A stretch of 64,000 nucleotides of DNA from Zygnema cylindricum (lineage: Eukaryota; Streptophyta; Zygnematophyceae; Zygnematales; Zygnemataceae): contig JBBHKE010001194.1 in the NCBI GenBank assembly GCA_037447655.1, positions 1 through 64,000 of the forward strand, written 5' to 3'. Under the pieces are notes generated by a model. The model was not told where the DNA came from. It saw only the letters and a program-made list of their open reading frames with translations, and ran no database searches. The translations under genes and the position numbers were made by a program. Shown in pieces: positions 1 through 64,000 of the stretch. Numbering within the stretch: position 1 is the first letter of the stretch; every line of letters begins with the position of its first letter.

Positions 1-2447
1 AGGATCATCTCTTCCTACATTGTAAAAATCCTGCAAATATGCCCAACCCCTACCATAAAAGTGAGACAAAGAGGACTCCTTCTCATTCGATGCTTACTGT
101 CAGTCCTCGTCTAGTTTATATGCAGTTTTTAGTGGGAACTTCAAAGTAGCCATTGCGGGAAGGCTAGCAAGCAGTTCATAACTCATGAATGGAAGCAGAT
201 TTTCGATCAATATTTTATTTGGTGACAGATTGTCAATCAAATGTCTTATCTGGAAACAGATTGTTAATCACATGTAGATAACGGTATGATCTAGCATTAG
301 GATAATTTTTCATCGCTAATCATTCTGGTAAATTTCTGAAACCACCTGTTTCCACCTTTCTTTTCACAACTGCTTTTACTTTATAAAGCCGACAACTGAG
401 CCATAGTTAGGATAACAGTATTGCTGGAGGCAGATTGACATCCTGATAGCTTAGTACCACCTCTAATATGTTTCCTTTTAGGGCAAAGGAGAAAAACGCC
501 ACCTGAGGTGTCTGTACAAAGGCCAGCTTTTTCCTCAGCTCCCACCCATCTTTACTGGGCTTGAAAAAATGTCCCATAACCCTGTCCAAAAAATCTGGCC
601 TGGGAATCATATCACAATCAAAGACTACTACAAAGTCTCCTTGTCTCTGTCCCATTTTCCTTCCCTTCAAAAGCTGGCTGTTAATGTTCCCAGCTTTGGC
701 ATGGTGAGATACTCCAGGCACCTGCAATCCCCAAAAACTCATTCAATTCCTCGTATCATGACCTTCATAAGGACCATAAACCGAATCCAGACATGAGCTC
801 CCGATTTCCCTCGAATCCTTTCAAAAGACCATTCTCAGGCGTTCAAAGGATAAGATGGTTCCAATACAAAAATCGCCATGATAAAATGCTAAAACTTGTG
901 TCAACATGTTTTTTTTTTTGCTCATTTTTTACCGACCTCTGCAACCTCTCAAGACTGTTGTTTCCACATTAGGGAACCTTCCCACCTTAGTCCTGGCTGA
1001 ATAGTGAAGATCCGCCCAGCCTTGACCGTAACGTCCCGATTTTGTTAAGAGCATTTCTTTTTGCATTATTTTGCACATATCTTTCACCCTTTTTCGATTT
1101 CCATCATCTAAGACATATACTTGTAGTTTTGCTGGTGGGTACCTGTTCATGTGGTAATTTGATATTAGCCTTTGTTAATGTCACATCCTTCTCTTTCCAG
1201 CCAGAATCATTGTGTTGGTGTCAATAGCAACTAAAGTTCGACAAGTAACTTTGACCCAAAGGTCAAATAATTTTCTCCAGGTCATGGTTATTATAAGCAG
1301 TATCAGTTACGTTCATTCCTTGGACTTCTCTGCACTTCGCTGGGTGCTTTAAATCTTATATTCTCTAAATTTTACATCGCTCATCGCTATAAGTGTTAAA
1401 CATGTTTGAGGCAGTCGAAGTAAAGCTTTCTCACAATTTTCTTTCTTTAAATCGTGACATTACGACCAAAAGGTAAAAGCGTTGCTATTCAATTGCTTGA
1501 CTCAGAAAAACATCAAAAAGTTGAGCACAATGTAAAATGGCTTTGACTGCCCGAGAAATGTTGAACACTAATAGCTATGGGCTGTGTACAACAGCCATCA
1601 TTGTTGTTGCTTTACAAGAAAAAGGAATTGATTTGCTATCGAAGTCCTCAGGTGGTTAAACTGGCACTATAAATAGACTAAACCCATCACTAGTATGGAT
1701 GAGAAAGTAGTATGGTCCATGCCAAAACGTGTACACAAAAAAGGGGTCTATGTAGATGCTTGTCCTCCACAAACTTTAGAGCTCAAAATGAATGCGGTCC
1801 ATACTAATTCATTTGTAGATGTTGAATTTATGGTGATACTTGAAATTACATGCCCTTCGTTATTAGAGTTAATATCACTAGTTCAATCGCAACTTTTTTG
1901 AGCCGAGAGTCGTAAAATAGTGTTACTAACACTATGTAAGGGAGTGGACAACAATCGCCCTCATTCTAAATCGGCATTTGCACTAATATATCCTTTAGAC
2001 TAATAGCGATGGGCAGGGTAATGCAATCTTCAACAAAACCAAAAAGAATGATTACAAAATTAATGAGGGAACGTGTACTCACATCATGTTCAGCACAGCA
2101 CAGACTGTGGCTTCAATAATGGGGATTGGTTCATCATAACAGACCACGTAAACGTCCACAGAGGGAAAATCATCGGCTAAGAGGCACATTAACTGAAGAG
2201 AGCGTGGGTCACGCTCAACCGGCTTCCATATTTCCATACAAAAGAAGAACGAAGGAATAAATGTCGCAAGCTCGGAAAGATAGAAGATCAGACTGAATAT
2301 TATATGTTCGTGGTTAAGACTGAAGCGTGCACGCCATACGAAGTAAACCATTCCGGCTACCTGTGTATCCGTTTCCAGTACCCAGTGTTTAATAATGGTC
2401 AGTTGAAATATCAGCAAAAATATCAAAACAAAGACAAAATACAAATG
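1..2447 (-). other. Exons for membrane segments and BcsA/CesA-like GT2 domain (partial)
   Basis: Exon 2083-2447 has two hydrophobic segments (VFVLIFLLIFQLTI and IIFSLIFYLSELATFI) around VYFVWRARFSLN, then VDVYVVCYDEP, the usual start of the GT2 fold. Exon 986-1142 gives YPPAKLQVYVLDDG, with the first catalytic Asp motif (DDG). It joins in phase to exon 503-723, VPGVSHHAKAGNIN (substrate-binding KAGN) and DFVVVFDCDMIPRPDF (the DxD motif that binds UDP-sugar and metal). That exon ends VQTPQ and joins exon 1-30, DFYNVGRDDP. The TED and QxxRW motifs expected next lie outside the window. All motifs seen are intact. The product (glucan, mannan or xylan) cannot be told from these motifs. Confidence 0.9.
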
Positions 2448-5400
2448 CTTTAAACTTCACTCATGGAGTCCTTTAGAACAGCAGTTTTTTCTATCTCTTA
2501 ACAACAAAAAAACACAAAACACTTGTGCTTAAGACTTCATTCGTCAACTCCTTTAAATCAGCTCAATTCATAGTCTCTTACAACCAAGAATAACTTAATT
2601 AGTTGTACAAAAATGTGTTATCTGTAGACAGGAACAAGCATAAATAAGGATCTCTAATTGAGTCCCACCTGACAAACGACTGCGAAGAACCGCCAGGTGT
2701 ATGTCCCCTCTTTCAAGCGAGCCCCGTGTGTCCCAAGTCCATAGTTTACACGACCAATATATGTCTCCATGTCCTCTTCAACTTTGGGCTCCTTTCCCAA
2801 CAACGGAGCCGTTAAAGGCAGTGTAGAAGTGACTGAAAGCGCGTCCAACTGGTCTCCACCACTTTCCATCTCGGATACACCATATGCTCGGCTTGCTTTA
2901 ATTAAGGTCGAGGCAAGTTCTATATGGCCATTTTCCAAGGCTAAGTCTCCCGGTGTAGCATTCTGTCGCATGCAGAGAGGAGAACATAGGCACTAGTTTA
3001 ACATTCGCAATTAAGCTTACAGTCATAATTGTAGAAGTTGTGAGGCCAATGCTATTGCATGGCGAAGCTATTAATGTTGACAAATATATAGCATGGGTCT
3101 ATTTAGGTCCGATCAACAGATTCCAAAAATTATTAGTATTACTAACAGTGTTCTATATTCAATGGCCAGAAAAAAACGGCATCGAATTTGTGTTATTAAC
3201 GCATTAGAGGTCCAAGATGTATCGGTCTGACTTCCTGCCTCAAGAAGGCATTTGCATTTCCAAAAATGCACGTACCTGAAAATTTTTCAGGCAAGGATTG
3301 GCACCGAATCGCAGTAGAATTTGTGCCACATCAGCGAAACCATTCACAGCTGCATAATGCAGCGCTGTGTCATTCCAATTTTCTTGTTTCTTGCATTGGA
3401 AATCAGCCCCATGGGATAGAAGCCATTTCACAGAAGCTACCTGGAAGAAGAAAAAAAGCGTCGAAACAAGCCATGGCCCATTTTTTGTTTAAATGAAAGA
3501 AATTACAATTCAATCATTCATGTAATAGTACACTGCCCGTAGCTTTTTAAGGAGTTATTTGTGTAAATGTGAAATGCAAATGTATAACACTAATTTAGTG
3601 TAGTGGCGAATTGTAGTCCACTCCCATATTATCGACACTCTTTTGTGATTTTTGGTCAAAAAAATGTTGCGACTCGAATTAGTGTTATTAAAATTGGTTG
3701 AGGTGGGGAGTGTAGCTCCTTTAATGTATTCCACAATACATCAAAGAATTTACACTACGGTGGTCATTAGTGAAGACCACCATCTTTTGCCCAATGGAAA
3801 TTTGTTAACCTGTGTTCACGCGATTTGAATATCCTTAATGGGGTCTAAGGAAGATAATTGTGTTCTTTACCATAAAGTATTATTGCAACATGTTGACATC
3901 CAGGGTGTGAAGGGCACCTGGTTTTGAATGACTGCAGAATGCAGTGCGGTAAAACCTGCAAATCCCATATTGATATCAAAACCCTTCATTTTCGATATCT
4001 CCTCCATTACAGCGATGTTACCCTGCAAACATCCCCAGTTTATAAAGCACATTATTCGGACAACCCCGTTTTATAAGGCACACTATTCTATTAGCGAACT
4101 AAGTTAGACTGGTCAGTTGTATGACAGTCTTATGACATTCTTATGTCTTACACCATTAGTGTTGGTTGCGTTTTCAAGTTTTTTCTATTTCATTTAACAG
4201 CCGTGCAAACCAATGTTGATATAAGTTTCATGTTTCTCTTACGTGCTGCATTTTTAGGGTAGGGAATTTAGACATGAGGATGTCGATGGGAATGAGGATA
4301 GTCACCGATTATCTACATTAGGACCAACTAAAAGGTGGTCAGCGGGTGCTTTGGGTCTCCCTCGCCCACCAAAAAAAAAACCACTCTTCCACCTCCCTCT
4401 CCCCCCAAACAACAACAGCAACTCTCTCTCCCCACACCCTTTCCACTCTCTCCAGCCACCCTTTCCTCTCTCTCCTCCCACCCCTTCCTCTCTCTCCTCC
4501 CACCTCGGCTGCTGCAAAACGGAATGCTCCTTTAGTATTCTCACTCATCTGTCCCCATGCCAATGCTTGACGACAAATTATGACGTAGAAGGAGATAAGC
4601 AGGAGGAGGAAGATGACCACAGAAAGGGTGATTTCACCCGCGTATAAAACCAATAACGAGGGTGTTAATGGGGCAAAAGCTTGAGAACTGTTCCGTACAG
4701 CCTCTACTCTTACAATAGGAGATCGTACTGTACACAAATTGGACCTGCTAGACCCAGTCCAAAAGCAACCGGAGATATACCGCCCATGGCTATTAGATTA
4801 AGTGCATAATTAGCGTTAATACCGTATCTATTAGATTTAGTGAATTATTAGCGTTAGTACCATAGTAGTATTAACTTCATCAGATTATGTTTGGGGACGT
4901 GGCTCATTGTGGTTTTATAAACACTAATTTATGATTTTTGGACAAAAAACAATGAGTAATTCTTATAGCAATGGGCAGAGTAGTTCACTAAAACCTTCAA
5001 ATAAAGCCTTCAAATACTAGGGCGATAATGTTTCTTCCTATCCTTGCAACTTCATAGCATTGTGACTGACAAAATACATGAGAAGTAGGTGAGCAATTTA
5101 ATTTACATCTCCGTTCTTTGTAAACTTTTTAGTAACTCCAAGCCAATGGAACTGATGGCACTGCATGAATAGCCCTTACCTGTTGTGGGAATTTTTTTGA
5201 AGGCGGCGGACAAAAGCACTATAATAAAGTGTGCCTTTCTGCCAAGTGGGATCCTTCAGTTCCGTGAAGATTATGCTAATATTCATCAAATTTGTTTCTT
5301 TCTTTGTCAAAATAGTTGAACCCGAGCCGAAGAGCTTATCTGGAATGCCATCCTCGTTGACACTGCAATCCTCCTTAGCCCGAGAATTATATATCATCAC

Positions 5401-8067
5401 ATCCAAATCAAACAAAAACACATGATGTGTCTTAAAAATGGAAAGGAAATGGGAGTAGCCGGCGATACTGGTTGTCTACTGGGCCAAGAATGCTCACCTA
5501 TATATTTCCACACCAATTTCTGCTGGGTAGAGTTGAGATGGGACGCCAACCGTAACTGTGACTCTCTGGTTACCTGCATCACATGGAAAATCAAACTTCA
5601 GGAAATTCCGTCCCGTCATCTTCCATATTATCGATCTTTTTCCTGACAGTTGAAACTTTTCAAATCAATTGACAGTTATACGTCAGTGAATATGTTTTAC
5701 AAAGTCTCCACTACACTGCCAATCTCTATTAGAATTAATCACTCGAGTAGATTTTTGACAAGAAATCATAAATTAGTGTTAAAAGCAGTAATTAGTTAAG
5801 CAAACCGTAGTACCATGTGGCAAACACAATCTAGTGTTGTTAAATTTTAATCAAGTAATAACTCTAATAAATCACCAACTCTAATAGTGACGGGTCCTGC
5901 TCGAGATCTTCACATGAATGTAGGAAACAACAAAGCATGAAATAGTCACATGATAGGCAGTCACATACTGATTATTGTAATGGACTTAGGAGCCAAAGTA
6001 GCATCCACCAGCTGTTCATTTCTGTGGTAGTCACTCAACACTTTCCAGTAGTGATGCCCATTGTCAAGGACCTGCCACACAAAGGGCATAATTCAGCAAT
6101 GTAAGGAGGAAGAGGAAGAGGAGGAGGAGGGGGAGGAGGAGGAGGAGGAGGAGGAGGAGGAGGAGGAGGAGGAGGAGGAGGAGGAGAAGGAGTTATATGC
6201 CTTCGCCATCTCAACACTCATTTCTAACACATTTGTTCTAAGAAATTATGGTCACCGAAGATTTTACTTTAGAAAACCACCGTCCATCCTCCTCTACGTC
6301 CTTTCTCCCTGTTTTTACTACCCTCTGAAGACCTGTCCTCTCCTCCAGAGGGAGGTAGGGTGCTGATAAAACCCAGAGACCAGAAGCGAAATGTCCATAA
6401 TTTGGAGGATGAACTTTGTCCATTGCTTACAACATTATTTCGCTCAAATTCACACCACGTTGAACTTGCAAAACTGGAAGTCAACAATTTTGACCATCTT
6501 GAATTGCTCGAAATGAGCACTATTCTGTATTTATTCTGTTTTCTAGATACCCTTACTACTAGCCACATTGCTACTTCTCCTCCCTACCCGCTTCTTCATA
6601 TAAAAAACGAAGTAAAACTGCACATTTATAAAGTTGAGTAGGACCAAAAGAAATAAATGTAATAGTAATAGTAATAAAAATTAACCTTAATTTGTCAGAT
6701 TTGGTCCGAGTGAGACTGTTAATTGTTCGCTTTACCTGAAAATCTTGGTTGACGACCTCGAGAATTTTGGTAGAGGTGATGGTCTCCGCCAACAAGTCCT
6801 TGTTTAGCTCCTCCTGTTAACAGCAAGAGTAATTTAGATGTCAAAATCAGTTTTCAAAGAAGCTTGTCTATAAAACTTGATTTTTTTCTCTCTCTCTCTA
6901 CCCCTTCAAATCCCTCATCCACTTGGTCCTCCTTTGAACTAAACAGAGTTAAAAATCAGTCCTTGTTTTGCTTGGCTCATAAAAGCTTTCTCCAAACTAG
7001 TCAAGAGGACCTATCCACAATTATTTCTACCAATTTTAGATATGTAATTGACTCCCAAATCCAACAAATCCATTTCCTTTTTGCAATGGCTAAAAAAAGT
7101 TTTTTGGGCAGTTTTAAAAAAGGTAGTCGTTCCAACATCAGGATCCAGAATCCCTCTTCCTCCTACAACTTTCTAAAATTACAGACAGTAAAGACCTATT
7201 TACTTCCATGCGATTTACAAAGAAAACCACAAATAACTTCTCCCAGCTTTTATAGAAACATGTGTGGCCCTTGCTTCCTCCAACCTCCTAAAGTGCATTA
7301 CCTTGCCAAGGTTGATTAGGGAGGGAAATTAATTACAAAATCCCAAGGATGACTTATATTAGTTTATACAATAACCAGGCGGTAAAAGAAAAATTTCACT
7401 CCCATTCAAAGCACAGAAAATCCCAAGGATGATTTGTTAGTTAATACAACAACCAGGCGGTAAATAGAATTTTACCTCCAATTTGCGCTCTTCAGAAAAT
7501 ACCACCATTTTAAGACGTGGTAGCAATTTTGTCACGTCCTCAACAACGGACTTATCAACTCCTGCGTTGAATAGCTGCAAAAGTGGCATCAAATTTGAGT
7601 CTCATTGACAGAATCTTTGTTTTTCAAGGTAGACTCGTGATCTTTGTATTGAGGATTCTTGAATTCCTTATCCCTGATTGAAAGGTCCTTGAATTGAAGA
7701 TCCTCAAATTAATGATTCTTGAATTGATGATCCTTGAATTGGTTTTCTTGAACTGCTGACCTTCAGAATTGGTAGACGAAAAATATTGAACAGCTTGAAT
7801 TTTAAAAAATATGCATAAAGGCTCAGGCACGCAAGTTATGAAGTCTTAACAGATAAGGAGGCCTGGACAAAATTTCTTGCCTCATCTGTGGGCTTCTATC
7901 AGTCGGGTCAAAGAAAAGAACTAGATAATGCAACTAACTGACTATCAGCTCCAATCCATACACTAATATTTAGTACTTAATATGTTAAAAAAAGATGTTG
8001 TGACACCTTCAAGAATAAGCTCAAAAAAAAAAACAAATAAATAAATCTTCTTGGTACATTACATTAC

Positions 8068-8153
<86 letters not shown>

Positions 8154-11086
8154 CTCATTACATTTTAGTATAGCATAGTATTATATAGTTATATTACATA
8201 ATTACTAAAAGATTGTACTTCCTTAATACATTATCTTCCTACCCTCAGCTAACAAAAAGCCTCCACATAATATTCGAGTCACATACTCATGTAATAACAA
8301 AGTACATCACAGACATTTTGCAACCAATGCCGAAGCCGGTTTCTGAAACAGATTCACAGCAGTATGAAAAGGTAAATTAAAAATGTCATGCGATAAATCT
8401 AGAGAATAGATAGTGATTGTTTTTTTCACCTGAGTTGACAAAGTAGGTTTTATTCCTTTTTTCCATGTTGAAGGTACCTCAGGAATTACAAGAGGTTTCA
8501 TGTGAACTGTGTCATTACAGAACATTGCATAGAAATCCGGAATAACTGTCTCATTGCCATTTTTCCCGTTATAATTGCCCCTGATCTGCAACCATACAGC
8601 CACATCATGTGAATTAAAAAAAAAACCCTTCACATAAATCACCACCAAATAACACGGGTTAAAGTTTTAGTCTTTTTAAGTTTAGTCCGCCATGAATCGC
8701 CATCATCATAAAAAAAAAACTGCCACTTAAATCTTCTTTAACTATACACGTGCCGGATTACTAATCTAGCGGTTGCAATGGAAAGGTGGAATCCTCACCT
8801 TCCGAAAGGCAGTAGCCAAACGGACATGGACACCTGTGTCTGGAGAAAGTTTAATTTAAGTGGCGAAAAAACATTGCCTCTAATAGAGGTTCTCTGTGTA
8901 CCTTAAAACCAAATTTCTTAAGATATAGTTTAGCATGTTACAACCACATCTTTCAAGAATCAGAACTCAATTGTGTATAATGATTTCCATCTCCACGAAT
9001 CTTCTAACAATTATTATAATGAGTCCCTGTAAAATTGCTCCACCGTATAACACACCTCAAATTCTTAAAGGACAATGGTATCCTTGTCTCATTACATAGG
9101 AGGAGAAAATACATACCCGATCCCAAAAGGAGTTTGGATCTGGAATCTCGTTAGTGCCCTCGGTTGTATTATGGTCCCATTGGTTTATAGTCATGCCCAC
9201 CCAATCCACCACATTGTCCCCAGGATAATAGGGCGTGTACATATCATCCTCCATTGTCAACTCTCCATCTTTATTTGTATCCAAAATGTTGAAATCTGGA
9301 CATGACGATTTCGTACATACATGGAATCCGGAGAACGGATAACCTCCGCCGTTGTTGGGAGCCCATACCATAACTGTCCGACATGTGAAAGATCGTACAA
9401 ATCCGGCTAACAAACGAAACTTCTCCTTGTAAAGAGTTGGTTTCTGGCCCCAAGGGTACCTACACAACAGTCCAAAGTTAATTAAGTAAAAACGACAAAA
9501 TGAAAAAAAATAGAAAAAACAATCGAACTACCACTGGTCTGAAAATCTACACATCCATACTATTATAGTACTTCCTTTTCGATCACTTTCATGCATTTCT
9601 TCTCCTACAAAGCAAACTCTCCTACTGCCAATAGTCATGCTGTCGCATGGTCAAAACACATTTTTTTTATTTTTTTTAAGTTTGATTTAAAAAAAACTTG
9701 GCGTTAAACTATTTGAGTACATGGATGGAAAAAAGTGCAAAATGAAAGTGAAAAATGTCACACAAGTTCAAACAACAAAAGGCCAATAACATTCCGAACT
9801 CAAGACGGAAAACGACAACCAAATAAAAACTAACACAAGCTAAAACAAAAAGTCAAAAACTAACAAAAGCTATCAAACCAACTCTCTGCATAACTAAACT
9901 CCATAAAAAGGGGGCACATTTTAACACGATATTTTCAATATTATTATAATTCTCACCATCCACCATTCATCTCATGTCCAAACCGAAGAAAGAATGAAAC
10001 ACCCATAGTTTCATATGGTGAAATGAAATCCACGAGTTCACGGCATTCCCGTTCCCTAACAAATTCGAGACCAATGTAAGGATCTAAAGTGAGCATCAAA
10101 ATGCCACCAACATGTGTAACCTGCAACCATCAGGCTCCATTCAAAAATGTCAAAAACCAGCTCCTTCTCTTGTCTCTATTTGCGGCACGATGACAATGAT
10201 TTACTTATAATTGATTTACAGGATCAGCGATTTGTCCTTTTCTATCTATTTTTGCAAATTTAACCGAGTAAACTTGCAAATGGAAAACCACACTAAAACT
10301 TTAAGCAGCAGAATGACAACGATTTATAAGATAATAATGCTGCATTGGTTTATATAATATCGACTGAAAAAATAATAATCCTCCTAATGATAGCAATGTG
10401 GTAACCATGAGGGACTTGTAATATGCCAGAGAACAAAAAAAAAAAAAAAAAAATAATAAATTGTGTAAAGCAAAAAATGAACAAATCATTAATCTTCCTT
10501 CCATTTTGGTTTCAACAAAGAGCTACATTCCTTTAAATTTTGCCAAAAACGATAAAAAAGTCACCCTTACCTGCTTCAAAATAAGTATAATTGATTTTTT
10601 GTCTTCCGCAGTCAAAGGAAAACGACAAAATACTCCAACAGTTGTCGGTTTAAAGCCGATCAAATCAGAATATTTCTCCAAAGAAACAGAATTGTCGTAT
10701 ACGACACCGACATATGCTCCTTCAATAGGCTCCAGAAGCTCTCTTTTCACGATTTCTTCAGACACAGCTAAAATAGCTGAACTGTACTTTTCTATTGTAC
10801 TTTTCTGCTCATTTTGTGGCTCATTTACAGTGATTATTTCCTTTTTTACGCTCATTTCCTCTTCCAATAAGCTCACAGTATTCACTATTTTTACTGCATT
10901 TGATCTTATCACATACAGAGTAAGAATAGTAACTAGTAGTAGCTCAGCCATGGCAGCCATGGCTGGCCAATACTGCAGGTGTAAAGGTAAAGTGGTAAAT
11001 AAGGACTTCGTAAGCGCCTTGAATACTGCAACACTGTCAGTCACTAACATTTGCATACGGCACTTTATGTTCACTCCAGAAATCAC
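1..11086 (-). CDS. GH26 - ankyrin - BcsA/CesA-like GT2 fusion protein, multi-exon, 3' end outside window
   Basis: I joined exons by GT/AG signals and codon phase: 10571-11086, 9957-10120, 9117-9459, 8478-8585, (unresolved), 7476-7574, 6736-6813, 5965-6071, 5498-5635, 5180-5467, 4504-4744, 3918-4022, 3276-3440, 2669-2962, 2083-2447, 986-1142, 503-723 and 1-30. Except across the 7575-8477 gap, each joint keeps the frame. Domains in order: N-terminal anchor, GH26, beta-rich segment, transmembrane helix, ankyrin repeats, membrane segments, GT2. Known of the families: GH26 enzymes hydrolyse beta-mannan or beta-1,3-xylan, and BcsA/CesA-type GT2 proteins make and export beta-glycans. I infer a plasma-membrane or Golgi wall-polysaccharide enzyme that both synthesises and trims. 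The start is ambiguous between ATG at 11086 and ATG at 10961; the second puts the hydrophobic stretch right at the N-terminus. Two adjacent genes wrongly joined is possible but unlikely, since splice phase runs straight across domain borders. Confidence 0.8.
1640..2025. mobile_element. MITE-like remnant in an intron
   Basis: The right end (around 2003-2021) reads CTAATAGCGATGGGCAGGGTA, close to the terminal repeat of the MITE family described at 11243-11443, and 1567-1592 carries another end-like copy. The left boundary is unclear, so this is an approximate call inside the intron between GT2 exons 986-1142 and 2083-2447. Confidence 0.35.
2669..4744 (-). other. Exons for transmembrane helix and ankyrin repeats
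   Basis: Exon 4504-4744 encodes a strong transmembrane segment (ITLSVVIFLLLLISFYVII) and ends in FRFAAAE, which joins GNIAVMEEIS from exon 3918-4022 (35 codons). Exon 3276-3440 (55 codons) continues with VKWLLSHGADFQ, TALHYAAVNGFADVAQILLRFGANP; exon 2669-2962 adds TPGDLALENGHIELASTLI. The TALHxA, LLxxGA and A..NGH patterns identify three to four ankyrin repeats. The tail of the last exon is acidic and low-complexity and leads into the next membrane segment. If the GH26 domain is outside, this helix returns the chain to the cytosol, so the repeats would face the cytosol next to the synthase, where they could bind a partner or regulator. Confidence 0.85.
4778..4982. mobile_element. MITE copy in an intron
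   Basis: The left end reads TACCGCCCATGGCTATTAG and the right end is its near reverse complement (TATAGCAATGGGC followed by AGAGTA). Length is about 205 bp, like other copies, and the inside is AT-rich with no reading frame. It lies just upstream of the acceptor of exon 4504-4744. Confidence 0.55.
5712..5896. mobile_element. MITE copy in an intron
   Basis: The left end TACACTGCCAATCTCTATTAG-like sequence and a right end containing CTCTAATAGTGACGGG are decayed versions of the same terminal inverted repeat. It fills much of the intron between exons 5498-5635 and 5965-6071. Confidence 0.45.
6098..6190 (+). repeat. GGA/GAG trinucleotide repeat
   Basis: About 30 near-perfect GAG/GGA units in the intron upstream of exon 5965-6071. 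On the minus strand it is a pyrimidine tract near the acceptor. Apparent poly-Glu or poly-Pro frames here are products of the repeat. Confidence 0.95.
7338..7472 (+). repeat. Tandem ~60-bp duplication touching a splice donor
   Basis: Two copies share TCCCAAGGATGA and AACCAGGCGGTAAA with the sequence between them conserved. The second copy runs up to the donor of exon 7476-7574, so the duplication arose in or next to the splice site. Confidence 0.7.
7635..7775 (+). repeat. Degenerate short tandem repeat, TTGAATTGATGATCC-like
   Basis: About six to seven imperfect units of 18-22 bp containing TTGAAT and GATNCTTGAATT. Intronic and without coding content. Confidence 0.6.
8067..8151. repeat. TA microsatellite
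   Basis: A run of about 42 TA dinucleotides in the intron that should contain the unresolved GH26 exon. A long alternating tract such as this can extrude as a cruciform and is prone to length change. Confidence 0.97.
8478..11086 (-). other. Exons for N-terminal anchor and GH26 catalytic domain
   Basis: Exon 10571-11086 holds a hydrophobic stretch (AELLLVTILTLYVI) followed by the GH26 start (GAYVGVVYDN). Exon 9957-10120 carries FLRFGHEMNGGW, whose His-Glu-Met-Asn is the GH26 acid/base signature. The Trp codon is split by the intron and joins YPWGQKP in exon 9117-9459, which continues with MVWAPN and YYPGDNVVDWVG, all typical of GH26. Exon 8478-8585 ends KPLVIPE, where Glu matches the GH26 nucleophile. 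Both catalytic glutamates are therefore present and the domain should be active. A longer alternative for this last exon ends at a second in-frame donor near 8434. A single N-terminal signal anchor would put this domain on the lumenal or extracellular side. Mannanase or beta-1,3-xylanase specificity cannot be decided here. Confidence 0.85.
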
Positions 11087-11242
11087 GATTGGACGGCCAG
11101 GATCGCGTCGACAAAATATGAAGGTGAAGAATTATACGAGTGATGTGATGACGTGAACAATGAAAGTACAGGAAAGGGCTTGTACGAAACAGGAATGTAA
11201 ATCGGTACAGTACAGTACAGTACAAAAATGATGCTGCTATGC
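11087..11242 (-). promoter_or_regulatory. Immediate upstream region of the fusion gene
   Basis: These 156 bases separate the upstream-most ATG of the fusion gene from a MITE at 11243. No clear TATA box is visible in the usual place. GTACAGTACAGTACAGTAC at about 11204-11222 is a small GTACA repeat. The true start of transcription could lie further up. Confidence 0.25.
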
Positions 11243-11443
11243 TACACCGTCAATCGCTATTAGTGTCAAGGATTAAATAGCGTCAAAAAAAAATTAGCGT
11301 TATTGATTCTAATTTAGTACCTGAGACGTGGCAGACTATGGTCCACCTACTTAAATAGAGTTATTAATTGTATTTCAGGTTTTTTTTTTTGAAAAAAGGG
11401 CACCGAATTGGCGTTATATACTCTAATAGCGATTGGCGGTGTA
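11243..11443. mobile_element. MITE, best-preserved copy, just upstream of the fusion gene
   Basis: About 201 bp with near-perfect terminal inverted repeats: left TACACCGTCAATCGCTATTA, right end its reverse complement ending CGGTGTA. The ends begin and finish with TA, consistent with a Tc1/mariner-type TA target duplication. No reading frame. It is almost colinear with the copy at 57193-57393. It lies 157 bases upstream of the possible start codon at 11086, so it may form part of the promoter. Confidence 0.8.
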
Positions 11444-12811
11444 GTATGCTATGTGCAGACCGTACATCATACACGTCCAATCAGTAGCTAGAGCAGGCTC
11501 TGCAAGGACTGTTTTGGACGGAGCTACGCCGCTATCTTAACGTTAGCGGCAAATTTTCGTTTGAAGAAGAAACCCTAGAATTTACCGTACTCTGTGATGT
11601 CACGTGATGGGTGTTAACAAATTAGCGACGTCCAGCACAAAAGTAGCATAAAACACACATTTCAAAAACGTCTGTCACCGAAAGTTGGCAGGGCCCCACC
11701 ATTAAGACCAATCGTGTGCACAGCGGAGATCCCAGATTGCACGACGCGTGGCTATACAAGACAATTTAGGACTGCTTTAAGTGTAATTTTTACGATTCTC
11801 TTCTGACAGATTCTACGGTCTACGGCATTCCAAATATGGGCTACTTCCATGTAGAGTCGAATCGGTGACATCATTACCGAGAAAGCGGCGTATACAGCGA
11901 TATCATATCGTTACGCCAGTCTACGTTATTTCTACGAAAATCCTTGATTATTTCAAATTTTCAATTCCGAGCTCACCTTACGTTTTTGCAGAGAGCCTAT
12001 GTACGGTATCGAGATCCTATTATTTAAGAGGGAGTTTTCCGTGAATCTTCTTTACTTCATTTTGTCGTTTCATAAAGCAAAAGTACGGCGTTCGTTCCTT
12101 TCTGATTTCCAAAAGTCAAAATGTCATGGCTACGAAAGCACTTAGTGGCTAGGAAAGAGCGCGGGCAGAGTAATCAAAATTTCGTAACTGGAATTTAAAA
12201 AAAAAGAAAAAAACTACAAGACCCTAAAATGTTAAGACCCTTCAGAAGACGTTTCTAATTTAAACTCGCGACAACAATTATTTTTCCTTCGCGGATAAAA
12301 ACAAAGCAGGTCTCGAATCCGTCGACATCAAAAAAAAAAAAAAAGACATAAAAACTAAAATGACAGGAAAAGGACGATTCTGTTCGATAAAAAAACAAAC
12401 AGTTTGTACTTGAAAAAAGTTAAAAGCGGCGGCAACCAAGACTGGTTTCGCGGCTAGGATGAATTTTGCTCCCTTATTGGACCACACTGATGAATCTTGC
12501 GTTTTTCGGGCTCTGTGAACCTCCCAGGTCGGTTTCGCGCATTGTGACAGATCCACGTCGGCCCCCCATCATCATTTCGTTTTAAGAAGCGCCGCGCGAC
12601 CGTAAAAGTATATATATACGTTTAGGGTTTTTTTTTATTGTGTTTTTTTCATAGATTAAAAGTACAGTAGCGTTTTTTTGTAGGCCTTTAGTAGGCCGCC
12701 TTTAGCGTAAGTTGTGTTATGGGCTTTCCATGTGATCTTCTTAGATCGCTACTCTGATCAGCGAAATGCGGGTTCACACGGTTCACCACACCGCGTAAAC
12801 TTGTAACATAC
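11444..12811. other. Intergenic region without recognised gene
   Basis: I find no convincing coding frame. The segment around 12664-12785 (CATGTGATCTTCTTAGATCG and neighbours) recurs in diverged form at 21400-21680, so at least part is repetitive. AT-rich homopolymer runs are common. Confidence 0.6.
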
Positions 12812-13187
12812 CTTCCCCGCTACGCGACAGCATTAACTATGTACCTCCAGATTTACACTACGTCGTCTTTTCCTCCGCTACGCGACAACATTTACTCCCC
12901 TTAACTATGTACCTCCGAATCTACACTATGTCGTCTTTTCCTCCACTACGCGACAACATTTACTTCCCATTAACTATGTACCTCCGAATCTACACTATGT
13001 CGTCTTTTCCTCCACTACGCGACAACATTTACTTCCCATTAACTATGTACCTCCGAATCTACACTATGTCGTCTTTTCCTCCACTACGCGACAACATTTA
13101 CTTCCCATTAACTATGTACCTCCGAATCTACACTATGTCGTCTTTTCCTCCACTACGCGACAGCATCTACTCCCCATAACTATGTAC
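12812..13187 (+). repeat. 69-bp minisatellite, about five units
   Basis: Units contain ACTATGTACCTCCGAATCTA, then TTTTCCTCC and CTACGCGACAACATTTAC. Central units are almost identical; the first and last are diverged. As 69 is a multiple of three, one plus-strand frame stays open for 90 codons as a repeated 23-residue peptide. I regard that as a consequence of the period rather than a gene. Confidence 0.93.
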
Positions 13188-13434
13188 CTTCGAATCTGGC
13201 CTGCGGCCGCTGCCAATCGCACTCACATTAAAAAAAACCACAGGTGTGATCCCCCTAAATCATTACTAGCTCCCTCTCCCCCCTCCCCATGAATCGCTTG
13301 ACTCCCCATCCCCCCATATAGAGAGTTCCAACAATCATACGCACAAAACGTGCGCTCACACACACACATACACAATCACTCGAAAAAAAATATATAAAAA
13401 AACTAAATAAATAAATAAAATACAAGCAAACATT

Positions 13435-13612
13435 TCTTTATCCTCTCCTCCCCCCCCCCTCCCTCCCTCCCCCCCTCCCCTATACCACTTTCACACCCAA
13501 AAGCGATGCTTGAACCTTCCCCTTCCCCCTCTTCCCCCCCCCTCCCTCCTCCCCCCACACCCCTCCCCCCTCCCCCCTCCCCCCTCTCCCCCATCTTCTT
13601 TTCCGGCATCAA
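13435..13612 (+). repeat. C/T-rich low-complexity tract
   Basis: Long runs of CCCCTCCC on the plus strand. Proline-rich and glycine-rich frames here are artefacts of base composition. Confidence 0.85.
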
Positions 13613-13777
13613 AATTTATGTTATATTCTGGCCCACTACCAATTTCCCCATCCACCCCACATGGATCCTTTTCCTCTCCCACGTTTTCTCTTCCTCTCAC
13701 CCTCCCAATTCCCATGGCTTCTTGTTAAGATTCCTAGAATCGGGGGAGAGAATGGACGATCCCAATAAAGGGATTGA

Positions 13778-13849
13778 TGATCCGGCCAGGATTTGAACCT
13801 GTGACCTTTCACTTTAGCTGCGAACGCACTACCACTGTGCCACCATCTC
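13778..13849 (-). ncRNA. tRNA-like sequence, probably pseudogene or SINE head
   Basis: On the minus strand the spacing is exactly that of a tRNA: perfect 4-bp D stem (GCAC/GTGC) with loop AGTGGTA, 5-bp anticodon stem (TTCGC/GTGAA, one G-U), 7-nt loop AGCTAAA, 5-nt variable loop, T arm with GGTTCAAATCC (B box), and a 7-bp acceptor. The acceptor stem has two mismatches and the T stem one. Position 33 is G, not the universal U, so this is unlikely to be a working tRNA. The triplet in the anticodon place is CTA. A tRNA-derived SINE head is the likeliest reading; no clear SINE body or tail was seen. Confidence 0.6.
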
Positions 13850-14035
13850 GAATGTTACGCTGGTGGGTCCATTTTTATATAGGTTTTTAGTGTGTTATTT
13901 ACCACAATTCCGAATATCGAGCGCACGTTTCACGTACGTCAACACTTCTTTGACTTATTGACCATGTCCTAAAGCCATTATTATTCCCTTCTCCCACCCC
14001 CACCTCCACCCAAACCTCGTAAACCTTCTAGGCGT

Positions 14036-17000
14036 TTGGAATGTCTTGGGTGTCACAACCTTTTTGCCGCTAGGGCATGTATTTTGCTTCACACACGGAG
14101 TTGTCGACATTGTATAACTCTGGGTGGTCTTTTTTTTATCACCTCTCCTCAGTCGTCGTCTATCACACTCCCCTCCAGCCCCACAGAAGAGGATTGGAAT
14201 TTCGTACGTGATTTAAATGTTTTGGGGGCTTAGGATTTGGGAGCCCCCCGCCCGCGATTGTAGACCCGTATTCCTAAAGTTGTTAGGACAATAGTACAAG
14301 ATGCCCTCCACCTCCCCTTGTCCCACATTTCTTTAAACCCGGCGGACATTGATCCTTGACACCTTTTTCTCATGTTCTCTCACTGGGTGCTAGTCCTTCC
14401 AAGTCGTGGAGGGGGCAGTGGGGCTAGAGAAACTATGGCGCGTTGTCGCCGATTCCTTCGTGGTGACTGGAAAGCCCTCTACGTCAAGCATGAGGATCGG
14501 GCATCGAGCACCTCTTTCATACCACGTCGGCAACCTAGGCCATTAGATGTCCAGGCCTAATATCGTCGAGCATTTCACTTAGGCCGTGTTGGCGAGATTT
14601 CTCGAGTGGTTCAGGCCCCTCAGCCATTCACCTCGGACCCCAGATCTTCTTTCACTATTGAGGTCCTTCGAGCTCTCCACCCCTCTACACCTTCCCTTTT
14701 ACCCCCTTCCATCCACGCTTTTGAGCCTTTTGAGAATTTAACTTTAGATCGAGAGGTTTTGATTAAGGCTCTTAGCGCTTCTCCTCACCTTTCAACGGGG
14801 GGGCCCTCGGGCACAGTGTATGAGTTGTTACGCGATGTTTTGCCTCTTGAATCGGGTGCCCAGGGTTCGATGTGTTTTTCGAGTATGTTATCTTCTTGCT
14901 AGTGGGGATGTTCCCCCTCAAATTTGTGACCTTCTCACGATGTCCCCCATAGTGGCAGTCCCCAAACCTAATAGTGGGATCCACCCTATCATCTTGGGAG
15001 AGGTTTTATATAGGTTGGTGGCTCGTGCGATATGTCTACATCTCCAACCAGCTTTCCATGATTATTTCTCTCCTCATTAGTTTGGAGTGGCCACGAGAGG
15101 GGGTCGTGAGGTCGTAGTCCACGCGATTCGAGCTTTGTTGGCTGTACATCCGGATTGGTTGGTTCTTTAAGTCGACGTTTCTAATGCCTTTAATACGGTG
15201 GATCGGAACGTGATTCTTTTATAGCTTATGGCGGCTCCATCTCCGTTTGTCTAATCATTCCCCTTTGTGAGGGCTTTATATTCGTTGACAAGTAGCCTTT
15301 CTTTCTCGGCCAATGGTGATCTCATTCCTCTCTCTTTTGCTACAGGCACTTACCAAACGACCCTCTCGGTGAACTTTTGCTTGCCCTTGCCCACTACCAA
15401 GCCCTTCGTGCCTCCTCTGTCGCCTTCCATTCTTACCTTTTCCCTTCGGTCGCAGATGATACGCACATTATTGGGCCAAGAGAAAAAGTCGTGTTGGCAT
15501 ATGAGTTTTTCAATAAACGTTTAGTCGAACTTTACCTTTTAGTCCAGTCGTCGAAGTGTGTTATTTGGTCTCCTCAAGATATCACACTTTTGTTTACTCA
15601 CCCTCTTGGTTTTCAAACCCCTTCTCCCTCCAATGAAATTCGTGTGCTTAGTTGCCCCCTTCGTTCGGATAATTTTGTGGCCCAATTCCTTCATAATGCT
15701 TTATATACAGATCTTGCCCAATTGGACGACATTCCTCACCTTCCCAATCCCCAAGTTACTTTTGTTATGTTAACCATGTGTTTTCCCCACTGCCCTTCTT
15801 AGCTTACTTGTACGTCCCCTTCCACCTTGACATTTGTCTCCTCTCTCTCGGCATTTGACGATCGCCTCATAGACGTCCTCCACACTCTGTTGGATCATGG
15901 GGCATTTGATCGCGAGTTTGGGCCATCATCCAGCATTCAGGCATCCCTCCATATCTCTACTAGGGGTGTTGGGTCTATTATCTACTACTCGTGTTGCTCT
16001 CGCTGCCTATTAGGGAAGTTGTTGTCTTGTTGCCTCTACTTTTGTTTCTCGTTTCTTAATTGGGGACACCCTCGTTTTTGCTACTAATATCCACCAGGTT
16101 TTAGACAGTGTGTTCGCCTTCCAGCGATCTCTATTAGACCCGTCACGTTCTCTTCTTCCCAATGCCCTAGTGGATGTGCCAATTTTCTCCACACATGTTA
16201 CAAAAGCTGTTGAGCGTGTCTAGGAATCGTTTTCCGATCGGGTTGTCGCCGCCATTGAATCTGTGCTTCTCCAAGCGCTTCCTTGCGATTCTTCGTGTGC
16301 CCGTTTTCTCTTTTGTGGTGGACGTGGTTCTGGATCTTGGGTTTTCGCCACACCTATTTTTTACACTCTGCGATTTTCACCTGCTCAATTCACCACCCCC
16401 CTCCGATTTCGCCTTGCCCTCCCCCGTCCTCTTTTATTTAGCTCTTTTGTTTGAGCATGTTGTCGTATGTTGGGGCACGATATTGTCAATTTGCTTCGTT
16501 GCTCCCATAGGGGAGATTTGATTTCGTGACGTTGTTGCGACTATCGCTTCAGAAGGGGGTTATTCTGTACGTCGAGAGGTTTCTCGTATTATTCCCTCCC
16601 GTCAGATCAATGTTGTTTTGCTTGATGGTAACAGTCGCATCTTCGGTGATATTGTTTTAGCGAACCCTATTTCGGCTAGAGTTGTTGGTTAGGCGGCTCG
16701 ACATGTTGGGGTGGCAGCTCGTGATGCTGCTAAGGCGAACGAGGTTGATTATGCCCACCGGGACCCTATGGATGACTTTATTCCGATGGCCTTTAAGATC
16801 TTTGGTTGTTTGGGTGTTCCATTGGATGAGTTTCTCCGTACTTGTGCTCGATGTGCTTACGAGCGTCGAGGACCTAGGAGCCGTCCTCCTTGGGTCCTCA
16901 CTTATTTTTATCGTCAGCGGTTATATGTGGCTTTACCGCGAGTGTATGCTTCTATTCTCTTTCGATGAGGTACTGCGGTCATGGATCGTCAACGTGTTCC

Positions 17001-17068
17001 GGAACTCCCTCAACGTGCTCCTCGGGCCGGGGGACTTACGGGGTTACTTTTCGCATATATTAAATTGA
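14036..17068 (+). pseudogene. Decayed non-LTR retrotransposon with RT and restriction-like endonuclease
   Basis: A decayed single-ORF element. The N-terminal part has a C2H2-like zinc finger (CLGCHNLF, 14040) and a conserved block with GGGSGARETMARCRRF (14410). The reverse transcriptase spans about 14880-15600: AVPKPNSGIHPI, FGVATRGG, VDVSNAFNTVDR and the catalytic VADDTHIIG near 15447. The C-terminal part has a Cys/His cluster (CCRMLGHDIVNLLRC, 16460) and a PD-(D/E)XK-like core, IFGDIVLANP (16645), as in R2/NeSL-type elements with a restriction-like endonuclease. The frame is broken by several indels and about a dozen stop codons, most of them TAA or TAG and several at positions where glutamine is expected. 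A TGA interrupts it at 16967 although homology to the copy at 57.7-58.3 kb continues. Neither end was defined. Confidence 0.8.
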
Positions 17069-18240
17069 GTTGGGGTAGGGGTTGTAGTTTTGGTTTTGTG
17101 AGTTGCTGTGCTTTTTCATTTTGAAATTAAGGTGCTTTTATTTTCCTTGTTGATTGTTTTGTCTCCCATTGCTCATTTTTGTTTTTCAGTTTTGGCCATG
17201 CCACCCCTTTTGTACCTCGGACTCATATGGGTTATCATCATGCTTTTTAATTAATCCTGCCATTTTTTTTTGTAAGCAACGTGTTGAGACACCACGTGTA
17301 CATCTTCGATCAAAAATTTAAACTACATGGACAAAGTGAAATTCTAGCGCATACTGTTCCAAAAATATTGGAGTATAGACGAATCATTTCTTTTTTAGAT
17401 ATTACGAACGAGCTCAATGGTTTCCGGACTCCGGATATCGGTGGCGCCGACAAAGGAAAATCTCACTGTCAGTCTCAAAACTTTCTTTACGGCGGCGTTC
17501 AGCAATACTAAGGACTCATATGATAATGTCAATTCGTCTTTAGGTTGTGACGATATACTCACTATTAGTTTAGGGAGTGTGCCCATTTGTTCAAGTAAGG
17601 GTATTAGTACGTCGTTTTTACAGAAAATGGGACTTGCAACGAGAAAATATTACGTCTTTACGAAAATGAAATACAAGTACATCTTGAAACTTGGAAGATG
17701 AAATTTGGTATTATCATGCGACTCAATTTTATCTCCTGCATGATCAAATCGCGATCTGATTTTTAGGCATTTACCTGACGAATGGCTTGGATTACGCATC
17801 AGCCATTTATTTTTGCATTGCGAGACTGCGTAAAAGTCGTTTGTCGCCTGCAACAATGCATTGCTTTGTTTGTTTTACTGTTTTTCTTTAGTAGGCCTAA
17901 ATTAATATCGGTGAAGCCTTCTCGAAAAAAAGAAGTTCATTTCAACCATTTGTGAGCGGCGATTGCTTGTGTTAACCACGTGTGGGCGTCTAAAAATGTC
18001 CGGAGCTCGTTAGCGTCTACCAATGTCCGCAGTTTGTTGCCGTCTACAGGTGTCGCAAGATATTAGTGATGTCTACATTTGTCACATATTTGAAGCAATG
18101 AAGGCGCAAGTAACGTTTGACGTAGGAACACTTTGAAAAGTACACCATAAAATCAGCGCTAAAATCCAAAGTAACAGTTCAAAGTTTCGGTTACATGGGC
18201 ACACACCCTTGGTACTATTGACTATTGGTACGGTAATCAC
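17069..18240. other. Region without recognised gene; short degenerate repeats
   Basis: The first ~200 bases may be the 3' untranslated tail of the preceding retroelement. At about 17985-18085 there are three to four imperfect ~35-bp units containing GTCTACNAATGTCCG. I see no gene. Confidence 0.5.
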
Positions 18241-18443
18241 TACACCGTGAATCGTTATTAGCCTTATGTACTCTATATCGACACCCCAAAATTTTGACAT
18301 TGATACCTTAAATAGAATAAATTACACTTTTTAAGGACGTGGACTATAATCCGCCACGTCTCCTCGCACTAAATTAGAATGAATGACGCTATTTTTTTGT
18401 TTACACTAATAATTTCTATACTCTAATAACGATTCAAGGTGTA
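18241..18443. mobile_element. MITE copy
   Basis: About 203 bp, left end TACACCGTGAATCGTTATTA, right end containing CTAATAACGATTCAAGGTGTA. The interior includes TGGACTATAATCCGCCACGT, shared with the copies at 11243 and 57193. Confidence 0.75.
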
Positions 18444-18656
18444 CTGTACAGTGTAGTACTGTAACCCTAAATCGTCGTATCGGTCAGTGCGACAGTTGCC
18501 AGCAGCCAATCGCGTCGCAAGTAACTCTTCGCCCGTAAAAATATCTAGAGCTTGCCAGCACATGTTTAGTGCCCAGGTTTTTTTTCTTACAATTACACGG
18601 CCAGGTGTCACGCTTCTTATGAATGAATGTCAGGATTGTGATTTGTTATCGGCTTA

Positions 18657-19365
18657 GGGTGAACCTCCATCAGCCGAAAAGTGGGGTTCTTTACTGGAAA
18701 AAGTACATTTTCGTATAGATCCAGCTCATTTTTGTATAGGACCGTACGGCTTTTTTTCTTTTTTTTTAAACATGATTGTTGAAGATTCGTCAAGATTCTC
18801 CAAACCTTTGGGAGACAACATTGACCGTCCGATTATGTGTTTTCGAAGCAAGCGGTCACGTCGTCCAGTGATTATTTATTCTCCTATGGTAGGAGACTAA
18901 CCAATCACCGGACGTGTAAAATGTTTACGCGTGGAAAGGTCACGTACGAGCCCCGCTCCTTCGGACAGTGCGGGAATCAAATCCAACGGAAACAACCAAA
19001 AAAAACTTTGTTGGAGAATGTGTCGTGACGCCTCCTCCACGATCCGCTGACATCCGGAATTTATGGCGCCACGACGAAGCACGAACGACAAAGCAACTAC
19101 AAAAGTACAGCATACGAACGTCCAAATTGTACATTCACGTAATTCAATTTTACGGCTGGATGTACCGATGCAAGTTCAGATATTGTGCCTTTGGAATCTT
19201 TGACATGCTCGTCGTCAGAACATGAACCTACGTGCATCCAATCGAAAGAAAGCACGTACGCGATAGATTCCATTGGTGACACGACCTGATGGAGAAGTGA
19301 ACGAAGTATTACTGCCAGTAAACGTTTTCGTACAATTACTGTCGGCGCCTGCTGGAGAAGCGGCC
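18657..19365 (-). mobile_element. Element X3: complete copy of a ~710-bp terminal-inverted-repeat element
   Basis: The left end GGGTGAACCTCCATCAGC and following CGAAAAGTGGGGTT match the reverse complement of the right end of X1 (42245-42283). Inside, GATTCTCCAAACCTTTGGGA and CAACATTGACCG match X1 at about 22800-22850 in reverse. Near the right end GTAAACGTTTTCGTACAATT matches the reverse complement of X1 near 22266. The empty length of about 709 bp agrees with X1 once its retrotransposons are removed (about 713 bp). No long reading frame, so it is non-autonomous. Divergence from X1 is considerable. Confidence 0.6.
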
Positions 19366-20612
19366 TAATGAGGTTGTACTTTCTAAGGACTCCGTTGCCG
19401 AACTGGATAAACGATCGGGGCGCCTGCACTCTGGTCGGTGCATTTACGTACAGAAAAGCATAAACGACAAAAAAGTGTTACATACAAGTCTCCAAACTGC
19501 TCAGTTGAAACCGCGAAAAAGAAAATCGTACGAAATTGTATACTTTTTGGACGCCTCTTGGGTTTTGGAGTGTCCACCTCATAAAATCTTAAATTCGTAC
19601 AAACGGCCGCTGGCACAAACGCGGGTAGAAGTACAGCTTTTTTACAATGGCTGGCCACGTGGCATCGCGCTATTAACATTTTTTCCTTTATTCCTTTTCT
19701 CCTTTTTTCTTTTTTTCCTTTTTTTTTCGTAGCGTGGAGGGTCTCTTGGCAGGCGAACCGAACCGACTTTTTAGGTGTTAAAAAAATATTTTATATATGT
19801 GAAAATATCAATTAGTATACTACAACGACCACTAGGAAAGCAAGCAGTACTGAAATTTGTAGGAACCAATGAACGAGAAGTACGTACTCAACAATCAAAT
19901 ATGGACTCGTACGAAAAAGCCTTTAGCAGTTAGCACCAAAAACCGTAGTCGGTTCGGTTCGTCTACCGACGGTCCGTCCATTAGAAAATATTATACCTGT
20001 ATTATGCCACGTGTGAAGCCGTACCAGAAATCCGTACTACCACAGGTTGGCGGCCCTAGCGGTTTCTCCACGCGCTGTGTTACCGACCGTCAGTAATATT
20101 TGACGGCTGTTGGATGGGACTCCTAAATGTGTATATTTTCGTGCGAAATTTTGTCTCTTGCGTCTAGCGTAGCAGTTTTTAGGCTGTCCTCGAAGCTTTC
20201 ACAGAATATACGGCAGGAATGTCTGGAACAAAAGGTACGATGCGCCGCGCGGCGCGAGGCGTCGTAAAGCGAAATTGGAGTGAAAGGAGTGAAAGGCGAC
20301 GTGGACCCCTTCACACGCGACCTTCACACCTAAAAAGTAAAAACGCAAGATTCAGTATAGTATGGGTATCGAACAAGCCCCCATACAAGTGTGGGACCTT
20401 CGGCACCTCGCGGCACCTCGCGCCGACATTTCGGCACCTCTTGGGATTGGGTACGAGAAATAGGGTTTTGGGTTTAGGCTTGTTTTTTTAATAAATAAAA
20501 AAAAAAACTGAAAAAAAAACCCTAAACGAGCGGTCGCGCGGATAATACGGCACGACGTGGACGTCTTCGGCACCCGGGGGGGCTAAAAAGTTGCAAGAAG
20601 TCCTGTACTCTA
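19366..20612. other. Region without recognised gene
   Basis: No coding frame that I can support. A small repeat, CGGCACCTCGCGGCACCTCG, lies near 20400. Homopolymer A and T runs are frequent. Confidence 0.5.
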
Positions 20613-20616
20613 AACG

Positions 20617-20829
20617 GTGTACCGCTATTAGGGTTAATGTTTTTTCGCCACTTAAAACATATTTTCTCCGTACACACTTGTCCGATTTTCAGTTTAATAC
20701 CGCCAATCGGAAGTTGAGAATCTTACCTTTCAATCGAAACCGTCAGATCAAGAATGCGACATGTGTGTACGGATAAAAGATGTTTTTAGTGGCAAAAAAA
20801 CAATAACCATAATAGCGATACACGGTGTA
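20617..20829. mobile_element. MITE copy, second subfamily
   Basis: The ends (GTACCGCTATTAGGG on the left, AATAGCGATACACGGTGTA on the right) fit the MITE family. The inside has a palindrome built on TCCGTACACA and TGTGTACGGA, shared with the copy at 54482-54701, so these two form a subfamily. Confidence 0.65.
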
Positions 20830-22242
20830 CTGTCCCAAAATAGGAGGCCATATGGACCTTTCGCTAACCGACAGTTTTCGCGCAATCAATCAACTTAAAA
20901 AATTCAAATTTTCAATCATAGAGGGAATCTCGTAGGATTCCATAAAGATACTCCTGCGAAGCATAAAATCTTATCAGATCTTTAATTATTTGGAAGTGTC
21001 GTCATGAATGATAACAATCCTCAGTTTTGCACATGGCCGTACCCAACCGTTCTTAGCTAGATTTCGCTCTAGGACTTTCAGAGAGATTCGTCACCGACAA
21101 AATCAGATACGCTGTTTCATGGAAGATTCATTACACATCGTACTAATGCGACAAGCAGAGTTAAAAACAGTGCGATGCGGTATGATGAAAGCCTTCATTT
21201 TGATGGTTATACGTTTGTCGTTTCCTCTAACCAACACTGTTCGGAAGGAAAAAAACAAGACAAGTCCAGTGAGCCTCAGATCCGGAAAACAAGGGTTTTA
21301 AAGTGCGACCGCACTAAATCGGATGACTGTACGTTCGATTAGTGCGCATCCAGTTGGTAAAGTGCGATAATCAAATAAAACATAGTTCAAAAGTAGGCGT
21401 TTTTATGGTAGGCCTTTTGGTAGGCGCACAAAACTTGGCACAAAACTCGCGTAGAGTAAGCATACTGTATGTGTGTGCGTCGTGCAAATCTGACGTATCA
21501 TCATAGTACTGCGCACGCCGCCGGACGAATTTTTTTAGCGAACTGACACGGCGTAGGATGACATTCCGCGGGAAAAAAAATTAGCAAAAACGAAAAAAAC
21601 GCGGACGTAAGTCCTATCGTAATTTGTGTTTTGGGCTCTTCATGTGATTTTCTTAGATCACTACTTTGATCAGTGACCGTCCGATCGTCCGAATCTGACG
21701 ATTTAAATAAAAAATACCTCAAAACTCACTGAAAAATAAAAATTTGTCCGAATGTTTTTCAAAATTTAGACATGACGTTTAATTCTCTATCGATCAATGT
21801 GCAACTCAACCCTGTTACAATTTTTTTCATTTTGCGACCAATACAATATGGGTCTTAAGGCCATATTGTATGTTTTGCGTACAATAGGCATATTGTATGG
21901 GCCTACTTTCACCTACATTTGAACTATGAAATAAAACGACATGGGGTAAAAATCGGCACTAAACCGCACGTGCCATGGAATCAATGTTATTATTAGTTGG
22001 GCGCAAAACCATAGTACAAAGTACAAAGTGTACGAAATGAGTAAAAACTTTATCGATTAGTTCGTACTTTGCAAACGATATTAATGATTCAAGAAGCTAA
22101 TTTAATGTAGAAAGTCAAAAGAAATTTTTTAGGTAGGTAGAAAGGTTTTGACGTTAAGGTACAGCTCAAAAGTATGCATTATTACCATCAGGGCGTATGA
22201 GGCTAGAGTTGTAAATCGAGGGGAAACCATTGTTCTCTAAGG
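20830..22242. other. Region without recognised gene; dispersed repeat copy
   Basis: No coding frame supported. Segment 21400-21680 is a diverged copy of 12664-12785 (shared core CATGTGATTTTCTTAGATCA and TTTGATCAGTGA). Confidence 0.5.
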
Positions 22243-23203
22243 GTGAAGTTCCATTAAGACATTTTGTAATTGTACGGCAAACATTACAAAATGCTACAAT
22301 TGAACAAAGTTCCATTACGCAGAGTCTGTAATCCACTTATTAGCAAAAAAGTTGTGCCACGTAACTATAGCTTTGATATTAAAAATCGTCAATGATTTTG
22401 ACACCGGACAAAAATCTTCATTTGCGTACCATGTACGTGCGTACCAGGTCATCGTACAAACACAACTTTTGTACTTTTTGCAGACGCCTTGTCATTTACC
22501 ACCTCATTTTTTTAGGGTTCATGTTTTTACGCGTGACAAATGAGCGTTTCCAGAAATAGTGTGACGAATGGGCGCTAACAAAAATAACGTGACAAAAGTG
22601 CGTTACGAGATTTTGTTTGTATTTTCTGTTGGATTTTTGAATACAAATATAGTGTGCAAAATTCTTTGATTTCCGTTGGTTGTCATCTTGAAACATTTCC
22701 TCATTATCCAGCAATTTTTATATAATTGGTGATATACCCCGCGAGGTACATCACCAATTATAGAAAATTTTGAAGCGAATGCTTCGTGAAAAATATCCAA
22801 CGGTCATTGTTAACTCCCAGACTTTGGGAGAATATGGGCAAGATTCTCTATAATGTTGTTTTCGGAATAAAGCAAAATAATAGGTACGGCATAGTACGAA
22901 GCAACCCGAATTTCTCTAAACTATTGAAATATGTGTATTTTCTAGGTCTATTTTGTGTAGAAAATAATGTTTTTCTTAGGATATTTTTGTTGAAATAAGT
23001 AGTTTTTAATATATTTTCTAGGTCTTAATTTATTAGAAAAGAAAAAGTAGGCAGCCTGCCTCTATCTCTTCTCTCTCTCTCTCGCCCCCATACTTGTTGT
23101 AGTCACTGAAGGAGAGAGAGAGAGAGAGAGCAATGGAGCCATGGCTGCCTCAACTCCATAGGAAGGACTAAAGAGTGGCTTAAGCCACTCTCAACAAAAG
23201 GTT

Positions 23204-23282
23204 GAGTCCGGAAGGACTCGAACCCCCGACCGGTAGAGCGCGGCGTAGCCTTTAGCTCTAACCAGTCTGTCGTAGAAGTCCG
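23204..23282 (-). promoter_or_regulatory. Antisense tRNA-like A/B-box module in the LTR
   Basis: On the minus strand, box B is GGTTCGAGTCC (23214-23224), a perfect match to the Pol III consensus, in a T-arm-like hairpin, and a box A-like TGGTTAGAGCT lies about 30 nt upstream (23254-23264). Equivalent sequences occur in the other LTR subfamilies (for example 46065-46136, where D and T arms resemble an arginine tRNA). Whether it drives Pol III transcription against the element is unknown. Confidence 0.6.
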
Positions 23283-23421
23283 TTAGGAGATATAGGGTTT
23301 CATTACTATTTAAACTATTGTAATGTACTAGATTCATTTAACTGAAACTCTTAACGCCACGCATAGATACAGTTCTATAAATTACGAAGTACTGTACTTG
23401 TTTGAAATGGATATCGCGCAT

Positions 23422-23443
23422 TTTGTTTCGAGAGCGAAACAAA
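23422..23443. promoter_or_regulatory. LTR palindrome 1
   Basis: Perfect 9-bp inverted repeat with arms TTTGTTTCG and CGAAACAAA around a 4-base loop, flanked on both sides by TATCGCGC in direct orientation. The same layout is kept in the LTRs of elements 2, B and 4, whose surrounding sequence has diverged. Confidence 0.7.
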
Positions 23444-23663
23444 TATCGCGCAAGTATTTATTACGGCCGAGATTGAATTTCACGTCAAATCTAACGGCGC
23501 ACATCATCGCCGAAATCCCGGAATGGTCATTTTGGCATTTAGTGACGTGGCATGACCTAGCGCCACGTGGGAAGACATCATTCGGTCGCGGGAATTCCGA
23601 GGAACGTACGGACGAGTGGAAAGTGACCACGCGTCCACTTAATGGTCTTGTCGTACAGAGGCC

Positions 23664-23700
23664 GTACAGAAAGTACATCGGCAGTAGTACTTTCTTGTAC
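23664..23700. promoter_or_regulatory. LTR palindrome 2
   Basis: Arms GTACAGAAAGTAC and GTACTTTCTTGTAC separated by 10 bases, about 110 bases upstream of the TATA box. A matching hairpin exists at the same place in every A-type LTR in the window, with changes in both arms. It may be a protein-binding site or an RNA hairpin. Confidence 0.7.
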
Positions 23701-24013
23701 TATACAGTTTTTGATTGGTTCGTACAGGCAGTAGATAGGAGCTGTGAGAGGGAAGTAGGAAAAACTAGGACTTAGGAAAATTTAGGTAGATAGTCCTCTC
23801 TCTGAGAGTTTGTATAAATTGGCATCTTTGCCACCCTATAACTTATCGCCTGGTTGGCCTTTTTCAAAAATTCTTTTTTCTACGGACTCAGGGGAGTCCA
23901 GGCTACACAAGGGTGCAGTCAAATTGTCAGTTTGCCTTCTTGGACAGCAGTGGTTGTGGCTTAAAGTGGGTTAGTTAAATACTATCTAGAGGCTTCCTGT
24001 ATTCTGTGGTCCG

Positions 24014-27000
24014 ATGGAGGACACAGAATTGCAGGTTATGGGCCCACCCTCTAGGGTGCCCACCTTCAATGGATCTGGGTTCATCTATTGGGAAGCCATG
24101 ATGATGGGAGCTTTGTGTGAAAAACGATACTGGGGTATCGTCAGTGGACAAGTGAAACGTCCACCTTCGGGAACTCCACCAGGATTTGGGGGAGTAAGGT
24201 TTCCTGCAACAACGGCTGCCTCGGCGGAGGAGGCAGATGATGGGGACAGCAGTGTGTCCGAAAAGGGGAAAGGGAAGGAGACACCCCTCACTCCTATTGC
24301 CACAGTATCGGGAGCGGCAATCGTGAAGACCGTGGAGAACGATACTCAAATGTGGGAGGATGTAAACATGGCTGCCAAGAACTTCATTCTGAGGCACCTC
24401 ACTCAAGGTTTGGCCACTCCTCATCTTCACATTTACAAGGCCGAGGAGTTATGGGTGAGTTTGGTGGAAATTTATAGAGCTGGAACTATTCAGGAGCTCC
24501 AGTTGGCTGAGCAAAAGCTACTGAGTTACACTTACAAAGGAGGAAAGATGTTAGATTACTGTAATGATCTTTCTTGTTTGTATACGGAAATGGAAAGTGC
24601 CGGGTGGATAGGTACAATGAAAATGAAAGTTAACACCCTTATCATGAAATTACCAAATGAGTTCGAAAACTTAGTGTACCGAGTACAGGGAATGCCTGAT
24701 AGTTCATGGAAATGGAACACAGTAGTCAGGATGATACTTGTGCAGGAAAACACAATAGAGATTAGGAGAGGAGGAAAGAGCATTCAAGCTCTAGCAGTTG
24801 GAGGGGACCGATGGGGGAAGGACCCGAAGAAACCTTATAGAGGGGAAAGAGATCATTCAGGGGGACAGAGGCCCCCAAAGGGTCTTTGTCATTATTGCAA
24901 AAAGCCGGGACACTTTATTGCAGATTGTGTCAAGCTATCAGAGCTGAGGCTCCAAGAGAACCGTGGAGGAGGTTCTTCCGGAGGGAAGAAAAAGGCACTT
25001 GTGGTTACAAAAGTGTCAGGAGAAACCGAGGATGAGTCCTCTGAGGAGGATGGGGAGCTTCTTCTTGACGAGAGTTTGGAGGAGAAGGAGATTCCTCGGA
25101 GGCAGAAGTGTGCCCTTAGAGCCATCCGGGAAGCTCCACAGGAAGGATGGATCATCGACTCAGGTGCATCCATGCATATGTGTCGTGATAAAGAACTCTT
25201 CACTAAGTTAAGAAAGATTCCTACTGTAGAGATAGAGTATGGGGATGGGAGAGTGGTTACTACAGATCTAGTGGGATCAGTAGATCTGAAAGTCTTAGTG
25301 GAGGGTAAGACTTCTATACTTACATTCTCAGATGTACTTTACATTCCTCAGCTATATAAAAATCATGTCTCTACGTCTGTGTTAGATGACAAAGAGTTTG
25401 ATACCTTCACCAGAAAGGGAGTCTTTACAGCTAAGTATGGGGATGAAATTTACTTCACAGCAGATAAGGGTAGCCAAGGAATGTTTAGGCTTAACTTGAG
25501 TAATGAAAAGAAGAATGCTTACTATGTTGGTGTTCCTAAGGTGATGATTTGGCATAAGCGGTTGGGTCATGTACATTTTGATAGGTTAAGGGAAATGAAA
25601 AAGCTTGGGGTAGTAGATGGCATTGAGTTTGGGGATAATGAAATGATGGATGATTGTAGTGGTTGTGCTCAAGGTAAGGCTCACAGACTTCCCTTTCCCA
25701 AAGCCGCCACATATAGAGGTGAGAAAGTATTAGATTTAGTCCACACAGATATTTGGGGGCCTGCAAAAGTACCTTCGGTTGGAGGAAAGAGGTTTATGAT
25801 GACAATAACCGATGACTGGTCTAGATACTCTAGAGTCTACTTTCTGAAAACAAAGTCTGAAGCATCAACTTACTTCAAAGAATATAAAGCTTGGAGTGAG
25901 AAGTTGCATGAAACCCCCATTAAGAGGATAAGGAGTGATAATGGGGGGGAATATACCTCTAACGAGTTTGAGGAATATTTGAGAGATGAGGGAGTGCAGC
26001 ACCAGAAAACTGTACCATATAACCCAGAACAAAATGGGGTAGCTGAGAGGTTGAATAGAACACTAGGAGATAGTGCATGCAGTATGTTGGCAGACAAGAA
26101 AATAGGAAAGAGATTTTGGGCAGAGGCAATGAACTGTGCCAACTATATTAAAAATAGAGTCCTTACCTCAGCTGTAAAGGGAGTGACACCTTATGAGAGA
26201 TGGGTTGGAAGGAAACCAGATATCTCACACCTTAAAGTATTTGGTAGCCAAGTTTACAGTCTTGACACAGATAGGAAAAACTGGAAACTAGATGCTAAGG
26301 GAAAACCTGGATACTTTGTGGGATATGATGAGGATATTAAGGGATATAGAGTCTATGACTTAGCAAAGAAAGATATCATTCTGGTCAAACACTTAGTTGT
26401 CATGGATGAAGGGAAGTCATTTGACCCCTTCAAATATACAAAAAAGATAAGGATCAGATTTGAGTCCGAAAGTGAGGAGAACTCAGTCGTTCCCGAAAAA
26501 GACATGAGTGAAACTGTGATTACAGATTCAGGGGAGATCGAAGATACAGGAGACTCACCGCAAACCTCACATACTCCCATGGACTTTGAAGAGATAGAAG
26601 AAGCGGGACAAGATACGGTTTTTATGGACAGGGGAGCCGATGAGACAGTGAGAAGAAATCCAAGACTTCCATCCATTCCAACTTCGGAGTTTGAGGGAGG
26701 AAGGAGGAGCAGCAAAAGGATACAGGAAAAACATGCTGCCCATAAGGTAACTAAGCTATCTCACCCAGATGAGCCTCAGTCTTACTTAGAGGCAGTGAAC
26801 AGTCCAGAGAAAGAAAGATGGATTAGAGCCATAAATGATGAGATGGCTTCTATCATGGAAGCAAATACTTGGGAACTAGCGGATTGCCCTCCAGACAGCA
26901 AACCTATTGGATGTAAATGGGTATTTAAACTATAACTGAACCCAAATAATACAATTGAGAGGTATAAGGCTCGATTGGTAGCGAAGGGGTTCACCCAAAA

Positions 27001-28363
27001 AGAGGGGATTGACTATGAGGAGACCTTTGCTCCAGTTGTTCGGTTCCCATCGGTAAGGATTCTCCTCAGTCTGGCCGCAGCGGAAGACATGGAAATTCAC
27101 TAGATGGATATTAAGACTGCCTTTCTTAATGGTGAGTTAGAGGAAGAAATTTTTATGAGGCAACCCGAGGGGTTTGTGGAAGAAGGAGAAGAGAGCAAAG
27201 TGTGCAGGCTCATAAAGTCCTTATATGGACTGAAACAGGCTCCCCGACAGTGGAATAAGAAACTAGATGAGTTTCTCACCGATCTGGGATACATCCGGAT
27301 CAGCTCTGACCATTGTATCTATATGTTTGAAGATGAGAATGGTGTCATTTTTATTGCAATTTATGTGGATGATCTGCTTGTGTTAAGTAAGTCTTTAGAG
27401 AATATCAATAGGCTAAAGAAAGATCTTAGGGGCAGATTTGATATGAAGGATTTAGGGGAGGCAAAATATATTTTGGGGATCCAAATGGAAAGAGATAGGG
27501 GGAAGAAGATTATCAGACTTACTCAGAAAGAAGCAATAGGTAATATGCTTGAGAAATTCCAGATGGAAAATGCTAACAGTTGTACCACTCCCATGGACTT
27601 GAAAAAAGGAAGTGATGGGAGTGTAGAAGGAGGAGTGATGATCTTAGACGATCAGATGAGTCCAGAGGAGAGAGAGTTCATGAAGTCTATCCCTTATAGA
27701 CAGGTCGTAGGAAGCTTAATCTATTTTATGAATTGTACCAGGCCGGACATAGCGGCGGCAGTTGGTGTACTCAGTAGGAGTCTTAATGATCCTAGGAAGA
27801 GGGATTGGGAGGCAGCCAAGAGAGTCATGAGATATCTGGTGGGAACTAGAGAGTTATGGTTGCATTTGGGAGGGGAGCACACTGATATCACCACTTGGAG
27901 TGATGCCAGTTATGGGGACGCACCTATGAGACGATGCACTTCTGGGTATGTGTTGTATGTTGGGGAAGGTGCTTGCTGTTGGAGCAGTAAGCAACAAAAG
28001 GTGGTTGCTCAGTCTACTATGGAGGCTGAGTACATGGCGTCTTGTTCTGCTGTGAAAGAACTAATGTGGGTGAAGTCATTATTGCAAGAACTGGGATATA
28101 TGAAGGAGGGAGTGCATGAAATCTTTTGCGATAATCAAGCTGCAATCGCAATCGCAGCCAATCCAAAACATCATTTCAAAGCAAAACATATGGACATAAG
28201 ATTGAGCTTCGTAAGAGAAAAAGTTGAAAATAAAATTTTAAATCTTGTGTATAGACCTGATGAAGAAATGGTGGCTGACATGATGACCAAACCTGTGCCC
28301 TCTCCTAAATTAAAATATTGTCGGGAGAAATGCGGGTTAAAAGAAAAAATAAAATTTGACTAG
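24014..28363 (+). CDS. Element 1 gag-pol polyprotein, two in-frame stops
   Basis: One frame of 1450 codons, including the final TAG at 28361, with TAA at 26933 and TAG at 27101 as the only internal interruptions. Order: gag (MEDTELQVMGPPSRVP...), CCHC zinc knuckle CHYCKKPGHFIADC near residue 295, aspartic protease WIIDSGASMHM, pre-integrase WHKRLGHVHF, integrase core (DLVHTDIWGP, RSDNGGEYTS and a downstream Glu), reverse transcriptase with YVDDLLV (27360-27380), and RNase H (WSDASYGD, KHMDIRLSFVRE). Gag before integrase before RT is the Ty1/copia order. Its first 20 bases lie in the LTR. The TAG falls at H-[Q]-M-D, where glutamine is usual (CAG to TAG); the TAA falls at a position that is Lys in element 3. 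It ends at TAG just before the polypurine tract. Readthrough or frame rescue is possible but recent decay is simpler. Confidence 0.93.
24034..24048 (+). other. Primer binding site, internal initiator tRNA-Met type
   Basis: GGTTATGGGCCCACC follows the LTR directly. It is complementary to the anticodon stem-loop of plant-type initiator tRNA-Met (GGUGGGCCCAUAACC) instead of a tRNA 3' end. Drosophila copia and yeast Ty5 are known to use a half-tRNA-iMet in this way. The same bases encode gag residues V-M-G-P-P. Confidence 0.8.
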
Positions 28364-28376
28364 AAAATAAGGGGAG
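28364..28376 (+). other. Polypurine tract of element 1
   Basis: AAAATAAGGGGAG directly precedes the 3' LTR. Similar purine tracts precede the 3' LTRs of B, 2, 3 and 4. It primes plus-strand DNA synthesis in this element class. Confidence 0.85.
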
Positions 28377-29419
28377 TGTTGAAATAAGTAGTTTTTAATA
28401 TATTTTCTAGGTCTAAATTTATTAGAAAAGAAAAAGTAGGCAGCCTGCCTCTATCTCTTCTCTCTCTCTCTCGCCCCCATACTTGTTGTAGTCACTGAAG
28501 GAGAGAGAGAGAGAGAGCAATGGAGCCATGGCTGCCTCAACTCCATAGGAAGGACTAAAGAGTGGCTTAAGCCACTCTCAACAAAAGGTTGAGTCCGGAA
28601 GGACTCGAACCCCCGACCGGTAGAGCGCGGCGTAGCCTTTAGCTCTAACCAGTCTGTCGTAGAAGTCCGTTAGGAGATATAGGGTTTCATTACTATTTAA
28701 ACTATTGTAATGTACTAGATTCATTTAACTGAAACTCTTAACGCCACGCATAGATACAGTTCTATAAATTACGAAGTACTATACTTGTTTGAAATGGATA
28801 TCGCGCATTTTGTTTCGAGAGCGAAACAAATATCGCGCAAGTATTTTTACGGCCGAGATTGAATTTCACGTCAAATCTAACGGCGCACATCATCGCCGAA
28901 ATCCGGGAATGGTCATTTTGGCATTTAGTGACGTGGCATGACCTAGCGCCACGTGGGAAGACATCATTCGGTCGCGGGAATTCCGAGGAACGTACGGACG
29001 AGTGGAAAGTGACCACGCGTCCACTTAATGGTCTTGTCGTACAGAGGCCGTACAGAAAGTACATCGGCAGTAGTACTTTCTTGTACTATACAGTTTTTGA
29101 TTGGTTCGTACAGGCAGTAGATAGGAGCTGTGAGAGGGAAGTAGGAAAAACTAGGACTTAGGAAAATTTAGGTAGATAGTCCTCTCTCTGAGAGTTTGTA
29201 TAAATTGGCATCTTTGCCACCCTATAACTTATCACCTGGTTGGCCTTTTTCAAAAATTCTTTTTTCTACGGACTCAGGGGAGTCCAGGCTACACAGGGGT
29301 GCAGTCAAATTGTCAGTTTGCCTTCTTGGACAGCAGTGGTTGTGGCTTAAAGTGGGCTAGTTAAATACTATCTAGAGGCTTCCTGTATTCTGTGGTCCGA
29401 TGGAGGACAGAGAATTGCA
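28377..29419 (+). repeat. 3' LTR of element 1
   Basis: Matches 22988-24033 almost completely, ends GAATTGCA, and is followed by the ATTTT target duplication and the rest of the element 2 LTR. It repeats the tRNA-like module (about 28591-28669), both palindromes, the TATA box and the in-LTR ATG. Confidence 0.93.
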
Positions 29420-29424
29420 ATTTT

Positions 29425-30578
29425 TTCTAGGGTGAAATAGAAAAAAAACGTAGAAAGTTTACCTCCAAACTCCTCTCTCTAACCCCCACAATTGTCGTAG
29501 TCATTAAAGGCTAGAGAGGGAGCTAGAGTCATGGCTGCCTAAGCTGCATAGAGAGACACGTAGTAGAATCTAGGTAGATTTACCAAAAGGTATTTGACGG
29601 ACCCAGGATTTGATCCTGCTACCAACCGTCCGTCAAATCACCCTTAGTCGTAAGCCTTATCCTATAGACTAAGATCAATACAAAGATGAATGGGAATTGA
29701 TAAGTATTTAAACATGTACAATGGCATAAATTCATTTAACAACGCGAAGAGACATGCAACATAGACACATTTTAAATGTATGTATGACGTACGGTACTTC
29801 ACTAAATGAATACCGCGCATTTGTTTCGACAACAAAACAAATACCGCGCATTGATTTTTGATGGTTGGATTTAAAAGCCGATCTTGATCGAACGGCCGCG
29901 ATAGATGCCGAGATCGCGGAGTGGGCGTTTTGGCAGTTTTCGGTCATCACCACGTTAAATGACACATGGCACAATCATATTGGATTGCGACAATTCCGGA
30001 GATTACGGGAACAAATCCGAATATGACACGTGTCAAATTTTTGGCCATGTCGTACGATGGTCGTACAGAAAGTACACCGACACTTGTACTTTTCTGTACA
30101 ACACAGTATTGGGATTGGTGCTGTACGTCAGTAGATAGGTAGTTTAGAGAGAGATAGGACTTAGAAAATTTAGTAGGTAGGCACCTCTCTCCGAGAGAGC
30201 TCTTGTACAAAAGGTCATCATTGACCACTCATAACTTACTGCTCAGGGAGAAAATTCAGAGATTCTTTTTGCTGCGGACACAAGGGAGTCCAGGCTACAC
30301 AATGGTGAAGTTGGTCAAAGTCTTTGCCTGCCAGGGTGGCTGCATTTTTAAGGGAAAGTCAAAGTGCGTGAATGTGTCCAAAACTCATTTCTAGCTTTGC
30401 ATTCTGTGATGGAACTGAGCACACAAAAAGTCTTATTTCAGAAGGGTTAAGTTGTATTGGGGTTCTGATTGTCAAGAGTTAAGTCATTTGGGTTTGTATC
30501 AACTTGGATTCGGCACTAACTAGATAAGCTTATTTGGATATGCGAATTCTGTGGGGGAATGGACGGTATGGAGTTTCA
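29425..30578 (+). repeat. 5' LTR of element 2, right part
   Basis: Continues the LTR begun at 22922-22987. It carries a tRNA-like box B in antisense (GGATCAAATCC), palindrome 1 with arms around 29829-29850, and palindrome 2 at 30060-30107. It ends GAGTTTCA, with the gag ATG at 30559, exactly 20 nt before the end. The primer site that follows is AGTAATGGGCCCACC, with two changes from element 1. Confidence 0.85.
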
Positions 30579-31402
30579 AGTAATGGGCCCACCATCTAAG
30601 GTGCCTATGTTTGATGGAACAGACTTCTCTTATTCAGAATTTATGATGGAGGGATTGCTTTTCGAAAAGCACTTATGGGGAATTGTTTCAGGACAAGTGA
30701 GGTGTCCGCCACCGGCTTCGGTGGAGCTCACCATGGAGATTCATTTGGCGCTTCCAAGAAAAACCAACCAGAGTTCAGATGCAACGCAAGGTGAAGGGAA
30801 AATAATTTCCATGGAAGGGAGAATAGGGGAGAAGGGTAGAGGAACACCGATGGTGAGGGGAGCTAGGCTCTCGGCTACAGTTCCACCTGTTGGGGGTATA
30901 ACTAAACCAAAAACCAAAGAAAATGATAGTAAAATTTGGGAGTATAAAAACACTATAGAAAAACATCTCATATTTAGAAACGTGTCTAAGTCTATAGTTA
31001 TCACTCTTATAGCATTAGCCAAATCATCTAAAATTTGGGAAGCACTAATTAAGACTTATAACAGTGAAACTATTCAGAGGCAACAATAAGTAAAATAGGA
31101 AATAGAAGCCTATGTTTATAAAGGCGATAGCATGATAAAGTTTTGCAATGATATTGCAATGTTATATGTTGAGCTTGTTAGTCTAGGATATTTAGAATCT
31201 GAGGAGAGAAAGATTAACACACTAATTATGAAACTCCCAGAAGAGTACAAAAACATCCTTAACCGTATGAAGGAAAAGGATGGCTCCTCATGGACTTGGA
31301 GCATTACCATTGGGATGATTCTTGTGAGAGAAAACACTTTAGAGCTTTGTAGGGGAAGTAACAGGGTGAATGCACTAACGGGTGGTGGTGACTGGCGGAA
31401 GC
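30559..31402 (+). pseudogene. Element 2 gag, first part
   Basis: Encodes MDGMEFQVMGPPSKVPMFDG and about 175 further residues, then two nearby stops (TAA at 31087 and TAG at 31096, at Leu and Gln positions in element 4), then an open continuation to the element B insertion. Homologous along its length to the intact gag of element 4. The second part resumes at 35655. Confidence 0.85.
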
Positions 31403-34400
31403 TGTTGAAATTCAAGTATTTTCTAGGTCTAGAGATTGTAAAATAAAAAGCAAAGAGGAGACATTGACAGCCTACCTCTAACTCTTCACTCAAGTCCCCA
31501 CACTTGTCCCAGTCACTAAAGACTTGAGGAAGAGTTAGATTCATGGTTGCCTAGGCTGTCCAAAGAGGACAGGGAGGCAAACCTTGATAGAGTTACCTAA
31601 AAGATTTTGACTGATTCAAGATTTGATCTGAGTACCCACCGTCTATCTAACTAGCCGTTAACCTTAACCGTTTAGTCTAAAACTAGTGTTAATGATATAT
31701 GGTTTAATAATTATATAAAGACTCATACGTAGACTAATTCATTCAACTGAAACTTCATTCGGGATGCATAGATTCAGTTATGTAGAGTACTGAGTACGGT
31801 ACGGAGAAGAAATAGATACCGCGCATTTTGTTTCGATAGCGAAACAAATACCGCGCAGGTATTTATGACGGCTACGATTGAAATCTAGTTTTGATCAAAG
31901 GGCCGTGAAGGATACCGAGATCGCGGAAGAGCGGTTTGCGATCATTGCCATATCGAGTGACACGTGGCGCGATAACATTAGATTGCGGCGACTCCGGACA
32001 TTATGGGAACAAATCTCGATTTGACACGTGTCGACATTTTGGCCATGTTGTACAATGGCCGTACAAAAAGTACATCACTAAATGTACTTTCTTGTACGAC
32101 ACAGTAATTTGATTGGCGTCGTACATCAATAGATAGAATTTTAGAGAGAGAATAGGACTTAGAAAATTAAGTAGGTGGCAGCCTCTCTCTGAGAGAGCTC
32201 CTGTACAAAAGGTCATCTTTGACCATTCATAACTATCAATTTACTTGACCATTTTCAGTGATTCTTTTTGCTGCGGACTCAGGGGAGTCCAAGCTACAGA
32301 GTGGTGTAGTCGGTCAGATTTTTTGCCTGCCAATGTGGCTGCATTAATAAGAGAAAGTCAAAGTGGGTGAATGTGTCCAAAACTGATATTCTAACTTTGC
32401 ATTCTGTGGTGGAACTGAGCACACAGAAAGTCTTATTTCACAGGGGTGAAGCTATAATAGGTTTGTGATTGTCAAGGGGTCAGTCATTTGGGTTTATATC
32501 AACTTGGAGTCGGCACTATTTAGATTTGCTTCTTTTGGATCTGCGATTTCTATGGGCAATGGAGCACACAGAGTTTCAGGTTCTGGGCCCACCATCCAGG
32601 GTGCCTATGTTTGATGGAACATGCTTCATTTATTGGGGATTTATGATGGAGGGGTTTCTTTTCGAGAAGCACTTATGGGGAATTGTTTCGGGACAAGTGA
32701 GGTGTCCTCTAGGGCTTTGGAGGAAATCACTATGGAGAATCATCTGGGGTTACCGAGAAAATCAATCGGAGTTCAGATGCAAAGGAAGGTGAAGGGAAAA
32801 TCATTGCCATGGAAAGGGGAAAATGGGAGAAAGGAAAAGGAACACTGATGGTGAGGGGAGCTAAGCTCTTGACTATGGTTCCACTTGTGGGGATTAAAAC
32901 CAAAGAAAACGACAAAAAAATATGGGAATACAAAAACACTATAGCAAAGCATCTCACACTTAGAAACGTGTCTAAGTCCATAGCTATCACTCTTGTAAAC
33001 TTAATGAAGTCTTTAGAGATATGGGAAGCACTAAGTCAGATTTATAAGAGTGAGACTATTCAGAGGCAGCAATTAGTAAAGCAATAAATAGATGCCTATA
33101 TTTATAAAGGCGGTAGCCTGATAGAGTTTTGCAATGATATTGCTGCGCTATATGTTGAGCTTGCTAGTGCGGGATATGTAGAATCTGAGGAGAGGAAGAT
33201 TAATACACTACTTATGAAACTCCCAGATGAGTACGAAAACATCATTTGTCGTATGCAGGCAATGGATGGCTCCTCATGGACTTGGAGCTTTATGATGGGG
33301 ATAATTCTTCTGAGGGAAAGCACTTTGGAGCTTCATAGGGGAAGTGACAGGGTGAATGCATTTACAGTTGGTGGTGATTGGCGGAAGCGTGATGAGAGGA
33401 ACATCGGTGAAGAGCGGAAGCGTGATGAGAGGAAGAAAGACAAAAGTAAACCTTAACGGAACTTTGGTAGAAAGAGAGGGAGAGGAAAAGAAACGATAGC
33501 TTTGAAGAAGGGTGTTTGCTTCTTTTGTAGGGAACAGGGTCAGAGGAATGCCCTTGTTTGGAAGAAATTAGAAGTTGGAATGTGGATGAGAACGAAGAAG
33601 GGGAAGAGGAGAAAGATGATGAAGATATGTTGGAGCTTCTCCGCGCTGGTAGTATGGGGAAGAGAGAAAAGCACACAGAAATTCCACGTAAGCAACAGTG
33701 TACTTTTAGAGGTATAAGGGAAGTAAAAAGAGAGGAGATACTTGAGGGAGTTCAAAATATTGAGGACAGGTTCATAGATATTTTGGAAACTGAAAACTGG
33801 TCGGAAAGGGAGACTTCAACGGATTCCGAGGAAAGGGGGGAAGTGAAACTAGAAGGGGTTCTAAAGGATAGGGGAGAAGAGGAATATATGATTATAGACT
33901 TAGGGGAGGATAAATATTTTTTGGGAGTAAGAATAGAAAGCGATAGTGGAAAGAATTACATGGGAGAGAGTGAGGTAAATTCAGTAAATGAGATAATTAT
34001 CATGGATGACAATATGAGTTCGGAAGATGTAGATTTCATGAGGAACTTAGTGAGGACTAGTGATTTTTGGGAATATTTGACGGGGGGTGGATTTGACATC
34101 TCTACTTGGTGTGATGTCACTTGTGAAGATGTGCCTGTAAAAGGGTTATCATCCGGGTGTGTGTTGCACATTGGAGATGGGGCTGACTGTTGGACATCCA
34201 AAAGGGAAAGTGGATTTTGGTTGGATGAAATGGGGAGGAGGTGGATAAAATATTTGCTTGGGTTTTTGAAAAGTGGCATGCAAAATAAAATGTATGATCG
34301 ACACGATGAAATTATTTTTGGTCATCTAATACACTTTCTTAAATATAAAGGTTTTCGCTTGAAGCTTCATAAAGGAAAAAGGGAAAAGGAAAGGAAAATA

Positions 34401-35654
34401 TATATATATATATATATTTGTTGTTTTTGATGGGAGTTGAAAGTAAAGTAGACTAGAAAATAAAGGGAGTGTTGAAATTCAAGTATTTTCTACGGCTAGA
34501 GATTGTAAAATAAAAAGCAAAGAGGAGACACTAACAGCCTGCCTCTAACTCTTCACTCAAGTCCCCACACTTGTCGCAGTCACAAAAGACTTGAGGAAGA
34601 GTTAGATCCATGGCTGCCTAGGCTGTCCAAAGAGGACCGAAAGGCAAACCTTGATAGAGTTACCTAAAACATTTTGACATATACAAGATTTGATCCGAGT
34701 ACCTACCGTCTGTCTAACTAGCCGTTAGCCTTAACCGTTTTGTCTAAGACTAGTGTTGAATGATATAGGGTTTAATAATTATATAAACACTCACACGTAG
34801 ACTAATTCATTCAACTAAAACTTCATTCGGGATGCATAGATTCAGTTATGTAGAGTACGGAGTACGGTACGGAGAAGAAACAGATACCGCGCATTTTTTT
34901 TCAATAGCGAAACAAATACCGCGCAAGTATTTATGACGGCTACGATTGAAATCTAGTTTTGATCGGACAACCGCGAAGTATGCCGAGATCGCGAAAGAGA
35001 ATCGCGGCAGTTTGCGATCATCGCCACATTGAGTGACACGTGGCGCGATAACATTGGATTGCGGCGACTCCGGACATTACGGGAAAAAATTCCGATATTA
35101 CACGTGTCGACATTTTGGCCATGTTGTACGATGGCCGTACAGAAAGTACATCGGTACCTATACTTTTCTGTACGACATAGTAATTTGATTGGTGCCGTAT
35201 ATCAAAAGATAGAGTTTAAGAGAGAGAATAGGTTTTAGAAAATTAAGTAGGTAGCAACCTCTCTCCGAGAGAGCTCCTGTACAAAAGGTCATCTTTGACC
35301 ATTCATGACTATCAATTTACTTGACCATTTTCAGTGATTCTATTTGCTGCGGACTCAGGGGAGTCCAAGCTACACAGTGGTGTAGTTGGTCAAAGTTTTT
35401 GCTTGCCAAGGTGGCTGCATTTATAAGGGAAAGTCAAAGTGGGTGAATGTGTCCAAAACTCATATTCTAACTTTGCATTCTGTGGTGGAACTGAGCACAC
35501 AGAAAGTCTTATTTCACAGGGTTGAAGCTATAATAGGTTTGTGATTGTTAAGGGGTCAGTCATTTGGGTTTATATCAGCTTGGAGTCAACACTATTTAGA
35601 TTAGCTTCTTTTGGATCTGCGATTTATGTGGGCAACGGAGCACACAGAGTTTCA
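31403..35654 (+). mobile_element. Copia element B, internally deleted non-autonomous element
   Basis: 4252 bp, LTRs 31403-32578 and 34471-35654, target duplication GAAGC (31398-31402 and 35655-35659) in the gag of element 2. Starts TGTTGAAATTCAAG and ends GAGTTTCA; polypurine tract AATAAAGGGAG before the 3' LTR. There is no integrase or reverse transcriptase. Confidence 0.93.
32559..34430 (+). pseudogene. Element B gag and residual RNase H-side segment
   Basis: Gag begins MEHTEFQVLGPPSRVPMFDG (ATG 20 nt before the LTR end) and is broken by a frameshift near 32710, a TAA at 33085 where element 4 has Glu, a TAA at 33453 where element 4 has Tyr, and a deletion in the CCHC knuckle (CFFCREQGQ then shifted). 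The open segment 33558-34430 holds an acidic stretch and then a piece related to the end of pol in element 1: DDNMSSEDVDFM, FDISTWCDVTCEDVPVKG and GCVLHIGDGADCW match the RNase H domain. Everything between protease and RNase H has been lost. Confidence 0.85.
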
Positions 35655-36671
35655 GAAGCGTGAAGAGTGGAATGATGGTGACTCGCGGAAGCTTGATGAG
35701 AGGAAGAAATACAAAGATAAACCTTATCGGAACTTTAGTGGAAAAAGAGGGAGAGGAAAAAGGAGGGGAGCTTTGAAAGCAGTGGTTTGCTTATTTTGTA
35801 GGGAATGGGGTCAATATATGGAAGAATGTCCTTGTTTGGAAGAAATTAGAAGTTGGAATGTGGATGAGGAGGAAGAAGGGGAAGAGGAGAATCAGGATGA
35901 AGATATTTCGGAGCTTCTTTGCATCGATAGTATGGGGAAGAGAGAAAAACACACAGAAATTCCACGAAAGCAACAATGTACTTTTGGAGGTATAAGGGAA
36001 GTAAAGAGAAAAGAGGTACTTGAGGGAGTTAAGTATGTTGAACAGGTCAAGGAGTGTAGGGTAAATGACTTAGAAATGAGAAAGTCAAATCTAGAATTAA
36101 AATATGAATAAGGGAAAAATCACTATATTGAGGATACTTTCATAGATATTTTGGCGACAAAAAACTGGTCGAAAGAGGAAACTTCAACGGATTCCATGGA
36201 AAGGGGAGAAGTAAATCTAGAGGGGGCTCCAAAGGATAGGGGAGAAGATGAACTTTTAATGAGAGGTTTAGGGGAGAAGAAATATTTTTTGAGGATAAAA
36301 ATGAAAAGTGGTAGTGAAAATACTTACATGGATCTGAAAGGGGGAAATGGGGAGAAATCAGAAAAATGGGTAGTTATCATAAATAATCATTTAAGTGAAG
36401 AAGATGTAGGAGTTATGAAAACTTTAATAGGGACTAGTGGTTTTTGGGAAAATTTGGGGGAGGGTGGATTTGACATCACTTCATGGTGTAATGTCGCTTA
36501 TGAAGATGTGCTTCTAAAAGGGCTATCATCTAGTTATGTGTTGCAGATTGGGGATGGGACTAGCTGTTAGAACTGCAAGAGGGGGATAAGATTTTGTGTG
36601 GATGACAAAGAGATGAGGTGGATAAAATCTCTTATTCGATTTATGAAAAGTGGACTAGAAAATAAGGTGAG
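35655..36671 (+). pseudogene. Element 2 gag, second part, and pol remnant
   Basis: Resumes after element B with basic residues (KLDERKKYKDKPYRN), a damaged knuckle (CLFCREWGQYMEECPC: His replaced by Gln), an acidic run, then the pol remnant (NHLSEEDVGVMKTL, FDITSWCNVAYEDV, LQIGDG). Stops at 36108 and 36568 break it. A purine tract precedes the 3' LTR. Confidence 0.8.
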
Positions 36672-37440
36672 TGTTGAAATATGTGTATTTTCTAGGTCTA
36701 TTTTCTGTAGATAATAATGTTTTTCTTAGGATATTTTTTTTAGGGTGAAATAGAAAAAAAACGGAGGCAGTCTGCCTCTAAACTCCTCTCTCTAAACCCC
36801 ACACTTGTAGTAGTCACTGAAGGCTAGAGAGGGAGCTAGAGTCATAGATGCCTGAGCTGCCTACAAAGACAGGTAGTAGAATCTAGGTAGATTTACCAAA
36901 AGGTATTTGACGGACCCACAATTTCATCCTGGTACCTACCTTCCGTCAAATCACCCTTAGCCGTAAGCCTTATCCTATAGACTAAGATCAATGCCGAGAT
37001 GAATGGGAATTGATAAGTATTTAAACATGTACAATGACATAAATTCATTTAACGGCGCGAAGAGACATGTAATATTGACACAGTTTAAATGTACGTACGA
37101 CGTACGGTACTTCACTAAATGAATACCACGCATTTGTTTCGACAACGAAACAAATAACGCGCATTGATTTTCGATGGCTGGATTTAAAAACCGATCTTGA
37201 TCCAACGGCCGCGATAAATGCCAAGATCGCAGAATGGGATTTTTGGCGGTATTCGGTCATCACTATGTCAAATGACACGTGGCACAATCACATTGGATTA
37301 CGGCAATTTCGGAGATTACGGGAAAAAATCCGGATATGACACGTGTCGACTTTTTGGCCATGTCGTACGATGGCCGTACAGAAGGTACACCGGCACTTGT
37401 ACTTTTATATACAACACAATATTTTGATTGGTGCGTACAT
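36672..37440 (+). repeat. 3' LTR of element 2, left part
   Basis: Begins TGTTGAAATATGTGTATTTT and matches the 5' LTR of the same element (22922-22987 plus 29425 onward). It is cut at 37440 by element 4. The remainder is at 41794-42244 and ends GAGTTTCA. Confidence 0.85.
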
Positions 37441-40400
37441 TGAAACTCTGAGACCTCCATTGGCCCTCAGAGTATGCAGACCCAAAAGAAGCTAATCTAG
37501 ATAGTGCCGACTCCAAGTTAATATAAACCCAAGTGACTGACCCCTTGACAGTCAAAACCCCAATATAGATTCACCCCTGTGAAATAACACTTTATGTGTG
37601 CTCAGTTCCACCACAGAATGCAAAGTTAGAATATGAGATTTGGACACATTCACCCACTTTGACTTTCCCTTATAAATACAGCCACCGTGGCAGACAAAAA
37701 ACTCTGACCAACTACACCCCTGTGTAGCCTGGACTCCCCTGAGTCCGCAGCAAAAAGAATCACTGAAAATGGTCAAATAAATTAATAGTTATGGCTGCCC
37801 AAAGTTTGCCATTTATACAGGGTGCACTCTGGGAGAGGCAGCTGCCTACCCAAAATTTATCTAAGTCCTATTCCCTCTCTAAAACTCTATCTACTGAAGT
37901 ACGGCACCAATCAAATTACTGTATCGTACATAAAAGTACAGGTGCCGGTGTACTTTCTGTACGACAATCGTACGATATGGCTGAAATGTCAACACATGTC
38001 ATATATCTATTTGTTCCCGTAATCTCCGGTGTCGCCGCAATCCAATGTTGACGTGCCATGTGTCATCCTATGTGGCGATGACCGCAAACCGCCAAAAGTA
38101 CATATCCCGCGATCGCGGCGCTTATCGTGGCCGTCCGATTAAATCCGGCTATATTGCTAGCCGTTGAAAATAGACACGCGGTATTTGTTTCGCGGTCGAA
38201 CCAAATGCGCGGTATCCGTTTCAATTAATAAATCTGTACTCCGTACTATACATAACTGTATCTATGCAATACGTATATATTTCCAGTTAAATGAACTAGT
38301 CTATGTGTAATTATCTAAATAATTATCAAACCTCATACGTCGTAATACCAACTCCAGTCTAAATGGATAAAGTTACCGGTTAATGTTGAATTGACGAATG
38401 GAAGGTACCAGGTTCAATTCCTGGGTCCGTCAAATACCTTTTTGGTAAGTATTACTAATTTACCCCTTGTCTTCTCTAGAGAGCTTAGGCAGCCATGGCT
38501 CTAGCTCCCTATCCAGCCTTCAGTGACTACAACAAGTGTGGGGGCTTGGAGAGGGGAGTTAGAGGCAGACTGCCTCTGCCCTTTTTCTATCCTATTACAG
38601 ACCTAGAAAATACACAAATATCAACACTCCCCTTATTTTCTAGTCTTTTTCCCTTTCAACTTCCACAAAAAAAATAGACAAACACCCCCTCCTCTTTTTC
38701 TTTTTCTTTTTCCTTTTTCCTTTATTTTCCATAAAACTTAAGTATTTAACACAGTGCATTAAATGATCTGAAATAACAATTGCATCACACATCTTATTTA
38801 ACATCCCACTTTTCATAAATCCGAGCAAAGATGTTATCCACCTCATCACACACAAACCGATTTCTCTCTTGCGATCCAAACAGCCAGCCCCATCTCCAAT
38901 CTGCAACATACACCCAGATGCTAACCCTTTTACAGGCACATCTTCACAAGTGACGTCACACCAAGTAGTGATGTCAAATCCATCCACCCCCAAATATTCC
39001 CAAAAAACACTAGTCCCCACTAAGTTCCTCATAAGATCTACATCTTTCGTACTCATATTTTTATCCATGATAATTACCCCATTTTCTGAACTTCCCTCAC
39101 GCTCTCCCATGGAATTCTTTCCACTATTACTTTCTCATTTAATTCCCAATAAATATTTCTTCTCCCCTAAACCTTTAATCAAATATTTCTCTTCTCCCCT
39201 ATCCTTTGAAACCTCTTCGAGTTTCACTTCTCCCCTTTCCTCGGAATCCGTTGAAGTCTCCCTTTCCGACCAGTTTTCTGGTTCCCTATTATCTATAAAA
39301 TTATCCTGATTAATTTTATCTTTCCCGTTTTCACTTATGGATCCTAGAATTGACTTTCTCATTTCTAAGTCATACACTCTACACTCCTCGACATCCTCAA
39401 GTACCTCCTCCCTCTTTACTTCCCTTATACCTCCAAAAGCACACTGTTGCCTTCGTGCAATTACTGTGTGCTTTTCTTTCTTCCCCATACTACTAATCCG
39501 GAGAAGCTCTAAAATATCTTCATCCTCTTTCTCCTCTTCCCCTTCTTCCTCCTCATCCACATTCCAACTTCTAAGTTTTTCCAAACAAGGGCATTCCTCC
39601 ATATAATGACCCGGTTCCCTACAAAAGAAGCAAACCCCTTTTTTCAAAGCTCCCGTGCCTTTTCCTCTCCCTCTCTTTCCACCAAAGTTCCGATAAGGTT
39701 TACCTTTGTCTTTCTTTCTCTCATCAAGCTTCCGCTCGTCACCACCGTTCTTCTCATCACGCTTCCGCCCGTCACCGCCGTTCCTCTCCTCACGCTTCCG
39801 CCAATCACCACCAGCTGAAAATGCATTGACCCTGTCCTTTCCCCTACGAAGCTCCAAAGTGCTTTCCCTCACAAGAATTATCCCCATGGTAAAGCTCCAA
39901 GTCCATGAGGAGCCATCGATTGCCTGCATACGACAAATTATGTTTTCGTACTCATCTGGGAGTTTCATAATTAGTGTATTAATCTTACTCTCCTCAGATT
40001 CTACATATCCCGCACTAGTAAGCTCAACATATAACGCAGCAATATCATTGCAAAACTCTATCATGCTACCGCCTTTATAAACGTAGGCATCTATTTCCTG
40101 TTTTACTAATTGCTGCCTCTGAATAGTCTCACTCTTATAAATCTGAGTTAGTGCTTCCCATATCTCTGAAGACTTGGTTAGACTTAAAAGAGTGATAGCT
40201 ATCGACTTAGACACATATCTAAGTATGAGATGTTTTGCTATAGTGTTTTTGTATTCCCCTATTTTCCTGTCATTTTCTTCAGTTTTAATCCCTACATGTG
40301 GTACCATAGCTGAGAGCCTAGCTCCCCTCACCATAGGTGTCCCTTTTTCCTTCTCCCCTATTTCCCCATCCACGGAAAGGTTTTTCCCTTCACCTTCCGT

Positions 40401-41788
40401 TGCATCTGAACTCCGGATGATATTCTGGGCAGTCTCAGATGATTCTCCGTAGTAAGCTCCTCCAAAGCCAGGTGGCGGACATCTCACTTGTCCCGCAACA
40501 ATTCCCCATAAGTGCTTCTCGAAAAGCAATCCCTCCATTGTAAACGCCCAATACCTGAAGCGTGTTCCATCAAACATAGGCACCCTAGATGGTGGGCCCA
40601 TAACCTGAAACTCTGAGACCTCCATTGGCCCTCAGAGTATGCAGATACAAAAGAAGCTAATCTAGATAGTGCCGACTCCAAGTTAATATAAACCCAAGTG
40701 ACTGACCCCCTGACAGTCAGAACCCCAATATACATTCACCCCTGTGAAATAACACTTTCTGTGTGCTCAGTTCCACCACAGAATGCAAAGTTAGAATATG
40801 AGATTTGGACACATTCACCCACTTTGACTTTCCCTTAGAAATACAGCCACCCTGGAAGACAAAAACTCTGACCGACTACACCCCTGTGTAGCCTAGACTC
40901 CGCTGAGTCCGCAGCAAAAAGAATCATTGAAAATGGTCAAGTAAATTGATTGTTATGGCTGCCCAAAGTTTGCCATTTATACAGGGTGCTCTCTGGGAGA
41001 GGCGACTAGCTACTCAAAAAATTCTAAGTCCTATTCTCACTCTAAGACCCTATCTACTGACGTACGGCACCAATCACATCACTGTACCGTACAGATAAGT
41101 ACAGGTGCCGGTGTACTTTCTGTACGACAATCGTACGATATGGCTGAAATGTCAACACATGTCATATATCTATTTGTTCCCGTAATCTCCGGTGTCGCCG
41201 CAATCCAATGTTGACGTGCCATGTGTCATCCTATGTGGCGATGACCGCAAACCGCCAAAAGTACATATCCCGCGATCGCGGCGCCTATCGTGGCCGTCCG
41301 ATTAAATCCGGCTATATTGCTAGCCGTTGAAAATAGACACGCGGTATTTGTTTTGCGGTCGAACCAAATGCGCGATATCCGTTTCAATTAATAAATCTGT
41401 ACTCCGTACTATACATAACTGTATCTATGCAATACGTATATATTTCCAGTTAAATGAACTAGTCTACGTGTAATTATTTAAATAATTATCAAACCCCATA
41501 CGGAGTAATACCAACTCTAGTCTAAATGGATAAAGTTACCGGCTAATGTCGAATTGACGAACGGTAGGTACCAGGATCAATTCCTGGGTCCGTCAAATAC
41601 CTTTTGGTAAGTATTACTAATTTACCCCTTGTCTTCTTTAGAGAGCTTAGGCAGCCATGGCTCTAGCTCCCTTTCCAGCCTTCAGTGACTACAACAAGTG
41701 TGGGGGCTTGGAGAGGGGAGTTAGAGGCAGACTGCCTCTGCCCTTTTTCTATCCTATTACAGACCTAGAAAATACACAAATATCAACA
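37441..41788 (-). mobile_element. Copia element 4, non-autonomous with long gag frame
   Basis: 4348 bp on the minus strand; 5' LTR 40606-41788, 3' LTR 37441-38626. Target duplication TACAT (37436-37440 and 41789-41793) in the 3' LTR of element 2. Primer site GGTTATGGGCCCACC is perfect (complement of 40591-40605) and the purine tract before the 3' LTR is GAAAATAAGGGGAG. It lacks integrase and reverse transcriptase. Confidence 0.93.
38640..40625 (-). CDS. Element 4 gag with fused RNase H-side remnant
   Basis: A 496-codon frame from ATG at 40625 (20 nt inside the LTR) to a TGA at 39135; the same frame then runs on to 38640, giving about 660 codons with a single stop. It contains the gag core (MEVSEFQVMGPPSRVPMFDG, SWTWSFTMGIILVREST), a basic charged block, an intact CCHC knuckle (CFFCREPGHYMEECPC), a long acidic stretch, and after the TGA the remnant FDITTWCDVTCEDVPVKG. 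Protease DSG, integrase and YVDD motifs are absent. The long open frame suggests that gag was kept by selection until recently, probably as an RNA-packaging protein in a lineage that borrows pol from relatives such as element 1. Confidence 0.85.
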
Positions 41789-42822
41789 TACATCAGTAGA
41801 TAGAGTTTTTAGAGAGAGATAGGACTTAGAAATTTAGTTGGTAGCCACCTCTCTCCGAGACAACTCTTGTACAAAAGGTCATCTTTGACCACTCATAACT
41901 TACTGCTCAGGGGAGCAAATTCAAAGATTTTTTTTGCTGCAAACTCAAGGGAGTCCAGGATACACATGGGTGAAGTTGTTCAGAGTCTTTGCTTGCCAGG
42001 TTGGTTGCATTTCTAAGGGAAAGTCAAAGTGGGTGAATGTGTCAAAAACTCATATTCTAGCTTTGCATTCTGTGGTGGACTTGAGGACACAAAAAGTCTT
42101 ATTTCACAGGGGTGAAGTTGTATTGGGGTTCTGAGTGTCAAGGGGTAAATCATTTGGGTTTGTGTCAACTTGCAGTCGACACTAACAAGATAAGCTTCTT
42201 TGGATCTGCGAATTTTGTGAAGGAATGGACCCCATAGAGTTTCATAAACAACCTCACTTTTCGTCTAATGGAACTTCACCATAAGAGTGGCGTTTCATCA
42301 GGATTTTTTGTAATTGTACGACCAACATTACAGGATGCTATATTTTGAACGATGTTCTATCGCGTAAAGTCTGTAATCCACGTGCTCAAGAATGAGTGAT
42401 AACACGTAATATAAGATCGTATATTGAAAATCGTTAAATATTTTTTACAACGACCAAATTCAACTCGATATCATCTTTTGCATACTAAGTACGTGCGGAC
42501 GAGGGCATCGTACCACGCAAGTTTTGTACTCTTTGCAAACCCTTTTTTAGATGTTAACTCGTTTTTTTAGTGTTTTTGCCTTTTTCGCCTGACGTATGAG
42601 CGCTACCACAAATAGTGTTACAAATGGTTGGTAACAAAATTAGCACAACAAAAGCTCGTTACGAAATTACTTTTGTGATTTCGGTTGGATTTTTTAATAT
42701 ATCTATCATGTGCGAAATTTTTCGATTTGCCTTGGTTGCCTATAGTTGTGCATATAGGCCTTGGTGCCTATGTTCATTATCCAACGTGTCGTCGCTAAAA
42801 CTTCTCTGTAAATGGTGATGTA

Positions 42823-43825
42823 TGTTGTTCTACAACCAGAGTTGCAGGAGAAGAACCAGCAGTAGTAGTGGAAGTAGACATTAGAAACAACAGAAACTAT
42901 AAAAACACCTGCTCAACAACCAAATTTGATTCGACACAAAATATGACTCAAAAAGCCAATATGCCTCAAATTTGCCACAGTGATACACAGCACAGTAAAC
43001 TGACAATTCCCAAAACTGCAACCCAAATGACACAGTAAACCATAAGATATGATATCAAGAATTTCCCCAAAAACTACCCTTAAAAAATCATATTCCCAAA
43101 ACTTGATACTATAAAATTGGCTAAGTCCTAAACTATATACTCACAGTGAGTATCTACTGGTCACACCAATTCGGGTAACCGTACTACCAGACTATCCTGA
43201 CTTACGACAAAGTATCCATCTTGTTCTTTACTGTACCGTGAGTACCTCCAAAAACCTAATTATTATTTTTCAAAGACCAAATTATCGAAACACTATTTTA
43301 TATTACACTAAACTACAAAACAATCTTTTTCAAATATTTTCAAACAGTGAACCCTACAATAAACGTTCCGGGTGCTTAGTCAGCGGTAGTCGCTAAAGTA
43401 CAGCCAATTGTGGCATTTTAGTACGAAGCACATGAGTGCTTCGTCACTTGTGGTTCCACGTGAATCACGCTTGTGGTCCCAGGTGAATTGTGTTCATTAG
43501 CACGAATGTAATCAAAGATCAAAATGTCGAACCGTACCATATATTTCCGAAATAACCGCTCCAGATTCCGTTTATCTGATCCAGTGTATCCAATCGTTTC
43601 CTGCATGACACGTGTAATTGATTGTCGGCGCCACTCCCTAAAACATGCATACGTTTCTCTTGCCGACACATGTCGTTATAAAAGTAAATACACTATATTG
43701 TACTTTTGGTATTGTAACACTAACTGAGGTAAGTACTACAGCAGACTACTTAGAAAATATTCTAAGTTATTCTAGGCTCCTCTCACATCCCTATCTAATG
43801 AAATAAAGATTTTCAATTTTCAACA
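42823..43825 (-). mobile_element. Solo LTR of the element 3 family
   Basis: Starts TGTTGTTCTACAACC and ends TTTTCAACA; it is the reverse complement of the element 3 LTR. Target duplication ATGTA (42818-42822 and 43826-43830). A single LTR with an intact duplication means the internal part was removed by LTR-LTR recombination. Confidence 0.9.
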
Positions 43826-45913
43826 ATGTACCTATATCGGGTTCATCACCATATACATAAACTTTGGAAGGAAATGCTTCGCGAAAAAATATCCAACCGT
43901 CATTGTTGCCTCCTAGGCATTTGGATAATATTGACAAGATTCTTTGTCATGTTGTTTGTGTTATAATTTATAAAATCTTTATTTCAGTAAATAGGGGTAA
44001 AAATAACTTAGATTATTTTTCTAAGTAGTCTACTGTAATACTTACCTTAAATAGCGTTACAATAGCAAAAAGTACAATAGAGTGTATTGTACTTTTACAG
44101 GGAGACGTGTCGGAAAAAGAACGTATGCAGGTTTTTCGGAGTGGCGCCGACAGTCACCCACACGCGTCATGCAGTTGACGATATGATTCTGAAGATCGAA
44201 CGAACGGGATCTAAACCGGGTATTCCGAAAATAAATGGTACAGTTCGACGGTACCATCGTCGATTGAATTTGTTCCAACGGACGCGATTTTACTTGGGAC
44301 CAGAAGCGTGATTCACGAAGGACCAGAAGCGTGATTCGCGTGGGACCACAAGTGACGAAGCACTCAAGTGCTTCGTACTACACGACCACATTCGGCTGGA
44401 TTTTAGCGACTCTTGCTAACTAAGCATTTGGAACGTTTTGTGTACGGTTCAATATCTGGAAATATCTGAATAACATTGTTTTGTATTTTAGTGTAATAAA
44501 AAATAGTGTTCCATTAAGCAGCTTTTTAGAAAGTAATAATTAGGGTTTTGAGGTACAGTGACGTACAGGTAGGATGCGTTGTCGTTAGTCAGGATAATAA
44601 CCGTAGTAATGGTTACCCAAATTAGTGTAGATTAGTAGATACACACTGTGAGTATATAACTTAGGACTTAGCCAATTTTGTAGTATCCAGTATTGGGAAT
44701 ATGATTTTCTAAGGGCAGTTTTTGGGAAACTTCCAGACATCATATCTTATGGTTTAATAGGTTATTTGAGCTGCAATTTTGAGAATTGTCATTTTACTGT
44801 ATTTTTTATCACTGTGGAAAATTTGAGGAATTTTGGCTATCTGAGTCATATTTTGTGTATGTTCAAAGTTGGCTGTTGAGTAGGTACTTTGATAGTTTCC
44901 ACTGTTTTTCATGTCTACTTCCACTACTACTGCTAGTTCTCCTCCTGCAATGGTGGTTGTAGAACAACAGGTTATAGGCCTTTCGTCAAGAATTCCTATC
45001 TTCAATGGCCAAAAGTATGCTTATTGGGCGGCGATGGTTGAATCGTCGTTTGAAACTACTGACTTATTGGGGGTCTTGGATGGCTCCCTTGATGAAACAG
45101 ATCCATCTTGGGCGGAAAAGAATTCAATTGCAAGGAACAATCTAATTCTTTGTATATCAAAAAATTTGATCATGTCTCGACTGAAAATGAAGAAGGCGAG
45201 TGAGATTTGGACATCACTAAAATCCGCTTTAGGAAAAGCGAATGTTCAAGAGGAGTTACTGGTGGCCGGAAAATTTTGGGGATACAAATACTCGGGGGGA
45301 ACTATGGTCGAGTATTGTGACAATTTTCGTGCCCTTATTGATACTCACTCTTCTGCTTGGGGGTCATTTCTTGAGTTTTAACAAGCAGCTCTGCTTATTA
45401 GAGGTCTCCTTAGTAACATGAAGGGTGTGTCTGTTCAATTAAAGAGTCATGATAAAGCTAGCTGGTCATTTCAGTTAGCGTATAATCTTATATTGGAGGA
45501 AGAGACTAATACTAAAATCCTTGAAGGAGAAGGAAAAGTTGAAGCATTTGCCACAGAATTTGACAAAAGAAATCAGATTAATCAGAACAAGAGTCAATTT
45601 AACCAGAATCAGAATCAGTTTAATCAGAGACAGAATAGGTCATCTACTACTTGTTTTTATTGTTCTGAGAAGGGTCATGGATATAGGTACTGTCTTAAAC
45701 TGAAGAAGGCTAATGAAACACGTTTATACAGGCCATGTTGGCAGCAAAGCCAGTATCACAAAGGCTTTTCTTAAAATCCTTGCCGTGGAAATGCTCTTTT
45801 CTCAGCTTCTGCAATTGATGCAGATGAGTCTTTAAGCTTCAATGAGCAAGAGGAGGTGGAGCTCTTTGCTATGGCGGCTGCAATGGAAAGTCCAAAAGAT
45901 GCAGGATGGATCA

Positions 45914-46812
45914 TGTTGAAAAGAGGTAATTAATAGTTCACTTCTATAGTTAAGTTAGAATGTAAAAAGAGAGAAAGAGAGAACCAAAGGCACGCCATGG
46001 CTCCCGCGTCATTTAGGAGGGAGAATGGAATAGAAGGTATTTTACTATTTGCAGCAAAATACTGCCTCTAGCCGGATTTGAACCGGGGTCTACACAATTC
46101 TACTTAGACCTTAGCCTTATCCATTAAGGCACTAGCGAAACGATATACGTATTACGTTACACGCATATTTAGCTATTTGTTAAACGGGCTAATTTGCAAC
46201 AGACTAACGAAAACACGCATTAATCAATTCATGCATGGAAGCAAATCGAAGCCGCATAAATAAAAATGATCGAACGGCCACAATTGCAGCCACCACCCGC
46301 AATAAACTTTCGGCGGCCTTTGGGGATAGCGTCACGCGACGCCACGTGGCACCATACTATTGGATACCGAAGAAGATGGGAGGAGGAACCATGGCTCCCG
46401 TTTTGACAGGCGTCACTTTGAAAGCCATGTCGTACAATGACCGTACAATAAGTACATCGCCTAATGTACCTTCTTGTACTATATAGTGTTTCTATTGGAC
46501 TACGGTTTAGTAGTAGGCAGTCGTAAGTAGGCAGACCAGGACTTAGTGAAATTTAGGTACCTCTCTCTAAGAGAGCTTGTAAGTATAAAGGTCATCTTTG
46601 ACCAGCCATAACTTACTGCTCAGGGGAGCAAATTCAGTGATTCTTTTTGCGTTTGACTCAAGGGAGTCTTGTCCTCACTAAGGTGAGAAGGGTCACAATA
46701 TTTGTGTGCCTGGGCGGCGCTTATTCAGCGGGAAAGTAGAAGGGGAAAATATTATCCTAGAGGCTTTCATAGGCTGCTCATTCTCTGGGTCAATGGAGAC
46801 CACAGAATTGCA
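45914..46812 (+). mobile_element. Solo LTR of an element 1-like family inside element 3
   Basis: Starts TGTTGAAAAGAGG and ends GAATTGCA, with target duplication GATCA (45909-45913 and 46813-46817). It interrupts the protease codons: removing it restores GGATCATAAACACGGGAGC, that is W-I-I-N-T-G-A. It carries the antisense tRNA-like module (46065-46136), palindrome 2 (46443-46478), and the ATG 20 nt before its end. Confidence 0.93.
46065..46136 (-). promoter_or_regulatory. Antisense tRNA-like module, clearest copy
   Basis: On the minus strand it has a D arm GCCT-TAATGGATA-AGGC, a 5-bp anticodon-like stem GGTCT/AGACC with an enlarged loop, and a T arm CCGG-TTCAAAT-CCGG. Box A and box B are both well kept. 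The D arm closely resembles arginine tRNAs (TAATGGATAAGGC). The enlarged loop means it is not a normal tRNA. Confidence 0.6.
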
Positions 46813-49800
46813 GATCATAAACACGGGAGCATCCGCCCATATGTGCTGGAACAAAACGGCTTTTGCAAATCTGCAGCAAACATCTCCAAGGAGTATTTAC
46901 TATGCTTCTGGCATGAGTGTTCAAACCTCAGCTCAGGGTGGTGTATCTTTGATGGTAGATGTGGGGGAAAAGTCGATAGAGAGAACCCTTCACAATGTTT
47001 TGTATGTTCCAGACTTTAAGAAAAAAATATTTTCTACATCATTAGTGGAGAGCAAAGGCTTTGAAGTTCTTCTGAAATGAGGGAGACAGGTGGTTAGTAA
47101 GAAAGGGAAAGTAGCAGTAACAAAAACTAGAGATGCTAGCAAAATGTACCGGATGGTCATGGCTAAATATAAAGAAATGATGTTCTCTACTCTTGTGTCT
47201 AATCTGACAATGAGTTGTGGCATATAAGATTATGACATATGAATTATGATAATCTTAAGAAAATGGTGACTTCGGGAAAAATCGAGGTAGTTTCTCTCAG
47301 TTCTCATCCTATAAATTCATGTGATGGTTGTTCACTTGGCAAGATTCACAAATTGCCATTTCCACAGGAAACAAACCACAGATCGGAGAAAGTTTTGCAA
47401 CTAATACACTCTGATGTTCTCGTTCTTTCACAAGTGGCTTCAGCTGGAGGCGTCCACTATATGGTTACATTCACAGATGACTACTCGAGGTACACTAAAG
47501 TCTACTTCATGCAACATAAGAGTGAAGTGTTCACTCATTTCAAACACTACAAAGCATGGGCGGAAAAACTCTATGGAGTTCCAATCTTGGCGTTGAGATC
47601 GAACAATGGGGGATAATGCACATCAAAGGAATTCGAAGAATTTCTCATTCAAGAAGGTATTAGTCACAATCTTACTGTTCCATATACACCAGAACAGAAT
47701 GGTGTTGCTGAAAGATTAAACAGGACAGTGACAAAGAGTGCTCGGTTCATGCTTGCAGATAAAGGGCTAAATTTGAAATTCTGGGCTGAAGCGCTGAATT
47801 GTGATGTTTATATTAAGAACATAATTGCTTCTAGATCTGTTAGCACCACACTTTATGAGCTTTGGACAGGAGAGAAACCTGATGTTAGCTACTTTAAAAT
47901 ATTTGGCAGCAAATGTATTATTCTAGATACTTCACAGAATAGATGGAAAATGGAGGCTAAGGGCTTACCAGGAATTTTTATGGGGTATGATGATAATGCA
48001 AAAGGATATAGAGTTTTTGTATTTGAGAAACAGAAAGTGATTATTTCTAGGAATATCCATATTAAAGATGACAGGATTCGTATAACCTTATTAAAATGCT
48101 AGATCAACCGGCAAAGGAAAAGCAAGAATATGTTATTTTTCACCATACGCAGCGAGTCTACTTTCCACCGGCAAGTGGGACACCTCTTCCTTCAGTTCCT
48201 CATGTGCCTTTACAGGATGGTTCACCACAAGCTACGCCTCAGGTGGAAGGAACTACTATAGACTATGTACCAGATCAAGTTACAGTTCATACTAAACAAA
48301 AAAATCAAAGGTTGCCGACTATCTCAGCCTCAAAATTTCCGAGGGGAAAGCGATCTAGCAACCGTCTGCAAGCAAGCTCTCACTTTGCTTTTTCTGTAGC
48401 TACAGAGGGGCCTCTAACGATCCAGGAGGCCTTCTCATCACCTGAGAGAAATCAATGAATCGAGGCAGCAAACGATGAAATGAAGTCTATTATGGAGGCA
48501 CAGACATGGGAGCTGGTAGATCTTTCCTCCGGGTAGAAAAGCCATCGGCAGCAAATGGGTATTCACGGTGAAGCTGAACCCCGACAACACTATCGAAAGG
48601 TATAAGGCCTGACTGGTGCCCAAGGGGTATAATCAAAAAGAAGGTATTGACTTTGAGGAAACCTTCTCTCCAAATGTCAGATTTCCCACTGTCACAATTT
48701 TGCTAAGTCTAGCGGTTATAGAGAATATGGAAATATAACAAATGGGTGTTAAAACTGCCTTTTTGCACGGAGAGTTAGAAGAAACCATTTATATGAAACA
48801 ACCTGAAATGTACGTTGAAAAGGGAAAGGAAGAATTAGTGTGTAAATTGATGAAATATTTGTATGGGCTAAAACAAGCCCCACGTCAGTGGAATTTGAAG
48901 TTAGATGAGTTTTTGACTGGGTTGGGATTTAACAGAATTAGCTCAGATCATTCTGTATATGTCTTACAAGGGGAGGATGGGGTATAAAACATTGCTGTAT
49001 ATGTGGATGACTTATTATTAATAAGTAAGTCAATGGATGAAATAAACCACATTAAAGCGGGTTTAAGGTCTAGGTTCGAGATGAAAGACCTCGGTGAGGC
49101 CAAGTATATTTTAGAAATACAGATAGAAAAGACAACAACAAAAGGCTGATTATATTAACTGAAAAAGAAGCAATAGGTGACATGTTGGAAAGATTTGAAA
49201 TGAAAGATGTAAAGGGATCTAGAACTCCCATGGAATTCAGGCAAAAATTGGAAGGAAGGGATTCAGAGTCAGACATTATGTTGTGTGAGAGTCTAGAGTC
49301 AAGGGAGGAGGAGTTTATGGCTTCAAAGCCATATGGATAGGTAGTTGGAAGTCTTATATAATTTATGAATTGTACGAGACCTGATATTGCAGCAGCTGTG
49401 GGGGTCTTGAGTAGAAGTTTGCAGAATCCTAAAAAGGCAGACTGGGAAGCAACAAAAAGGGTGCAGAGATATCTTGCAGGTACTCGAAATCTTAAGCTTG
49501 TACTCAGAGGAGGAGAGGTGAAAATAGAGACGTGGAGCGATGGTAGCTATAAAGACATGCCAAGCCAGAAATCTACGACCGGCTTTGTTTTGAAGATTGG
49601 AGACGGAACTTGCTGCTAGAGTAGCAAATTACAAAAGGTTACAACTCAATTCACAATGGAGTCAGAATATATGGCAGCAGCTTCCGCCCTCAAGGAGCTC
49701 CTATGGGTCAAGCCCGTTATACAGAAACTTGGGTATATGCAAACAGGTCCTCAAGCTATCTAGTGTGACAAGTTGGCAACCATTGCAATTGCCTCTAACC

Positions 49801-51118
49801 CCATCCATCACTTTAAGAGCAAACACATGGATGTTAGACTTCACTTTGTTAGAGAAAAAATACTTGCAAAAGTCGTTAAGTTATGTTATTTACCGGACGA
49901 GAAGATGGTAGTTGATATGTTAACAAAAGCCCTTCCTGCTCCTAAATTACAATTTTGTAGAGATGCTATTCGACTAAGTGAGTAACTGAGTCTAAATATT
50001 TAGGGGAGTGTTGTAATTTATAAAATCTTTATTTCAGTAAATAGGGGTAAAAATAACTTAGATTATTTTTTAAGTAGTCTAATGTAATACTTACCTTAAT
50101 TAGCGTTAGAATAGCAAAAAGTACAATATAGTGTATTGTACTTTTATAGGGACACGTGTCGGCAAAAGAACGTGTGCACGTTTTTCGGAGTGGCGGCGAC
50201 AGTCAGCCACACGCGTCACGCAGTTGACGATATGATTCACAAGATCGGACGAACGGGATCTAAACCGGGTATTCCGAAAATAAATGGTACAGTTCGACGG
50301 TACCATTGTCGATTGAAATTGTTCCAACGGACGCGATTTTACTTAGGACAAGAAGCGTGATCCACGACGGACCACAAGCGTGATTCGCGTGGGACCACAA
50401 GTGACGAAGCACTCAGGTGCTTCGTACTACACGACCACATTCGGCTGGATTTTAGCGACTCTCGCTAACTAAGCATTTGGAACGTTTTTTGTACGGTTCA
50501 ATATCTGGAAATATCTGAATAACATTGTTTTGTATTTTAGTGTAATAAAAAATAGTGTTCCATTAAGCAGCTTTTTAGAAAGTAATAATTAGGGTTTTGA
50601 GGTACAGTGACGTACAGGTAGGATGCATTGTCGTTAGTCAGGATAATAACCGTAGTAATGGTTACCCAAATTAGTGTAGATTAGTAGATACACACTGTGA
50701 GTATATAACTTAGGACTTAGCCAATTTTGTAGTATCCAGTATTGGGAATATGATTTTCTAAGGGCAGTTTTTGGGAAACTTTTAGACATCATATCTTATG
50801 GTTTACTTAGTCATTTGGGCTGCAATTTTGCGAATTTTCAGTTTATTGTATTGTTTATCATTGTGGCAAATTTGAGGCATTTTGGCTATCTGAGTCATAT
50901 TTTGTGTATGTTCAAAGTTGGCTGTTGAGTAGGTACTTTGATAGTTTCCACTGTTTTTCATGTCTACTTCCACTACTACTGCTGGTTCTCCTCCTGCAAC
51001 GGTGGTTGTAGAACAACAGTTTGTGTATAAAAACAAAATAAGAAGTACGACGTAGTACAAAGAGGTCCGAATTTTTGTAAAAAACTTCACTTTTCGTCTC
51101 ATGGAACGCCACCCTAGG

Positions 51119-51330
51119 TACACCACAAATCTTTATTAGGGTTAATCACGCTAATTCAGCGCGCCTAAAATTTTACCCAAATTCTTAAATAGAGTGATTT
51201 AAAAAACCCTTAAAAACAAATTAGAGTGACAGATTTCTTTGAAAATCCCCAAATTCCCAATTAGAGTTAATCACACTAGTTGTTCTTTAACACTAAATAT
51301 TTATTAACGTTAATAGCGATCCGCGCTGTA
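51119..51330. mobile_element. MITE copy next to the end of X2
   Basis: Left end TACACCACAAATCTTTATTA, right end TTAATAGCGATCCGCGCTGTA. About 212 bp. It sits three bases after the end of X2. Confidence 0.6.
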
Positions 51331-54300
51331 CTATGGTGTATCGTACATCGCTTACGGTATCAGTATCGTTGAGTCTGAAAGAAAAACAACGATACACTAC
51401 GCGATACCACCTTGTGATGCTATACACTATAGTTGTGCGTCTAAAAACATATGCATAAATGCGATGCTATATGCAACAATAACAAAATTATATGGGTTTT
51501 AAGTAACATCCTACAAAAACACATAAAATATGCATATTCCACTTTATATTTATAAAACAAAATTGCATGGTTTTAATTGGGAAATAGTAGAGCCGTCTAA
51601 TATGCATGCATGCACATAACCCTTTAAGTATGGGTAGCAAACGAATGTAGGGTTTAATTGTATGACAATCAACAAATAGTTGAAAGGGTATCGAAATGGC
51701 TTGAAATTTTTAGTAGTATGGATGTTTCTAAGGGTTTAATGGGGGTTGAAGCTACTCAAGCCAAAATTAAAGGACTTTGAATGAAAACGTCACATAGAAT
51801 GGCCACCTTTAATAAAATGCAGGAACAACTATTATATAACCAACCGTAATTTTGTTTTGCCTGTTTTTCAGTGGATAGATTGTTATTCTGTTATTGTCCC
51901 AAACATTGTTGACAAAAACCGTGCAACTTTTCTTTCTCAAAAATGATGTCTTATAGTGTTAAAATGTTGACAAAAAAGGTGACAACAGTGTACGAAAAGG
52001 TGAGGTATGCTCGTTGCACACGCACAACATGTGTACTTTAAAAGCAGTTTTTTGATTTTTGTACAAGCCACATACATTGTAAAACCCCTACCTTAAAGTT
52101 ATAGAAGATTGGGACAAAAATAAGACAAATCCAACCAAAAATGTTTCTCTCACCGATTCAGACTAAAGTAGCATAACAACACAATTTGTCCACCTAATAT
52201 CAAACTTCACCATTGAATAACTAAAAAAACGTTTTGCACGTCGATGCAGAGGTCGTAGATTGCATTTTAAATGATTTTTGGCGGAAAAAATGAAGCAACT
52301 CTTATATAACAATTTTATAAAATTGAAAATTAGGAGGAACGAGCACCTTTGGCAAAAGGATTATGTTTTTGTTTTATTTTCACATGTGCTCGACTGGGAA
52401 ACTGAGGGCATAGAAGGTAGGTTTTGACATAGGTTTGGTTTGTATATCTTTATTTTTGCTTAAGATTTTTGAACTTTTAAGGTTATTGCCACTCGTAATG
52501 AAAGATGACATCACATTGTCACCATGTGTTTTTAAAGCACAAACATAGGCGATATCTGCACTTTGGGAAATAAAAATAACTTGGGAGTAGTGTTCTGTAT
52601 CGAGAGCTTATTGTCGATATTCTTTATGTGGCCTTTATGAAACATATCTGAGCTTTTTTTTAAATCTCTAATTTTTTTGAAACATGCTAATTAAAGACAT
52701 AACGTGGTGAACGCAATCATAGTTTTTAAAACCTTCCATAAAGGTAGATTTTACAATTTTTTGTTTGGTACACGTGGAAAACAATTAGAAAATGGGTAAA
52801 CTTGCATACACAAGAGACCCCCTAAATCTCAAATAGTAGTTGTCAAAGTAACCTTAACTGCAATTCAAATACATGTAAAATATAAATTAAAGACCAAGTA
52901 AATTCAGTATTGCTTACACTAAAAGCATGTAGAACAAGGGAGTTGCGTGTGAAATAAGCCAAACGTAGAATTTCATGTGGTACATTTTTGTACTGTATTA
53001 AACAACTATATGCGAACATATTTTGTTGATAATTTTCTCAACCCTTTGTTGTTGTTCAAAGGTTTCCTCGTTGAATAAGTTGTATAAGATGTTTTCAAGT
53101 TTGGACTTATATAAAAAGCACAACTTACACTTAACGACAAAGTTTATATAATGTTAAAATACTATGTTATAACGGTAACGTTTTTGAAGACGTTCAATGA
53201 CTTTAAGTTGTACGTATTTGGCTCAAATATGCATTTTAAGCGCGGAAATTTCAATCGTTGAGCATCATATAGATTATTAGTGGTCGCTATACCGTACACA
53301 TATGTAGTTTGTTCAAACAGAACATCGCATCAACCTAAAGTTGTATGATGAAATACAGAAGGTTGCACAATATAGCCGTAGGACCCATTTGGTGTGAAAT
53401 GAACAGAACCAAACTGAACCTGTTTTCTCACAACTCATTTCGTTAAATTTCGTTTTTAGTGTTTTATGGAATTATTTGCGTCTAAAGATTGCAAAAATAG
53501 TTTGTTCGGTCGGATAGCCAAAGTCAAAATGAACCAATGTGTGAATGGAAAACCAAGAAAATATCAAACGTATTTGTGAATACAAAACAACCAAAGTACA
53601 TGTTAATGTCTAAAAGATGTAAAACAATGTTCTAAACTTGACAGAGTACATGTGGTTTGATAACAGCTATTAGCGTATTTGGAACTAGTATTGTTTTATT
53701 GGTGTGGTTGGTTTAGTTTGGAAAAATCAAATAGCTTGGCATGGTTGGGAATTGTAAAATCACATACTAAGCTGTTTGGTTCAGTTTAGACCCAATCAAA
53801 GTCGAAAAGGATTAAACCCAACCTAACCGAGCCAAGCGTTCACACAATGCACACTCCGTATTGTCAAGTTTATTTTACATAGAGGGCGAGAGGGAGGGGA
53901 AGAGAGGGAGAGCGAGAGGGAGGGGAACAGGGAGAGCGAATGGGAGAGGGAGACCAATGGGCCTCAAACAACAGATTTTCAAAAGCCGCGGCTTAAGAGT
54001 AAAAGTTAAAGTTGTGAAATCCCCTTGGCGGAGAACTAAACATTGATACGAATCTCAAGCTGCACATAGCAGCCAAAATGTTAATATTTGATTAGAGCCA
54101 AAAATTAATTCTCTTTACTTGATACAAAAATTGTGCCAAAAATGACGCTCACGTAAAGTAGCGCTAAACAGGGTTAATTTCAAATTTTCAACAGTGAGTG
54201 GGAAAAAGGAGAAGTAAAAAAAAAATCAAAATAAGCATCCTACACTATACTTGTTAAACTTCATTCTTTCGATCAAGGTCAATGGAACGGTTCGCGACAC

Positions 54301-54481
54301 CCTAATACCGATGCCTACGAAAGATGATGGCGTCTTTTGGTCTGTACTTTTGGGAGCTCGGTAAACAGTTAAAAAGTACAAGACTCCACAATGTCGGTGA
54401 CGGCATAATTTCTGAACTGCGTGCGAAAAGGACGTAGACACGTATTACATAAATTACAAAATAATTTTACTCGAAGTACAG
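51331..54481. other. 3.1-kb AT-rich region without recognised gene
   Basis: No coding frame of useful length, no retroelement motif and no clear repeat except the purine tract near 53880. Could be old unrecognised transposon sequence. Confidence 0.5.
53876..53960 (+). repeat. GAGAGGGAG purine-rich repeat
   Basis: Imperfect units of GAGAGGGAGGGGA. The plus-strand Arg/Gly-rich frame across it (MSSLFYIEGEREGKRG) is due to the repeat. Confidence 0.8.
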
Positions 54482-54701
54482 TACACCGTGTATCGCTATT
54501 AGGGTTAATAAAATTTTCGCCACTTAAGACATCTTTTCTCCGTACACACTTGTCCGATTTTCAATTTGAGACCCCCGATCGGAAGCTGAGAATGTTAACT
54601 TTCAATCGCAACCGTCAGATCTATAATCGAACATGGGTGTACGGAGAAAAAACGTTTTAAGAGACCAAAAAAACATTACACTAATAGCGATTCACCATGT
54701 A
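54482..54701. mobile_element. MITE copy, second subfamily
   Basis: Left end TACACCGTGTATCGCTATTA, right end CTAATAGCGATTCACCATGTA. Interior shares CTCCGTACACACTTGTCCGA with the copy at 20617-20829. 220 bp. Confidence 0.75.
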
Positions 54702-56250
54702 CTGTACTATGGTGTACCTTGTATCGTAGACTGTGTTGTCTAGCATGGAAATAGAAATCACGTTACAGTCTTTGTGATGTGACAAACATCCTTTAGAGTA
54801 TCAAAAATGTGATTATATAAAATTGATACATATACATCGGCATAAATATGCATAAAATCGCATACGGAATCGCACGCTAAAAAGATCAGTGAATACGCAT
54901 ATATCGATGTCGTCAATAGTCAAAACACAATGAAATTTCGTTTTTAGTGTCGAAAGAAATATTGTTTTCAGCGCACGAAATATGATTTCCTTCTTGCCAC
55001 ACGTAAACCTACGTTACAGACATAAGAGTAATATTACAAGAGTCCAAAACCCTGCAAACCGTACAGGTACTGTGCCTCCAGTACTTTACTATTGATATAG
55101 TACAGGTAATGTACTGTACCTTTGCCGTGGTCCCGGTGACAGTACAATTTCAATTTAGTTGTGGCAAACTTGTCGCCAGTTAGGGTATGTCCCCATGTAC
55201 TTGTAACTTAGCGAACTTACTTTGTATTTTAGCGCGGATCTGGCGGACCCGCTTTTCAAGTGTCCCTATGTGTAAGAACGTAATCGTAACTTACGTTTGT
55301 GACGATTGTATACGTCGATAATACCTGTGACGGCTGTCAACGTCTACAATCTGTGTTGTCGGACGTTATTTTTTGGAATTGCTTGTGTGACGTCGCATAT
55401 CTTACCGTGACATTGTAGACGTATCGCCTTCCAGCCTGTGCCGTTTCACGGTTGAAGAAGTTGCGGTTTGCCTTTGTGTCTCCTGTCCGGTCGACGTGAA
55501 ATGGCATCGGAATTTCGAGACTCCCGCCAAAAAAAAATGATGAAAACGGACAAAACCAAACAAATTGTGCACATTTCTTTGCCGTATTGAATGGAAACGG
55601 ACAAAACATAGCGACTTCCATACTTTCCTTTGTCTTTGAAAATCGTGTGAAAAACTTCGAAAATTACGGCACGTGCTAATATGTGTTCCTATTTGTTTAT
55701 ATAAAATCCATAGTTTTAAAACACATAGCGCATGTGTTTTAAAGATAAGGTTGAAGATGACGTTTTTTGTCGTCGAAGTGGGTCGAAATACACAAGACGA
55801 CAAAATTTCGTACATCCTAAGTTCGAGGATGACGCATATTGTACTCTACAAATTTGCGATTCCTTCGTACGGTTGGAACTTAGGCAGTACGGCACTAAGT
55901 TTTACAAGATAAGGGCAGAAAAAAACCCTTACTTATGCGCATGGGGACATACCCTTAGTCAATTACGGCCGGAAATTCCGGGATCTCTTTCGATTCCTTC
56001 GATGCGGATCATTTCAGATGTCAGACTAGGGCCGATTTTTTTTGAACCGGTCAATTTGGTCCAGCTGTCCAATTTATTTGTCTTTTTAGATTAAGACTTG
56101 GTCCTTTTCTGTACTTCATAATTCTGTTGCGTCAACGAGCGTTACTTGCTGACGATTTTCTAGCCCCAATTGGACGCTGCGATTTTTCCGCGCTGACGAT
56201 TATATTCGATCCTCGGCTTTGCGATTTGATTCAGTACAGAAAAGTAAAGT
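54702..56250. other. Region without recognised gene
   Basis: Open frames of up to 137 codons overlap each other on both strands near 55400-56090, but none shows a recognisable domain or splice structure. I do not call a gene. Confidence 0.45.
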
Positions 56251-56398
56251 TACACCGCCAATCGCTATTAGAGTAAATAACGCTAATTCGGTGCCCTTTT
56301 TTCAAAAAAAAAAACCTGAAATACAATCCATAATTATATTTTTTCCATTGTTCTAATTAGGGTTTTTTTTTCAATTAGCGTTAATAATTGAAGTACAC
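56251..56398. mobile_element. MITE copy, truncated
   Basis: Left end TACACCGCCAATCGCTATTA and interior AATTCGGTGCCCTTTTTTC match 57193 onward. The right end is eroded. Another fragment ends at about 56801 with CTAATAGCGATTTACGGTGTA. Confidence 0.55.
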
Positions 56399-56924
56399 TG
56401 CCATGGAAATTGTGTAGCGTACGGACAAGGTATATCCGTACGAAATGGTGCTTTTTGAATTACAAAGGCATAAAAAGACACTTAACATTATTGCGCACAC
56501 ATGTGAATGTGCACTGGAAGAAAGAGACGCAAACTCGTTGACAAAAATCACCTTCTCATAAGTTGGTCCGTCGACCGTGTGAACAGTGCGACGTCGTACG
56601 AATTGTCAGATTTTGTACGAATACACATATTACTGTAGACATCGAAAGGGCGGGTATTTATTATTCAGGACAACCCAAATTACAGTTAGGGATTAATTAG
56701 TATATATATATTTTTTTTCAAACAAAAAAAATCCCAATTAGTGTTAATAACATTATTTTTTTTTACGCTATTTATTCCTTTACTCTAATAGCGATTTACG
56801 GTGTACACTGTAAGGATAGTCGTACAGATCTCAACATCCAGGGAAAAAAAAAAAAAAACCTAAAAAAAAAAAAAAAAACTTTAAGGCTCCTTCGACACAC
56901 GTCGCTTGCGCAGAGGTCACCATC

Positions 56925-57080
56925 GGGTACCCGAATTTGGCCGTACCCGTTTTTTTTTTTTTTTTTGAATCACCCGGCCGAATCTGGCTGGCCACCAAAA
57001 TTTGGCACCCGAATCCGTTCCGGATCCAAAGCGGCCGGCCGGGTACGGATCGGGTACGGATTCGGGTACCCGATTGTAAC
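56925..57080. repeat. GGGTAC/GTACCCG-rich repeat
   Basis: Several interspersed copies of GGGTACCCGA, GGGTACGGAT and CCCGAATCCG in both orientations, with potential to fold. No coding content. Confidence 0.6.
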
Positions 57081-57192
57081 CTCTGATTTGGAGCATAGGT
57101 TTAATGTGCGAAAACAATTTGAAACACTATGTACTAAACGAGTACTAAACGCAATGTACCCATATAGTACGTGTATTGTATGGCAATAAAAC

Positions 57193-57393
57193 TACACCGC
57201 CAATCGCTATTAGAGTATATAACGCCAATTCGGTGCCCTTTTTTCAAAAAAAAAAACCTGAAATACAATTAAAAACGCTATTTAAGTACGTGGACCATAA
57301 TTTGCCACGTCTCAGGTACTAAATTAGAATCAATAACGCTAATTGTTTTTTGACGCTATTTAATCCTTGACTCTAATAGCGATTGGCGGTATA
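57193..57393. mobile_element. MITE copy, well preserved
   Basis: Left end TACACCGCCAATCGCTATTA, right end CTAATAGCGATTGGCGGTATA; 201 bp. The interior (TTCGGTGCCCTTTTTTCAAA, GGACCATAATTTGCCACGTC) is the reverse complement of the copy at 11243-11443, so the two are in opposite orientation. Confidence 0.8.
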
Positions 57394-57704
57394 GCGTTTC
57401 CCATACTTTCCCCCAAAGGAAACGCATGTTTAGGAGGGAAAGTTTTAGCCAGTACAGTAGGAACAGTACGGAGATTGTACGGATACGGACAGTGTCCGGA
57501 TATCGATGCCAATAGCTCATGATTATCAACAAAAACGAGACATCCTCCCACTACCAATATACTAAGACATTATAAAAAAAACAGAACGGTAAACCGTCTT
57601 AGTACATAAGGAACAAAAAATGAAAGGCAAAGACGAAATTGAAGGACTGAAAGGCAAAGATGAAGAAAAAAACCGAATGCAAGAGGAAGCAACGAAATAG
57701 GAAA

Positions 57705-58270
57705 TTAAGGTGAAGGAAACCACCAACAAAAGACACTAAAAGGAACAAAAAGAAAAAAAGAAACAACAAGATAACAAACCCAAAACAAGACAAGGCAAAA
57801 CAAAAGAATAAAACAAAACAAAACAAGATTACTTAACAAAACCTCATTGTCACCAAAGAAAACAACCTCCAAACTTGGCGGAGCATGCTGAGGGAGTTCC
57901 GAATACGTCCAAAAGAAGGATAAGAACTTGTAGTTGTTGTAAAGCCATATATAAACGTTCACCGTAAAAAGTATGAAACGAAGTAGGGGGGCCGGTAAGG
58001 CCTCTCCTTTTGAAAGAACGTCGACCATAAATACAGAGGTACTCATCCAAAGCAATTCGCAAAGAACCAAAAATTTCCACCCATCAAAATAAAGTCATCC
58101 CAACCATCATGATTTGCATTAATCACGCTCCTTAGTATTGTCAATCAGGACGACCGCAACATGTTGGCCACCTAACAAAATATTGTACCCGATGCAAGGT
58201 TTGCCAATACAATGTCACCAAAAATATGACGGTCACCATTGAGTACTCCGCGACGGAATAATATGTGAAA
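57705..58270 (-). pseudogene. Decayed C-terminal part of the non-LTR element
   Basis: On the minus strand it encodes HIFGDIVLAN, DGWDDFI, EIFGSLRIALDEYL and FYGERLYMAL, matching IFGDIVLANP, DPMDDFIPM, KIFGCLGVPLDEFL and FYRQRLYVAL of the 14.0-17.1 kb copy, including the endonuclease core. Homology continues past the TGA of that copy (SELPQHAP against PELPQRAP). Frameshifts break it. Both copies have a TAG at the same codon, just after the endonuclease core. Confidence 0.75.
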
Positions 58271-58283
58271 CCTCCCACTAAAC

Positions 58284-58471
58284 TATGTGTGTGTGTGTGT
58301 GGTGTGGTGTGTGTGTGTGGTGTGTGTGTGTGTGTTTGTGTGTGTGTGGTGTGGTGTGTGTGTGTGGTGTGTGTGTGTGTGTGGTGTGGTGTGTGTGTGT
58401 GTGGTGTGTGTGTGTGTGTGTGTTTGTTTGTGTGTGTGTGGTGTGTGTGTGGTGTGTGTGTGTGTGTGTTT
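58284..58471 (+). repeat. GT microsatellite with GGTGT interruptions
   Basis: About 190 bases of GT repeat. Open frames rich in Cys/Val on one strand and His/Thr on the other are artefacts. Confidence 0.97.
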
Positions 58472-58699
58472 ATTATAAAGCAATAGTCGCGAGTGTCACT
58501 AATACTGTCGTGTGCCTACATATAGTCTCGCCCTTTGGGAAAAACGAAGCAAATGGACGCCATCAATTTAATGTTTGAGGACAAAACACATAGGCAAACT
58601 TGAGTGTAGACTACAGGTGGACGAGGGAGACCAGACCAAGCCTCACAATCAGGTTAAGGGAAATTTGGGCAGGCGTGAAACTTAGGGTGGATAGATTAG

Positions 58700-58775
58700 G
58701 TTTTTTAGGGTTTCATGGTTTTTAAAGTTGTTTAAGGGCCTTTTAGGGATATTCAGGGCTTTTTAGGGTTTTTAG
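58700..58775 (+). repeat. Degenerate TTTAGGG-like stretch
   Basis: Several TTTTAGGG and TTTAGGG words in about 75 bases. It resembles plant-type telomere repeats but is too irregular to be a telomere; an interstitial relic or chance. Confidence 0.3.
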
Positions 58776-59201
58776 GTGTAACCAATAGCCAAGCTCCAAA
58801 ACCAAGCCGACAGGAAGAGAGGAAACGGGCACGTGACGAATCAAAGGGAAGCACCTCGAGAAGCTCGGTGACAACCTTCTAAAAATTTAACTGGGGAACC
58901 CTCGTATTACTTTTCATAATTAGAGTGGAAAAAATTGGCGTATCCGCCTAAGGAAAAGAATAACGACACTACTAAAAAGCGCGATGGTAAAGCATCTGAG
59001 TCCATGGGAACAAAAAAAAAAAAATGTGACCTATCTCTGAAGACTGCTGGAAGGAGAAAAAAACACCGCTCAAGATACTATGGTTCAGGGAAAGGTCAAT
59101 CATCTCAAATACTTATGCAATGTACAAAACACCTTACACACATATGAAAAGTAAAAAAATATATATAGTTATTAGATTTATGACAGTATATCAAAATGTC
59201 A

Positions 59202-59470
59202 CTAGGAAGATCCGGGGGCAGGGGTGAATGGCTGTAGGGCCCGAACCGCTCGAGAAAGCTCACCAACTCGGCCTAAGTGAATCGCTCGACGATAAGAGGC
59301 CGGGACATCCGATGGCTTAGGTGGCCGACGTGGTATGAAAGAGGTGCTCGATACCCGATCCTCATGCTTGGCGTGGAGGGACTTCCAGTCACCCCGAAGG
59401 AATCGGCGACAACGCGCCATAGTTTCTCTAGCCCCACTGCCCCCTCCACGACTTGGAAGGAGAAAGTGAA
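59202..59470 (-). pseudogene. N-terminal fragment of the non-LTR element
   Basis: On the minus strand GGGSGARETMARCRRFLRGD, then KHEDRVSSTSFIPRR and YRRAIHLGRVGELSRAVRAL, closely matching the 14.4-14.64 kb stretch. With 57705-58270 it may be one internally deleted copy on the minus strand, with the reverse transcriptase region replaced by about 900 bases of other sequence. Confidence 0.8.
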
Positions 59471-59519
59471 GGTAAGGAAGGAGCTTTTGTACCGCCCGTT
59501 GAAAATGGCCACGTTTTAA

Positions 59520-62500
59520 ACGTTTCTTAAACTTCTAACGTAACTTCTTTTTTTTTACTTTTCACGTTTTTTGTCCGTCTTAAAAGTAGAGATGCGCCAA
59601 ACTTCTGATCATAAAACTGTGTCCCTTGAACTTAAAAAGGGGGTCGAGGGAGGAATGTGGTTGGTGCTCATAACCTACAAGAGGCGAGGGAGAGAAAGCC
59701 GTGTATAAAGCAAAAGCATGGATGAAATAAAAACAAAAAGAGACAATAAGAAAGGTAGAGAGTTCATCTTAGTTTTTAAAGTTATGTTTTCCATTACGAA
59801 GAGAAAAAATACCTACTATTATAAGGACAACACTTTCCAGGACAAGTAATTATATGAGACGCCATAATTGGACCAATTCGAAAGACCCCTTAATTAGAAC
59901 GTAAGTTAAAATAAGACTACATTCAAAAAGAACAACAGTAAACCATCCGAGTACCTGGGAACAAAATTGGAAGGCAATTGGAAAAAACGAATACGTGTTA
60001 TAAGTAGAATCGATAAAAGCAAGGAAGCCTAAAAGAGAGCAACGAAAAGGTACTAATCATTGAACTAGATATACGGAATAGGACGGGATTTTGAATAAAA
60101 CCATAAAGTACAAACTATTTGCTAGGCACGAAATTAGATTGTAATGCGCTGACTTTGACACTTACCTTTCATGCTAACAAATGGAAGTACTATTTTCCTT
60201 TATCCACCTTTCAGACAAACTTCAAAATGATTAGGCGACAACATTATTTCAAATTCGTCAAGTTTGAAATTAACCATTTGATGTCCTACACACTTTGATA
60301 AACAAAATAAGATGAAAGGTTTGTCGAGAGCTCTCGTGGTACAAAAATAGTCACAAAAATAGTGAAAATAGTTCAACCCTAACAACAAATAGATATGGGC
60401 TTGACAAAAAGGCACGAATCTAATAAGAATGAACTACTGTGTATATCAGTTTACCTACTATTAAATTATTTCGATTATTTATGGACCGAATAACACTGTG
60501 AGGTTCAAATTCGACAACTGTAGTTACGTGATGGGTTGGTTCACCAGAGGGTTTTTATAGCGCCCATTCAATCAAAACAATCATCAAAATCAATCACTGA
60601 ACAGGTTATCACGAGACAAAGAACCAGAATAATTACTAAAGTGTCCTAACACAAGGTTTGTGTTTCCTTCTTGGACTTCTCCCGCTCTTCGCCGAGTATG
60701 GTAGTTTAATGAACAAGACAATTTTGTGATTACTCAATTCTTGTGAATGTCACGAAGTCGTATGAGGGTTTGTAAAATTGTATCCATCGGTGAAGTCTGT
60801 GTAGCCTAAGAAGATGCAATGCCCACTATGGCCTTTCGTGCAAACTTGTTTTAAGTTTAATTTTCCTCAAAATTATAAACGTTTCACGCAATGCTTTTGA
60901 GATGTTGTAGCTTAAATATAAAACCATTTTATATATGATGTGGAGTGGAGTTTTGTGGTGCATTCTTTATAAATCTATTTTTTAGGTGTATATGTTGTTA
61001 AAGGCCTCTCCCAAAAACTTCTATTACGTTCCGTCCACGACCATCATGCTATGTGTTGTTTCGACCATTGTCCAATTCATCTGCTCAATTATTCTATCAT
61101 GTTATAACGTGTAAGGAGCCAACTTTTGGTGGCCAATCTCTTCGACTTAAACGAACTTGATAGACTAAGTACTCAGATCCCTTGTCGCTTTAAACCCTTG
61201 ATTATTTGCGTTTGCTTCCTCCCTAATTAACGTAGTTGTACTTCCAACACTCAACGATAAGATGGACTTTGTTATAAACATTTCCTATATCGCTTGCCGC
61301 AATTTTTATCGCCCTTGCCTTTGCATTTCGTTTTGTTTGTTGCCAATATTGCGTTGTCTATGCTCTCCGCAATTGACGTCGACCTCCTAAACAGGGTAGC
61401 AATTGTGTCGAAATCATCTTTGAACCTCATTCCATCTCTAAGCGCTTGGATCTTTTTGATCCATCCAACTAAAACTATGTTTAATTGTACCAGTAAAGAT
61501 AACAAAAGGTGAGTAGCCTTATCTTTGACAGTATAAGGACTCATCATTTTTTTTTACGATTGTTAAGCAATGCGTACAACGCTTTTTGAGCAATCATGTC
61601 AGCATAAAGTGTGGCTCTTTACATAAAGTTGTCGTGATGTCTCTTCCTTTTTTGAAATGAGATAGCATATCAACCGATTTACTCGTAGATTCAACAGCGC
61701 CCTCTATCTTTCAAGCTTTGGGAAACTGGGCAACCTTCTATAGTTGCTTAGTGTTTCTAAAATGTCAGTATGGTTTAAGGTGTCCTACATCTTGTATACC
61801 AAGACCAATCGAGCTACCAATGAAGGATGAGGGTCTTTCTATAGCTACTTCGAACAAGGCCATGGTATAGTATGTTCATAAACGTGATTTCTCTCATGTC
61901 ACCATCCTTGATATTAATTTTTCGGCATCAATTGTTGGTGCGTTAAGGACTACTGGAGTTGTTATCGGATCGGTCCGAGTTACTATTCCCAAACATCCTC
62001 CCTCCTTCAACGTTGTCTCATCATCGCATCCCCAAAATTAATAGTCGGTGCCTTTAAATTTTTCGAGCTAGTTGCGTGAGCCTATATCATGTTGATCCAA
62101 AATCACCCTAACAAGGTGTGGTCTATATGACACTTGTTAAGCTTAGCCATCTAAAAAAAAAGCAAAGACAAAATATCACCAAAGCAACACTAACAAATGC
62201 AAGGATTCTTAAGCCTGCAACAAATCAATTTACGAAAGCTTGATTGGTTAAGGTAGAGTCAAAAACATGTGAAGTAAATTGCTGCATACTTGGATACAAC
62301 GGAAAGTATACTGCTCCTTAATATCTTTTGGCAAAGTTATGATGTAATTGTTACAAAAAAATGTTGTATATGGAAAGTAATTGAACCTTTTGGATTTATA
62401 CCGGGCCAACTAACTTAAGGAACTATGTATGTTGTAAGAATACGCTAGACTGTCGAATGGCGTGTTTGTGGATTACAGTCCAACCAATCAACTCCATTGA

Positions 62501-63110
62501 ACTATGTCCACAAGCAGGTGCTCCAAGCCTTACATTAATCCATATGTTATAATTTTGAACGCGTTGCCCGAGCCTCTCATCCGTGTGCCAAACCATCACG
62601 CCCGCTCTCACCCTTTACTATCGGGTGATCCTTAGGAAATGTCGCGAATCAAAAACATATTTTTATTGGTATTTAAAGCTCATTATTTTTCCTTGTGAAG
62701 TCAAACAAGCATACCCGATCCAACACACCGACTAATAAAAAAATATATCTACGTCAAATGAACATCGCTATTGAAGTTATTATTATCACTAGTTTTAAAT
62801 TGGAATTCTGGTTGCACCCCTAAAACATTGAGTGGGCATTAATTATAAACAGCATAACGTACTCTTTTTTTTTAGTTAGCGTGCAAACAAAATATAAAGT
62901 TTGCTATAGATTTGCTCGTTTGGTTACAAACAAAAAAGAAGACCTTATTTCCAAAAAAGCGATGGTTAAACCATCAAGTACAAACCATGAGAGATATGAA
63001 ATTGAAGAGTTGAAAATCCCTAAGGACTAAAAAGTAAAAACACAACAAAGCAACACTAAAAACTTGAAACTGAAACATCTAACCCAACGAGTAAATGTAG
63101 TATTTTTCCC
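59520..63110. other. 3.6-kb region without recognised gene
   Basis: No frame with a recognisable domain. A minus-strand frame at 61272-61547 (91 codons, LVGWIKKIQALRDGMRFKDD) could be a relic but I cannot name it. Short sequence GTAAACCATCCGAGTACCTG at 59939 is one of four related copies (others near 57589, 58984 and 62962). Confidence 0.45.
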
Positions 63111-63112
63111 TT

Positions 63113-63330
63113 ATTCCAATTTCCAGGCGTTGAATCGTGTTGCTTTCGTCTCTTCCAAGCCGCCACTCCAATGTATATCGCTATCACTTTTGAGCCGTCG
63201 TAAGTGTTGCCAATTCACCATACCATAATATAAAAAAGTTAAAAACACACGAATAAATAAATAAATATAGCATTTTCGTTCATTCCAATTCCCAGGCGTT
63301 GAATCGAGTCGCTTTCGCCGCCACACAGCG
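63113..63330. repeat. Direct repeat pair
   Basis: TTCCAATTTCCAGGCGTTGA at about 63113 recurs as TTCCAATTCCCAGGCGTTGA at about 63284, followed in both by AATCG and GCTTTCG. Units are about 170 bases apart. In one minus frame they give ATRFNAWKLE and ATRFNAWELE. Significance unknown. Confidence 0.6.
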
Positions 63331-63479
63331 CGTATCGCCGCATGCCATAATGGCAAAACGGTCCCTTCGGTCGGCCACGATGCCGTGCAAAAGTACGAAG
63401 GGGTCGTTGGGTGAGATTTCGCTACACCACACGTTTCCCCCACTCCCACACTTCGTGACACTAGGAAGATAAGGAGGAG

Positions 63480-64000
63480 CCCTGTTCATCCACCCTCCTC
63501 CCCCATCATCCCTATCTCCCTCACCGCCTCCCTCCCTCCCTCCCTCCCTCCCTCCCCCTCGCCCTCTCTCTCCCTCTCTCTTATTTTTTCCCTCTTTGCC
63601 TTCCTCGTTCCCTATCTCTTTTTCACTTAACCGGCCGCTCTTCCTGCTCTCCCTCTTTCCTTCCTGCCCGCTCTCCCCGTTTCTTACCTCCCACTCAGTC
63701 CCTTGCCCTGTCTCGTTTCCCTCTTCCCCTCTTCCCCTCTTCCCCTCTTCCCCTCTTCCCCTCTTCCCCTCTTCCCCTCTTCCCCTCTTCCCCTCTTCCC
63801 CTCTTCCCCTCTTCCCCTTTTCCCCTCTTCCCCTCTTCCCCTCTTCCCCTCTTCCCCTCTTCCCCTCTTCCCCTCTTCCCCTCTTCCCCTCTTCCCCTCT
63901 TCCCCTCTTCCCCTCTTCCCCTCTTCCCCTCTTCCCCTCTTCCCCTCTTCCCCTCTTCGCCTCTTCCCCTCTTCGCCTCTTCGCCTCTTCGCCTCTTCCC
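63480..64000 (+). repeat. Pyrimidine-rich region and TCTTCCCC octamer array
   Basis: 63480-63711 is CT-rich, mixed sequence. From about 63712 to the window end it becomes an almost perfect 8-bp tandem repeat (TCTTCCCC), with variant units TCTTCGCC near the end. It continues out of the window. Confidence 0.95.

Follow-up and report, generated by a model that had tools for sequence, protein, structure and literature searches.

Bacterial and plant cellulose-type synthases work with a separate endoglucanase (BcsZ, a GH8 enzyme, and KORRIGAN, respectively), and to our knowledge the reason why they need one is unsettled. The beginning of the window, by which we mean the whole 64,000-nucleotide stretch of Zygnema cylindricum DNA analyzed here, had been read in an earlier note as one gene that joins a GH26 hydrolase, ankyrin repeats and a BcsA/CesA-type GT2 synthase, fusing synthesis and trimming in one polypeptide. 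A natural fusion of this kind positions the hydrolase right where the chain leaves the synthase. The locus raises the question of whether it does encode a single protein and, if so, whether the hydrolase part of that protein still cuts.

A 17-exon gene encodes GH26, ankyrin and GT2 domains

The gene lies on the minus strand, runs from 10960 to 1 through 17 exons and leaves the contig inside the GT2 domain. The window covers bases 1 to 64,000 of contig C893 in a 352.8 Mb genome of 2689 contigs; the two share base 1, and the gene is therefore cut by the contig end. When the exon chain was rebuilt, GT and AG were found at 16 of 16 introns, and the exit phase equaled the entry phase at every joint; the earlier note had claimed agreement at nearly all joints. 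Read from 11086, which is not a start codon, the frame contains no stop in 1099 codons and offers ATGs at 11056 and 10960. The ATG at 10960 is probably the start; it is the likeliest candidate because a close copy on contig C767 shares both this ATG and the 390-nt first exon, and the copies on contigs C2488 and C1155 open with a similar hydrophobic leader. From this ATG, the corrected chain holds no stop in 1028 codons (a count with exon 10 from 4747, one codon over the 4744 version), including the stretch between the GH26 and GT2 domains, where a stop codon and poly(A) site had been named in the earlier note as evidence against the fusion. The exons and the parts of the protein they encode are as follows.

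Exon 1, 10571..10960, minus strand: ATG, hydrophobic signal/anchor helix and beginning of GH26 (EGAYVGVVYDN); start and length equal in C767
Exon 2, 9957..10120, minus strand: GH26 with the acid/base motif FGHEMNGGW; phase 0 in, 2 out
Exon 3, 9117..9459, minus strand: middle of GH26; TINQWD replaces the conserved TxYHWG
Exon 4, 8430..8585, minus strand: GH26 nucleophile motif KPLVIPE; KPTLS replaces KxxWW; 27 nt shorter than in C2488/C1155
Exon 5, 7476..7574, minus strand: GH26; FSE replaces the conserved WFD
Exon 6, 6736..6813, minus strand: last part of GH26, without the conserved Asp of DW
Exons 7 to 9, 5180..6071 (6071-5969, 5573-5498, 5362-5180), minus strand: extracellular accessory domain, as predicted
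Exon 10, 4504..4744, minus strand: transmembrane helix, then GAFRFAAAE; acceptor cag/GTC conserved
Exons 11 and 12, 3276..4022 (4022-3918, 3440-3276), minus strand: ankyrin repeats (Ank_2, 3.4e-16)
Exon 13, 2669..2962, minus strand: final ankyrin piece, variable linker, beginning of the GT2 membrane part
Exon 14, 2083..2360, minus strand: membrane helices and beginning of the GT2 fold; 2083-2447 in the earlier note
Exons 15 and 16, 503..1142 (1142-986, 721-503), minus strand: GT2 motifs DDG, KAGN, DCD and QTPQ
Exon 17, 1..30, minus strand: DFYNVGRDDP; cut by the contig end, continued in C767, C2488 and C1155

Two exon borders were revisited. A beginning of exon 10 at 4747 was dropped in favor of 4744, as given in the earlier note, since the acceptor cag/GTC is kept in C2488 and C1155. 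The exon 14 of that note, 2083-2447, should read 2083-2360: we shifted the acceptor from 2447 to 2360 because the alignment with the homologous proteins P0001 and P0002 resumes at cag/GTAGCC, and nothing in P0001, P0002 or P0003 corresponds to the 29 extra residues of the longer version. We looked from 8480 to 6700 for a further exon that would supply the KxxWW of GH26, and no segment fits; the sole TGGTGG in that interval, at 7507, sits within exon 5 in another frame. The stretch homologous to KxxWW in the alignment is IKPTLSTQ/LFNAG, and therefore no piece of GH26 seems to be missing. A frame with PETGFG near 8342, considered as a continuation of GH26, is out of phase, and the joint between exons 4 and 5 is kept in the paralogs.

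Domain identity and predicted topology

Searched against Pfam with the longer exon 14 (2083-2447), the joined protein scored barely over the cut-off for GH26 (PF02156, 20.9 bits against 20.2), 60 bits for Ank_2 and 26.3 bits against 24.7 for Cellulose_synt, with GT2 families at or just over their cut-offs. This search had been proposed as a check of the fusion and bears it out, and the motifs listed for it (GHEMNG, KPLVIPE, DDG, KAGN, DCD and QTPQ) are all present. A Pfam GH26 search of the whole genome in six frames gave no score, probably because the exons are short.

The best structure matches of the GT2 part are to BcsA (9.5e-18), and it carries the BcsA/CesA-type marks DDG, DxD and membrane helices ahead of the GT fold. 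The motifs TED, QxxRW and FxVTxK occur in P0001, P0002, P0121 and pieces of C767; the window ends before their place, and we infer the last GT2 motifs of its gene from C767. Bacterial BcsA carries a PilZ domain. In full-length P0001, P0002 and P0121, taken as stand-ins for the cut window protein, PilZ is absent and ankyrins are found instead; GH6 is likewise absent from these three, and the hydrolase module of the window protein is an N-terminal GH26. By sequence, the solved structure nearest to this module is Endoglucanase H (2cip, 1.5e-07), and the match to the mannanase structure 2whk is weaker (0.00026), a pair of similarities that does not settle its substrate.

The accessory domain of exons 7–9 is possibly a beta sandwich. 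By profile it weakly matched the stretch behind bacterial GH26 (E 0.0014, hhalign probability 17.9), and a three-row profile of it found no further match among 267 collected proteins. A bacterial origin common to the accessory domain and GH26 would be at most a tentative reading of this match. The hydrophobic leader would send GH26 and the accessory domain to the outer side. The helix of exon 10 is followed by one Arg in the window protein and by more basic residues in its relatives, and N-glycosylation sequons ahead of the helix and behind it number 5 and 2 in the window protein, 10 and 3 in P0001, and 8 and 1 in P0002. A topology with GH26 and the accessory domain outside, and with the ankyrins and GT2 in the cytosol, is plausible on these grounds and agrees with the cytosolic placement of the ankyrins in the earlier note.

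Further copies in the same genome

A close copy of the gene lies on contig C767; most of its DNA pieces, introns included, are 85 to 93% identical, and all 17 exons recur with equal lengths, phases and GT/AG borders. Further pieces of C767, not chained into the model, cover the remaining GT2 with TED, QRLRW and FxVTxK-type motifs. A second form, found on C2488 and on C1155, is near-identical between these two contigs (dS 0.0097), which are either haplotypes or a recent duplicate. Both share the exon chain, and 15 of 16 introns have GT/AG borders; the place homologous to the first donor reads CAG/GC with no GT, such that this intron is either GC-AG or uses another donor. After exons 1, 10 and 17 were trimmed by homology, exon lengths in this form equal those of the window except in exons 1, 4 (27 nt more) and 13.

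A third GH26 locus lies on C147 and a third GT2 locus on C1420, the latter at a contig end. No credible ankyrin or GT2 match was found in the 20 kb covered at the GH26 locus of C147, and the two loci could not be shown to form one gene. A genome search with P0003 returned no ankyrin-GT2 locus beyond those named, only separate GT2-like and ankyrin-like matches.

Relatives and the history of the fusion

Three proteins outside this genome have the same domain order. P0001 (1725 aa), whose EukProt entry bears a Trinity transcript name, is 50% identical over 91% of the query. For P0002, an assembled protein (1534 aa), identity is 48% over 90%; each carries GH26, ankyrin and GT2 in a single frame. 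P0121 is a 2015-aa gene model labeled jgi/Chlat1, which we take to be Chlorokybus atmophyticus, and profile search recovers the order GH26-ankyrin-GT2 in it. Its GH26 scores 16.1 bits against the Pfam cut-off of 20.2, so that Pfam nearly misses the GH26 part of this green-algal enzyme; the deposited model lacks KAGN, and its accessory stretch is shorter as delimited. Together with the three further loci that share the exon chain, these proteins uphold the claim of one gene and one polypeptide.

A full-text search of the open-licence literature found no description of the GH26-ankyrin-GT2 order, in line with the earlier note, which knew of no such protein; the order itself is not unique, being present in P0001, P0002 and P0121. 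The available portions of PMC7027972, PMC6947507 and PMC11096116 make no mention of such a fusion. In what is accessible of the first two, Mesostigma has no CESA according to one paper and one CesA according to the other, and Chlorokybus has three CESA/CSLD-like genes (PMC7027972, PMC6947507).

Matches to GH26 (P0122 to P0159, n=38) are 37–44% identical to P0001 over 20–29% of its length. The ankyrin-GT2 half as query yielded 93 proteins from 7989 scored candidates, including ankyrin-GT2 proteins named from Klebsormidium, Micractinium, Nannochloris, Picochlorum, Scenedesmus and Chlorella sorokiniana; part of the rows in the searches and trees have no ankyrins in their precomputed domains. Among 24 examined GT2 proteins of this group, GH26 precedes GT2 in three (P0001, P0002 and P0121) and was not found by profile in the other 21 (P0003, P0005 and P0180 to P0198), whose gene models may be incomplete.

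In a GT2 tree of 36 hand-picked rows, the window protein groups with P0001 (95/86) and then with P0002 (100/99). These three belong to a clade of 25 rows (99/95) in which every named member is a green alga and which leaves cyanobacterial GT2 outside. P0121 falls beside Klebsormidium in this tree (96/40), an arrangement that needs two changes. A GH26 tree of 51 rows, drawn up without P0104, P0171, P0173, P0174, P0172 and P0179, places the six algal rows together (94/83) among mostly bacterial-type GH26, with three rows from chytrids. With two changes needed in one tree and the algal rows grouped in the other, descent of all GH26-bearing proteins from one origin is only a possibility. The most economical history would be the addition of a bacterial-type GH26 module ahead of the ankyrins of a green-algal ankyrin-GT2 protein, though Klebsormidium may have lost the module or several events may have taken place.

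The GH26 domain of the window copy has probably lost hydrolysis

We aligned the GH26 domain of the window with 52 homologous domains, leaving out P0172 and P0179 as too distant. At the 50 columns conserved in at least 90% of rows, the window departs seven times, P0001 and P0002 never and P0121 twice; six distant rows depart at least seven times. The Tyr of TxYHW, found in 49 of 52 homologs, is Asn in the window; the Trp-Trp of KxxWW, with the first Trp in 49 of 52, is Leu-Ser; the Trp-Phe of WFD (Trp in 50 of 52, Phe in 49 of 52) is Phe-Ser; and the Asp of DW, present in 49 of 52, is lost. We take the conserved Tyr of TxYHW and Trp of WFD to be GH26 active-site residues. Both catalytic glutamates, presumably the acid/base in HEMNG and the nucleophile in KPLVIPE, are kept along with HEMNG and aligned with the family. 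C767 has the same losses, which therefore are no sequencing error. C2488 keeps the conserved GH26 residues, as does C1155 except for a Val at the Phe, and the tabulated site residues are kept in P0001, P0002 and P0121, except that P0002 has Gln in place of the His preceding the acid/base Glu. By descent, the window domain is a GH26 fold, and its enzyme activity is only putative.

Between the window and C767 there is no gap in 1028 codons, and dN/dS is 0.315 overall, 0.138 in GT2, 0.31 in the ankyrin exons 11–13 and 0.148 in GH26 exons 2–3. In GH26 exons 4–6, the last third of the domain, it is 0.70 on 30 changes, and these exons differ from the rest of the gene (P = 0.022) and from GT2 (P = 0.007) by Fisher tests made on rounded counts for exons picked after the losses were seen. 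At columns where P0001 and P0002 agree, private changes in the window and in C2488 number 16 and 1 in GH26 exons 4–6, 13 and 7 in exons 2–3, 12 and 5 in exons 7–9, 6 and 2 in exon 10, 2 and 1 in exons 11–12, 5 and 4 in exon 13, and 13 and 5 in GT2. The window exceeds C2488 in all seven stretches, and part of its speed is therefore gene-wide: the gene changes faster along its whole length, most of all in exons 4–6. For the GH26 of C2488 against C1155, dN/dS is 0.98 on nine changes only.

Because active-site residues are lost, exons 4–6 are fast and GT2 is conserved, we favor a loss of hydrolysis on a maintained synthase. The likely reading of these sequences is that the window copy is a working synthase whose GH26 no longer hydrolyzes and that GH26 is perhaps active in the paralog. 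The GT2 domain would polymerize a beta-glycan from a cytosolic nucleotide sugar and export it by way of its own membrane helices, GH26 would sit on the outer (lumenal) side where the chain emerges, and the ankyrins would hold a cytosolic partner. In the C2488/C1155 form, GH26 would probably cut or edit the nascent chain; in the window copy, it would most likely act without hydrolysis, kept if at all for chain binding, folding or spacing. Tentatively, some green algae could carry a self-trimming polysaccharide synthase of this kind, kept in this genome as a pair of forms with active and dead GH26, perhaps in one complex, in which the dead form binds or guides the chain and the active form cuts it.

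The claim that synthesis and trimming are fused thus holds for the fusion, and active trimming by the window copy is unproven and probably wrong. A copy that is both an active synthase and an active hydrolase trimming its own product would have in its favor the two kept glutamates with HEMNG, the constraint on exons 2–3 and the kept site residues of C2488, P0001, P0002 and P0121; the losses of Tyr, Trp-Trp, Trp-Phe and Asp, which C767 repeats, and the fast exons 4–6 make it unlikely. Residual or altered GH26 activity in the window is possible, given the intact glutamates and HEMNG and the constraint on exons 2–3. These features, with the same losses fixed in C767, would also suit a GH26 re-purposed to another substrate or to transglycosylation through a remodeled subsite, but exons 4–6 look relaxed rather than newly constrained in the comparison with C767, and we regard re-purposing as quite unlikely.

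We consider it very improbable that the window copy as a whole is a pseudogene at an early stage of decay. Its truncation in the assembly and its excess of private changes in every stretch could be read in this way, but the truncation is a contig end and no mutation, no stop, frameshift or broken splice site occurs in the 1028 codons, and GT2 is held at a dN/dS of 0.138. Two adjacent genes, GH26 and ankyrin-GT2, wrongly joined in the earlier note or by misassembly, would fit the green-algal ankyrin-GT2 gene models without GH26 and the GH26 locus of C147 with its 20 kb free of credible ankyrin or GT2 matches, but this reading is ruled out by the single frames of P0001 (a transcript) and P0002, the same order in the P0121 gene model, and joints and phases that repeat in C767 and, save the first donor, in C2488 and C1155.

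Other fusions of synthases and hydrolases

Loss of hydrolysis on a maintained synthase has a parallel in tunicates, whose CesA is described in the available text of PMC6523144 as a GT2-GH6 fusion. According to the accessible parts of PMC6523144 and PMC10334666, its GH6 is without an important Asp of the catalytic center and is called likely functionless, and many separate GH6-1 proteins keep this Asp; ascidian fins and Gh6 are treated in PMC10986139, as far as its available text extends. Tunicate CesA and the window protein, as far as these sources go, both place a synthase and a hydrolase-family domain in one membrane protein, and the conserved and decayed GH26 forms have their parallel there. 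They differ in that the tunicate domain is GH6 and C-terminal, behind the last helix, with ankyrins unmentioned, whereas here the domain is GH26 and N-terminal. If the paired reading with an active and a dead form is true, it would add to tunicates another, independent instance in which a cellulose-synthase-type enzyme gained a hydrolase and later lost its catalysis. A genome with both conserved and decayed GH26 forms lets one ask whether such a synthase needs cutting or only binding.

Hydrolase-synthase fusion thus has precedents, and the GH26-ankyrin-GT2 order also occurs in relatives. P0121, P0001 and P0002 share the order of the window and differ from it in keeping the GH26 site residues. 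The green-algal ankyrin-GT2 proteins, including P0003 of Klebsormidium nitens ('cellulose synthase catalytic subunit'), P0195 of Chlorella sorokiniana ('Cellulose synthase') and those of Micractinium, Nannochloris and Picochlorum, resemble the window in having ankyrins followed by a GT2 of the same clade, but the deposited proteins have no GH26 by profile.

A contrast with hydrolases that are always separate proteins is too strong, given tunicate CesA-GH6 (in the portions of the sources cited above) and the bacterial GH8-GT2-PilZ and GT2-GH26 proteins. In P0172, P0179 and P0236, the last from a Bacteroidota MAG, GH26 and GT2 share one chain as in the window; they differ in having GT2 first, no ankyrin family by Pfam and a GT2 without the QxxRWA pattern. 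P0215, a bacterial-type GH8-GT2-PilZ protein, matches the window in its N-terminal hydrolase, its helices and its BcsA-type GT2, and differs in carrying GH8 and PilZ where the window has GH26 and ankyrins. Precomputed domains also join GH8 to GT2-PilZ in P0224 and P0231.

Further GH26 and GT2 loci in the genome

Beyond the GH26-ankyrin-GT2 copies, the same genome (G000) carries a third GH26 locus on contig C147 and a third GT2 copy on contig C1420:
L027 (G000:C147:45001-55000), about 4992-7361, third GH26 locus
L029 (G000:C1420:146001-155950), third GT2 copy, cut by the end of its contig

At the C147 locus, exon 3 is partly repeated and contains a stop, and no credible match to ankyrin or GT2 was found in the 20 kb examined. 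The C1420 GT2 copy is more diverged. At the end of exon 1, the first donor reads CAG|GC in the copies on C2488 and C1155 and GT in the window and in its close relative on C767; the first intron of C2488 and C1155 is possibly a GC-AG intron.

Domain combinations in related proteins

Among the proteins retrieved by database profile searches, P0165, P0166 and P0168 (1575 to 1588 aa; domain scan on P0165 only) join long TPR stretches and a cellulose-synthase-type GT2-PilZ on one chain. An OpgC/acyltransferase membrane part is joined to a GH26-like domain in P0164, which was scanned and whose GH26 score fell below the cut-off, and in P0167 and P0170, as assigned from precomputed domains. Alignment with GH26 homologs places Gln (P0164) or Asp (P0167) at the acid/base position of this domain.

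Repeats, tRNA and retroelements in the window

Repeats occur within introns of the GH26-ankyrin-GT2 gene, upstream of it and at the end of the window, alongside a tRNA match:
6104-6192, AGG/CCT repeat, within intron 6
8069-8151, pure TA repeat, within intron 4
12831-13197, 69-base tandem repeat upstream of the gene, 5.3 copies, 95% match
13778-13849, minus strand, tRNA match, 37.8 bits
63719-64000, 35 tandem copies of an 8-base unit, CCCTCTTC, 97% match, reaching the window end

Matching CCT-type arrays, similar to the intron 6 repeat, are present on C1155 and C1420.

Copia-type sequences were also located:
23990-28363, plus strand, Copia-type LTR retroelement with long frames
30520-34430, plus strand, copia-like frames
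35605-36570, plus strand, copia-like frames
38640-40631, minus strand, copia-like frames
44896-48458, plus strand, copia-like frames

In the retroelement, a domain scan identified gag, gag-pre-integrase, integrase and SH3-like domains in one long frame and reverse transcriptase in another. Five of the further frames were scanned: 33531-34427 matched no family, the gag match of 30520-31086 stayed below the cut-off, 47617-48099 contains an SH3-like domain, and gag is present in two (39138-40631 and 44896-45378).
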